Under the pieces are notes generated by a model. That model saw nothing but the letters and a program-made list of their open reading frames with translations, ran no database searches and was not told where the DNA came from. A stretch of DNA of 64,000 bases from Mesodorylaimus sp. YZB2_4 (taxonomy: Eukaryota > Nematoda > Enoplea > Dorylaimida > Dorylaimidae): NCBI GenBank assembly GCA_030248295.1, contig JASANH010001463.1:1-64000 (forward strand), given 5' to 3'. The position numbers were made by a program, and so were the translations under genes. How positions within the stretch are numbered: the stretch's first letter is position 1; every line of letters starts with the position of its first letter. Below are positions 1-64,000 of this stretch, one piece after another.

Positions 1-34
1 GGCCAGGATAAGGCGCCAACGCTAGGACATCGAT

Positions 35-3000
35 TTGCTTGTCGATCAGCAGTACCACCGCAACCAAAGCATAGCCATTTTGCGTGCTGGTGCTGATGCG
101 GCCGAAGGTAAGTTCGTGAGAGCTCTGACGAACAAGCGTGCAAAGAAAACCAAACTGCCGAAGGAGCAAGCGCAATACGAGGCTAAAATCCTTATCACGG
201 GAGTCATGAACTGTCGCCTGAAGTGCGTTGTGAGGTTAAAGAAAGGAATCTTGGCTTTGCAAAAGCGGTGCAATAAATTGTTGGAGAAGGCGGTAGGCGA
301 CGAAGCTAACTTGGACGAGGTTTGTGGTAACGCAGTGCACTCAAAAGGTAGAGAGCCATACTTTTATGAGGCAGCGTACAAAGTGTTTGATGGCGATGTG
401 ATTGCCATGAAGTGGACACCTGAGTGGCACACCTGTCACAGTGAAGGACGCGCAGACGAGGTCCCTGTTGCTGTGCATGATGATGAGAACCATAATGCAG
501 TGAAAGTGAAGGCAAAAGACCGCGAAGTGTGGCCGTGTAATGCACTAGGAACATGCGTCTTGCCCGATAATTGTCTCGTCCGGCTGATTGCCTTATGCGC
601 AAGAATGGTGCAAGAAAAAAAATTTCAGGCGATTTTTGGCAGATGGAATTGATGTGTGCTCGCATCTGAAACATCCGCAGAAAACGGAAACAATTAGTCC
701 TGAGAAGATTAATAGCAGAAGCGTGCTGGACTACAAGATAATTGTGACTGACAAACTCGGCCATTCAATCGCTTGCTTGCCTGACAATTGCGACAGCGAC
801 TTACTTTTCTTACGTCGAATGGGTGTGCACTATCCTTCTGTGCAAAATGTTCTCAATGCTGTCTATGATGTCCAAGCACTGGACAGACAGCTGAGTGCCA
901 TCGACACGGCTCTGGTGAAAGGAGATGAAGATACGCTGGAGAAGATGGTGCTTATGCTGTCTGGTCCAGATGCTGCTGTGGCATCGGATTCAGTCGCAGT
1001 CGAAAATGCGGAAAACGACGTAGAAATGAAAATAAAGCACTTGCCTTATGCACTCGAGTTTCTGAAGGACGTACATCGGAAGCCTGTGTACAGCTGCGCC
1101 TCGTGTCGTGTCTTGCACTACAGAACTCGAGTGCGTCAAGTGCAGTTTGTCCCTGATGACAAAACGGGCACAGTGAAGGTTTACACTGGAACTAGCATGA
1201 AACGGAAGAATGCAGAGAAGCCGTGCAACGACCTGTGGCTGCAGCTGTACGGTATAACTGAGGCGGAGTGCCGAAACAAAAGCGAGCTATACGTCTGCCA
1301 TCGTTGCTTCTCTCACTTGACCAAAGGTGGAGCCAACGGCGCGAAACACGCACCAATTTCAGTTTCCAACCAACTGGAGGTAGCTGGCACGCCTGCCGAG
1401 TTGAAGGACTTGAACGAGTTCGAGAGGCACTTTGTGCAGAACGCCAAGTGCTTCCAAGTAATCTATCGACTGGGTACGATGCAGTCGAATACGTTGCCGG
1501 CTTCGTGCAGGGTTAAAGGGCACAAGGGCCAAGTTGTACATTATCCGCTGCCACTGAGCGAAACGCTGCGTGCATTGCCTGAATCGGGCGGCATGCCATC
1601 CGACCAGAAAATGTTCATTGTAGTGTATGGCACTCCGACTAAAAATAAGGTGGTTTGGAAAGCCCTAGTCGACGTGCCAAAGATAAAAAAGGCAATCGAA
1701 AAGTTGAAGGAGATAAACCCGGAGTACAGGTATGTGGCCGATGGCTGGGACCCGTTTAGCACTGTTGAAATGACAGAAGACGAGTGCGACGAGGAGATTG
1801 TGAAAGAGTGCGAGTGGTTCGCGAAAAAAGCCATGATCAGGAAAATCGATAAAAAGGATGAAGAAAAGATAGTGGACTCTTTCACCGTGCAGCCGCTCTT
1901 TAAACGGAAGCCAGACGCGTCCGATCTGGAATTGTATCAAATGGAAAAAGTGGATGCTGAACGTATCGATCCAAGAGAAGAAAAATTAGATCTCTGGTGC
2001 TTCCCGCACTTGTACCCAGAAGGCAGGAATGGCGAAGGGGAAAAACGGGAGCCAAAGTTGTCGAATGCAGACTTTGTGACTAGTCGCTTGTACAACGAGA
2101 ATCCCAAGTTTAGACACGATCACCAGTACTTGGTCTACTTGCTGCACAAGTATCAGTTGAGGGCTATCGCAAACTCGATAAGCCAAGCACTCCGCAACAC
2201 CTTTGCTTACAACAATATGACTGTAGGCGAGTTTGTGAAAAATGTAAGCAAGGGTGAGCAGGAGCTGGAAGCCAATTTGTACACAGCCTTTCAAAAAGTG
2301 CGTGGAACAGCTGAGTATTGGGACCAGCAGCGCATGGACCTGCGGACAATGGTTCGAGAGCTGGGCCCACCATGTTGGTTTCTCACGTTTAGTGCAGCCG
2401 AGTACTCGGAAGACTGGCAGGATATGCAGGAGATGCTGATTGAAGTGAACAAGTGCGTGCAAGAATTTAACAAAATGAGTAATGGCGAGCGATGCGCTAC
2501 CGACCCAGTCAGTGCAAGCAGGCACTTTCACCATCGCTTTAGAGCACTTATGAAGAACGTTATTCTGAACAAGGATGGCCCGCTAGGTCATGTGACCGAC
2601 TTCTTTTGGAGAGTGGAATACCAGTCGAGAGGAGCCCCCCATTTCCACATGGTGGTATGGGTGGAAGATGCGCCCAGGTTAGGCATTGACCCACCAGAAA
2701 TTGTGCTCGAGTTCATACAAAATTATGCCACCTGTCGTTTGCCAAGTAAAGATAAAGAGCCACTGTTGCACAAGCTGGTCACGACCTACCAAATGCACCG
2801 ATGCAACAAGTACTGCAGAAAGATACGGGGCAGGTGCAGGTTTGGATTTCCGAGGCAGGTGAGCGAGGCTGCCACGCTAAACGACCCGCTGAAAAACGTG
2901 GGCCAGCGGCTAAGAGGCAAAAGCGAGTCTCGCCTTTACTATCTCCCACGTGGAGCCTCTGAGAGAACGGTGAATGACTACAATGCTGAGCTGCTACTGC

Positions 3001-5525
3001 TGTGGCAGGCCAACATGGACATTCAGTTTATTGGCGAGAACACGCACGCGGTCGTCAACTACATTGTCAACTATGTGACCAAAAAGGAAAAGTCCGCCTT
3101 GCAGGATTTGTGGGACAGTCTGAAGCAAGACAGCTCGACCTACTCGCGTCTGTTCAATATCGGCTGTCGCTCTTTGGCCATGAGGGAATGCGGCGCCTAC
3201 GAAGCTGCCGATTTGCTACTCGGTCAAAACCTATTTGGGAAAAGCCGATCAGTCAAGTACGTCTGCTCGAGACAGCCACATTTACGTCCTCGAATACTGA
3301 AGCCATTGGCCAAGTTGAAGGACATGGATCCAGAGTCGACTGACAAGTACGAAAACAATTGTATCTCTACGTATTACCCAGACAGGCCGGAAAGTCTTGA
3401 GAACATGTGTCTCTATGATTTCGTGCGTTTGCACGATCGAGACTCCATGTCCAACACTGGCCCCTTGGCGTTTAAAACGGAGGCGAACGGACGGCTGAGT
3501 GTAAGAAGCAAGCCATATTTGATCAGTCATGCAATGTACAACTTCCAAGAAAGACAGGAAGAGTACTGCTACTCGCTCCTCTTGCTGTTCAAGCCCTTCA
3601 GAAGCGAGAGTGAAGAATTGATCGACGCTAATGCAGGAAGCTGCATTCCTGTGTTCGAACGGGAACTATTGCACAACGAGCAACTGGCTGAGTACCACTC
3701 TCGTTTGGTGCTGCGGGAAGAGGAAGCGCAGAAGAACAAAGAGGCCATCGAAAAAGAGAAGAAAGCAGCGAGCCAAGAGGCTGAGAACACGCCAGGTGAC
3801 AGAGAGCCCCAAGTGTTGGGCGAACCAGTCGAGGCGGCATTAGCCATGCAGGAGTTCGATATAGCCATGCAAAATGCTCCTGAGGAAAGCCTGGAAGAGA
3901 TGATTAGCAGTCTCAACAGTGACCAGAAGCGTATCTTTGATAAGATCACGAGCCACATGCAAGAGAGCGCAGAGCCCTTGCGACTGTTTATCAGTGGAGC
4001 AGGTGGCACAGGTAAGAGTTTCTTGATTAACACCCTGAAGTTGTGGATGAATGACCAGTGCGGGATGAATGGAACCAGTGTCGCAGTTGCGGCCTTCACT
4101 GGCTTGGCTGCTTTCAATGTGAACGGCATGACGTTGCACAGGCTGCTGCAGTTGCCAGTGCAGCATGGACTCAAGAGTGCGTACTCTCCACTGTCTGACG
4201 ATGTGTGCAAGCAGTTGCGCACCTACCTGAAACAAGTCAAAGTTTTGGTCATCGACGAAGTGAGCATGGTGTCGAACGTTCTCCTTGCGTATGTTCATTT
4301 ACGCCTGAACGAAATTTTCAACAGGAATGTGGAGCACATACTATTCGGAGGGCTGAACGTGATCGTCATGGGTGACTTGGCGCAGCTGCCACCTTGTGGC
4401 GACGGTCCGCCTTTCCAAGAACTGACCGCTGTACAAGCGAACAAGATCATCGGCGGCTGGGGCGCGCCTGAGCTGTGGGGAACATTTGCCTACGATGAGC
4501 TTACCATCAATATGAGGCAGCAAGAGGATCCCGAATTTGCGGGCATTCTGGACAGGCTGCGATTCGGCCAAATGACTGAAGAGGATGTTTGTGTGCTGCA
4601 GGGTCGGCTGATCCCTCTGACATCGCAAGTGGATCCATTGGAAGCCTTCGCTCAGAGATGCGTGCAACTGCGCAAGGCTGGCCGTGAAATGATCTGTTTA
4701 ATGGCCTTACAAAAAATGGTCAACGAGTTCAATAGTCGCATGCTCGATGCAGAAGCGAGCAAAGTGATTCAAATATCAGCAATTGACAGTTTCGTGTACC
4801 TGGGCCGCCGTGCTTCGAAGCAACAAGCTGAGAAAGCGAAGGAGCAGCTAAGAAAAATGGCAGCCAAAGAGGGCAGCAGACAGACTGCTGGCATTGAGGA
4901 GAGTCTTCGTCTTTCCATCGGGGCGCGAGTCATGCTAAGGAGAAATGTTGACATTGCGAGCGGCTTGGTGAATGGAGCTGTCGGTTGTGTGGCCAGTTTT
5001 GAGTATTCTCCATGTGGAAAAGTTGTGAACAAGGTGCTTGTCAAGTTCGATGAGGTGCCCAGCGTGGTCATAATTCACAGGGCGACCGTCAAGTTTGAAC
5101 TGACGAAGCAGATGTATGTTGATCAAAAGCAGTTCCCACTCATCTTGTCCTATGCGATGACCATCCACAAGGCCCAAGGCATGAGTGTGTCCCAAGCTAT
5201 GATTGATGTTGGCAATACAGTCTTCAGCAAGGACGCTGGTGCAGGCATGACGTACGTTGCTTTGTCTCGCGTGAGGACTCTAGCAGGCCTCTACTTAATG
5301 AACTTTGATCCGAGTATGGCTCGTGCTAATGCCAAGTGCGTGAAGGAAATCAATCGATTGCGTCAGGAAAATGAGTCGCACCTTCCGCAGCTAGTCGTGT
5401 CGAGCAAAAAGCTGAAGAAAGTGCGTGATCATGCTTGGTGCAGCGCTCTAAAACAGGATGCGCAACCAGTGGCTGTCGACGATCATGGACAAATGCAGGC
5501 GAGAAAAAGCAAGACAAAGGGTTAG
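35..5525 (+). CDS. Helitron RepHel protein (Rep endonuclease plus PIF1-like helicase), one frameshift
   Basis: The protein nicks and unwinds DNA for rolling-circle transposition. Two overlapping frames form one reading unit: 35-652, and 588-5525 (1645 codons). They meet at a run of eight A at 615-622, where a one-base slip would join them, so the copy is probably inactive or miscalled there. Counting from 588, a replication-initiator motif with HFH lies near residue 684. A conserved NYIVNYVTK segment with two candidate catalytic tyrosines is near residue 825. The helicase follows, with Walker A GAGGTGKS near 1137, Walker B VIDEVSM near 1220 and a C-terminal YVALSRV motif near 1554. It ends in TAG. 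This order and length fit animal Helitrons. The first frame opens at a TTG near the window edge, so the true start is probably further left. The N-terminal 200 residues match nothing I recognise. Confidence 0.9.
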
Positions 5526-6498
5526 TAACCAAGACTAAGCCACGTTGTGCCTACAAACGAAAGGCTACTGTCAATGAGACGATTTGTCCAGCTAAAAAAA
5601 GAAGCCCATAGAGCCTAAAATGGCAGGCCGTTTGGTTGATTTTGGCGAAACAGAAAGGAAGCGCCGCGAGATGAAAAATATGAGCACGATCAGCCCTGGC
5701 CATGCCGCGGACTTGATTGCGATAATGCCACGTGCTGTAAGACAAAAGATTGGCGGCGTGCACCCTGGTGATGCTCCTTGTGTGTCGAATATGAGGCTAG
5801 TGGAAAGGGTGCTATCAGTGAAACGTCTAGGAAGAGGGCGTTGGTCTTCAGCATTTGCACTAGCACCAGCACTAGCGACGGGGCGGGTCGTAGTAGGGCG
5901 CCGGGGGTGGAGGGTAAACCTACGCCGTCGAATGTTGGCTAGGCGGAGAACTTGCGAGACAGAGGGTGGACGACGAAGGCCTAGGGCTACAGTATGTTGT
6001 AAACGCTGATGCAAACGGCGAACATCATCGGACGTCCACGAGGTGTACATATAGCTGACCGCTATGCACTAAAGATTCGAACCAATGCAAAATTGCAAGG
6101 ATAAGCCGCGGTAACAGGGCCACATCGCGGGCATCACGCACTAAGCCTATCAGTAACGATTCGTAATAATCGACTGTCTTCGAGATTCCGTTCATCGCGG
6201 ATCTTGATAAAAAGCTCGTAAATTCAATCTCCAGTGTTCGGTTGATCGATCGCTCGACAAGCTACAATAATAGCGCTTGTCGTCGATTGACTACGTTTTG
6301 CTACCAAATAATTCTGTCGTCGATTAATCGAGCTGTGGAAATTGATGTTGCGACGCCGGAATCACATGTTGATTTGGTATAAATATGGTATATTTGAGAG
6401 ACACTTTCGATAACGAACTGCACACTCGATTCACCCCAAAACGACACTCTTATTATCTCCAGAATCCTCTATCACCACCTTTACATTCTCACTTTGCA
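5526..6498. other. Helitron 3' flank, no convincing gene
   Basis: A 129-codon open frame at 5620-6009 (+) overlaps the dispersed 86-base repeat and becomes arginine-rich noise. I do not regard it as a gene. From 6010 to 6498 I see nothing coding. Confidence 0.5.
5825..5910 (+). repeat. 86-bp dispersed direct repeat, copy 1
   Basis: It matches 10905-10990 in the same orientation with three mismatches by eye. It starts GTCTAGGAAGAGGGCG and ends GGGGGTGG. The sequence beyond differs at both ends, so these are true repeat edges. Confidence 0.85.
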
Positions 6499-6960
6499 TC
6501 ACTGGCATTCCTGTGCTATTACAACCTCGATCTTTGCTCGCGTTCGCGACACTCCACCGCTTATCGAACGATCTTCGGGGATCTCAATCAGATACAGGTG
6601 GATGATTGATCGATTGACCGATTGCCCGCTTGGGAGACGCACGGTTGCAGTTCGGGCTGGGTGATCAGGGTTGCTCTTGATTGCTTCTATTCGTCCAAGT
6701 TGCCACTTACCTCGTAGTCGGTTCTTCTCTCGCACGTGGACCACATCGCTAACCTTTGGCGTCGCATAAAGGCTTGAGCGCTGATGCTTGATGGTTGATT
6801 GGTGCCGCTCTCGTGAGGCCAGGAGGTATTGCTTAGACCAAATCGTCCAGAATTGGTTTAGATATTGAGCTCGCTTCTTCTACCGTTCTATCAGCGCCTT
6901 TCGTGTTCCCATTGCCTCAATTGATTTAGGGAGGATGGGCTCTGATTCGAGTCAGGAGAC
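6499..6960 (-). pseudogene. BEL/Pao retrotransposon integrase C-terminus (DUF5641-like), fragment
   Basis: On the minus strand this reads as the end of a Pao-type pol polyprotein. A W-K-Q-Y-L-L-A-S-R-E-R segment leads into a DVVHVRE motif, then RGKWQLGRIEAI, then RTATVRLPSG and a final HLYLIE. That order is the signature of the domain that follows the integrase core in BEL/Pao elements. A stop near 6880 and missing upstream sequence show that it is a relic. The matching upstream pol portion lies next door at 6985-7800 in the opposite orientation, so an inversion or two insertions have occurred. Confidence 0.75.
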
Positions 6961-6984
6961 ATTAGAGGCAAACCGAGTCAGGTA

Positions 6985-7845
6985 GGTACATGACAAGCAT
7001 CAAGTCAATGAAGTTTCGCTGTGTTACCACAAAGGTAAATCCAGCCGATCTTCTGTCCAGAGGGGCAGCGGCTATGATCCTCAAAGACAAATCGATATGG
7101 TGGCATGGACCACAGTGGCTGCGCCGAGCCGAGGAAACGTGGCCTATACTGGACGAATTCGAATATGACCAGGCGGGTATCAACTAGAGTAACATTAAGC
7201 AGACAACTTTTACAGGAACGACGAATTTCGCTGCAGAGCTTCAGACGAAGTCGACCGAATCTTCGACGAAAACCAATACTCAAGTTGGAGGGAACTGATA
7301 CGAACCACCATGCTGTGACTGCAACTTGTGGCCAAGGTGAAGAGGAAGAAGAAGGGGCAGTCCTACGACAAGGAGAGCGAATTGGAGCCATCGACGCCAG
7401 AAGAGATCGATATGGCAGAGAAGCTATGGCTCAAAGCGATGTAAGCGAAGTATTTCATGGATGAGCTGGTGCACCTGAAGAAAACGCAGGGCGATCAGAA
7501 GGCAGTTCTCCTCAACAATGCAATACCTCTTTAGTTTAATGAAGATGGCGCCATTCGATGCGCTAGGAGAGTCAGGCAGGCAAAAATCTCAATTGAAGCG
7601 ATGAATCCTATCCTCCTTCTGGAGAATTCAAGGCTCGCACATGGTGATCAAAGAAGCTCATGAACAGACGATGCTCAGCGGCATATCGCACACATTGGCT
7701 AAACTTCGAATGCGATTTTCGGCTCCAACAGGGCGAGCAGAGGTCAATCGGGTAATCAGAAAGTGCAGTGTCTGTAGACAATGGTGCTGCCGCCATCGGA
7801 AGCATCTTTGTACCACTTGTGAATCGAGTTGGTTAAATAAATACT
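6985..7845 (+). pseudogene. BEL/Pao pol fragment: RNase H end to integrase zinc-binding region
   Basis: The segment starts with the NPADLLSRG motif typical of the end of the Pao RNase H region, then WWHGPQWL. After frame changes near 7230 and several stops it carries the LLENSRLAHMVIKEAHEQ block and CSVCRQWC, which match the zinc-binding region before a Pao integrase core. No integrase core follows. Several frame changes and stops make it non-functional. Confidence 0.75.
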
Positions 7846-8042
7846 AAAGTATACTTGCATGTGTACCATGCTTTCACCCAGACGCTCCGCTTGGGTACAC
7901 CACGCGCCGTCCAATAACGCGTGATGACTTCACAGAGTAAAGTGTAAAGCTATGTATCAATGTGCGCACACTTGATCAACTCACATACTAAATCCATATT
8001 ACACAAGTGAGCGGTAAATTCAAAATATTCTGTTGGAGAATA

Positions 8043-8160
8043 TATATATATATATATGCTATCATATTGTCATTTTGTATAACTTTGCCTTCTCATGTCT
8101 TTTTTGAAATGTGCAGTATAGTAGTAGCAGAAGCAGGAACTCTCACGATGGGTTATTGTT
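8043..8160 (+). repeat. Left arm of a long-range inverted repeat (pair with 10994-11112)
   Basis: About 115 bases starting in an (AT)n tract and ending GGGTTATTGTT appear in reverse complement at 10994-11112. I see no mismatch between the arms outside the AT tract. The two arms bracket about 2.8 kb of repeat-rich sequence. Confidence 0.9.
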
Positions 8161-8230
8161 GCGGCGAGGCTGCTAGGTTGCTTATAAGGTCCCAAAGTCT
8201 CCCAAAGAAAAACAAAAAATGACACTAACC

Positions 8231-8312
8231 TACAGGGAGAGGGACTCAAACCTCCGCGGAAGTTCTTCCATTGGATCTTAAGTCTAACGCCTTAACCACT
8301 CGGCCAACCCGG
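8231..8312 (-). tRNA. tRNA-Leu(UAA)-like sequence, probably a pseudogene or SINE head
   Basis: The reverse complement has a good D-arm and box A (GGCCGAGTGGTTAAGGC), an anticodon loop CTTAAGA with TAA, a long variable arm as in leucine tRNAs, and a T-arm region GGTTTGAGTCC. Faults are visible: a mismatch in the anticodon stem, a misaligned T-stem that looks one base short, and an acceptor stem that pairs poorly. I therefore favour a decayed tRNA or tRNA-derived repeat. Confidence 0.5.
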
Positions 8313-8407
8313 ATGATAGCACACTCGTCGCCGAGTGAGGTCGCAAGGCGAAGTCCATTTTATTAATTTTTTTCACCAAAAAAGCCTTTTCGAGAGTCCT
8401 TATTATC

Positions 8408-8443
8408 GCTTCGACCAGTTTATGTACATAAACTGGTCGAAGC
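8408..8443. repeat. Perfect 36-bp palindrome
   Basis: GCTTCGACCAGTTTAT, central GTAC, then the exact reverse complement of the first 16 bases. It lies just beside the 60-bp minisatellite. Confidence 0.95.
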
Positions 8444-8512
8444 AATCTAAAATGGAAAACGCGCGCGCGAAAAAGCGGTTTCCCCACCCTTCGGCTCGCC
8501 TTTAGCTCTTGC

Positions 8513-8935
8513 TTGTTTTTGAATTTCCCACCAGCGCGATGTACCTGAACATTTTTTAGATTTCGCTCTCGCGCTTTTTTGAATTTCCCTCTAGCATGAT
8601 GTGCCTGAACATCTTTTAGACCTCTGCTCGCCCTTGTTTTGAATTTTCCTCCAGCATGATGTGCCTGAACATCTTTTAGACCTCTGCTCGCCCTTTTTTG
8701 AATTCCCCTCCAGCATGATGTGGCTGAACATCTTTTAGACCTCTGCTCGCCCTTTTTTTGAATTTCCCTCCAGCACGATGTACCTGAACATCTTTTAGAC
8801 CTCGCTCTCGCGCTTTTTTGAATTTTCCTCCAGCATGATGTGCCTGAACATCTTTTAGACCTCTGCTCGCCCTTTTTTGAATTTCCCCCAGCATGATGTA
8901 CCTGAACATCTTTCCCGCCTCGCTCTCGCGCGCTC
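8513..8935. repeat. Minisatellite, about seven copies of a ~60-bp unit
   Basis: Each unit contains TTTGAATTTCC, CAGCATGATGT, CCTGAACATC and CTCGCCCTTTT-like segments. Copies differ by scattered substitutions. The minus strand is open across the array because the unit is about 60 bases, a multiple of three, so the basic repetitive open frame there is not evidence of a gene. Confidence 0.9.
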
Positions 8936-9055
8936 AAACGCAAAACAAGATTTGCAGTCTATTTTATTTACATTTTATAAAAAATATTCACACAAACTTA
9001 CATACAATATACAAATACATACAATATTTACAAAGAAATTGAAAAAATTAAATTA

Positions 9056-9163
9056 ATGTGTGGGCCTTTAAAAAGGCCAACACATGCGGCAACCTGGTAT
9101 TCACCGAATTCGTGGTGAGGTTCGTACGTCGATTGTTACTGCAATCCCTTTATTCGATATATA

Positions 9164-9211
<48 letters not shown>

Positions 9212-9830
9212 TGATGTAGGTCCCTGCGGGCCTGGGAAGAGACGCGTGTGATGCCGCTTTTGAGCGATGATCAGTGTTATCTTGGGACGATATGTCGCAT
9301 CAAGATCTTTGCACGCTTGTCGAATGCCTATTATTTACATGTATGGGCCTTTAAAAAGACCCATACATGTGGCAACCTGGCATTCACCGACTTCGTGGTC
9401 AGGTTCGTACGCCATTATTTATATCATATTATATATATATATAATAAATATATATATATATATTATATAAATTATAAAATTTTTATAATATATAAAATAT
9501 AATATATATATGTGTATATATAAATTATATTATATATATGTGAATATTATTTACATGTATGGGCCTTTAAAAAGACCCATACATGTGGCAACCTGGTACT
9601 CATCGACCTCGTGAGGGATACGGTAAACAGTCGATGCAAACAAGACCCACGAATTAGGATTCCAAAATTTTATATATATATATTTATTTATTTACAAAAA
9701 TAAAATATCTACAAAAACAAAATATTTACAAAAATAAAATATTTACAAGAAATGTAGATATAATTTTCATGTGTGGGTCTTTAAAAAAACCCACACATGT
9801 GGCAACCTGATATTCACCGAGCTCGTGATT
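9056..9830 (+). repeat. Four dispersed copies of a ~75-bp two-hairpin repeat
   Basis: Copies begin near 9056, 9337, 9553 and 9767. Each has a first hairpin with stem ATGTATGGG or ATGTGTGGG around a TTTAAAAA loop, then GGCAACCTG, then a second hairpin built on TCACC...GGTGA or TCAC...GTGA. The spacers are AT-rich, with (AT)n tracts at 9160-9210 and 9420-9540. Stem changes in different copies keep the pairing. Confidence 0.8.
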
Positions 9831-10904
9831 AGGTGCCTACGCCAATTATTATTACAGCGCGAATTGACGCACTGGCGCGAGTCAACGGGGCCACGGGCTG
9901 AGCAAGTTGAGGCGGGAGCTGCGAAGAGAAACTGCATGGTGGCAGTCCGTCATCATGGCCTTCGTATTCCCATTCCGTGCTCCAAACTGAAGAGTGAGCC
10001 GCCTGAGGTTCGGGTTGGGCCATCGCCATCCTGCTCAGTTGTTGACCACCGGGCAAAAAAATTTCTTCCAGCATCCGATATCTCGGAATAGCGCGTATTT
10101 CGTCGAGCGAAATTTCCATCGTGACCACATCGTGACGCAATTTGATTTTGTCGAAGCGAATAAGTAGCTCGAAAAGCAATTTATGCTGATACTTCGGGCC
10201 TGCGTTCCATTTGATCAAACAAGGCCCGAGCTGGCCTTATTCGAGACCAGACTATTCACTCGGCAAAATAGTAGACGTTACAAGGACGACGCTATTGCGC
10301 AGCGAGGCCACCATTCCCAGTCTTGGTCGAATACATAAAAGACGAGAGAGGGTGGTGTGTGCACGTTTTATACGCCTACCCAACCATCGACCTAGCAGTT
10401 TAGCCCCGCCCTTGCGGTAGCAGTTTAGCCCCGCCCCCGCCTCGAGCGCCTGACGGCGGGCGCTCGAGTCTGTAGTACTACATATTTCTTTTCGCTCCTG
10501 GTGCCTGCTGCACTAGTTGTCTCTTGGTTCCTAGGATTTGTTTATCGAAAAAAGCTCTGCAGAAGGTAGAATCCCGACGGGTGTTTTGACTACTGCGTTC
10601 AAACATTATTTTTTAGCATCGCAGAAAAACCCACATTTTATTGCATCTGCATAAACATTTAGAACCGCACGTTTTTATTCGACTAACGAATGAGATTCAA
10701 GCAGATAATAATAATTATAATGGGCAATTTGCAATATTCTTAATTACAGCACAGGCGGGCACTGACTGGTTGGTCCATTGGCTGGGTGGATGGCTGGCTG
10801 GCTGCTGTGACCGACCAGAAAAAGGGGTGCATTGAGGTGTTGGGAAGAAGGAGAGCAAACCAAAGACTGGCGCAGGGAGTGAATGTTGTCAAACGCGACC
10901 CCCA
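9831..10904. other. Non-coding interval
   Basis: Only short open frames lacking recognisable motifs occur here. A 20-base unit containing CAGTTTAGCCCCGCCC is present twice in tandem near 10395-10435, followed by a short GC-rich inverted repeat around CTCGAGCGCC. Confidence 0.5.
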
Positions 10905-10990
10905 GTCTAGGAAGAGGGCGTTGGTCTACAGCATTTGCACTAGCACCAGCACTAGCGACGGGGCGGGTCATAGTAGGGCGCTGGGGGTGG
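10905..10990 (+). repeat. 86-bp dispersed direct repeat, copy 2
   Basis: It is nearly identical to 5825-5910. It abuts the right inverted-repeat arm, with only three bases between them. Confidence 0.85.
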
Positions 10991-10993
10991 AAT

Positions 10994-11112
10994 AACAATA
11001 ACCCATCGTGAGAGTTCCTGCTTCTGCTACTACTATACTGCACATTTCAAAAAAGACATGAGAAGGCAAAGTTATACAAAATGACAATATGATAGCATAT
11101 ATATATATATAT
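10994..11112 (-). repeat. Right arm of the long-range inverted repeat
   Basis: This is the reverse complement of 8043-8160, starting AACAATAACCC and ending in an (AT)n tract. It lies just left of the Polinton relic. Confidence 0.9.
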
Positions 11113-11235
11113 ATACTGTATATCACTCGACGAGGCTCAACGTGCAAAAAGAGCAAAATAAACACCCTATAAAATTCGAATGCACGATTGCTAGCAGATA
11201 GGAAACGCAAAATTATAAAGCAGTAAAATCGAAAA

Positions 11236-13930
11236 TCATATCGAGCAGCTAATTCTTCTGTCCCCGTGGAGCGTGAGAACGGCCGGATATTCGGCTACAA
11301 TAAAAAAAGCATTCAGGTGAAAAAGTTTCGAGGAGAAACTGAGCATCTTTCTGGCGCGTATGCTTACCTATAGCTACCATCGCCAATAGTTCTTGAGCCC
11401 CTTTTTGAAATGTGGCGCGTAGCATGAGCGAGCCTTCTTCGTTCGATGATAAATAACTGGAAAAACAAAACCATTTTTTCACATCATTTCAAAAGTATTA
11501 GAAAATAAAACATTACTGATAGCACATCAGAAAATGACATTTTCTACGAAAACATATCAAAAATGGCGTGTCCGTGATAACATAACATTGGGAAGAGCAT
11601 ATCAGTGATGACGCATTCAGTGATAGCATACCAGAAATGACGTATCAGTGATAACATATCGGGCGAAGCATATCAGTGATGGCGCATCACAAAATGACAT
11701 ATCAGCGATAACATATCAGAAATATCATATCAGTGATGGCGTATCAGTGATAGCATATCAGAAAATGTTGCATCAGTAATGAAATATCAGAAAAATGACA
11801 CACTAGTGATGACGCATTAGAAAATGCCACATCCGTTGATGACGTATTAGAAAAACAAATGGCTAATCCTTCGACTGAGTTGAAGCGAGAAAAATAGGAA
11901 AAATAAATAAATAAAAATCAATCGACTTACGAGGCGCGCATGCCGCTCGAATGATCCCGCGACAAATCTATGACGAGGAAGAATAAGCTATTGGTATAGT
12001 CTCGGAGCGAAATGCTGAAGGTTGATATAAGATTCAGTTCGCGCATTAGCAGAAAATAAGCCAAATCCGCTTTGACCACATCGAGAACAGCGTCGGTCGA
12101 CAGTCGATACGGTATACTGGGGTATGGAGTCTGATTCAAGAAAACCTGAAAAAAAACATTATTGATTTTGCTGCAAATGCGACAAAAAGGGTAAAGAAAG
12201 CAAGAAAAGAAACAAAACGCACCTGAAGCTCGCTGAGATAATGCGGTTGGAAGTGAAATGGATTCAATTTCATTTCTTCCGCAACGATAGCCCGCTGCGG
12301 GATCAAAAACAGAGTCAGCCTATCGGGGCATCGACCTATCGAAAAAAGCCAATATAAATCGGCAAAAAAATGTGGCCCTTCCAAAAAATACAAAAAGAGC
12401 TCACCTCTGGAAATTTTTGCATTCGCAGCCGTATCATCCTTAGATATAAGAATTATTCTGGTGTCCAACCTCGGAAAGTGATAATGCAAGCCGGTCGTGT
12501 TCAGCAAATGATGTTGTCGAGCGAGGGCTTGCGGACGAAGCCGATAACGAAACACCATCATCCTAGAACCCGTAGAAAGAGCAATTATGCGAAGCCACGA
12601 CGAACAAAATGGGGGCAACTCATTGAAAAATATCCCACAAAGGACCGACCGAGGTTGCTTGGCTTTTTTAAACAGTGGAAAGGAAAAGTACAACCTACTT
12701 TGCTTCCACGACTTGAAACTGATAGTTATCAACCGAGCTATCCGCCATTAGAATAAAATTGCTGGAATTGAGCGTTAGCTGATATCTGGGAGAAATGAGA
12801 GATAATATTATATGATTTGCCGTGCAGACACAAGAAAACGTACCTAAACGAAGTGGAAGGTGGAAAGAATCTGGGCGCCAGCGAAGTCTCGTCGATCAAA
12901 CGTCCCAACAATGTGACTACATTCGACGAGGCGAACATGCTCGCGCGTTGACGTAAATTAGAACTTACACCCAAGCCGTCCCAGTTGTCGATAGTGTGAG
13001 CGTCAATCTCGACGTCGGGAAGAAATAAACTAGTGGACAACAGAAAACGCTTCGTCGAATCGCTGAAATGACGCATCTTATTTTGCTATTATTTTTTAAA
13101 ACCGACGACGAAATTGGCATTTTTCTCGCACCTACCTCAAGTTACAGACGGCTTGAAAGAAACTTTGATAATGATGATTGTTGGATGTTGAAGCTAGAAA
13201 AGGGAGAGACGTAAAATGATTTTTTCGCTTTTTCAAAATAAGCTCCAGGATGCTAAGCTCACCCGGAAGCAGCTGTACGTTTACGTAAAGGGCGCACCGT
13301 TTAATCATGGTGTTTAGCAAAAACGGAATAGTGCTAACCTAAAAATGAAAATTGGCGCAGAATTTGGGGAAAACTTATTAAAATCTCCTCACCTTATCAG
13401 TAGGTGAAAGCTTGCTTCCGTCGCTTCGAGCAATTTGCACTTTGAACATGAAAAAACTGTCAAACAGACTAACTGATAAATTTGAACTGCCGGCGGGTTC
13501 CAAATAGAAATCAATCGTCCCGGAACCCTAAAAACGCCAATTTTCTTAGCACATTAGATTAGCGAACAAATTTAAATTGAATCATACTTTGACGGGAAAT
13601 ACCGAGGACGAAGACCTCGATTCCAAAGACTGAGATTCGACATCCTGCTGCTCGGGTGGTGTGCTGTAGAAAAAGTGAACAGAGTCAGTCCCCCCCCCCC
13701 CCCCCCCCCCAAAAAAAAGCAGACCACTAAATAAAAGCTTACCTGTAGATTAGCTGATTCAAACTAGCCACAGTTCCAGTATAATTAGTAGCCAAAGTTG
13801 CAAATTCCTCAGCTTCTCTAGCAGCCACTCGAGCTTGAACGCCTTGACCGCTTGATTTCGCACTAGCATTTTTGACGCTTTGTTTTTTCAGTCTCCTTTT
13901 CAATGTCGTCTTCAACAGCTGGCTACTCAT
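11236..13930 (-). CDS. Polinton-type capsid-like protein, 12 exons, apparently intact
   Basis: Starting at the ATG at 13930 I can read exons 13930-13743, 13663-13588, 13527-13393, 13338-13263, 13193-13136, 13062-12844, 12785-12699, 12562-12405, 12335-12223, 12145-11931, 11456-11368 and 11294-11236. They total 1473 bases, or 490 codons plus TGA. Every intron is GT-AG and each phase fits the next exon. Segments such as GTIDFYLE, KLNPFHFQ, FLNQTPYPS and GSLMLRATF fall in the order of the animal family typified by C. elegans F54H12.2 (from memory), which sits in Maverick-like elements. I infer a double-jelly-roll capsid role; that is not visible directly. Exon choice used the expected frame, so intactness needs transcripts. 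Introns are 49-90 bases except the one at 11457-11930. Integrase and polymerase relics lie next to it. Confidence 0.65.
11500..11870. repeat. Degenerate minisatellite inside intron 10 of the capsid-like gene
   Basis: ATCAGTGATGAC, ATAACATATCAG and AAATGACATATC-like words repeat many times with an irregular 15-30 base period. The tract explains why this intron (11457-11930) is far longer than the others. Confidence 0.8.
13690..13718. repeat. Homopolymer junction C21-A8
   Basis: Twenty-one C followed by eight A, inside the first intron of the capsid-like gene. The exact length is likely to be unstable or miscounted. Confidence 0.9.
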
Positions 13931-14678
13931 GTTCGTCGTATTCTTCTTCTTCTTCCTCCGCTCGATCTCGTTCCTCTTTGTCCAGTACAGTCAAACGATG
14001 CCTGCCACTGCTAATTCTCGCAGTTTGTCGCTCCTCTTCGTCTTCAGACTCGGGATCAGACTCGTAATCACCTTCGTAATCTAGCAGATAATCTTTCTGC
14101 CCCTTTGTTTTGCGCTTCTGCACCAGTTTCCGCGTTTGCCGTCCACTAGTAGATGCAAGAGGCTTACGATCTTGATGATGATGATGATTAGTATCTTCGT
14201 CCTCGTCGGATAATAAATCGGCACAAAACTTGTCAATCGGAAGACGCCTTCTAATCGCTGCAGAAGGGGTAGAAGTAGTGGAATCACCAACAACAACAAT
14301 GGGCCTTTCCTTTCCACGCCTGCTGATCGGCCGTTGATAATGTCGTTGCTGATATTGAGGATCGAAACCACAACTGGAAGCTTGATCACTTCGACGACGA
14401 TTATAAGTATTTTCTATTCGGTCGCGTTGAGGATACTGAATAGCTAATCGATTCGGTAGTGGTCTAGGCTTACGTTGGGGGTCGAGATGGGGAGAGACGG
14501 CTCTTCTATCTTGCAACGCGCACGTCGAAGTCCCTACCGTCGAGGCTTGCTTCTTCACAGGCTGAGAACGTTTCCTTTTAGTCGGCGCCTTCTTGTTAGA
14601 CGTAGCAGCTAATGGTTGCAAAGCGTCGTCACAAACTTCTACCAAACCAGACTTGAAAGTTTCAGTAATTGCTGCCAT
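13923..14678 (-). CDS. Charged low-complexity protein overlapping the capsid-like gene start
   Basis: An uninterrupted 251-codon frame starts at ATG 14678 and stops in the sequence ATGAGTAG, where the capsid-like ATG lies eight bases before the end of this stop. The first half is rich in Lys, Arg, Pro and Gln (KKAPTKRKRSQPVKKQ). The second half has SDEDED, a histidine run and a final Glu/Asp-rich tract. It has no domain I recognise. Polintons and related viruses often carry basic core or minor virion proteins next to the capsid gene, so a DNA-binding virion-type role is possible but is inference. The stop/start overlap suggests coupled expression, or that both parts belong to one spliced transcript with an undetected junction. 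Confidence 0.5.
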   Translation of the reverse strand: MAAITETFKSGLVEVCDDALQPLAATSNKKAPTKRKRSQPVKKQASTVGTSTCALQDRRAVSPHLDPQRKPRPLPNRLAIQYPQRDRIENTYNRRRSDQASSCGFDPQYQQRHYQRPISRRGKERPIVVVGDSTTSTPSAAIRRRLPIDKFCADLLSDEDEDTNHHHHQDRKPLASTSGRQTRKLVQKRKTKGQKDYLLDYEGDYESDPESEDEEERQTARISSGRHRLTVLDKEERDRAEEEEEEYDEHE

Positions 14679-14832
14679 TCAGTTTTGAAATTTGCCATAA
14701 GAGAGAGAGCTCGCCGCTGTAAATGTCAGGTCCAAACTCCCGTATTCAATCGCATCAGTCGGAAACGGATCAATATTAAAAACCAGTTTGGCGACCAGAC
14801 GCTTGTCTGACGAAATTCAAACGCGAGACGGC

Positions 14833-14848
14833 GGGGGGGGGGGGGGGG
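14833..14848. repeat. G16 homopolymer
   Basis: Sixteen G in a row on the plus strand between the charged ORF and the next minus-strand frame. Confidence 0.95.
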
Positions 14849-15124
14849 CGTGGCGCTGGGGTGGAAGTCCGACCAATCGGGGAGCAGCGCTAGCAGCTGG
14901 TGCCACCCTAGGCTCGCTAGCTTATCAATGGTCAAATAAGCGAACCTGACTCGAAGAAGCTCGGGGGAATAAATTGGTTGACTTAAATTTCTGGAGAAAA
15001 GAAATAAATTTTTAAAGACGGGTAAGATCTCACGAACTACATTCTCACATATCATACATTTACCAAACAATTTTATTTTAAAAGTGCCTCAGTTTTTTCA
15101 ATGTCATTTTTCACTCAAAAGCGT

Positions 15125-15521
15125 CTAAACGTCTAAAACGTATTCGCCATTCATATCGTATCCTCTCCTTAATTCAAGACATCTGGCAGCACTTTCGGTA
15201 GAACACAGTTTGCAAAAGAAGTCAATATCCCAATCATCGCAAGGCAAAATCCGCACGATTCAAATGCTCGACACACCACACTTCCTCACGCATCCGCATC
15301 AGTAGGTTCCGTATTCCGGGAGTCCAAGCTGGCCGATTAGACGCTTTGAAACGCGCATCAGCTATTCGCGCAATATCACTGAGCAAACTGGGTTCATTTA
15401 TGACGACTGTCAAAATAAGATCGCTATCAGTCCTTTCGTTGAAAAAGACGTCATAATTCGTGGGCTGATGGAAAAAAGCCTTGATAACTTCTAGCCCGGC
15501 CAACTGCGATAATCTTAGCAT
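15125..15521 (-). pseudogene. Unassigned element ORF, probably frameshifted
   Basis: From ATG 15521 a 95-codon frame runs to a TGA near 15236. The adjacent frame then reads on without interruption as DDWDIDFFCKLC...RRGYDMNGEYVLDV to a TAG near 15128. The clean join suggests one coding unit with a single frameshift. It lies between the charged ORF and the integrase on the same strand, so it probably belonged to the Polinton. I recognise no family. Confidence 0.35.
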
Positions 15522-15867
15522 TTTGGCCCAGACAAATTAACGCAGAATCATACTGTTTCTCATTTTGTATCTCGATCGAAATTTAAAAAAAGGATCCTGC
15601 TTTTTCTCGATGCATCGTTTTTTTAGTTTTGCCTTGGAATTTTGGCCCACACGAAACCGACTTGACTACCATCTGCCATTTTCTATCGAGAAGAAACAAC
15701 GAGGCCGCGCGAGAAAACTGGCGAGCCTTACCTCAACCCCCTCCCTACAGTAGGCCATTCTATGAGAGCTGGCGGGCGGGCCGCCATTACAGGATCCATT
15801 TCAACCCGGCTCATTTCGAAAAATCATTTTTCCCCCAACAAAAAACGGGCAATGACAAAAAGGCTAC

Positions 15868-17071
15868 TTACTGGCCGGTGGAATCTTGAAGCTTATAAGT
15901 GTGAGGAATGGTCGGCAGGCGCTCAACTACTGTCCAAAGTTCAGGCCTGTAATATTGTCCTTGGGAGCTTTTTGTGCCTGATTTTCAAGCAAATTGATCT
16001 TGCTGCAATTTTACAACATCGTGGAGTTGAAAAGAGAAATTTTTTGGGTATCCTAATTTTTCAAATTTGGCTTGTCGCTTCTGGAATCGGAACTGAGCGA
16101 CTAAACGACCTTTGCTTTCTGGATCGGACCACACTTGAGCGGGAGACCAATTTTGAGGAAGAACTCTACTCGGAGTCTCGTTGATCAATCGCTGAATGTT
16201 GGGCAAAAGTTTTCATATATTGTCCCGCGTATGCGTGCTTAGATATCTGAAAATTCAAGAAAATAAATACAAAATGCGTCAGCACGCGTCTGGCGGAACA
16301 CTTGTAAATTAGTCTTTTCGACTGAAGAACCTTGGCCTCGGCCAGCGGAGCGCCAATGCCTCCGGTCGAGAGAAAATGTAAAATGCCTCTCTTCTGAAGC
16401 ATGGAATCGAAAGCGCTTCCGCAAAACTCCCCTCCTGAAATAAGTGGAAAAAAAGAAAACGTGCTTTAACGAAAAATAATAAAACGAGCATAAACTGTAA
16501 ATTAAAAATCGATATTCTTTGTCTCACTTTTGTCTGAGAAAATAATCTTTACACGTTTTCGTTCATCTCGCGCAATTTTGTCTAGGATCGATTTCACAGC
16601 ATTAGCAGCGGCTTCGACAGTTTTCGAAGCGAGTGGTCGAAGAAATGTGAACGTTGAGAGGGTGCACGAGCATACTAACATATAAGGCGAGCTTTGAGCG
16701 CGACTCAAATCATTCATAAAAGCGAGTTCGAGCTGTAAAATCTAAAAGAATCAAGCTGAGCGAAATATACAAGAAACTATGAACAAAAAAACCGCTCCAC
16801 TAACCTCAGCCACTTTGTAGGCAACAACTGGATGACAAGGAAATTTCCAATTGGGCAATCTGAACCGATTGTAGGCCGCGCTATCTCGTAACACGCGATC
16901 CACTGTCCGTTTCATCACACGGCCGAAACGTTTTTTCACGGCCTCGTAAAATGTTCTTCTCGCGCCTAAAGGCCCCAGAACAGGCCTATCACCATCGTCG
17001 AAATCTAGCGCAGTGTAAAGATGACGAATCTCGTCGTCTTTTGCTCGACGCTTTTCCAGCCACTTTTCCAT
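15868..17071 (-). pseudogene. Polinton integrase relic (retroviral-type DDE integrase)
   Basis: This enzyme would insert the linear element DNA. Exons read 17071-16805, 16732-16528, 16434-16302 and 16246-15868, with phases that fit. The N-terminal part contains RRTFYEAVKKRF and a KFPCHPVVAYKV block, as in Polinton integrases just before the core. In the core the second Asp is present (IIFSDK, just before a splice site), and an AEAKVLQSKRLIY segment aligns with the Glu motif. The first catalytic Asp is not evident. The C-terminal region has YKLQDSTG, typical of the SH3-like tail. TGA codons at 16213-16215 and 15985-15987 interrupt the frame and both read as point nonsense changes. The gene is divergent from the polymerase relic, about 200 bases apart. 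Confidence 0.75.
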
Positions 17072-17268
17072 TTCTAAAAAATGACATAATTTCAACGAGG
17101 GCGCCAGATGTGTTGCGTGCGTTTTTTACAATCTCCCGCCAACAGCGATAACGGGCTACATTGCCTGCCTGCCCACCTACCGACCACCCAACACAGTCAG
17201 TACGTACTGTACAAACGAGCGTACTTGGGCACCCGCTGGCGCGCCAGTCATTTTTTGAATTGTCTAAC

Positions 17269-18595
17269 ATGGCGGATGCGATTCAAAATCCAGCTAACAA
17301 TCGTGGCGATGGTGGGCGAGAGGACGATGAAGAAGCATTCGATCCCGACAACCCGGGATTTTGGGGACTCGAGTCGATCCCCTATGTTGTGCAAACTGGA
17401 TCTGACAGCTTTCAGTCGACTTGGCAAACGGCTCGAGACATCGGCATGCCACCTGAAGATCAAATTATGTGCTCAGAACCGGAAGAATTTGGACTAGGCT
17501 GGTCGTCCCAGGACCAGGAAATTTATAACGCGATAGTTGAGAATTACCACTCGACAAGAACTCATACGACCGATTTTAAAATTATGAAAATTTACACCAT
17601 ACGTCTTCCGCTTTTCGCTCCGATTATCCTCGAAAGAGTTAAGCATTATTTTCGAGCGGTAAGTTGTGTTTTAGGCCAAAATCTTAAACACAAAACCTAA
17701 ATATTTTACCCTAACTTTTTTTAGATATTTCTCGAACAAAATTCTGCATTCAAGCTGAATTTTGCTTTTTCATTTTTACTGAGCAGATTGTAAAATGAGG
17801 CAGGAGAATCTGATGACGCTTACGGCTCAATAAGAACCTTTATTGGAAATTCAAATTCCTTTGTTTATTACGACCGTGATCAGCCGCCTTTAATTTTGGA
17901 TCAATCATCTATGGATTTGGCGATCGATGCAGTGAACGAAACTGATCTCGTGGCGCAATGTAGCCTCAAAGACACAAAAGTCAGCCATTCTTACGCTCGA
18001 TTAAAATCAGCTAAAAGTTTCAAGCATGTCCTTTTTTTAGTGGCAATTTTTAAACTATTTGTCTTTGGTCGTTTTTGTCGACTTTGTGGGCGACTTGCCC
18101 ATTGGTTCTCCAAGTTTTTGCAACCAAGACCTACCACCCTATATCGCCAACAGTAAGCACATTCACGCATTTCTGAAAAATAATAAACGCAACGCGAAGG
18201 AAAATGGAAAAAACATTTTTTTTTTTCGTTGTCTCGCCGCCCATAAACTTCAAAAATTTAGAAAAATCGAACAGGAAACGAAAAATCTCTATCACACTTA
18301 CCAGGAGTACTTGGTGGAAAACAAACTCGCGTCAACACGTATGAAAATCGATAAATTCCGGGGAATGATGTTGGCCGATTTACACCGGGCCGAAGCGTGT
18401 TTCCAAATTTCGATTTAAGTCTGGACTTTTGACGGGGATGGTTCGAACGAAGATAGTGTCCGGGTTAAAGTGATCAGAAGATCAGTGGACGCTTATCCGA
18501 ATTGCAAAACTCTTCACTTGATGCAATTGTCTAATCACTTCTTTCTAATTTCCAATCATCGGCGACTAGCCAAAAGGTAAGCCAACCCCGCAAAA
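17269..18595 (+). pseudogene. Polinton protein-primed DNA polymerase B, N-terminal relic
   Basis: The intact enzyme replicates Polinton DNA. Exons read 17269-17658, 17725-17979 and 18041-18595, in frame across introns of 66 and 61 bases. Diagnostic blocks are DLPIGSPSF, IFFFRCLAAHK, FRGMMLADLHRAEACF and IRRSVDAYPNCKTL, which recur in this order in the N-terminal half of animal Polinton polymerases. TAA codons at 17791-17793 and 18416-18418 interrupt it. The exonuclease and polymerase motifs are absent: after a good donor at about 18596 the sequence turns into unrelated repeats. The first 80 residues are acidic and poorly conserved. Confidence 0.7.
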
Positions 18596-18600
18596 CAGCC

Positions 18601-19415
18601 CCTTTTCGATTTCCAGAGCATCTGGAGCGCCACCACGCGGACAATGCTGACAGGGCGCGGTGGAACTCCAGATAACGAGCGGCTTCGAGTCAATACCTGA
18701 AATCGGGTATTAGCGCTCTTGCATAGGGCCGAGCAGCGCTCGAGCCCTGCTCGAGTTCAACGCTCTTGGATAGGCCGAGTCCCGCTCGAGTCCCGCCCGA
18801 GTTCAACGCTCTTGCATATTGAGCGAACACTCGAGCGCGCTCGGGAGCGGGAGTGAACGCGAAGATTTTTTCCAAGTCCTTTTTATAAAAATTTTCAGTT
18901 GTAAGGACCTGAAAGAAATAGATATTTTGATAGAGAAAAATCTGCTCTACAAGATAGGCTGCTAAATTTATTTTTTGCAGTCAGTTTGGGTTTTTCACGG
19001 GCATTCTTTCGTCACCAACGGGGCCGAAGTTGAATTTTGAGCCATGAATTTTGAAGTTTCCTTTTATAATTTCGGTATTGCTTCAGCTTATCTGTTTAGC
19101 TATTCCAGCTAGTTCTTGACTTCAAACAAGCCACTTCATGGGAGATTTGTTTAGGTATTTAGGAGAGATGGCGGTGTGAAAAGAAGAAATCGTCGAAGCT
19201 TTCGAAAGTATTTGTCAATCGCTTAACATTTTGAAAAATACGGCTCTCGTGGAAAAATAGGTAAGTTGTATTTCTATTCTCATTGCTCGCGGACCTCTAT
19301 GCTTAGTGCTTGTGGACCCTATTGTGCTGTAAAACCTCAGGTTTTCTTGATGGTGGCTGGGTTGCGTATGAGGCAACAGAAATATGCAAGCTGATCCCCT
19401 TTTTTCCCATTCCTG
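18601..19415. repeat. GC-rich imperfect repeats and non-coding flank
   Basis: An imperfect hairpin at about 18617-18680 pairs ATCTGGAG with CTCCAGAT. From 18710 to 18860 a roughly 55-base unit containing CGCTCTTGCATA and CTCGAGTTCAA repeats about three times. The remainder, to the LTR at 19416, shows no gene. Confidence 0.6.
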
Positions 19416-19911
19416 TGTGGTGAAGTTGGTTTTTGGTTGATGGTTCACCTGTCCAGGGGTAGGGATTGCTGACTACTACACCAAACCAATTAGTGCTTAC
19501 CCAAAGTATGGCGGTGATAAGGCGTAACTCGGCGGTACGAGTTTCCGAAAGGAAGACGGGCCATCAGTGACTTTTACTTTCACAATGAAGAACGTCCGAC
19601 TCGCAAGAAAATACGCGCTCTTATATACCTTCAGAAAATGCACCCAGCCTAGCCCGACAACAGGTATGTCCAATAATTTGGATCTATGCAAAACAGGCAA
19701 ATACACAGAGCCTTGCCCGAGAACAGGTACGTCTGATAATTTAGATATATGCAGGGAAATGCACAGGGCCTGGAGAAGGCGACCTGTTTTAGCAGAATAG
19801 GAAAGGATCCAAACTAATCTCATGCGCCTAGGCATCTCCAAGACAGGTTGAAAGGTCAGTCCAGGACAAGAACTATATCACTGCTATTGGTCTTGACCAG
19901 AACTGTTGATT
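19416..19911 (-). repeat. 3' LTR of the Ty3/gypsy element
   Basis: It starts TGTGGTGAAG and shares its body with 26201-26636, ending near CAGAACTGTTG. It is about 60 bases longer because a 63-base unit (19647-19709 and 19710-19772) is present twice, against once in the other LTR. Confidence 0.9.
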
Positions 19912-19989
19912 GTCGATAGATTGAGCGGGAAATCAAATATACTTCGTCAAATACGCTTAGGGATTGAGACGAAAAGCGTCCTCGCTCGT

Positions 19990-20577
19990 CTATTTCTTTC
20001 CTCTAGATGGCCAAGGCGATGGTTGATATCGTTGAGTCTGAGTTGGCTTCTCACGCAGACCAGCCCCACGAGTTCTTGTTGGTTTTAACGTTGCGGAGGT
20101 GGTTGCTGTTGGTGGTGGTGTTGGTGCAGCCATTGACGGACTAGGTGTGGTCGCGTTTGTTGTCGACCTGCGGTCCTGATTCAAAGTCTGGCTGGTCACT
20201 GGTCCAGTTGCTTGCTGTTGGATTGGTTCTTGCACTTGTGTCGTAGACTAAGGATGAGTCGTTTCCAAATCGGGCGTAGGTGTTGCGACAGGAACCATTG
20301 GCGGGGTCGGTGCTGGTGTGTTAATCGCTAGGCGGACAGGCGATGTCGGCGGAGTTGAAAATTTTGGGGATTCAGCTCGTTGATTGGTCTTCATTTGTTG
20401 CTGATCTGGACGCGCTTCAACTGCTCGTCGATCATTTCGCACTTCAAGTTCACAATCTGGCCGTCCGCTACTAAGCTGTACGACGTCGTCTGTATGCGTT
20501 GCTGGATTTCTTGACACCAATCCGGCGTCATCGTCGTCATCGTCGTCATCAGATGGTGGGAGTTGTCATGGCGCATA
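19990..20577 (-). pseudogene. Pro/Thr/Gln-rich 3' tail region of the gypsy pol
   Basis: Overlapping minus-strand frames rich in Pro, Thr, Gln and Ala lie between the integrase tail and the 3' LTR. They contain no domain. They may be a low-complexity C-terminal extension or an extra ORF; frame changes prevent a decision. Confidence 0.35.
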
Positions 20578-23500
20578 GCAAGGTTTAAGACGATTATTGT
20601 GTACTAATTGTGAAGATGCAGTTGGGCAGGACCATTGTCGTATCACACTATCCACCACACTCGGTTTTGCCAGAATGATATACGGTCCTTCCCACTTTGG
20701 TTGAAGTTTCGCTCCCATCCCTTTGGGGACTGTTTGTAACCATACTGATTGGTTGATGTTGAAAGCGTTATCACACGTCTTTTTATCATAGTCCGCTTTC
20801 TGGCGTTCCTGAGCTTCTAATAGGTTCATGCGTATGATGGACTTCATAGCTCGCAAACCAGCGGCCAGTTCATCTGCAAAGGTTTTTGTATCGGCGGGTG
20901 CTGCTGGGGTCACCGTCAGCTCACCAGGGATACGAGATACGAGGTTCTCGGCCAAACAGTATTTTATAAGGCGAATAGTTCAATGAGGACTGCACTGATG
21001 AGCGGTAGCCGAACAGGATGAATGGCAGTGCTGTGTCCCATGATTTGTCAAAGTGCTTGGTATATATCCCCAGCATCGTCGCCAGGACCTTATTGAAACG
21101 TTCTGTTAAACCGTTACTCATCGGATGATATGCGGTTGTATTCTTCTTTTTGATGTCACATAGTTTGCATACTTCTTTCACGACACTATTCAAAAATTCC
21201 GCTCCTCGGTCAGACACTAATTCATTGCAGGCTCCGTAACGACATAGCACTTCTCGGATAAAAGCAGCAGCGACTGTCTTGGCAGTCTTATTGGGTAATG
21301 GTACTGCCTCGACCCATCGAGTGAAGTAATCTGTGAAGACTACTATGTATCCGTTACGGCGCAGTGATGTTGGCAATGGTCCGAAGAGGTCCACTCCAAC
21401 GCGTTCCAATGGGCCTCCAACTGGTGGCAGTGGCTGCAATGGTGACACTTGTTTGCGAACTGGATCTTTGAATTGTGCGCACCAATGACATTGTTTCACG
21501 AAACGTTCCACATCTTGGAAATATCTGTCCCAATATTAGCGTTGTGCTACTTTATCAAATGTTTTACCAACGCCAAAATGAGCGGCAAAGGTATCGCTGT
21601 GGCATTGCTGCAAGATTTCTCCCTTCATACTATGTGGCATTACGACCTGGAAAACTGGCTCTGCACTGTTGTTCCAGCGCATCAGATGTGTCAATATTCC
21701 GTCTTTTACAAGATATCTTGGTCTTTCAAGCAAGAGTTGCCTGGCTAGCGATTCATCAGCTGGTAATATGCCCAGTTCCAAGAATTCAATTCGTGTTTTC
21801 AAAGCTGGATCGTTTCTCTGGTGCATTGCTAGTTCTGACAGCTGTGCGTGCTGTTCCTAAAACCGTATGTCCATTTGCGACACTTCTCGTTCTATTGTGA
21901 CCATAGCCATGTCAGGTACACTGGCACGCGACAAGGCATCTACGTTTGCATGTTTCTTTCCTGGCCGATACCTGATTTCGAAGTGCATACCGGCTAGGTT
22001 CGCTATCCATTTGGCGAAGCGACCGTCATGGGTCTTATTCTTGAAGATGTAAACCAATGGCAAATGGTCCGTAATGATGATAAATTTTTGGCCATAAATG
22101 TAAGGGCGGAATAGCTTGACTGCCCAATTTACTCCCAGTCCTTCTAGTTCTGTGACCGCTTCACTAGCGACTAGAGATCTGCTGGCGTATGCGATCGGGT
22201 GCTCCACGTTATTGTCGTCGGTCTGGACTAGTATGGCTCCCAAACCTTAACGGCTTGCGTCAGTGTATATCGTGAATGGTTTCTTGAAATTCGGGTATAT
22301 CAACACTGGCGCCGAGGTCAATTTCTTTTTGAGTTCTTCGAAAGCTACTTTAGCATCCTTGCCCCAAACGAACTTTACACTTTCTTTTGTCAGCTCACAT
22401 AAAGGGCGAGCGATCTTTGAAAAGTCTTGAATGAAACGCCTGTAAAATGAGCACATGCCCGAGAATCGGCGCACGGCTTTCCTGTCCTTTGGTGTTGGCA
22501 TTCCCGAAACTGCTTTTACTTTGCTATTGTCTACTTTCAGGCCGGAAGTACTCACAATGTGACCTAAGAATGGTATCTCCGTTTTTAGGAAACTACATTT
22601 TGACAATTCGCATCTAAGGTTGACTTCATGAAAACGTTCAAAAACAGCTTCCAATCTTTTCTGATGCTCCTCATAGGTATCAGCAAAAATCAAAACATCG
22701 TCAAGGTATACCAGGCATCTGTTCCACATGATACCAGACAATACTGCATTCATCAAACGCATGAAAACTGCTGGTGCGTTTGTCAGACTGAAAGGCAGTA
22801 CTTTCCATTGATAGTGACCACCTCCTGGTACCCTAAATGCAGTCTTCTCCTTATCGCCCTCTTTCAGTTTGATTTGCCAATAACCCGATATCAAATCCAA
22901 CGTGGAGAAGAATCTGGCACCTGATAATGAATCAAGGATGTCATCTATGCGTGGCAAGGGGTACTCATCCCTGATGGTAACTTGGTTGAGTTCGCGATAG
23001 TCCACGCAAAATCGATACTCGTTTGACTTTTTGCGCACTAGGCAGATGGGACTAGCCCACGGGCTGCGGGAATCCTCTATCTGACCGCCTGATTTCATTT
23101 CCGCAATCATGTTATCCACGACTTCCCTCTGTCAGGAGGGTAAGCGTCGGGGTGCTTGATGAATAAGTGGATTAGAACGCGTATTTATGGCATGCTCGAT
23201 TTCGATATTGGTTGGTCTCAAATCCAACGTACTTGTTGCAAAGATTCCTTTCTTCGCTCAGTGCGTCAGGAAATTCTTCATGTCCATCTTCTGCCTTGAT
23301 GTCAGATTCGGGTTGTCAAACCTCATAGCATTGATCTGTTGCACAGGATCTTCTTTCTTCTTTGGTTTATTCGAACAGTTGTGCAGATCAGTTGGTATTA
23401 CCTCTGCAACCTCGTCGACATGGCCTAGGACAAGGCCAGACGGAAGGCAGAGGGGATTTTGTGTGCTATTCAGAACCTGAATGGGAATACGTCCATTCTT

Positions 23501-24226
23501 GACCTTCACGACCAAATGTGCTACCAAGACTGCCATGTCGTATGAAGGCGGATCGTAATCAGCTACGAAGCAGACTTCCTGGTTGTCGTACTGGTCTGAT
23601 AAAGTCCGTCCCCATATGAATTTCTCGGTCCGTGGAGGGATAAGCACGGGTGAGTCTACTTCGATCAACTTTCTCTGTTTTTCCTGATTGGTGTTATGAA
23701 TTACATTGCACTCGTCCACAACGGAGGCATTGATGGGTATTAGCTGTGAAAAGTCGAAGGACAGTTTGCCTATCTTTGCCATTAGGTCCCTTCCTACAAT
23801 CATTGTGACAGGAAGTCCATCCAACACGTACAGTGGATGTGTTGTATCTTTTCCCATGATGGAAAGTCTGCATGTAACTAACGAGCGGGCAATCGCGGGG
23901 CTTCCGTTGATAGACTTCATTTGAGCCGTCTTGCAACTTTTCACAGTCAAGGCTGGCGTGTTAGCCACTAGGGCTTTCAACAGGGCTTCGTTTATGAAAT
24001 ATTTGCTGGCTCTTGTGTCCAACAGTGCTCTTGCCCTAATGCTACCATCTACGAATTCTACCCAGGGCACTGCAGCTGGTATAAATGAGTGTCCTATCTC
24101 TGCCCCTATGAATTCTGAGTGGAGGCATCTTTTCTTCCTCCTATGCCTGGCACGACACCACGTCCTTATCAATTTTCTTTCTCTTCCCATATTCTGGGCA
24201 TCCATCAAAAACACACGTGTTATCAA
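20566..24226 (-). pseudogene. pol: Ty3/gypsy pol: protease, RT, RNase H, integrase
   Basis: The protease region (about 24100) shows ALLDTRAS where DTG would be expected, so its catalytic loop is altered. RT (23119 down to about 22500) has CVDYRELNQVT, STLDLISGYWQI, LPFSLTNAPAVF and the active-site YLDD. RNase H starts FTIYTDAS and is cut by a TAA at about 22248, then continues with a DHLPLVY block and NVDALSRA. Integrase has CHWCAQF, GVDLFGPL, VSDRGAEF and LTERFNK, so all three acidic residues remain, but a TAA lies just before the zinc-finger cysteines near 21537 and a frame change follows at about 20950. A C-terminal region with KWEGPYIIL follows. No chromodomain is visible. Confidence 0.92.
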
Positions 24227-24610
24227 AAACTATCGAAGCATGGTCGTCAACATATTGAAAACAGGCCATATGAAAACTACTGCAAAAGCTTTTATCCCCG
24301 AAAGCACTGGTGGCCGTTTCATCACATTATATCGCCCCTCCACCACTCGGCCATGTGAGGCTACACGTTTCTGGTTTCGACGGTAGCACTTTCCTCCAAC
24401 GACTGGCGATGTGGTTTCGGTTGTGTGCTGGTCTAAAGCGACAAATGGGACCATAAGAAAAATTGAAATGATGCAGTCCCAAAACCGTGTGAAAATGCTT
24501 ACCGCATCTCCATTGCTATTCCCGGTACCACTCGTACCATCATTGTTTCCATTACTCTTCTCGGCCTGGTTGTTGCCACTTGTACCAACGTGGCCGTCTT
24601 GGCTACTGCC

Positions 24611-25877
24611 TTAAGCATTCGAATTTCCGTTCTGTTGACTCAGAACCTGATTTTCAATCAACTGAAAATCATTATATGAGACTAATTCGTGATCTGGGTT
24701 AATGACATTAAACTCGTTTGAATAAAAGTCTTCAGAAGGGAAATACTCATCTTCTTCCTCTCCCATGACTATGTTCTGAGAACTCTGAGACGATTGGTTC
24801 TCGTGCCCGTTCTGCTTACGACCCCTCTGATACTGATTACCTTGATTACGGCCATTTCCACTATTACCTCTGGGTCCTCCCCTTCGGTTAGAAACGGTGC
24901 TATCACCACGTACCTGCGAGATAGGGCTCTTGGTTGCCCAATTTATTCTTGGCGGCCAAGTAGAACCGACAGGATGCGCGTTCGTGTCCGCTGCGACCAC
25001 AATGAGTGCAAGGATTGCTCCCAGCATTGCGGTTGAACAACTCCTTGGCACGAGTTCCGTTCAAACATTGCGCCGCTAAATGACCCATGATTCCACAGTA
25101 GTGTCACCTCGAATTTGGCGACGATTGGTTGCCCGATTGTTGTCTTTCCTGATTGCCGTTCCTGCTTCCACGGCTGGCTTGGTTGTGGCTCCAACCACGT
25201 GTCGATGAGCCATTCGAGAACACGTTCGAACCATGTGTCGACTGCCCAATATCGCTTGGCGATGCATTGTGTACGATTGCTGAAGAAGTTAAAGAGAAGA
25301 TTCGTTGATTTGTCTCTGCAGTGGTGACTGCTGCTACAATCTCATTTAGCGTCTTTACTTGGTTCAGATATGCAACTTTCCAAAGCTTAAAATTACTATG
25401 GTTCTTATCAGTAACTTTCAAGCCTGCGATAAACCGTTCCTTCAAGATTACTTCCTGTGCTTCCTCGCCGACATTACTATGCGACTGCCTGACTAACGTT
25501 CTCAGATCACGCAAGTAATCGGCTACTGTTTCGCTTCCTTTTTTACATCTGTTTTGCAATTCCTGAAGTCGTATGGCGATCTGAGCAGAATTAGACAGAT
25601 TAGCGACTAGGAATGCTTTTGCTACACCGTACATATTTACTTGATTAGCATCTATGCTTCGGGAAACTCGTAATGCCCTCTCTTTCAAACATTTCTTGAG
25701 CTCAGCTAGACGTATATGATCATCGATATCATCAACTAAGCTGCTCTGGTACTCATAGTCCTCGAACCATTCGCTTATATCTTGATCAGGTTTGCCTGTC
25801 AGTGGATTATTTTCCCAAACTCGAAAGAAAGGCTGATTCTGATTTCTCAATGCCTGAACTAACGCCTCTGCTGCCAT
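24611..25877 (-). pseudogene. gag: Ty3/gypsy gag (capsid and nucleocapsid)
   Basis: The first frame from ATG 25877 reads as a gypsy capsid domain with FEDYEYQSSL, LKERALRVSR and VADYLRDLRTLV. The nucleocapsid follows after a frame change near 25100. It contains MGHLAAQC and a clear CX2CX4HX4C knuckle (CTHCGRSGHERASC). A second frame change near 24960 leads to a Gly/Arg/Asn-rich then acidic tail ending near 24611. With two frameshifts it cannot produce full Gag. Confidence 0.85.
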
Positions 25878-25934
25878 GATTGCAGATTATTGGGGAGATA
25901 ACTTGATGCAGCACTTAACTATATGATTACTGCT

Positions 25935-26115
25935 TGCTAAAGCCTGATTAGTAACCACATCGGTTACCTGGCGGAGCGCTTGATTAGCTGCTTTAGCGCT
26001 AGCTATATACGATCTGATCAGTAACCGCACCGGCTACCTGGTTAGGTACTTGATTGATATTGCTTGTACCTGATATGACCTGATCAATAACCACACCGGT
26101 TATCTGCTCTTGACT
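25935..26115. repeat. Short tandem repeat in the gypsy leader
   Basis: Three related units of about 65-70 bases each contain CTGATCAGTAACC..CACCGGTTAC-like segments with a small internal inverted repeat (GTAACC/GGTTAC). They lie between gag and the 5' LTR. Confidence 0.7.
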
Positions 26116-26200
26116 GGGGCGTGATTTCGCAATTCCAGATTCAATGATTTAGTGGTTTGTGACACTTTCTCTCCCGGCTAAGACTGGAGCGGCCCCAAAA

Positions 26201-26636
26201 TGTGGTGAAGTTTGTTTTGGTTGATGGTTCACCTGTCCAGGGGTAGGGATTGCTGACAACTACACCACACAAATTAGTGCTTACCCAAAGTACGGCGGTG
26301 ATAAGGCGTAAATCGGCGGTACGAGTTTCGGAAAGGAAGACGGGCCATCAGTGACTTTTACTTTCACAATGAAGAACGTCCGACTTGCAAGAAAATACAC
26401 GCCCTTATATACCTTCAGAAAATGCACCTAGCCTAGCCCGAAAACAGGTATGTCCGATAATTTGGATCTATGCAAAACAGGCAAATGCACAGGGCCTGGA
26501 GAAGGCGACCTGTTCTAGCAGAATAGGAAAGGATCCAAACTAAGCTCATACGCCTAGGCATTTTCAAGACAGGTTGAAAGGTCAGTCCAGGACAAGAACT
26601 AAATCACTGATATTGGTCTTGACCAGAACTGTTGCT
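26201..26636 (-). repeat. 5' LTR of the Ty3/gypsy element
   Basis: It begins TGTGGTGAAG and matches 19416-19911 apart from scattered substitutions and one missing 63-base unit. The minus-strand primer-binding-like sequence lies just to its left. Confidence 0.9.
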
Positions 26637-26640
26637 TGAT

Positions 26641-27300
26641 ATGTCTTGCCAACTTGTGTCACAGCATGGCTAGAGATTTCAATCGTGCGTCCATCCAAGC
26701 TGAATATCCAGCCAGGCCGTGTTGGTCACCAGTTCAAAAAGAAGGGGGCTAACAAATTCGAAAAGCCATACCCTTACATAGCTATCTTGCCCACAATCCG
26801 TGGACTTTCACCGTCCACCAGTCGGTAAAAGTGGCGACGGCACCAGGATCTCGCTCCTTTCACCAAGGTCTTTTTTGCCTCCGGGTTTCCACAACGAAGG
26901 ACTCGCCCCAACATTAGGCCCCTGACTGGATAGACTCAAATGGTCCAGGACCTAAGCCATGACTGGAACAGTTAAAATATCACATTTCGGAGAGGATTAG
27001 CTTAGACTGGCGACCCTCTACCCATCCTAGTTACTATCAGATACGCACATTCGAAATACACGCCAATATAAAAATGTTATCAATGATAATACTACCAATA
27101 GCCATACTCCAAGGAGGCCTACTGCTCACAAACGCTTATAAGGGAAGTCTTTTAACCACAATCACTACTGGACAACGCGAACCTTAGATAACAGGTGCGC
27201 TTCTAACACTACGACTATGATTCAACGTGAAAAGATCAGTCTCACACCAAAACAAAACATAGCATACTGATAATTAGCCAAGAGCTGGAACATTTCTTCT
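26641..27300. other. Non-coding interval
   Basis: Only short open frames without motifs. I see nothing supportable. Confidence 0.5.
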
Positions 27301-28068
27301 TCAAAACGGTCCCATACACTCAATTGTCACATCGAGCCAAACGCGAACGGGACGGACGACGACGACCACATGGACGAGGCGTCGAAACCGACACAGGTCC
27401 GTGCGCCATAGGTCCGTGTGCCGCTTTTCAATGGCGTCGACGGAAACAATGTTCAGCACCTGCTCCATTATGAATCGTTTCACGTCTCTTGCAGCTGGCG
27501 CATCCAGAAAAGCAACAAGATGAGAACAGATATTTCGATTGAGATTGAGATTCTCAGTCAGTGACTGGTGCTTCTGGCCCTTGCGGCAATTTCTGACTGT
27601 GAGTACATCATAGGGCGCCAACTTCGGCATGGGTAAGCGCTGCTGCCTGCAATTTTCAAGATGGTAGGGAGCTGGCGCAAAAATTTGTCAAACTTGGTCG
27701 CATTAAAATCATTGATGCGAATTTTCAGTTCGACGATATAGCTGCGTGCTCACTCGTTATTATCGAAAGTCAAAATCGTTGTTAAATAGTCTTGCAAAAG
27801 TCTGGAATTTTTTTCTCGCTCACGAGTTTCGCTGATGGCTAGTCGAATCGTTCACTTTTAGCCATGTAAACGCGACTTTGAGCCAGAACTGCATGATGGC
27901 ATCTTCTCCGCCGAGTTGGAATAATGTGACAGCATCCACCATCCCCAAGAGCTTTAGGCGCCTCGGAAGGTCACTAACCAACTGCGTTTGTGTGTCGCGA
28001 TTCAATTCATTGATCCTTGGAATGTTGGTAGCTGACTTCATGTCAAACAATACGGTGTTGTTTTGCAA
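27301..28068 (-). pseudogene. Unrecognised protein-coding relic, weakly F-box-like at its start
   Basis: Minus-strand frames at 28068-27820 and about 27800-27301 look coding: they keep hydrophobic patterning and join plausibly. The first carries INELNRDTQTQLVSDLPRRLK, which faintly recalls an F-box helix pattern. A middle segment reads SYIVELKIRINDFN after an in-frame TGA near 27755, then a further frame change near 27630 leads to RDVKRFIMEQVLNIVSVDAIEK. I cannot name the family. Either a broken host gene or a transposon passenger would fit. Confidence 0.3.
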
Positions 28069-28894
28069 GTACAGAACTACCAGCTGACCGAACTTTGTAC
28101 TTTAGAGACACAGAACTTTTTTCACAGAACTTTGTAAATCGGTTTACTATACGGGGTACATACAAACAAGGCTGATGACAAAAACAAGAAATGAAGCATA
28201 TTCCTAATGAGCAGTTGCAGTGCTAACGAACAGCCGATCGTTCACCCCTAAGCCTCCTTGTGCTCTCTTCTCCAACTTGTTTCCCTTGTGCCCGGCTATG
28301 TCAATTCTAACCTGACTAGGGAACATTGCCAGCCGTTAGGTCGCACTTTGGAAACCAAAACTTGTAATGTATTCCTAGGTGCAAAAGAAAGCTTTGTGCA
28401 AAATTCGAGGCGTCTGACCGATTGGTAAGTAGTGCTCAGCGTCTAAAGTGCCGAATTTCTGTGTGACCCCACCCCTCGGACTCCCGTGCAAAAATCGCAA
28501 AAAACTCAAAAATTCATTAAAAATCAGTCTTTCGACCGATTTTGATGATTCAAAATTTAAAATGGCCGCCAAAACGATCTCCTTCTCATCGCGGCGACTG
28601 CTTATAACAGCCCCGCCTGGCTTTGGTGCGCGAAACGTCACAAGAAAACCATGGATATACTATAACAGGATATGCGATTCTCTGACTGTGCGCAAGAAAC
28701 GTAGTTACGGGCGATCCAGGCTACGTGGCGGCAGACGGCTGGCAGTGTAATGCAGGATTGTTTCCAGTAATTTTGACCAAAATGTAAAGTTCACTACATC
28801 ATTCGAAAGCTGGAAAGACGAGGAATAACAGGAAAGAGGAATTATTGGGAAGAAAGATTTCTAGAAAAAGCTTTCATTTGAATTTTTTTTCAGA

Positions 28895-30290
28895 ATGTCA
28901 AGAAGAAAGCGTCTGCATGCCGACGAAGTCGATTTAGATGAATTGAACGAATCATATGCTAGACTCGATGATCACGACAGCGACATAGATGGGGATTTCT
29001 ATCTGCCAGCAGAGCCGGACGAAAACGTTTCCGATTCAGAATTTAGCTTATCAAGTGATGATGAAGCTGTACGATCATCATCGAGTGCTGATTCACCACC
29101 CCCCAGCCCAGCTCGATCGCCGTCTCCCTGCCTGGTCCAAGCAATCGATCGCCTTCTCCTGTGCCTGGTCCAAGCAATCAGCCATCATCCCCTCCTCGCA
29201 CTCCCCCATCTCTGGTGGAATCAATTGGAAATCGACCAGGTAAGAGCAATGTGCGTATGTATCTCATTCATTCAGGCATAATTTCGCTTCTAGGACTTGC
29301 TCATCGCCGCCATGTTGAGTATGACTTCGTTGAGTCGCGACTGCAACCAAAGAGAAAGGAGTATCACTACGACAAGCATGGAATGGATATGAAGTGGTCC
29401 TACAAGCCGCCGAACCACGACTTTCCCAATTTTAGACGAAACAGAAATGCGCCTGCTTTCGGATCATTCCCAACGATAGATAATTGGAGTCTGGAAGAGA
29501 AATTGGATCACGAAAAAATTTTCAGCCAGTTCATGAGCAATAAAATGATCAACGAGTGAGTTCTCTTTATTTTTGTCATTTTGTCATTTTCATATTTCTC
29601 TGTTTGAGGATTGTGAGATGCACGAACATCGAGGCACGTCGCATTATCGATCGAGCGCAACAACAAAATCCAGCGAAGGCAATCGTACCGTGGGTTGACA
29701 CTGATCAAACTGAAATCAAGGCGGTCCTTGCAATTTGGCTTCTGTCTGGCGTCAACGGCATGCAAAGTCTATCCTCGCATGAATTGTTCTCGACTGTGCC
29801 AGATCGTGGACTACGCCTTGCGCCACTGCTGATTGGCCGCAATCGGTACCAAGCAATTATGCGATTTATGAGATTTGATGAGAGAGCAAAGCGCGACGGA
29901 AAGGACGTTTTCGCGCCATTTCGAAATGTAAGTGAAAATTCTGATACCAGTCATCCATAACTAATGCTGCTTTACTTTTCAGATTTTCAATAGCTTCATT
30001 GAGAACTGCACATCCAAATTTGTTCCTGGGAAATCGTTGACGGTTGATGAGGCTATGGCCGACAGTCGGTGCCGTTGCCCATTTATAATGTATATGCCAA
30101 GCAAGGCGAGTGAGGCGAGTGATTTGGCAAGCAAATGACAAATTTTTCAACTTCGATTTTTTTTAGCCTTGCAAATATGGCATCAAAATCTGATGCCTTT
30201 GCGACGTTGATACAATGTATTTGTGCAACTGCTGATGGATTATTGGGAGAAAATGTATGTTGATAGCCTTGATAGTAAGGAATAGCTATC
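28895..30290 (+). pseudogene. piggyBac-family transposase, N-terminal half, broken
   Basis: The intact enzyme cuts and pastes at TTAA sites. The first exon from ATG 28895 has the acidic, Ser/Pro-rich leader usual in the family. A frame change near 29130 disturbs it. Exons then continue at 29294-29558, about 29618-29928 and 29983-30102, with clean donors and acceptors. Domain blocks are LAIWLLSGVNGMQSL, RYQAIMRFMRFDERAKRDGK and the first catalytic Asp in LTVDEAMADSR, followed by CRCPFIMYMPSK. The last intron (30108-30166) would begin with GC rather than GT. The next exon starts CKYGIKI and then meets TGA codons, so the rest of the catalytic core is lost. Confidence 0.8.
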
Positions 30291-30299
30291 AATCTCAAT

Positions 30300-30920
30300 T
30301 GATCGTGTCAAAGGCAGACATTTTATCCAATATCAAACATTCCTGACACGGCTGCAATTAAAAAAACTTGTAAAAAAAACACTACGGGCAACAAAACCCA
30401 GCCCAAACTTCTTTCTGAAAATTTTAACTTTCGAACCGTTGACCTGATCGAAATATCACATATGCCATCAAAAAGAGCGCGGAAAGTTACCCTAGTTTCC
30501 AACGTCTTAGCTCTTTGAGAGCAATTTTATAATGGGAGCAAAATTTTTTTACAGGCAATTAGAATATAAATTTTCTCGTCAACCGTTTGTCAAAACAAAT
30601 TTTACCACATCCTATCGAAGAGAGCGCAAAAAGTCACGTTAGGCCCCTCTCATTTCTTATTGTCATTGTCCACACTATTGGAAACTTGAACAAATCCGGA
30701 CTAAAAACCTGTAGATCCTGATTTTGGTATAGTAAACCTGGCCCCATCCGAATTTATGACAAAATGCAAAATAGAGAGTACAGCCATCAGGAGTTGGATA
30801 CTTGCTGCGACAGAATCCTCAAATAAGTGAATCCGTCAATTTTCAACTAGTAGTATGCCCACAGTCTCCCAATATTTTTGATCCATAATGGTCAAAAATT
30901 AACAAAAGACTTACACGTGG
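30300..30920. other. Non-coding interval
   Basis: AT-rich sequence without open frames of note. I see nothing supportable. Confidence 0.5.
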
Positions 30921-30929
30921 TAAGATTAC

Positions 30930-31097
30930 CCACGAAGCTTTAGGGATCGCTTTGAGGCTGGAACCCTAAACCAGCCACCCCGGAGGGCTCAGCTTTAGTG
31001 ACGCTGCTCAGTGCAAATGTGCCACGCCCACCAGGATTCGATCCCGCAAACTTCCGCTTGCGATCCTGATGTCGTACCACTGAGCTATCAGGGCCAC
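30930..31097 (-). repeat. tRNA-like retroposon (SINE candidate)
   Basis: The reverse complement of 31020-31097 begins GGCCCTGATAGCTCAGTGGTA, an excellent box A, and carries GGGATCGAATCC as box B. About 90 bases of unrelated body follow (leftward on the plus strand). The anticodon arm is poor, so this is more like a tRNA-derived SINE than a working tRNA. Confidence 0.55.
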
Positions 31098-31099
31098 GA

Positions 31100-34000
31100 A
31101 AAGAGAAAAACTAGCAGCTCACTCAAACTTGGTCGAGTGTAAAGTGCAGCCCCTTCTTGCCTGAAGGAAGATCATCCCCCTTGCTCTCACTGCACATTGC
31201 CTCACACGCTGACTAAGGCTGCGTGTTATCGCATGCGTGGCCTGACTAACTGAAATTGCTTTCACGAGCTTCACGGATTTTGTTTGACCAATCGGTATCG
31301 TGAATTGAGTCAAGACCCGCTTATTATCGTCCGACGCTAATTTTCAGTTACCTGCCATGAGTTTGGAAAACGAGTCTTTTTCGCCGATATTTCGAAGAAA
31401 TTAGCCAAGTTGTGTTCCACCACTCGCTATAATCGCAATGTTCTTCATTGATGCTGAGATCAGCTAGTAGCTCTATGCACGACTAGTCGTTCGTTTTGAA
31501 TTTAGTTTTCTTATTGTAAGTTTTTTAGGTGGATTTCACTTGGCGAGATGTCTTCATGCGAAACACGATTTTGGAATTGCTCGACAAGGGAATTCACGAT
31601 CCAAGGCCAGCAATATTTTCAGTGCAGGACTGTCTTTCATGCTGTTAGGAACGGCTATTTGTATTTGCAGACAAGGTCACGCAATTAGTTACAGTATGGG
31701 ATTGGATATTTTAGATGCACTGACTACAGGAAATGGAGAGATGGCCAATAATGCATTCTGTAGGCCATGCGTGCTTTTTGTTGTTGACAAAGCGGATCAA
31801 TCTTACAACAAGCGCGGCAAATCAGAGACCTAACCGTTTAAAGATTTTCACGTAATTCATTATTATCAATCGTTTTGATTTTATGATATTATATATCATG
31901 TAATATATAATCAGAAAGCTTCAGAGGACTTTAATGAACATCAAACAAAGAAATATCACATGCAGGTAGGTACGACTTGGGTCGCAAAAGGCAGCTCGTG
32001 TGTGATTGGATGTGTGTGGCAGGATGATAGGTTTGGCTTGTAGGGTGAGGGGCAGTGTAAAGTTCAAGTTTGGTGCTGCAGCTCAACGTGCATGGTATTC
32101 AGGCTACAAACTTTTTGAACTCCCAACTTATTGCAGAATTATTATTGCAGACTCCCAACTTACGCTGCCAATACGAATGTATGTAAGACCAGACCAGGTT
32201 TTCTGTGCCCATGAAGACATGTTTCAAATCCAGATGTACGGATAGAACTACCTCACTGTGAATCGGGAAAAAACAGAAGACATAAATTTCGGCATTGGAA
32301 CTTAGGTGAATTCACCAGTATGACAGCTGCAGATTTTGGCAAAGTAGTTTTCTCATTTACGATACATGAGGCTGTCTTCTTTGTCCTTGAACCAGGCGAG
32401 CGTGGTCCAAGGAGCAAACGTGAAGCAAGCATTTTGGGCCCTATCACAACATGGCAGTCGAACGATGATTCAACAAAATCGTGGAGTATTTGAGGCATAA
32501 TTCATGTCTTCTTGGATAAGCGATGAAGATTTGTGGATGATTACTTGGTCCCATACGAAGGCTCAAAATTTGAATAGCCGCAGTTTCTGAAAACTGATGG
32601 TGGGGGAAACGACACGGTGGGGGTAATCGTCTCAGTGAGGAAACGTCGCATGTGAGGCGCTTCCCCCACCAGACACTGTGGGGGAAGCGACACAAGGGGG
32701 GGGGGGGAATTGACCAATTGGAGGAAACGTCTCACAATCTCAACAGACGCACTATGGGCGCGGCGAGATCGCACAATCCGCATATAATTCACGATCAGCA
32801 GCAGTCTGAAGTCTAATACGTATGTGCGTAAAATTGAATCCCACTTGTGCCTATCGATTGGCACACTTCATCGGCACGTCATGGTGCTGCTGAGCAATGA
32901 GTCGGCTAGTTGAAAAAAAGGCGCAGCTGCTTTAGGTCAATATGGTTTTTTTGAACGGAAAGGTTTTATTATAAATGAAGAGGAATGTTTTTAATGCCAG
33001 TTTCATCGGCTCTAGCAAAAAAGTCTGCGGATCGCAAAGGCTCTGTTACGCAGAGAATAGAATAGTGTACTCAGAAGTTGCATGCCTCACACCAAAAAAA
33101 CCAACTTTGCGCCCTCTAAAAGTTTATCCATGTGCGGCAACAAAACTTTTTTTCTAAACGACAGAGTGAAGCATTGTCGCACATACTACATACCCACTGC
33201 TGTTTTCTAAGTACTTTTAGGTTTTTTAAGAAAGAATTAGATACAAGAGGCGAAGACGGCTTTGCAAAAATCTCTTGAAACTGATGAGGGGACGAAATCG
33301 ATGGCGTTCTGCAAAAATCTTGATTTCGAGAAAAGAAGATTGAGTTTTTGACACTGCTTATTTCAGTACCTTATTCTCATAACTCAAAGTCAGCTAGCTC
33401 TAGAAAGTCAATTACTGCCTGTCCTATACGCTGACGAGATTTTATTTTTTCAAGACCAAATAACCCGGTAAGAAAAACAGATAGCTCACTTTTGCTGAAA
33501 CTAATATGGTCATGAGTGCACAAAATCACGCGTAATTGGGACATGTGCAACAGTTTAACACAGGCGATGAAAAACGAAAACTGAAACATTGCCCGGCTGT
33601 GTTTGAGCTTTCATATCTCTTTTGTATTCAAAAGTAATACTTCCTTTCATCATTGTCATCGATTCTGTTGCAATCTGATCCAGCTCACGCGCCTCTGATC
33701 TTTGTAGACAAATCAGGCAAATACTGTGCTCCTCATGATCTGCTATCTTCGTGAATTAAACTGACGCAAATTCCCAATTTCTGCGGTACCGCTCATCTGC
33801 GCACTCTAAATTGTGCTCAGCAAGAATGAGGCAAGCGAGCTCACTAGTACAGGCAGATAGCCCACTCATGCTGAACATATATCATGTCAGTTGTCTCATT
33901 TTTGTTGGCAGCTTCCTGGAAACCTCGAAAATTTGGGTACCCGTAGATCATCACAGGATCGTAGCTCAGATGTCTCACTTCGCCGGAATATACTTTCGAG

Positions 34001-36390
34001 TGGAATATCCGCTGGTGCAGTTACCTCATTTTGCAAAAAAAAATTGCAGTTGACTCATTTTTGCATGACACCATCGAAATATGCCTAGCCCTTTGCGTCA
34101 AAGCAAGGAGCCTTCTCTGTAGCAATTTCCACAGATCGGCCTCTTCGTCCTCTCCAGATGCACCTCTGTGCAGATTGCAAAATGAGGCTTGCAATCGGGC
34201 AGCATTTTCGTTCTTTAGCATGACGTTATTTCATCTGTTCGTCATGATGGTTCGCACAAAAAAGCGCGTACTTACCATCGGGGGTTCGACTCGCGGTCAG
34301 GTAGCTCATTTTGTAATGAGTTCCTTGACCATCGATTGGGTGCAACGCGTGGTGATGTGAGTCAGGGAGCATGAATACAGCATTAGAAGAGGATTAGAGA
34401 TTATATAGCCTCTCAATGTATGATTCAGATTTGTGAACTAGCCTGCGTGGTTCAATGTCTCATCCAGGTCTTGCCACTCTACTTGCAGCAGCAATAAGGA
34501 AGCGCATCGGCCAGGCCACGTCACGTCGTACAACTCTTTAGATTGATGTCAGGAAGGTTCGAGAGGCGTAACAGCCACGCGACAGGTACGGAATATGGAA
34601 ATGATAGATGGACAAATACTGATTCTGAATCTCCCACCCCCCCCCCCCCCTTTGCACTCGCATTCAGCCAATGAGCAGCAACAGCGCCATCTGGTTTTGT
34701 GCACGGGCCCTGGGTTTATCATTGCTGCTCAGGGGCGTCATTCTGTTCTTTGGCGCTGGTTGCAAATTTATCGAAGGATTTTGAGCGATTTGAAAGCACT
34801 TGCTTTGAGCAAGTAAGACGTGCATGATCATACTTTTTAAAAATACCGAACGTTTTTGTTTTCTAGAGGTTTTTAGCCAGTCAGTGAGGCGTCGGTTTTC
34901 GGTTTTTCAAGCAGTTCCGATTAAACGAGACCGTAAGTGTAGCTATGATTATTGGCATTCCTTGAGTTTAGGTTTGCGTTAGCAAGTTATGTTTGACTCG
35001 AAGCATAGGCCCATTGGATAAACCTAAAAACGTCTGAAATCGGTCTAATACGTAGATTAGCACTAGCATCACAGGAACTCGTGCTCGGAAAGTGCCGTTT
35101 ACAAATATTATAGGGGCATACCAGTCGCTCGGAAGGGCCTCTTCTATCCAAAAGTCTGGTCACTTGCTCCTCCTGAGCAATTAAGGCGGCGTCGGTCATC
35201 TGATCGTAAGTGTTTGAACGAGAGGCCCTAAATCACAAAGTGAATATTTAGCCTAGCTTGAGCAGATTCTAGGGTAGGCACCAGTAGGGTGGCAGAGAGT
35301 ATGTTACTTATCAGGCTCCCTGCTTGGATAACTGGGGCATAGATTTCCCAACCAGCCCGAGCCAGGCTGCGCTGTCGAACAGGTTCTTGCCTATGCTTTC
35401 TACCCCTTCTGTCCCTACCTTCTTAGCAGAGGGCATGCCTTTCGACATTTGCGAGCGGCATTCTCAAGCGCGAGTCAACAAGCCACATTACTCTTCTAGT
35501 CAACCGATTTGGTGGGACTGGTTTTAAATTTGTCAAATTACCACCTTAAAAATTCATTAAATTATGAAGATACTTTAATAACTTGCGGAAATATTTACGA
35601 TCAATTAATCTTAAAACTTCCCTCTGAAGTATCAACGATTTTTGAAACGTTCTTTCGCTTCCTTCACGTCCACAAAAATCTTCGTAGAAAACTAAAAACG
35701 CAGAACCAAGCCTTAAAACCTTGTCTAATCGATAGAGCGCATTTGCCTCCACGAAATTGTTGCTGACATCAACCAACGTTATCGCTGAGAATTTTGACAA
35801 AAGTGGCCTGAAAGCGGGGATTCTGCGACTTGAGTGCACATGCGCCTGTTGTGCACGGCGGGGGAGGGAAGGAGCAACTATGATGACTAGGCTCATTCGC
35901 CTGTGCTCAGGCAATAAGCTAGGCTAAAAATTCGTTGGGGGACCAAATCATAAGAGTGGAGAATTTAAATTTTGCTTCCTGTTGTCATAATTTTGAATTT
36001 CCCGCCAATGTCTTTCACAAACTGTTAATTCTTTTTTTCATTTTCTCAAACTTCAAATTTGTCATCGGTTTACTTATTGAAATCAAAAGTTTCCGCCACC
36101 CTTTCTCAATATGTCAATCAAATATTTTAAATTTTTCGCTGATATGTAGAGTGAAACCATACATAGCGGTTGTGGGAAAGTGAAAATAAGGGGAAAAGTG
36201 AAATTTGGTCTAGAAAACGTGGAAACCTACTAGTGCGAGTGGTGATTGAATAGAGCTAGATCGAAAAACTGCTCTGCTCAGGTCTTTGCTATCTCATGCC
36301 CCAAGCGTAATAGCCTGAATTCTCGTTGAGTGCATAGATAAACGTTCAAATTCATAAAACCATATATAGGTCTTTTTTCAGATCTCTTTA
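31100..36390. other. Long interval without a confident gene
   Basis: A possible exon lies at about 31530-31668 (+): after TTTTTTAG it reads VDFTWRDVFMRNTILELL and on to a TAG, but no partner exon is evident. A second coding-like stretch at about 35540-35765 (+) contains TLITCGNIYDQLILKLP and stays open to a TGA. Neither matches a family I know. Otherwise the interval shows only short frames, a C14 run at 34637-34650, a box-B-like GGTTCGACTCGC near 34286 and the hairpin listed separately. Confidence 0.4.
32658..32689. repeat. Perfect 11-bp stem hairpin in a GC-rich repeat patch
   Basis: CGCTTCCCCCA and its exact reverse complement TGGGGGAAGCG flank a 10-base loop. Related GTGGGGGAAACGAC-like words recur from 32590 to 32740. 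Confidence 0.85.
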
Positions 36391-36398
36391 TTTTCCTC

Positions 36399-37900
36399 AT
36401 GGCTCCATCGAGAAAAGCGTCGAGCATCGCTCGGAAAGAGTGGAGAACTGATTTCGAATAACGGTAAGGCTGTTTACACTGACAATACGGACAGATAGGT
36501 CAGTGGAGGGACGTGAGACGGATGTAATTTTTTCGGCTCACACCAATGGACTCGAATTTTTTTTTTCACCTCGCCAGGCACACGATTAAAATCAATTATT
36601 CGCAACAATCGTGGTGCCATGAATGAGCCCAGATGACTCGGCAATGTTCAATATCGACCGGAATGATCCAAGGTCGATTTCGTGAGTCACTAAATGGCGT
36701 ACTGGATATCCCAAGCTTGGCTGGCAAACCATCTGGCCTGATCAGAATGCCCGACGATACAAAAGCGTCTGCCTCGCAAGATGAGGTGAGGAAAAAAGTT
36801 TATTGACCTCCTCTCCCCTTTACTTGGCTAAGTCCAGACCCTCCGCTAGGAAGCAATCTAAACCGGAGACACTGTCTGAAAAGTGGAACCATATCCTATC
36901 CGAGGCGACTTCAGTGCCAAATTCGAACTTGTGCCCCTACCAGACACCAGGCCCACTATGACCTGACGCTACTGCCAAGCCCCACCGCATCAAGCGGATT
37001 CCGATCGCGGTCACTTTGAAACTCGGGGTCAAAAAGGGTTACAGAAAATTGGTGATTCAGCAGCAATGGTCTTTCTTTACAGTAATTTGATTGAATTTTG
37101 AGGTTTTCAAGAACCGGTTAGCTTCCATAATCTACCATCACGAATGGGACCACTACTTGGTTTTGGTCAAAATTGAATTGACTGATATTTTATTAAATTT
37201 TGAGGCAAAAGTTAGAAGGAGGTTTTAGCTTTTAGCTTTTAGCCCCTCTCCTTGTAGGTCCCAGATACTGTGCTCACGCTGTCAGTTTACTGCTTGCTCG
37301 AATTCCTCTTTAGCAGAGCCTCTCTACTATAAGTCTGCACCATTTTTTCCAATATTGGTCTCTGTATTACCGACTGATTGAGCTAACTTCGCGTTAAATT
37401 TTATGATTCCACTTAGGCACCACATGCGCAACTTTTGTGCTAAAAGCTTTTGACCCATAAACTTTGACCCTTGCCCTTTTATGTGAATAACAGGTTGATC
37501 AGGCCAGGACTTGTATTATCGTTTCCATGTATGCTTGTATTTTGTATGACCAGCTGTTCGATTGATCGCATAATTAATCAAACAGTACTTATTTTAGAAC
37601 AATGGAGAATCCAATGTGGTCCAAATCAGGGGAAGAACGATCAAGAAAATAATTTTGAACAACCAAGAACAGGCGCGGTCACGGAAGCCATTTGAAGTCG
37701 GCTGGAATCGCATGGGGTCTTTTCAAAATCGGGGTAGCAAGAAAGATATTTATTACAAGGGACCAAACGGACAATTATTTCGATCGAACGCCAATGCCAA
37801 TTTTTGTTTTAAAAGTGGTCTTCTCAGCATTCATACACAGCCCGGCCAAGAAATTATTGTTGTCGCAAACAGCAAACCGAAGGTGACGGTGAGGAGATGA
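36399..37900 (+). pseudogene. Decayed copy of the MAP(S/T)RKAS / MBD-like gene block
   Basis: The region is colinear, introns included, with the inverted block at 57993-56636. The first exon reads MAPSRKASS but meets TAA just before its donor. A second exon after CACCTCGCCAG contains RFRESLNGVLDIPSLAGKP. A third keeps VPLPDT before a TGA. The last exon (about 37594-37900) is the better preserved of the two copies: it reads GRTIKKIILN, KPFEVGWNRM and DIYYKGPNGQLFRS, a pattern like a methyl-CpG-binding (MBD) domain, then runs to TGA at 37898. Retention of introns indicates DNA-level duplication. Most of the block is broken; the MBD-like exon could still be coding. Confidence 0.6.
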
Positions 37901-38115
37901 CGGTGCTAGCTGAATTGATGATTCGAATAGGTTTTTAAATGCTTTTGTCGTGCCGTGTCATTTTTTATGAATCCGTGATTTAAATTAGGATATTTTTCTT
38001 GTATAAACGTTTTATCTGAAAGTCGGGTCTGTATTGAGGAAAATAAACGTGCTGTCGTGCAAACTAAAAGTACTATACGGCCATGCCTGCTTGATCTCTC
38101 GATGCCACATGTCGG
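37901..38115. other. Short non-coding gap
   Basis: I see nothing supportable. Confidence 0.5.
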
Positions 38116-38262
38116 CATTTGTCTACCCTGTTTGTCCCAGGTTCAATTCCTTACGATTGCGTGCCACAAACCCTCGCTGACCTTGGCGCTCAAGGCCGGG
38201 TGACTCACCCTGTACTGTAGTCGAGGTGCTCCGACTGGAGAGACGGAAGCCAAACGAGTCTC
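38116..38262 (+). repeat. Dispersed repeat family R1, copy
   Basis: The core GGGTGACTCACCC, GTCGAGGTGCTC, GGAGAGACGG, AGCCAAACGAGT recurs at 48888-49018. Shorter matches occur near 42268 and 60700. Its left end carries GGTTCAATTCC, a box-B-like word. Confidence 0.7.
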
Positions 38263-40130
38263 TGCTGTCGGCCAAAGTCTGGCGGTGTGCAGGCACAAAT
38301 CTACTCACTAAATGTCGAGGAGCGATGCTGAATCAGAAGCATACGACAGAACACATGCACCATTCTGAGGAATGGTGAAGATGGAGATGATAACAGTTCA
38401 GGCGGAGCACCGCAGGCACCTAAGAGAAGTTGGGAACGGGCTGGGAGTAATCATTGCGACATTGGCCTCTCATAGACACACCTTTCTCCTGTGAAAAATT
38501 TGCAAGCCCTTACGCCCTCTATAGCATGTCATAAACTCAAACTTAGCCGATTGACCTAGCTGAATCCACAAAATCTCATTGATTTTCCAGAAGCAGCGGG
38601 GCTGTATCAGAAGCAAGCAGTACATAGTGGAATGTACTGCACGTATACAGTTCTAAGGAAATATATTAGAGGCAGCTGCAAACCCAACTGCTGGCCAGTA
38701 AGGAATTGTCTCGTGCATTAGACTGCTTGTGATAATGACACCAGTCAAGTACTGCCGAAGTGGCAAGTACTGCAATGAAAGGAGCTTGCATTTTTTGGGT
38801 CTTGGGAGGAGCATTGCCCGCATTGCCCTCTTTTGGTACCCCACTGGGGTTCATCTCCGCCCACCCCCAGGCAAATTTTTTCGTAGTGCTCTTCTAAATC
38901 CCAAGTGGACACGCACATACGCATGCTTAGTCTTGAGCAATATTTGTACCCATCTTTACCTTCGATCATCCCTCACCCTCGCTGCGTACGCCACTTATTG
39001 TTAGTACCTGTGCTGCGCACGTGGGTCTATGGTGGTAATTGCTTGAAATCATCATGATCTAAGGGTCATCATGACTGACTCCCACTCAGGGCTTGTACTT
39101 TTTGTTCACTTTTGTTTATCTATCTGAGGTGTTTATTACAAAGTACAATTTGCGAGTTGGCGAGGGCACGCTGAGAAAACTGAGACTGAGCATTGCAAAA
39201 ATTTGTAGGCTGGCACCTTCTCTTGTGTATAGTTCGGTTTTTGTTTGGGTATGCGAGACCTGTGTGCAGGTGCACGCTAGTTGTGTGAACTTCCTGATAG
39301 GTTGTGAGCTTGTCTTATGTGGAAGACGGCATAAAGGATTTTTGAAAGCATCTCTTGACAAAGCATTTACTTGAACTTGTGGACTTTCCTGCGGTTTCAA
39401 GGTGCCATCCAGACTAGCCACTGGCGCTGCAGGGTATTCTGATGCCCTGCAGTGCCGATACATATTTTATTTGTTTGGTGTTACCTTCCAATGGAAACAT
39501 TACTTGAAGAGCACTACCTCCTTGCTATTCTATGCAACATCTGCTTGTGGCGGGACATGAGTAAGCTATGTCGAATGGGCAGTGTTTACACGCTCTGTCT
39601 TACTGTGGCTGACGATGAGTAAGCCAGCCACTGTGAGCAATCTATAATCAAAAAGTTTATTGTTTATCATTAGAAATTTTTTTATTGGCATAATAGGTAA
39701 TCGCTGAACAATAAGTTCTGATGTTTTGCATGTTTCTTTGTACCGTAAGCCTGACGCGAGAGAGCAGGAAAGCCTTGCAGGAAACTGCTTCTGATTCTGA
39801 CAATGATGCGCCAATATTTTAGTTTGGATGTGAAATTGAACAGTATTACTGCACAAAGTACATGTTTGCGGTGAATGGTTGCGAGGCCTGACTTATTGTC
39901 GCTCAACTGACGATGGGGAGTAACGTAGGCATGATAGGCGTGCATGCAACACGATGGAATTCTGTGCTGGCCTGGCAGAACCAAATTACGCTTATAGCTT
40001 GGAAAATATGCACAAATAACCCGTTCCTAAATAAAGACCAGCCAATCAGGCTGTGTTGAGAAACGAAAGTGTTGCAAAACAAAGAAGCTGGCACGGGTTA
40101 GCTTTGGCGCTCTCTCTAATTTTTCCGTAT
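38263..40130. other. Non-coding interval
   Basis: Short open frames only, mostly Cys- and Ser-rich noise. I see no motif or credible splice-linked exon series. Confidence 0.5.
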
Positions 40131-40252
40131 GGTCAATGCTTTTTGATCACTTTGTTCAGAGGGTGACAGACACAGATTCGAGACACGAGTTGAGGCACGA
40201 GAACAAGAACGTCACATTTCATCCGTCAGTCATTGTTGTCGCCGTTGCACGT

Positions 40253-41440
40253 TCATTTGCTCTTTTGCGCGTCGGCTCCCTTCTCGTCTTTTCCTTTCTG
40301 TTGATCATCCTTCGGCTCCTTCTCTTGCTTGACTTCGGCCACGGCCGCGGCGATGATCTCTGGTTTGGCCTGGTCCTTTTCCTGCCAGTCCTCCACCATG
40401 ACGCTCACCACGCTTGGAGGGTCCGTTGCAGTTTCGTAGGCGACGGACAAGGCGATGGCCACAGACGAGTCTGATTTGTCAGCCTTGCTGACGCATTCAC
40501 ACTCAGTGGCCAGCACAGGCGGCGATGGCAGGAACAAGGATCGCAGCGACATTGAAGACGACGACGACGACGGCGACGAAGGCACGCTGGATTTGCCGTC
40601 ATCATTGGACGAGGCGCGGCTTGTGGTCCCAGTTTGGGTGCCGACGTCGCTGAAGCGCTTGGGAGATTCGACGATCGTCGACACCAGGCTCGGGCGCGGC
40701 TTCTTTCCTTTGATCAGCTTGGCTTTGATCTTGCTGATGACTTGAATCCAGCAGCCTCCGCAGCAGATGACGATGAGGTAGTAGCAGGTTTGCAAAACGT
40801 TGCCGCCCACGAAGAGCCAGAAGGCCGTCTTCCACATCGTCGGGTAGACGCTGATGTACTCGGTCGGGTACAAGTCGCCGTATTTCGTGTACGAGAGGTC
40901 GTTGTAGCTGTTACTCACACAAACGAAACAGGTGCCGACGAAGATCAGGGCTTGGAAGATTTCGGATAGTTTTTGGCTCTGAGCTTCTTTCGCACAATCG
41001 AAGTGCGATCGATTCTTGTAGGCGATCCCCCCAGTGACAAAGCGCCTCAGGCATAGGAAACTTAGCAGCAAGGCAGCGACAGCCATGACGAACACCCACC
41101 AGATGTCGACGCAGTAGCAGACGATGGAGTCGATCTTGGACGCGTGTTTGGCGTTGTACTTGGACACCCCGACTGCGCATCGACCAGCCTCGCTCATTCG
41201 TTTCGACAGACGAACCGAATTCGACAATTGCCAGAAGTCGAACACTTCGTCATTGGTGACGTTCACGTTCGGCTTGGGGATCGTGCACAGCAGATTCGAC
41301 CAGTCGATGTTCACCACCTCGCTGACGTTGTTGACGCGATGAAATTCGGTCGGGAACATCAAGAGCATGGAGGAGCACAGCAAGCACCCGCCGACGATCC
41401 CATTGCAGATGGCCCACGGCAGACGGCACGATGGCATTCT
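40253..41440 (-). CDS. Four-transmembrane-segment protein with long acidic/basic cytoplasmic tail
   Basis: I chose the ATG at 41440, which puts a hydrophobic segment right at the N-terminus, giving 395 residues ending in TGA. Predicted membrane segments lie near residues 9-29, 107-130, 161-177 and 203-225. The loop between segments 1 and 2 is long, with an NVT glycosylation sequon and several Cys. The tail from about 230 is Ser-rich, then Lys/Glu-rich, ending GADAQKSK. The layout recalls tetraspan or claudin-like proteins but lacks CCG and WGLWC motifs, so I cannot assign a family. A plasma-membrane or vesicle location is inferred. Codon use is GC-rich, unlike neighbouring non-coding sequence, which supports a real host gene. 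Further upstream exons are possible. Confidence 0.65.
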   Translation of the reverse strand, partial: RMPSCRLPWAICNGIVGGCLLCSSMLLMFPTEFHRVNNVSEVVNIDWSNLLCTIPKPNVNVTNDEVFDFWQLSNSVRLSKRMSEAGRCAVGVSKYNAKHASKIDSIVCYCVDIWWVFVMAVAALLLSFLCLRRFVTGGIAYKNRSHFDCAKEAQSQKLSEIFQALIFVGTCFVCVSNSYNDLSYTKYGDLYPTEYISVYPTMWKTAFWLFVGGNVLQTCYYLIVICCGGCWIQVISKIKAKLIKGKKPRPSLVSTIVESPKRFSDVGTQTGTTSRASSNDDGKSSVPSSPSSSSSSMSLRSLFLPSPPVLATECECVSKADKSDSSVAIALSVAYETATDPPSVVSVMVEDWQEKDQAKPEIIAAAVAEVKQEKEPKDDQQKGKDEKGADAQKSK

Positions 41441-42055
41441 TGGGGTTGATGAGAGAACAGCGCAACAGCAGACCGCGAGTGACGATAGCAGAAGAGAAAC
41501 TGCCGCAGCGCAATCTTGGTGAACAACGCCCTTCCACTTTACATTCTCTCTTCTCAACCCGACTTGACTTCACCGTGATGGCAGAAAATAGGAACATGAT
41601 AAGGAGCACCTTCTCCACATGCGGCACTGGGAAGAAACCAAAAGTGCGCGAAACGGCCAACTCCAGCTGACATACTGTGAACAAATGGACTTTCCGTTAT
41701 GGGACCATTTGCATATTTGTCTTGAGTTCCGTCGGTTTTTTTTCTTTCAGCTTTTCTGAAGGAATACTGTTGTTGCTTGCCAGAAGAAAGGCAGCCAGTC
41801 TCTTCATTACTTCGGACACACTACTTTGCCTCTGTACATCATACATTCCTACTATGCATGAATTGTCATGATGCTGGTTCGTCATCGCAGGTTGATAGCC
41901 AGGGTTCCTGAGCGGTTGAGATATCGATGCACTTCCCCGATCTGTACAATATTTTAAAATGTACCATAGCGCACTACAGAGCTACGAGCAGGAAGTGATT
42001 TTTTGTTTCGTTTTTCTCTTTTACTATGCAAAGTATCAATGATCGTTTGATCAGT
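41441..42055. other. Upstream flank of the four-TM gene
   Basis: GC-richer sequence to about 41680 could contain a 5' exon or promoter, but I found no defined motif. Beyond that it is AT-rich and non-coding. Confidence 0.4.
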
Positions 42056-42548
42056 CTTCCGCACTTCTTCTCGCTGCGAGGTGTCTGCTGGTCATAGGAG
42101 CCGCGCTGGCTCAGGTTGGTCCCACGTTGCTTGGGCCAGCAACCCTGACTGGGAGGCCTCAGTTCTATTATGCTTGAGGACGGCAGTTTAGTAAGGCCTT
42201 TCTCAGAGTGGAAGCCAGTCTTCGACGGCGATTCAGAGTCCGTCTCTGGCCTTGCACAGCTGGCTCTGGGCGACTCACCCAGTGCCATCAAGTGGCGGAC
42301 TGGTTCTCGAACACCAGTCGCGAAGGGCCCTCCCTTCTCGCCCACTATCATCCTGGGATGCTGATACTGGCACAGGATGCTCTCGTGTGGGGTTGCTCTT
42401 AGTGGAGACACACAGAGGGAAGCCGGTCACCTCACAGCCTCGCTTATCATAATATGACTGATGGCAGGGTATATGTAGGCGAAACGGGTCGGAAGTCCCT
42501 TTGGGAACTGGGGCAGCGTGGGGCTAAAGCCAAAAAAGCTGGAAAGGT
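42056..42548 (+). repeat. Dispersed repeat family R2, copy
   Basis: Segments AACCCTGACTG, CTCAGTTCTATT, GTCAGTTTAG, TTCTCAGAG, AAGGGCCCTCC, CCATCATCC and GGCACAGGATGC recur in the same order at 49405-49640. The short open frames within it are shared with that copy and are not genes. Confidence 0.65.
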
Positions 42549-43680
42549 CTGGTCATGCGTAAATAGTTGAGCGTGCTTCAAGCCTTTTTAAAGCTCAGAT
42601 TATGCCCTGTAACGATCTGGATCACATTTTTTGTGCAAAGTAACTTTCAGTTGCCGATTAGGAGAGACAGCATTGTTTATGGAGTACGATTGGAATCGAC
42701 CCTGTCCCTTTCCGATTGGTTTTTTGCCCGGTTTGTCTCTTCCTTGACTATTCTGGTAGTTTATTAGTTTTTAATGTTCTGCTCTTTTTCATGTCTTTCA
42801 ATGCCTGAGTGCAGTGCAGCTGCTTCATTGAAAGTAAAGTCATAAGTCCTCCCCTAGAATAACCTAACATGCGCATACAGTGCGCATATACAGACCGCAT
42901 GTACCAGGAGAAGCAGAAACTGCCAGGACCTGTATGGCTCACACTGCAGTAAAGTACGGCCTCCTCCTTCTGGTTGCAGTACTCCCACTGGGCGTTGGTG
43001 AGGGAAATTTTGATGGATGACTGATGAAATTGGTCACGTGGGCTGGAAAATTAGGTCAGATTGAAACTAATAAACTCGCCCCTTGAAACCATTTTGTGCA
43101 CTGTGCTCGGTGCAGTCTTTCTAGTATAGAACACTGTCCTTGGTACTATAGGCTGGGAATAGTATCTCCAGTGCTTGCGAGGTATCGATGGCGGATTGAG
43201 GAGGTACTTCGGCAGTGTGAGAGGGAGCACGGCGAGGAAGGGGAATGATAAAATGCACTAATGGGTCAATGAATTTAACAGAGTAAACATTGAGAAGGCT
43301 TCGGGGCGTGCTGCATGTACATGGGCGGGCTGGTTAATGTAAATTTTAGGGGCATGAACTCAAAGCACATAATGTAATATCCACAAAGTTTCCCTCCCAC
43401 CACAAAGTTTTCCTCCCGCCATGATTCGAGTTCGACTGTGACTGTGTGCTTGGGCCTTTATTGTTTCAGCAGTTTTTGCAAAAGGGAAGACATAAGGAAG
43501 CATAGAAAATGAGGTGACAAAATCTAGAAGTGATGCCACGCAACTATGTCACAGAAAAATAGCATAATAAGAATCGAAAGTGCGAAAAAGTGCAGTCAAG
43601 ACAGATTTTAAATCTGGCTTGTGAATAATGTTAGCCAGAGTAATGATTAGCTAGTGCAGTAATTGCCTTCTTGCCTTCTT
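42549..43680. other. Non-coding interval
   Basis: I see no gene. It contains ordinary mid-AT sequence between repeat R2 and the LRR gene's 3' end. Confidence 0.5.
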
Positions 43681-45504
43681 TTAAGCAGATAAGAATTTCA
43701 AATTAATGACCAGAACACCAATGCATATCATGTCGGCACTGATTTTGGATCCGCTCGATTTGGGTTTTTCTCCGATTACCTTCGAAGTATTGGTTGGCTT
43801 ACCAGGGGGTTCGCTGGTCCAGCTGGTGACATTGGATTCAATGGGGCCGGGCTCAACAGCGGTCCGGTTCCCGAGGATAGATTCTGAGCTGAAGTTACCA
43901 GTTGGCTGCACTGATGAGGAATCAGTGGCGTTGTTGGGCTGATAGTGGTGAGTAGTGTGCTCAGTTGTGACTCCGGGTGGTATCGAGGTGGTAGCGCCAG
44001 GCCCAGAAGTGCCATGGCCCTTTGCTGTAGTTGTACCTTCTTCATCGTACTCGTCCCAAGTCCCAGGTGCAGGTGACGTGGTGGCGATGACCTCGCTTGT
44101 TGTCGCAAACTTGACTGTAGTATTCACTGCCTTCACAGTGGTGCTTGCAGCAGTCACTGCTTTGGTGGACACATCAGCTGGTTTGGAGGCCGTGCTAGCT
44201 TTGTCACTAGGGACAGATCCATTTTGGGATGTGGTGGTTGAGACAGACGTCGTGGTTTCAAGTTGTACAGTACCCGCAACTAGCGTTGTATTAAGCAGAC
44301 TGGACGGCTTGGGTGTCGCGCCTGGCTTGGATACATTGGAGTGCGTGGTGCCAGCACCTTCTTCAGGGTCGCCATAATCGATGGAATCTTGTTCGTCTCC
44401 AGTTTTTAGATATTCTGAGGCTGTGGCATTGATAGGGTTCTCATCCAAATCCAAAATATGCAGGTGCTTATTCTGATCGAATATCAGAGCTGGCAAAGCC
44501 TTGATCTTATTTCCACTGAGATTCAGTACTTCTAGCACCTTCAGGTCGTCGAAGATGGAGGACGGAATACTTTCGATTTGGTTATAGGCCAGTTGAAGGA
44601 CCTTTAAATGGGAAAGGCCACGAAATGATGTCGGATGAAGAACAGAAATGCGGTTGCGACTTAATCGAATTATAATAATAGAAGCAGCTGATTTATAAAA
44701 AGCATCGGGTGGAATTTCTTGAAGCGCAGTGCCCGTCACTTCGACTCGTGTCAAGTTACGAAGGTCAGTGATGCACTTGGGAAATTTATCCATCCGAATA
44801 TTACTGAAATCGACTTCGTTCAATCGATCCAGTACGTTCTCGAAGGCGTTCTCGGCCAGCGTCATGTGTGGACTATCGTATATGGTCAGATATTGAAGTC
44901 TAGGCAATTTCTTATTCAGGGTAAAGTTTTCGCTGAGATCCGACTCGTATAGACCCAAGCTGAGTAGACTATCCAATTCGAGTACGGCATCTGGTACTTG
45001 CTCGTTGGTGAAGTTCAGATGTAGGCCCAACCATTCCAGTTGAGGTAAGCCCGCGAATGCATGATCTTGAATGTGTGCTGCTCTCGAAGTATCGTCGTAA
45101 AACTGAGCCACGTGAAGTTGACGAAGATTAGGGAAATTGATGAAAGCTTTGCCAGGAATTTCATCAAATTTAGCCCATATGGATAAATCGGATACATTCT
45201 TCGGGTCCACTGTTATCATAGAATAGTTATGAACTTGACCCAATTCACTGCTTCCATACTCGTACTCACTGCCATCAGTTAGCACCACATTTCGCAGTGC
45301 CGCTGTCAGGTCGGGCAGGAGCACATTTTTCTGAGGCGAGGTCAAGTTGACAGAGAAGTCGTCCTCTTGGCAGAAGAGGGACAAGGAGTTGTCGTATTCG
45401 ACAGGGGTCGCTTCGCAATTTATTTTTGGTTCAGCTGTAGCGAAGTATGCTCGCGGAAAACAGGAGTAGAGAATGAGAGCATGCAATAGCGAGGCCATTG
45501 CCAT
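43681..45504 (-). CDS. Leucine-rich-repeat surface protein with mucin-like stalk and possible GPI anchor
   Basis: A single uninterrupted frame of 607 residues starts at ATG 45504. Residues 1-24 form a signal peptide. Residues about 110-365 contain at least eight leucine-rich repeats, clearest in LSHLKVLQLAYNQIESIPSSIF and the repeats on either side of it. A Thr/Ser/Pro-rich stalk with many NxT/S sequons spans about 385-585. The C-terminus SGSKISADMICIGVLVINLKFLSA-like stretch is short and hydrophobic and ends at the stop, as in a GPI-attachment signal rather than a transmembrane helix with a cytoplasmic tail. It should act outside the cell in adhesion or recognition. No LRR C-terminal cysteine cap is obvious. 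Absence of introns is unusual beside the intron-rich neighbours. Confidence 0.85.
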   Translation of the reverse strand: MAMASLLHALILYSCFPRAYFATAEPKINCEATPVEYDNSLSLFCQEDDFSVNLTSPQKNVLLPDLTAALRNVVLTDGSEYEYGSSELGQVHNYSMITVDPKNVSDLSIWAKFDEIPGKAFINFPNLRQLHVAQFYDDTSRAAHIQDHAFAGLPQLEWLGLHLNFTNEQVPDAVLELDSLLSLGLYESDLSENFTLNKKLPRLQYLTIYDSPHMTLAENAFENVLDRLNEVDFSNIRMDKFPKCITDLRNLTRVEVTGTALQEIPPDAFYKSAASIIIIRLSRNRISVLHPTSFRGLSHLKVLQLAYNQIESIPSSIFDDLKVLEVLNLSGNKIKALPALIFDQNKHLHILDLDENPINATASEYLKTGDEQDSIDYGDPEEGAGTTHSNVSKPGATPKPSSLLNTTLVAGTVQLETTTSVSTTTSQNGSVPSDKASTASKPADVSTKAVTAASTTVKAVNTTVKFATTSEVIATTSPAPGTWDEYDEEGTTTAKGHGTSGPGATTSIPPGVTTEHTTHHYQPNNATDSSSVQPTGNFSSESILGNRTAVEPGPIESNVTSWTSEPPGKPTNTSKVIGEKPKSSGSKISADMICIGVLVINLKFLSA

Positions 45505-46088
45505 GATGCAAGTGGAGAGAGTGCAGCTATGAAAGGCTCAACGACCGTTTTCGAGGACCAGAGAGAAAGGACTAGTTCGGAAAAATACAATAGGATGACT
45601 AGAACACGGCGAATTTTTACGTTCAACTCGACTCCGAGGGGACACTTACAGTATGAACAGGTGCATGACTGTGACTTCGCTCGTGCGGGGGTTTAGTGCA
45701 TGTGGAACAGCGATACCATATTTGGAAAAAGAAAAACATGGATCACTCATGGAATGTCATATGAGAGGCTATTTACCGCAATCGGTATTAAATTCGGGGA
45801 AACGCCCAAACGCCCACAAGGACTTCTGTCTAAAAGAAATTTTTGAATTTGGCGTCATTTTAATGTAAGCAATAGTTGTCTGCAAAAAAGCGCGAAATAA
45901 ACGAAAAGTGTCACTTGCAAATGAGGTCGGCGTTGTTTTTGGGCTTTGTTTTATTCGTACCACTCTGTGCCCTTTTTCATTTGAGTCGGTGATAAGGAGA
46001 CCTGAAACCGCTTAATGAAAAATTGACGTGGCTTTATTCATACGCTGTTGCCCAATACATTTATTTTCCGTGCTGGCGTTCCTCGAGA
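45505..46088. promoter_or_regulatory. Shared divergent upstream region of the LRR and RhoGAP genes
   Basis: The two genes start back to back 584 bases apart, so this interval should contain both promoters. I see no TATA box or other defined element that I would stand behind. Confidence 0.35.
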
Positions 46089-49000
46089 ATGGCGAACTCA
46101 ACAGATTTTCGCAGCCATCCCAGTTTTTCTTTTTTATTTAAATTACGTTCCGAAAATTTTGCAATTTTCCAACAGCTTATCGATTTACACTTAACTCATA
46201 CCGATTTGGAATTGAAAACTGATCAATCAAAGGCCCTTTGGCTGACCGAAGCGGGCCAACCGTTGGCGACGACATTGTGTCTCTTTGGGCTGAAGTCAAG
46301 CCAGCAGAAACCTTCGTTTCGACAAGTCTTGCAAAGTAAAGTGAAGAAACTGAAGGGCGAAACAAGACCAAGTATGTTTTTCGTTCCATTTTTGTGCGTT
46401 TATTGAGTACCACTTTTTGTATTTTCAGGCGAGCCCAAGAGCCTTTTTGCTGGGAAGAACCTCGAGTCAACGTTAATGCCGGTAATAGCGTTTTTAAGCA
46501 AAGACGAAAGTAAGTTATGCAACGAAATTTAGTTTTCATTACTTGCATTTTCAGCTTCTTGCTTGCGATTTAGATGTGAAAGAAGAAGGTATTTTTCGCA
46601 AATCCGGCTCTCATACCCGCCAGCAAGCATTTTCTGGCGCATTATACCGCGGCGATGTCATCGATTTCCAATCCGCCTGCGAAACAGCCGAACTCACCGT
46701 GCACGATATTGCCACTGTGCTGAAGAACATCATTCGTGACTGGCCACAACCATTGTTCACAGATGCCCATTATCCAGTGTACGTCCAAGTAGCAGGTAAG
46801 GAGACCTCGGACCCGAGTCCCCACTATCCCAGGTGGGTAGCCAATACTGAAATCCTTCTTGGAGATTTTTGGTGAGAATTCTTGCAACGGGAACTCTTTT
46901 GTATTAAGAACTCTCAAACCTCAGTTTTGAGCTATACGAAGCACCATGACTGGACCGGGATTCTGGCAGCTGACCCCTTTCTGACTTTGCTGAACGTTTC
47001 GGATACTGTGAATACCAGAGTGACCCTTTTCAGACCGTAGAACACGCAGGGCATTGGGGGAAAAAAAACACCCAGATTTTTCGATCCCCCCCCACCCCCC
47101 ACAAACTCCCCAACCCCTCCTCACCCCCCCCCCCCCTCTTACAGACAACAACAAAAAAAAAAAAAAAAAACCCCCTTGATTCAGCAGCAACTCCGGGTTG
47201 TCCGTCTTTTGATTTTGATGCTACCCGAAGCATCTTCGCGCCTTTTATTCGGTATTCTTCGTTTGCTTCAAAAAACGGCTAGCTTTCAGAAAGGAAACAA
47301 GATGGACGAACACAATCTTGCCCTCATGTTCACTCCGTCATTATTTTTCCCACGAATCTTATCGAACGAAGAGATCGGACAACGAACGCAGCCAATGGCT
47401 GACTTATTGGCTACAATTATCGAACATGTGGACGACGTATTTCAAGTAAAAGGGGCCTGGTGTTGGAGACAGTTCAGGTTTCTAGGCTCATCGTTTTAGG
47501 CCCCTGAAGAACTGATGGTCGATATCAAGTACCATTTTTCTTCAATGAGTCCAGCGGGTCAGTTTTCAAACGCGTCATCATCGACGTCAGGAGAGGTAAA
47601 CGATGACCTGTACTTTTGTTGGGAGCGGCCTGCTTTGCCCCCCCTCTCCCCACAGCCTATTTGATGCTCAGCTAGTGATAAAAATACAATAAAAAGTGTG
47701 AGCCACGTGCTAGTTTTTACTCTTATTATGTCCAGGCAGCTTCATCGACAGATCGCAGTGTGGTGCAGTCGGTGCTGGCATTCGCAGATCATCAGCGTGT
47801 CCCTATCGACGAGAATCGCATCAATACACAGGCGCAAGTGGCTGCGCTATACGCCTATGTGCAAATGATGCCTGAGGGGAAAGAAAAGACAAGATGGTTG
47901 AAACAGGTATGAGAATGGGGAAAATGAAGTTTCCTTACTTGATTTAATCTTTTTTTAGTTCAAGGATCACAGTCGGCTTCACATGTTGAACAGAACTAGG
48001 GATGGAGAAAGGTCGATGAAGAGGAAGGAACGCTATGAGGCCGATGCAGATACGGTAAGCCTCGGATGTTGGGAATCATTATGTCCATAGACCTGGGCGG
48101 GGGAGGGGCAGTTTCCAGCCTTTGGACTCGCGGTGGTGCAGGTTCATTCACTCGTATCGTTTACTGCAGTGCAGGCTCGTTTACTCGTTTGGCTTGGAAG
48201 CGAGCGGCCAGGCTTGCGTAACCAGCGCCCCCAGGCGGCGGGAGATAATTCGACTGGAGGTAGGCAAGTCTCGCGACTATACCTACCCTAGAAAATCAAC
48301 CGGAGAGGTTGAAGTCCAAGCTAGGGGAGCGTATCGATTACTCCCGACCGCCAGGGATGCTGGTTACATTCCTCCCGCGGTTGGAAAAATGGCATCCCCG
48401 CCATTCTCCAACTGGGAGAACCAGCACTCCAGTGGTGGTGCCTTATCAGCGCTAGATGTTCCCACCGTCGCGCTACAAGGTGCATCAAACGCTCGCTGTT
48501 CCTTCACCACCGTGAGGATCAGGTCTTGCCCGGGTTTTTCCTGGTGCCTTAAGTGGAGGCAACCCAGACCGGAGTCTGGTAGGACGAAGACCTGCAGGGA
48601 ACCCCAGGCCACAGCATGCGCAAGACGCGCCTGTCCAGCATTCACCACTACCACCTGGACTCTCCCACTAATCCGGGAGGGGCTTACGTCAGTAGGACGG
48701 CCCTTCGATTCGTGACTCCAGTGTAACCAGCGCACCCAGGCAGTGGAAGATTGTCGAGGCCGAAGTCTGAGAAAAAACTCCGAAGGGTGGTAGGCAAGTC
48801 TCGCGACTATACCTACCTGAACCTCTTCGGTTGATGTTTCTAGGGCAGGGTAGCGTATCGATTACTCCCAACCGCCAGGTATGCTGGTTACACTTGTCCC
48901 AAGCTCGACCCCGGCGGAGGTCAGTTTGTAAGCCATAAACCCTTACTGACCCGGCCGCGGGTGACTCACCCAGTGCCGTCGAGGTGCTCTGAGTGGAGAG

Positions 49001-51304
49001 ACGGGAGCCAAACGAGTGGACAGTCTCAGGTGTCGAACATCGACAGGGTTCACAGCCCGCTCGCCATCGTCTGAGGAAGTCGGTGTCCTGTCCAGGATGC
49101 CCTCGCGTGGAGGTGCTCATCCAGCATCGACCGACCCACCGACCCGGCTGAACCGACCCGCCGATCCGGGCCGGATCGGTTTGGGGGAACCGACCCAAGC
49201 TGTGGGTCGGCCGGATCGGAATTTTGAATTCCCGCCAAAATTTTTTCTCTGGCGTCCAGTCATGTCTTCCTGCAGGCAGCCAGGATCGACACTTCAACCC
49301 ACTGGACTGGCCGCCAATGCATGACATCGACGTTTTTTTTACAAGTTTCGACCCCACCCACCTTTTGTCCACATAGGAGCGCGGCTCATTTGGCTTGTGA
49401 GAGGATGATGGGGGAAACCCTGACTGAAACACCTCATCAGTTCTATTCTGGCTGAAGACGTCAGTTTAGGAAGCCCGTTCTCAGAGAACTGGCTGTTGGC
49501 GATTCACCAGGAATTCGATTGGAGGGTGGAAGTGGTGCCCTCGATTGAGAAAACTGGTCCTAATTGCCAGTCGGGGCCCTCCGTTCTTGCCCTCCATCAT
49601 CCAGAAACGCCGATTCTGGCGCAGGATGCCCTCGGTGGTTATGCTCCAGCGGAGCAGTGTAGCCAGCAGCCCTGGCGGTTGGGAGTAGTCGATACGCTCC
49701 CCTGGCTTGGACGTCAACCTGTCTGGTTGATGTTTCTAGGGCAGGTATAGGCGCGAGACTTGCCTACCTCCAGTCGGAGTTTCTTGCCCAGAGACTTCGG
49801 CCTCGACTATCTCCCGCCGCCTGGGTGCGCTGGTTACACTGCCGTCACGAACCAAAGGGCCTTCTTCGGATGTAAGCCCCTTTTGGACTAGTGGGTGAGC
49901 CCTGGTGATAGTGGTGAATGCCGGACCGGCGCGTCTTGCGCTTGCTGTGGCCCGGGGTTCACTGCAGGTGTACTCCCTACCAGACTTCGGTCTGGGTTGC
50001 CTCCACTGAGGCACCAGGGACCAGCGGGCGAAACCTGATCCGCTTGGAGAAGGTTCGGCGAGCGTTTTGGTGCGCCTTGTAGCGCGACGGTGGGAACACC
50101 TAGCGCTGATAAGGCACCACCACTGGAGCTGGTTCTCCCCCTTGGAGAAGTCTCGACTATCTCCCGCCTCCTGGGTGCGCTGGTTACAGCAGCTCCAAGT
50201 GAGGCCGTCAGAGGGAGCCTGCCATGTGAGCTGATCGCCTCACACACTGCCGCACCCGTCATTGACTGCTGGCTGGCAACTGGCAAAACCCATAGGAAAT
50301 TGGGGTAGGTGGGGGGGCCCAGCCCGAAAACATTTAAAAGCTGTCCTCATACCGGCCACCTTCCACTCTAAGAAGTCAAGTCCGTAAGCGAAACGGGATA
50401 TTGCAGGTGCAGTTGGACAGTACAAATTTGTGAAATTCTACGCTGTCGCCTCAGACAGCATGGGGCAAGGGACGAGCACGTTAACTTAGTCTTAAAGTTC
50501 TCCTCCCCTGTCTGTTTTGCCCGAAATCAGTCAGCCCCTTCTTCCTGGCTGCGGGTGTCTGTTATCGATGGTTATCGATTGAAGAAACAATGCATCGTGC
50601 CAGAAAACAAATGAGTGGGCGCAATATAACGTGGGGTCGGATGGATCGGGTCGGTTTGGGTCGGGTCGGTTCTGGATCGGGTCGGGCCGATCCACACCCT
50701 GGGTCGGGTCGGGTCGGTTTGGTGACCTCACACCCGGGTCGGTCGATGCTGGGTGCTCATAGTGGAGACATAAACAGGGACGCTGCACAGCCCCTCTTAT
50801 TGTTAGGTTTGACTGCTGACCAGTCAAAAATTAAAACAACAAAGTTTTCCAGCCTTTAAACTTTGAATTTTGAAACTAAAAGTTGTCCAATTTGCATTTT
50901 ACCACAATTATTCAAGCCCACTCGATGTCATGGAATTTTGTAGCTTCTCTAATAGAGAGCTACTATCCGCGATGACAGCTCGAAATTTGTCTTTTGCTAG
51001 TCAGGGCGGAACCGCCTTCCCCCCTGTGACTTTTAGTTCTAGAAAATTGGTTTTTAGTTTCGTGATCCCGCTGAATTTGGTATCAACGTCGTGCAAGATG
51101 GTCTTGTGAACAAAAAACCGCGCTTTGCATTACAATCGAAGACCGAAGCTACAGCTGGTGGTCCTTCTGCGGGTGCAGGTGCACAGTCGCAGACGTCTCC
51201 TGTAAGTGAACCGACATTTTTGGTGATGCCAGTGGGCTGAAAAATCTTTTTGGTTTTAGGCATCGTGCTTCAGTTTACCATCGTTGACATCGTTCGAATT
51301 TTAA
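46089..51304 (+). CDS. RhoGAP-domain protein, ARHGAP19-like
   Basis: The protein would speed GTP hydrolysis by a Rho-family GTPase. From ATG 46089 I read exons 46089-46371, 46429-46509, 46574-46795, about 47185-47445, 47500-47595, 47736-47907, 47959-48054, 51058-51201 and 51260-51304, ending TAA. The GAP core shows VKEEGIFRKSGS, with Arg as the likely catalytic finger, then DWPQPLFT, LMLPEASSRLL and NKMDEHNLALMFTPSLFFPR. That order and the following helical part fit ARHGAP19. The junction into the fourth exon is uncertain because phases do not fit with the obvious sites and the preceding intron contains long C and A runs. The intron at 48055-51057 is packed with repeats. The last two exons are small and Ser/Gly/Ala-rich. 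Confidence 0.85.
47041..47170. repeat. Poly-A/poly-C rich tract in a RhoGAP intron
   Basis: A8, then several C runs including C12 or longer, then A17, within 130 bases immediately before an exon. The exact lengths are doubtful in any assembly. Confidence 0.9.
48218..48367 (+). repeat. MITE-like unit A, copy 1
   Basis: It begins GTAACCAGCG and ends GCTGGTTAC, giving 9-bp terminal inverted repeats. The interior carries TAGGCAAGTCTCGCGACTAT and GCGTATCGATTACTCCC. Confidence 0.8.
48368..48722 (+). repeat. Composite-repeat segment B
   Basis: This sits between unit A copies 1 and 2. Its reverse complement recurs at about 49839-50187. Shared words include GCTAGATGTTCCCACCGTCG and GCCTTATCAGCGCT. 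Open frames inside it are shared between copies and do not resemble a protein family. Confidence 0.8.
48723..48891 (+). repeat. MITE-like unit A, copy 2
   Basis: Same ends and interior words as the unit at 48218-48367, with extra bases in the middle. Confidence 0.8.
48888..49018 (+). repeat. Dispersed repeat family R1, copy
   Basis: It matches 38116-38262 in the same orientation, including GGGTGACTCACCCAGTGCCG and AGCCAAACGAGT. Confidence 0.75.
49126..49222. repeat. CGACCCACCGACCCGG-type simple repeat
   Basis: Irregular tandem array of GACC(G/C)ACC-like words. The complementary strand motif (GGGTCGG) appears at 50634-50747 on the plus strand. Confidence 0.8.
49405..49640 (+). repeat. Dispersed repeat family R2, copy
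   Basis: It is colinear with 42056-42548 in scattered words. Confidence 0.65.
49659..50187 (-). repeat. Inverted composite repeat (units A-B-A')
   Basis: In reverse complement this reproduces part of 48218-48891: a full unit A at 49659-49838, segment B, then a partial unit A near 50150-50187 ending GCTGGTTACAG. Confidence 0.8.
50634..50747. repeat. GGGTCGG-type simple repeat
   Basis: Irregular tandem GGGTCGGGTCGGTTT-like array. It is the strand complement of the array at 49126-49222. Confidence 0.85.
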
Positions 51305-53160
51305 TGGTAATATGGCTTAGATGGTTTGTAGATTGTATTCTTAGATCATAAGGATTTTAGAATAAGTCTGGCTCGAATTGGTCGCCGTTACCATTGTCAT
51401 CGACATTCGTACATTCTGAGAACACTGGCGGTTGTGAGTGGCCGATAAGCGAGCTCGATTTCAGTCAGGTGAGAGACTGGGCTGTGCGTCCCATGTTTTG
51501 GGCACAGTATAGAAGCGTAGGCTCAACCCTCCCTGGGCTTGATTGGCCCAAAAGTTTTAAAAAAGCCCCTGTGCTGTGCATGTGTTTCATACTCCGACCC
51601 CAAAGGTTTCATTGAAAGATTGTAAAGGTCCTCTGTGGGCGTTTAAATTTATGGATGCAGTAGGGGTGCTTCACTTATCGTTAGTTCTACTGTATATAAG
51701 GTGAAAATGGCAAGCTACATATCTATACTTGGTGCTGGCACAGCATGCAGAAGAATGATATGCAGGCGAGTGCGAATGAAGGACATTCAAGATGTGATGT
51801 TGGTCATTTAAGATAACGTCGTCTCCATCTCACGATTCCCCATCGAGACACAGAAATACTGGACGCTCAGATTCAAAAGTGCATTCACTCGTATCAACTG
51901 GTCAACGCCGGTTGGGAATTCGACAGTGGCCGAGGAAAAGCAAGTTTTAGTCTATGTTCGCGTGACAATTGATTTTATTTTGAGAAGCACACGGTGCAGT
52001 TTTATCCTTTGTCACATTGCAAGCATGACTCCCGGTTTTTTTAATTGTGCTTTTTGTAATTATTTATGCATTGTTTGGTAAACGGCGTGTAATAAATGCG
52101 AGTCATAAAGAGTGAGGAAACGGTCCGGAATGAAGGTAGCCAAGGTACGTGCGTGTCAGAACTATAGTTCAAGGGCTATCCGTGAAATGGGGTGAAGTGG
52201 TTGAGTGAATTTGGACAAAGAACGGAAAGGGAGCAAGGCAGGTTTTGAGTGCCTGCAGACTATAGTGCTAGAATCGGTTTGAAAATATCAGGTCCTTTCA
52301 CTCGTATGAGAATGTACAGTACTGTAAATGAAGGCACTGATTTTGTTGCTGCCACTATGATAGCCTGGAATTAAAAAAATTTTAAAGGGGAGGTTTTCAA
52401 AATCAGTGTTTTTTCTTCACTGGGTCTTTGGCCTTCTATAAGGCTATAGATAGCGTCGGTAGAGACCGAACAGCGTCCCACGCAGGCATCTATTAGGTGG
52501 CCTGTGCACAGTCGGCTGAGCCACGAGGTGGTCTAAATGAAGGGAACAGTTCGCGGGTACGGGTGTTCGTTCTTGTTTAATTTTGTAAATTCATATTCAT
52601 GACAGCGCTGCAAATTTAAATCTCATGCATTTTGTGACTGGTTTTAGCGAAACAGTTGTGGTCTGCTATTTTGAGGTTAGTTGTGACAACTGTTGATATC
52701 CATATCTAATCGATATCGATACCATTTGACATATCGATATCGAAATCATATCCATATCCACTTTCTATTTGCTTTGGGTGTACACGCGGCACGTGAAGGG
52801 CGTGTATTCTCAAAGAAAACAGGTTATATATATACTGTACATGTATTATATCTTTTCACAAGCAAGATATTGATAAAAAGATATGGATATTCAAGCGTTT
52901 TTGAGATTTGAAAATGATTGTTTGCTGCAAAAATGAATTATGTCGTAAAGCCGCTAAGGCGCCATCCGCGAAGGACGTCAAGACCCCTGTGGGCCAATGC
53001 ATTCCTCATCAAGTTGAACTTCGTTACTCTCTCCAGCATGAATGCAGTGTCATTCAGAGTTTTATACTGTCAGGTTGTTGTCAGCTTCAGGCTTTTAAGT
53101 TTAAACTGAGACGTCTATTTCCAAAGGAACAAAAAGATCAGTGCATTACTACTTAAAATA
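51305..53160. other. Non-coding interval
   Basis: No gene seen. At 52690-52765 a cluster of ATATCGATATC-like words forms a low-complexity patch. Confidence 0.5.
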
Positions 53161-53164
53161 GACA

Positions 53165-53290
53165 TCATGGGGCTTCAGCGCTAAGGCATTTGGCTCAGAT
53201 TACTGCTTTAGGCGGGTTTTGTTAGGCCTCTGCCTCTCACGCTGGGTGCGCACTTACGTGGGAGGGTTCGACTCCCGCTTCGGTACAAAA
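53165..53290 (+). repeat. tRNA-like retroposon (SINE candidate)
   Basis: AGGGTTCGACTCCC is a textbook box B at about 53266-53280. A leucine/serine-type upstream part with TTGGCTCAG and GCGCACTTACG precedes it. It is too long and poorly folded for a real tRNA. Confidence 0.5.
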
Positions 53291-53349
53291 TATATGTTCC
53301 TCAGCCCTCGAGTGCGCTGTGCTGTACAGTGCTTGGTTGTGGATGAAGT

Positions 53350-53868
53350 ATGGCACGACATGACATGAGTGCGACATTATGGGCCTCAACTTTTTTACAG
53401 GTAACTTATCGGTCCATTTGTTATAGCTATGTCTTTGTAGATGGCCATCTCGTCGATGTTGGCAAGTCGTTGGCGCTGTTATCTATTATGTTTGGCTACT
53501 GTCAAAAGCCGATGCGCGACCTCCCAATAATTTATTTTTGTGGTCACCCACTTCACTTTAATGAGCAAATTAAATATCTTTGCATCACTTTGTCTTCCGA
53601 CGTGAAATTTCTAGAACACATTGCAATCGTTTCTTGTCGGACTCGTTGCATGATAGGAGCTTTACGAAGAAAACTTGGCAGATCTGTCAAAACCGAAGTG
53701 TTCAGTGCAATTTACAAGTCGTTCATTAGAGCTGTCCTCGATTATGGGTCAATGATCTGGAATCCAATTCTGCAAAAGGACATTGAAAATCTCGAAAGAG
53801 CTCAATTCGCACTTCGGCAGTATCTCAACAAATGGTCAATAGGTTACGGGATGGGCGGGATGGGTCCC
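53350..53868 (+). pseudogene. LINE reverse transcriptase C-terminal fragment
   Basis: A 173-codon frame carries IKYLCITLSSDVKFLEHI, FIRAVLDYGSMIWNP and KDIENLERAQFALRQYLN, the usual end of a non-LTR reverse transcriptase. Palm motifs and the endonuclease are missing. A related fragment lies at 61915-62530. Confidence 0.8.
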
Positions 53869-54540
53869 TAGCGACCAGGCCAAAACGCATGAAGATCACC
53901 AGTTCTACAAAATGGTCTCGCTGCACATGATCATTCCTAATTAACATTGAGATTATTCTTTTGCAGGTAATTATTGGCATGGACCCATGCCGAGATCCGA
54001 ACATCGTCAACAGCAGCATGAACAAGGTGACATTGAAACTTGAAGGCGACCAGGCCGCGAAGTGTTCATCCCACGGTCCCCGTCGGTGAGATCGACGAGG
54101 GAGGATGTGCGATGGTAAAAATCTTGTTCAAGCCGAAACAGGAAGAATCCCCGCTCAACGTTAAAGACCACTAGACCATCCCCATCCACCCTGCCCGACG
54201 AAGTTGTAAGCAGTGCCGTTTATTAAAAATCTAATCTGTGAGATTTTGTTTGTCTCACATTGCAGGTCCTCGATAACTACTGGAAATGCGAATTTGGCGC
54301 ATCGAACACTTTTCCGTTGAAACCAGATGAGTAGTCCATGTGATGGGCAACGAGACCCTAAGCAACCCGACTGCAATGTCAGATTCGATGTCGTTTGTTG
54401 CTCTGATCCGATGTCTCGCTAATCGTGAACTGGAAGGAGACAGTAAGGCCAAACGTAGAACCAGGGAAACAATGAGAACCTTAAATTACAGCGGTTTCGC
54501 AGACAGTCTTTTTTTTCAACTGCTCCTATAGGCGTGGATG
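53869..54540 (+). other. Possible upstream exons of the membrane protein at 54.9 kb
   Basis: After TTCTTTTGCAG at about 53966 the sequence reads GMDPCRDPNIVNSSMNKVTL and on to a Cys, then in the next frame EIDEGGCAMVKILFKPKQEE. After CATTGCAG at about 54265 it reads VLDNYWKCEFGASNTFPLK. These look like conserved extracellular coding sequence with Cys and an N-glycosylation site, but frame changes prevent a continuous model. Confidence 0.35.
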
Positions 54541-54889
54541 TACCTGGGGTTTTCATAGTAAAAGGAGGTGGGTGAGGGGAGGGGGGATTGTTTCGAATAG
54601 TCATTACTTAGACAAAATATTTGATATGCACAGCACGTTTCTGGTATTGGGCAGAATTTTCTTACAAACTTCTGGTCGTGATCATCTGCTGCTGGTTTGC
54701 ACCAGAGAGCGCTCAGGTTTTATACCTGGAACCAGATTAAAATCAGCGGAACAAACGTGGAGGAACCAAACCAAAAGCAACAGTTGGCTTTCGTTTGAAC
54801 TTTAATCACAATATATTGTGCGCAGGTCACAGGCTGTGTGTGGTATTGAAATACTTTACGCTGTCTCTTCAGCTCATTACAAATTATCT

Positions 54890-55569
54890 TCGCGTTGTCC
54901 AACTGCGACACGTTCACGATCGGCTGTCCGCCACCTCAAGGTTGTACAAGTGCCCGTGAAGCAGAAAGCACAATGGCTCCATTGGCGCAATTTCATGCCG
55001 TCGGCGTCAACGCTGCGCCTTCGTCAACCTCGTTCTCGTTTATGATGATCGCTGTCAGTATCACTTTCTCAATCACCGTTCTCCTTTGCGCATGCTGTCG
55101 TCGAGGAGAAAAGAAATCGGACCTCCCGCCACCGCCACAACCTTCTTCAGAACCAGAGCCGATTTCTCCGAAAGGCAAAGGCGATCCAGGTTCGTCTGCT
55201 CCTCAATCCAAGACCAAATCGGTGGATTCGAAGGGTAAGAAACGAGAAGAAGATGACGACGACGATTCCGTTATTGTGGCCAATGAGCAAGCATCGATCG
55301 CCGTCCACTCCCCTCAAATGCCGGCTGATCTGGACGAGCTAGACACGGTAAGTTTCAGTTGGCTCTTTGTTGTTAGTTCTGTTGTTGTTCTTGACATTGC
55401 CCGACTCATTTTTTTGACCTACAGTACAGTACGTGCCTTTCGCGTGCTGCGATGACCATCACTTTTATTTTAGGGCCTCTCAACACATTTTTCGCTGAGG
55501 ACTGGCGCATCGGTGGATAGTGCAAAAACGCCGAGCAGTAGAAAAAAGATGCCGAAGAAGGCCTGAAGG
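54890..55569 (+). CDS. Single-pass membrane protein with acidic cytoplasmic tail
   Basis: The open frame includes a Cys-containing stretch (NCDTFTIGCPPPQGC) before an ATG at 54972, so the ATG may be internal and the true start lies in upstream exons. From that ATG a membrane helix (FMMIAVSITFSITVLLCACC) spans about residues 26-45 and is followed by CRRGEKK, a stop-transfer signal. A Pro/Ser-rich tail with a DDDDD run follows to a donor at about 55349. The next exon, after TTTTATTTTAG at about 55474, encodes LSTHFSLRTGASVDSAKTPS and ends KKMPKKA, TGA. Type I topology is inferred. I recognise no family. Confidence 0.55.
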
Positions 55570-55854
55570 ATGTGAGCCGAGTAATCAGCGATTAGAGATT
55601 TATGTTCCGACCCGCAATACTGATCGTGTGCATGGAATGTTTTTTGAACGCAGCGACGTTTTGTGACCAGGCAAACTGATACACGCTGATGTTACTGTTG
55701 GATAAATGCTCAAGTGTGACTCGTATTGTTCGAAATTGATTCTTCTAATCTCATTCCGCTCAGAATTACGGTCTTTGATTCCTCATTAACTCCTTATCCT
55801 TAAGTCTTTCTCGCAAGATCGAGCAGTCGTTGCACTGGGACACAATGGAAGACG

Positions 55855-56043
55855 ATGAGTGAGGACTATGCAGATTTTGTTGGGTCTACAGCAGCCGGAG
55901 GAGTGCAAAAACGGACCACAATCAGCGGCGATAAAAGAGGACAGTACGGTTCGCTGAGGACTGGCGCATCGGTGGATAGTGCAAAAACGCCAAGCTGTAG
56001 AAAAAAGATGCAGATGAGATTAGATCCAAAAGTCAGGCATTAA
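55855..56043 (+). other. Possible duplicated alternative terminal exon
   Basis: A 62-codon frame contains a second copy (55950-56011) of the 62-base core of the preceding gene's last exon (55491-55552), with two mismatches, and then a different C-terminus ending in TAA. Confidence 0.4.
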
Positions 56044-56296
56044 TGAGGTCTTGACACCGCTTTTCATTGAAAAAATATATGCCATGCACCCAAACGTAAA
56101 TATGCTATATTTCACATGGAAAGCAAGATACTCGAAAGTCAGCCAGTGGTAAATTTCCAACGAAAAGGCAGGTGAGGATTGCACCACAGTTTTAGATGTG
56201 AGTTATGCAGTGGTTTCTTACGCCCACATGCGGTTTGGTTCGACAAAAACTTGGAAGGAATTGTGTGACTCGCGAAGCTCATTCTTCTCAAACTGA

Positions 56297-56372
56297 CCTC
56301 CCTCACCGGGACTCGAACCTGGGATGAGCCCCGGCGCTCCCTGACTGACTATCCTTGGTCAGTGATACGCGT
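56297..56372 (-). repeat. tRNA-like sequence (SINE candidate)
   Basis: The reverse complement contains CAGGTTCGAGTCCCGG, a perfect box B, about 50 bases after TGGCACGCGTATCA, a weak box A. I could not fold a convincing cloverleaf. Confidence 0.45.
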
Positions 56373-56635
56373 GCCATAGGCCTTGAATGGAAAAAGTTGC
56401 GGGAAAACTTTTTTCCTCTAGACCAACCAACATGTGCATTCACGCACTGACAATCGATCCTTCTTGTGCGAAGACCGCAGCATGCATCTTTATTTTCGCC
56501 CTCCAGGCTTCTACTGTGGATAAAAACATACACCTTCACTTAAAAATTACACATCGCTTGCACTCTACGACTAGATAAAACCACATTCTCTTAAAACATA
56601 AACGCCTTTATTTCTTTATTCCCTGGCCTTTGGCC

Positions 56636-56840
56636 CTGGCCTTTATTCCCTGGCCTTTGGCCCCTTGTAGTAGATGTCAATGTTTGGACCACGATTGCGG
56701 AACGAGATTAAGCGGTTCCAGCCTTCTTCGAATGGTTTTGTGAATAGAGCACGCTCTTGATCGCTCATGATTCGCTTTTTTATTGTTCTCCCCTTTACTT
56801 CCACTTCATCCATTTTTCCTTCTTTCTGAAATAAATGTTG
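56636..56840 (-). pseudogene. MBD-like exon, truncated copy
   Basis: After TTTATTTCAG the minus strand reads KMDEVEVKGRTIKKRIM, KPFEEGWNRLISF and DIYYKGP, then diverges into CTGGCCTTTGGCC repeats and stops. The GW and D(I/V)YY pattern fits a methyl-CpG-binding domain cut short. The longer copy is at 37594-37900 (+). It lies downstream of the gene at 57993, as in the other block. Confidence 0.5.
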
Positions 56841-57155
56841 TTTGATAGTGAGATCAGTCGGAAAAAAATTGGGAACAACTTAAAAAAATGCGAATCCAGT
56901 CCTGACCAACCCATTTATTCTCACAGAAGGTCAATGTTTTATAGCTCAAGAGCATTTGGCAAAAACTGTGGATTTGGTGCCAAACTGGAATCACGAAATT
57001 CAATTCAAAGTTACCTAAGGGAAACCAAAATTGGAAAAAGGTGCAGTGTTAGTGAAAACGCTTTGCTGACGCAGGAATCTAAGGAGGCAGTAAACTAAAA
57101 ACGTGGTACAGTATCCAGAACCAAACCACGGGCAGGGGTGAAAACTAAAAACTCT

Positions 57156-57993
57156 CCTTCTTAGCTTTTGCGTCGAAAGATTTCACCTGGATTTGGCAGT
57201 CCTAGTTGTGATCCAAGTTCTAAAAGCAAATCACTTCCTGGAATTTTTTAAATTGAGTGAACTATGTACAATAAGGAAAAAAGTTCTGCTAACCCGAATG
57301 AGATCAAGTCTATGAAAACCCCTTTTCACCCTTGGTTTCAAAAAGCCCCTGGTCTGAATCCGCTCGCTGCGCTGGGGCAAACAATGGAGTGACAGCAATG
57401 AGCAGAGGAGGCCTCGAGTTGGCCATACTGGGCACGGTGTCTGGTAAGGGCACACGCTCAACTTTGGCACCGGAGTCGCCTCGGATTGGATAGAGTTCCA
57501 CTTTTTAAGCAGTGTCTCACGATCAGACTTGGTTTGCTTTGTGGAGGGCCTGGGCCTAGCCCGGTAAACTAGGAGGGGAGGCCAAAAACCATTTTCCTCA
57601 CCTTATCTTCTGCGGCTTTTGTGTACTCGGGCATTCTGACTTGGCCGGGTGGTTTGTCCGCCAAACTTGGAATATCAAAAACAGCATTCATCGTTTCTCG
57701 AAAACGAACACGGATCATTCCAGCTTGATTTTTCGCATGGTTGACACGTTTCGGCTTATTGACACCGTTGCAAAGAATAGATTTGGGGGCTTTTCTTATG
57801 CCTGGCGAGGTGAAAAAACGTATTTAAATCCATGTGAGTAAGCCGAAAAATAAGATCTGCCTCACGAACCGTGCAATAAAGATTCCCCCCCCCCCTAACC
57901 CATCTTGTCCATGTAAACAGCCTTACCTTCATTTGGACCATCTTCTTCAATTCTTTCCGCACGTGGCATCGACGCTTTTCTTGTTGGTGCCAT
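57156..57993 (-). CDS. Unrecognised MAPTRKAS-type protein, small multi-exon gene
   Basis: From ATG 57993 a first exon (to 57927) reads MAPTRKASMPRAERIEED with a GTAAGG donor. A second exon after CACCTCGCCAG (about 57809 down to 57612) reads on in phase through MIRVRFRETMNAVFDIPSLA to a GTGAGG donor. A third region near 57540-57310 is conserved in the paralogue at 36.8 kb (VPLPDTVPS, RADSDQGLFET), but its frame is not settled. A last exon after AAATTCCAG at about 57240 reads SDLLLELGSQLGLPNPGEIF and stops TAA at about 57158. The N-terminus is basic, suggesting a nuclear protein; that is inference. I do not recognise the family. The 36.4-kb copy is clearly more damaged. Confidence 0.45.
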
Positions 57994-58985
57994 CGTAAAA
58001 TCGCGATGTCTATGAAAAAGATATACCAATGCACGGTTTTTACAAAGTTGAGAGTTCAGTCAACCTTAATCTTCTCAGCAAGAATAAAAAGTCAAGTTCC
58101 ACACAAGACCATTACGCTCAGGACATAAGATAGCGGCGACCTGAGCACAGATGCTTCTCGACTTTGTTCTACTCAATCACCACTCGCACTAGTTTTCTAA
58201 GTTTTCAAGCTTCCCAGGCAAAGTTACACTTCTTCCGTTTTTAATTACGTGCATACCACATTTAAACTGATTGAGTGATTTACAGCATGATTAGCAAGGT
58301 TCTCAGAAAAGGGGGTGATTGAATTTGTAGCCTCGACATGCCACCTTTCTTAATTTTTAGTAATTTCTACATACTAAAGCATTTCCCCAGGCCTGAGGGG
58401 GCCTAATCGTAGTTGGTCAACATCGTAGCTGTCGACCCTCGACCTCTTATGCCATGACCACCCAGGGAGGGCCGCCTCTACCCATTCGCTTTGTCTCACT
58501 GGTGTTCAAATAACAAATGAAGTCTAAAATGAAATTCAGTGCACCCGACCATGGTTGCAAATTTAACAGAGCAAAAAAGATTTTTTGGCTCTCTGAGAAT
58601 ATATAATGATTGAAAAAGCTGCTTTGCTGTGGAAGCGAGTTGAGCAATTCAGCAGAGGGGATTTTTCGACTAGTTTTAGGTTGCACTCCTTCTGAGAGAA
58701 GGTCTGATATAACTAGATATTGTTGGCATAGACAGGGAGCGTAGGACTGAGATAATGAAAGTTGGCACTCTGATGAGTCAAGATTTGGGGTCTTTCCTTC
58801 ATTCTTATACTCAGGATCAGGAGGAGGACATTGTCTACAGAGAATTGATTAGGGTAGAACGATGAGATCAACCAAAGATTAGCTGGAGGAAGGGGCGGGC
58901 AAGGGGGGGGGGAGGTGGGGGAACCGATCAACCCCCGACATCGTCATACCCCCCAGAAAAAGCGCGCCTTTTTGTCTTATTCAGC
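57994..58985. other. Non-coding interval
   Basis: Non-coding apart from a poly-C patch at 57886-57896 and a G9 run near 58904. Upstream sequence for the gene at 57993 lies here. Confidence 0.45.
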
Positions 58986-58995
58986 TCAGTTTTTC

Positions 58996-59611
58996 TTTCA
59001 GATCGTGGTCGTCGAAGTCACCAATTGGACTGACTGGACGCGAGACGATGTACCGTCCCGGGGACGAATACGGAATCCAACCGGATCTGCCGACCATGTT
59101 GATCTAAGAGAAGACGGGAAAGACGGCATGCTTCACGGTGGCGGCCATATTCATGAGCATCGAAATGTGGGCCATGAAGCAAGAATTCAATGTGCACGAG
59201 ATCGTCGCCATTATTTGCAAAGGTCGGCGCTTGGCGTCTGGAGCAGACGGAACTGTTCAAGCACATCACTATCGTGCTGCTTTCTCGAGGCCTGCACCGA
59301 CAGAGACGTGAACATCAGCAGTGAGTGTGGTCTTTTGTCACTGCTTGCTTGTTATGATGACGTCTCCTGTTTCAGTGCAATACAAGCAAGAAACGGGCAA
59401 CACCAAGTTCGAAAAGTTCAAGCTGGTTTCGGTAAACGGTCGTCGAGTGCCCGCGGCTTTTTTGGCCCCGTGCGGTCCGAAGAAACGACTCACTGCGAAA
59501 GAATGGCTCAAGAAGGGCGATGCAAAAGAAAAACAACAGTACGTGGCGGGAAGGCGAGTCGATCCGCACGAGTACCGAATGCAACGTCGGGATCGCAGTC
59601 GAGATTATTGA
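58996..59611 (+). pseudogene. Possible protein tyrosine phosphatase relic
   Basis: After TTCTTTCAG one frame reads VTNWTDWTRDDVPSR, recalling the WPD loop. The next frame reads KTGKTACFTVAAIFMS and FNVHEIVAIICKGRR, recalling the P-loop side and following helix of a classical phosphatase, but the HCX5R signature is absent and a TAA interrupts it. A donor GTGAGT near 59320 and acceptor GTTTCAG near 59374 lead to a basic exon KFEKFKLVSVNGRRVPAAF ending TGA-free at TAT-TGA near 59609. The frame changes point to a broken copy or a wrong reading on my part. Confidence 0.3.
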
Positions 59612-60829
59612 TGGAGCCCGTCGCCGTGGTTCGTCGTCTGGCACGGTCGATCGTCGCAAGAGTCCGTCGGTGGGGAAGGGGCGTCGTGGAAGAAAGAGCC
59701 TGTCGGGAGGCGTGGAAGGCGTTTGGAGGATGGCGGTGTTCGTTTAGTTTTTTTACTTGTGTTTCATGTGCTGTGCTTTGTTTCTGAGTTTGTCCTGTGT
59801 TTTTGTTTTCTCTTTTGTTTTTATGTTTTGTCCAGTAATTGTGTTGTGTCGTTTGCTTTGTATTTTGTGTTTTCTGAGCGCGTGATAATTGTTGTCTCGT
59901 CTATTAATCTAGAACTAACGATTGGGCGACCAGCCTGTTTTAATTTGAGTCGTTTCTTTTAAATAGGAATGGGGAAACAATAATCTTGTGTCTATGTTAC
60001 ATGATATTGTATGTGTGCCCATGAGAATCAGAACAGCCCATACATGGGCGAGCATATTCGGAAATCGCTAATACGCGAGCGTGAGAAAAGATCCCCTCGC
60101 AAGCAAATGGGCGGCCCTCGGACCCGAGAAGCCTTGAGTTGTTGAGTTTGGTGTGCTTTGACTGTACTGCTGGGGCACCACCTTATAGCACGAAACACAG
60201 TTCAAATACGAGGACGAGGACTGGGATCATGTAATTTAATCTTGCATTTCAGAGCGTGGCTGTGCCCTGATTAGTTTGACTGTATGCCACATCGTTTATG
60301 CTTGTTGGAATGGCATGAAGGTGGTGCTACATTAGCTGACAGCAGCTAAAGGGCACTTTTCCATATCAGTTAGCCCATATGGCGCAGCAGGACATTTTTC
60401 CGATGTCCCAGGGTGGGAACTAAAGCTGTCGAAACTAACCATGCTGTGCGTGTCTCCACGCAGGACCCTACTGAGGCGCCATATAAAATTGGGGCAATCA
60501 AATTTTGGTGATATTGATCATAAGTCGAGCGTCAGACACCTGTCTTCAGAAATTAGGATAGGAAATTTTGACGAACCACCATCGTGCATTCATCTTTGCA
60601 CAATGAACTCTTCATGAAGTGTTTGCTGTGAGGGGAACATAACAAGACTGACAGATTACACCTCGTGTGTCGGGCGACTCGTATTTCAGAGTACTGTCGA
60701 GTGTCCAGTACCATCGAGGTGCTCCGAGGGGAAAGACGACGACCACGACGAGCAGCACAACTACTCGGAGCACGAGCACTAGTACGACCAGCAGGAAGCC
60801 AAGTATTTCCGCATCTACGACGAAGGCCA
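59612..60829. other. Non-coding interval
   Basis: A T/G-rich stretch to about 59960, then unstructured sequence. A short R1-like match occurs near 60700. No gene seen. Confidence 0.5.
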
Positions 60830-60895
60830 GGGCCCCGTTTCATAGAAGCCAGGACAAGTCAACTTATTTAGGACGACTATATAACTTGTGTGTAT
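60830..60895 (+). repeat. GGCCCCGTTTCAT terminal-repeat family, copy 1
   Basis: It reads GGCCCCGTTTCATAGAAGCC, then AGGACAAGTCAA and TTTAGGACGACT. An inverted relative lies at 62826-62905. The GGGCCCGTTTCAT start resembles the ends of MITEs seen in other invertebrates (from memory). Confidence 0.65.
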
Positions 60896-61914
60896 TCGCG
60901 TAAGACAACTTCTGGTACGAGTGCAACTCCTCAGACCAGCTCCCTGAGTCGTCCTGAATCATTCCCCAGAACCAGTTTCTAACGTGGCGGGATGTCAGTC
61001 GATGTTTTCGATGTGGTCGAAGAAGGTTGGTTTAGATTGCGTTCTAAGCGCGCTTCGAAAATTGCCAACGTGGCAGTTGAGGGGAGAGAGGGTTTTTTAA
61101 CGTCGATTATATGACTCTCAAAAGATCATTATCTCTGGGCTGATCAAGGAGCGGAAAGAAGCCACAATTCAGACAATTTTCTATCGCTGGAGGCTTCACA
61201 TGCAAGATCGAAGAACAAGCCTGGACGAAAATCATGAAAGAATGCAAGAGTAGTTACGGTTTCGATGCTGGTGAGTTTGCAGTTTTGTTATGTGAAGGCG
61301 GTGACTATGTGGTTGCTCGGAATGGGCCGATCACTTGAGCTAGTCCTTGAAATACACGCTCCCATTTTCCTTCCTGTGTAAAGGCCACAACGCAAACTGA
61401 ACTTCTCTGACTAATATGGGTAGACTGTGCGGGTTGTGGGTTAGGGTGAACGACCAAGAAACGCGACCAGTACGCTCGATCAGGATCCCAAGGATGCTTG
61501 TAACAACTGGAAGAAATAGCCTTGCAAGTTTTGGGAAAAGGAACAGTGGGACAACAACCGTGACGCAGGAATATTGAGGTGCAGGTAAGGTCAGGTTGCA
61601 TGGACAATATCTCGATGCTGCATGCATACAGTACAATGCTGTTGTTTTTACAGGCGAGCTATATCGTCGCGTGCATCGTCGCCAATGATGCCGTCCCATT
61701 CCTCAAAACCGATCTCCTCATCGCCAGTCCAGTCGTTAGCGCCCATTCGATCGCCCACGTCTCGTCCCATTTGCTTCCCTTTGCTAAGATCAGCGAATAA
61801 TAAGCCTAGCTCATCGCTTCCGCTTACCAATCGCCTTGGCAACATCAATAATGGGAGACCAAAGCAAGAGATTCAAGTGATATTTGATTTAGCCAGCGGA
61901 TGAGAAGAAATAAG
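60896..61914. other. Non-coding interval
   Basis: Short frames only; nothing I can assign. Confidence 0.5.
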
Positions 61915-62530
61915 TGATGAGTGTCATGGCTGAATTCAAAGTGTCGACAATTTGTTGCTCGGATCAAACAACATCCCTCCCGGCTGGCGCAGATCTTTGA
62001 TCCGAGGTTTTTGGGTACCGTATATAATGCCTTTGTCCGTTCTGTGCTTATATGGTGCCATATGCTGGATCCTGTGCTGGATAAGGACATTCGAGAATTA
62101 GAACGAGCTTAGTTTTATGCGTTGAGATTATATTTGAACGATCTTCGCGTAACTTATAAAGATGGGCTGAAAGAAGCTGGGTGGTCTTCATTGAATGATA
62201 GAAGGAAAGGACTGAAATTGTGCCAGTTTTATAACTTTTATCACGGGGTACATGATTTTCCTAATAGCTGCTTTGTGCATCGAGTGGCTCCTCGTGATAG
62301 TTGTCAGATACGTGAACCACATCATCTTATCGTGCCCAGACATTATTTCGAGGTTCATAAACAAAGCTTTTCCTTTTCTAGCACTGAATTATGGAATAGT
62401 GTATCCTGGGAAACGAGTTGGGCGTCTTACTCTTATTTTCGTTCGACTGTTTTCGGTACTCATTGTAATTAATGGTTTCTGTGTAACTCTTTTAAAGTGT
62501 TTCTTGGACTTCAAGTGCGCTTTAGCGTTT
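61915..62530 (+). pseudogene. LINE reverse transcriptase C-terminal fragment, related to 53.4 kb
   Basis: Frames 61921-62112 and 62122-62472 are one unit separated by a TAG at 62110-62112. They show FLGTVYNAFVRSVLIW, LDKDIRELERA and LNDRRKGLKLCQFYNFYHG, the typical end of a non-LTR RT. The KDI.(N/E)LERA and LR.YLN blocks match the fragment at 53350-53868, so both come from one LINE family. Confidence 0.8.
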
Positions 62531-62825
62531 GTTCAATGAAGTAAATATGATGATATGATGATGATATTGAACTGACAACGAGGCAGGAGGATTACTGTAG
62601 GCACCCGATCTATTGGTTGACTTGTGCCATCAGCACCAGTTCCTATTTGCTTGAGCGGCAAGATCAAGCTTGACCTCAACAGTTGTACTAAGAATACATG
62701 GGCGCTAAAGCACCGCGACCTCGCTTGCATTTTTCCCCGTCTTTATTCGGTTTTAGGACAACTTTTTGTTTTCGCGCCGGCTCCTACGATACCTACCCGT
62801 GTAATACGCAGTTATATGCTACAAC
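62531..62825. other. LINE 3' flank, non-coding
   Basis: A GATGATAT-type low-complexity tail (ATGATGATATGATGATGATAT-like, about 62545-62567) follows the LINE stop and may be its 3' simple-repeat tail. Confidence 0.5.
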
Positions 62826-62905
62826 ACGCGAACACTAGTTGTCCTGAACAGAGTCGTCCTAAAAGTTGACCTAAATGACTTGACTTGTCCTGGCTTTCAT
62901 GCAAC
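62826..62905 (-). repeat. GGCCCCGTTTCAT terminal-repeat family, copy 2 (inverted)
   Basis: The reverse complement reads GGGCCCGTTGCATGAAAGCC, AGGACAAGTCAA and TTTAGGACGACT, matching 60830-60895. Confidence 0.65.
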
Positions 62906-64000
62906 GGGCCCCAGTACCCCCAAACCCACATACAAGTATACAGGCACAACTCGCAAAAGCACATCAACCGCCACGCGATCGGGTAAGTAGGCACTTACGA
63001 GTAGCTGATGACAGCCCGACCGTACTATCTAGGTATACTGTATTTTCAGGTGTTTAACGTTTAGGGCCTTCAGCACTTCTGCTCGTCGCTACGTTGGCTA
63101 ACTTATTCAACATGACTTCATGTGTCCTGTTGTTTCTTTTGTGCTCCTTTTGCTGTTGTCCTGTGTCCTGTCGGCCTGTTGCATCACAATCCGCAGCCTC
63201 CCGGTAACACCTATCCCAAATAATCAGCCCCTTTCTGTCCCTCGCGACTGTCTGATACCTTTTCTGAAGACCAAACATGGCATACAGTTTGACCACACAT
63301 TTACATACCCATTGACCAACACATTTTGAGCTAACCCTTCGATCGTTCAAGCTAAAACGAAAGATCAATAGCAGCAAACAGTCTGTGATCCGATAAGCCT
63401 GACTCATCATGCGAAGTCTTCATTGCCTGCATCAGTTCGCCGAAGGAGTGGAATTTTAGATATTAGCCCATTCGGCTTCATAACAAACCACAAAGAAAGC
63501 AGGTTGTGAAATCCAGCAGCTGTGTTTTGGAATGGCACTTACTTTTCTCATAGACAGACTTCTGGTGCACGTGATACTCGAGGGGGATCGAGTGACCGTC
63601 AGCTGAACTCGAGCGCTTTCACTGGGGGCGGGGGGGGGTACTGGAAAGGTTAGAGAGCAGTTGGACTATGTTTTGACACAGCTGTCGCACATGAAAGCAC
63701 AATTAAAGGTCGACAAGTCAGAAAACGGTTTCGCGAGCTGAGTGACGAAAAACAAACACTGCCTCGTCCACATGGATGATTTAAAAAAGTGAACGAGGAC
63801 AGGAAGAACCTACGCCACAATTAACATATGGTGCTAGGGCCAAGTGAATCGTTGGCGGTCCAAGCTTACCAAGGGACCAATCAATATCCTGATTTTGGCT
63901 TTGTTGCACCTGGGCGTGCTCTCGTTACCATCTGGCTTGGTAGCACGACTACTGCAAATGCATCAGATGGTCCTTGGAAGGCATCCTGGTCCCTTTTACA
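62906..64000. other. Non-coding right end of the window
   Basis: No convincing gene. A G-rich run (GGGGGCGGGGGGGG) occurs near 63626. Confidence 0.5.

Follow-up and report, generated by a model that had tools for sequence, protein, structure and literature searches.

Genes in the window's element copy

The window analysed here, a stretch of 64,000 nucleotides from the nematode Mesodorylaimus sp. YZB2_4 (contig JASANH010001463.1), carries on its minus strand a capsid-type gene at 11236..13930 that encodes 490 aa in 12 exons (13930-13743, 13663-13588, 13527-13393, 13338-13263, 13193-13136, 13062-12844, 12785-12699, 12562-12405, 12335-12223, 12145-11931, 11456-11368 and 11294-11236). The spliced sequence comprises 1473 nt including the stop, its 490 codons are uninterrupted with compatible phases, and all 11 introns, 54–474 nt in length, are of the GT-AG type. 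A spliced aligner that received the 490-aa protein and the DNA, without any indication of exon limits, recovered identical exons. Related copies on contigs C211 (L010) and C350 have exactly the same 11 introns in position and phase; in the spliced alignment of the C211 copy, GT and AG are retained in 11 of 11 introns, with 91.4% identity to the window in coding sequence and 80.5% in introns. The 12 exons, 1473 bases, 11 GT-AG introns and lack of stops proposed in an earlier, sequence-only reading were thus reproduced exactly, far beyond chance, and the 12-exon gene is confirmed. A chance run of phase-compatible exons was ruled out by the dN/dS of 0.08 relative to C211 and by the intron sites common to the copies. 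Intron 10 (474 nt) contains a degenerate repeat at 11553-11855 with units like ACATATCAGTGATA.

The gene lies in an element copy at 10994..18609, to which no strand is assigned and which is delimited by DNA homology with C350 and C211. Homology to C350 starts at 10994 and runs as a block to 18609, save for ~630 bp that are absent from the window at 14777/14778 and present in C350, C211 and C413. At 18609, C350 and C211 continue together and the window stops matching; these two have ~16.8 kb in common (C350 coordinates), of which 1.9 kb is C350-only. An inverted 124-bp copy (99.2%) of element sequence 10994-11117 is found at 8037..8160 on the minus strand, and the capsid-side end of the window element is rearranged. 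A minisatellite with 60-bp units (8512-8931) is situated near this inverted copy. Another repeat (10600-10991) borders the element start at 10994; besides the window itself, 6 of its 19 genomic matches, including one at 5825-5911 of the window, end exactly at 10991. The window also holds a Helitron-type protein at 588-5525 (plus strand), open over 1645 aa with Helitron_like_N, PIF1 and DUF6570, as well as minus-strand ORFs at 19416-26638 that we take to resemble a Gypsy-type retrotransposon, flanked by direct repeats at 19416-19912 and 26201-26638 (94.6% and 89.5% identity), and plus-strand ORFs at 28865-29960 that presumably resemble a piggyBac-type transposase.

Upstream of the capsid-type gene lies a 251-aa basic/acidic ORF (13923..14678, minus strand), the stop of which overlaps the capsid ATG at 13930. 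It has a dN/dS of 0.35 relative to C211 and recurs in a second clade of copies, described below, as pieces of 24–31% identity and one of 58%. Directly abutting it is the C-terminal remnant of a penton-size small gene (25 aa plus stop; 14679..14756, minus strand). At locus L021 a 212-aa penton-size ORF adjoins the capsid gene and is 42% identical to its C211 counterpart; it had no Pfam match and a best PDB E value of 0.19, and the two IMG/VR pattern matches of the penton-size gene included no confirmed one. Overall, the upstream genes are collinear between the window and second-clade loci, with most pieces 40–60% identical. The next gene, at 15750..17071 on the minus strand, is integrase-like and was modelled in five pieces (four introns), of which the last, 10 nt long, is uncertain. 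Judged by eye, Glu replaces the first of the presumed catalytic Asp residues in the window, where the gene also has two in-frame stops; the C350 copy is broken as well, and the C211 copy is open with D, D and E kept. For one second-clade copy, the integrase pieces matched Pfam rve, the sole family listed for them (E=0.0079, positions 6-94 of 102, below the curated cut-off), and the integrase-like pieces had no PDB match.

On the plus strand, a probable DNA polymerase gene is represented at 17404..18609 by its start, with conserved pieces at 17404-18586 and truncation at 18609. Polymerase-like exons follow this start in L037 and L038, and together with the window pieces they would form one gene, which in C350 and C211 appears, by our own reading, to run on into zinc finger and exonuclease-like exons. 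Three stretches of the polymerase-like exons align collinearly with a polymerase without introns on C773 (28%, E 8e-8; 25%, 1e-5; 24%, 8e-4), which overlies a PF03175 match; hmmscan of the C773 polymerase did not list this family, and hmmscan of the capsid-bearing elements gave no polymerase family. A protein search with the polymerase ORF returned none at E<=1, and three IMG/VR pattern matches included none that was confirmed. Separate motif scans gave 0 matches in IMG/VR and one, on C356, in the own genome. The C773 gene belongs to a distinct family of intronless polymerases in this genome (L040, L041 and L042 on C773, C216 and C397; single frame of 1068-1114 aa), the members of which are nearly identical by eye and apparently spread recently. 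This family is a distant relative of the element polymerase, from which it differs by being one open frame without introns. Of the 26 contigs with capsid matches, 11 have a polymerase exon no more than 12 kb from a capsid exon (C350, C413, C211, C308, C361, C689, C763, C606, C789, C644 and C704); for C234 and C420 the distance is 36–41 kb. The C211 element further encodes a Ser/Thr-rich protein (L038:1905-2462, plus strand) with one membrane-spanning stretch by eye and weak Pfam matches.

We take the 490-aa protein to resemble F54H12.2-type Maverick proteins, which belong to the nematode polinton/adintovirus group; nematode polintons and adintoviruses, as animal-associated Polinton lineages, are reportedly the subject of Jeong 2023 and Starrett 2021, both cited in PMC11071308. 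The name F54H12.2 received no mention in the literature searched. Against Pfam, the best match of the protein was UPF0524 (E 0.0042, below the cut-off), and PHROGs returned nothing with the window protein; three of five members matched phrog_29779 (E 0.022). PDB yielded one row at E 0.12 and then seven rows at E 0.091-1.5, in which 5l07 stood at E 0.09-0.12 and 5ykz, titled 'Capsid protein', at the chance level of E 0.42. Searches of protein collections with the capsid-type protein returned none at E<=10, phages gave four rows at E 5-8, and none of 11 IMG/VR pattern matches was confirmed. This lack of a significant library match would suit another structural or accessory role, distinct from that of the major capsid protein, within what would otherwise be the same virus-like element; we regard such a role as unlikely given the size of the protein, its strong conservation, its place beside a penton-size gene and its presumed likeness to F54H12.2-type proteins. 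Judging from that likeness and from context, the protein most likely forms the capsid.

Copies, shared introns and termini across the genome

Exon 6 of the capsid-type gene (72 aa) served as the query against the 145-Mb genome, with match counts representing lower bounds. It matches at least 30 places including the window, 6 at 92–100% identity and 24 at 41–62%, and capsid exon matches are spread over 26 contigs. Stretches of up to 10 kb were taken around 20 of the 29 non-window exon matches, and 15 alignments were refined. All 20 further copies align as multi-exon capsid-type genes with 8–12 exons, some of them partial. Protein identity to the window amounts to 93.7% for C211, 92.4% for C350, 91.3% for a partial copy with one stop on C413 and 78% for two broken copies on C433, while the 15 others, at 43–51%, constitute the second clade. 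In-frame stops are absent in 7 of the 21 copies (window plus 20); because the stop-free models at L017-L019 require an implausible 37-nt 'intron', they were not counted as clean, and the four clean stop-free models are those of the window, C350 (L009), C211 (L010) and C234 (L020). Some element copies form inverted pairs (C465:27040-38120, C433:9853-18740 and C175:142531-148562), and over 25 bases each flank of the C465 pair is the perfect reverse complement of the other; these pairs are either real palindromes or assembly artefacts.

Intron sites were compared between the window gene (11 introns) and the second-clade copy on C234 (9 introns), which are 51% identical. Four sites coincide in both position and phase, at window residues 178, 251, 333 and 370, a number that 0 of 100000 random draws reached; this test is generous since the aligner prefers GT-AG sites, but the effect is nonetheless large. 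Because the four sites are common to clades so far diverged, the introns travel with the element, and because the remaining sites differ between the clades, gains, losses or shifts of introns have occurred since within the family. The introns are old components of this element family.

Evidence for mobility is clearest in the second clade. Placed side by side, ten of its loci match as far as an ...ACTAC(T)-like end and have differing flanks beyond it, with four further bases in common between L020 and L021. The termini read AGTAGT...ACTACT, and the clade has terminal inverted repeats. A subterminal motif occurs in 14 of 15 second-clade loci, and in 12 of the 15 it is found together with the ...ACTACT-like end on the downstream side of the capsid gene; none of the nine window-clade pieces searched has the motif, and window-clade ends were not found. 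At least 40 genomic places bear the ...ACTACT-like end (84 candidates, 40 scored). Four facing pairs of ends were examined: that on C794 encloses 15.5 kb between flanks GGCTGC and GGCAGC, which match at 5 of 6 bases, that on C298 has no target-site duplication, that on C26 is without one end and that on C465 is palindromic. As C794 has no capsid or polymerase match among the listed matches, it supports the end structure and not a complete capsid-bearing element. Between capsid and terminus, second-clade elements contain two genes (L019:6443-7570 and 7590-8338, minus strand), the former encoding 375 aa. An ORF at L019:7593-8060 with the Walker-like motifs GSGKTS and VVLDDL reads by eye like a putative A32-type packaging ATPase; it had no Pfam match, a best PDB E value of 0.7 and no counterpart in the window.

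Selection and the question of host adoption

Between window and C211, the capsid-type gene has a dS of 0.345 and a dN of 0.029 (dN/dS 0.08), and its dN/dS between window and C350 is 0.53. The corresponding integrase ratios are 0.14 and 0.48. Since the latter are similar although the integrase gene is broken in both the window and C350, the pairwise ratios record how selection acted on the lineage that replicates rather than on the window locus. Purifying selection acted on the moving lineage. To resolve individual branches, changes of the window and C350 were polarised with C211, those of C413 were counted against the window, and the C211 lineage was assessed with C433 as outgroup. Silent and replacement changes in the capsid-type gene number 11 and 12 on the window branch, 8 and 25 for C350, 15 and 43 for C413, and 56 and 5 on the C211 lineage. 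Replacements on the C211 lineage are extremely low, and the counts for C350 and C413 fit neutrality.

These counts bear on whether the host has taken over the window capsid gene and selection keeps it while the rest of the element decays, a scenario that we consider improbable. The gene is open over 490 codons beside an integrase gene with stops, and its replacements fall below the neutral expectation (p 0.011-0.042 across three transition weights, without correction), whereas the C350 and C413 copies look neutral. However, the window-branch capsid counts are not distinguishable from those of its own broken integrase neighbour, which has 6 silent and 16 replacement or stop changes (Fisher p 0.22), nor from those of the C350 capsid (p 0.089). 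Moreover, 23 changes would escape a stop by luck with a probability of 0.35–0.45, and the C350 capsid copy is likewise stop-free (its first four residues being unaligned) yet looks neutral. The window capsid carries a weak hint of local constraint, and a retained host function, as had been suggested, does not follow from the window-branch counts.

The sequence-only reading had envisaged a capsid gene that gained 11 introns and was then transmitted for a long time as a host gene. This history is countered by the exon matches at 30 or more places, by the presence of introns in 20 of 20 copies, by the four intron sites common to the clades and by the split integrase neighbour. What stands of that reading is a gene that is open and rich in introns and lies in a Polinton/Maverick-like setting with integrase- and polymerase-like neighbours; the gain of 11 introns followed by transmission as a host gene is not supported. 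Domestication of a single copy is not supported by the number of places, nor by a constraint that cannot be told apart from the one on the broken integrase neighbour. Segmental duplication of a host multigene family unlinked to mobile elements would account for introns of host type and for the inverted duplications at C433 and C465, but is highly improbable because the block also holds integrase-like and polymerase-like genes and because the sister clade has sharp ends, terminal inverted repeats and differing flanks.

A probable intron-rich Polinton/Maverick-like family

With good probability, the gene is part of an element copy (10994-18609) that is truncated and partly broken and comes from an intron-rich Polinton/Maverick-like family. 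As in vertebrate Polintons/Mavericks, one element carries both an integrase-like and a polymerase-like gene, and terminal inverted repeats, known from the vertebrate elements, are present here in the sister clade (PMC8097293). The 6-bp target duplication of the vertebrate elements compares with 5 of 6 matching bases at one related element here (PMC8097293). Many integrated copies with capsid-type genes are likewise found among protist Maverick-Polintons and Polinton-like viruses (PMC10120064, PMC12220804). The main difference concerns introns. PMC8097293 describes intronless ORFs in 134 intact vertebrate Mavericks, with no introns observed, in agreement with earlier work, which bears out the earlier statement that virion genes of such elements usually lack introns. 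By contrast, the capsid, integrase and apparently polymerase genes are split here by spliceosomal introns, 11 in the capsid-type gene and four in the integrase model. Intronlessness is a usual, not a defining, feature of Polintons/Mavericks.

How introns could persist in a mobile element may be explained by a life cycle in which the element remains DNA and itself encodes the protein-primed DNA polymerase that replicates it and the integrase that inserts it. Host RNA polymerase II would transcribe it in the nucleus, and host splicing would take the introns out of the transcripts. If the element remains DNA throughout, its introns would never be removed and would move along with it. Both splicing in vivo and this mode of replication are what we infer for the family. 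On balance, we favour the view that a virus-like DNA transposon lineage took on and exchanged host-type introns while still mobile, so that its virion genes depend on nuclear splicing.

Introns in related elements have been noted in another form: in PMC12220804, some Polinton-like viruses contain group I introns, which differ from the spliceosomal introns of the present element. Weevil Mavericks carrying bacterial genes are described in PMC13419823, and the word intron is absent from PMC11071308. Among the titles and abstract openings listed, none mentions spliceosomal introns in animal Polintons; this does not prove that no such report exists. One large survey of integrated viruses employed a prokaryotic/virus gene finder on the grounds that endogenous viruses 'do not contain introns', with one organism handled separately (PMC10120064). 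A spliced lineage escapes searches built on this premise and would end up annotated as host genes. The present case also cautions against taking introns in a gene of viral appearance as a sign of domestication; copy number and common intron sites need to be checked first. Because the two clades of this mobile family differ in their introns, with four sites in common out of 11 and 9, the rate at which a transposon gains and loses introns becomes open to measurement.
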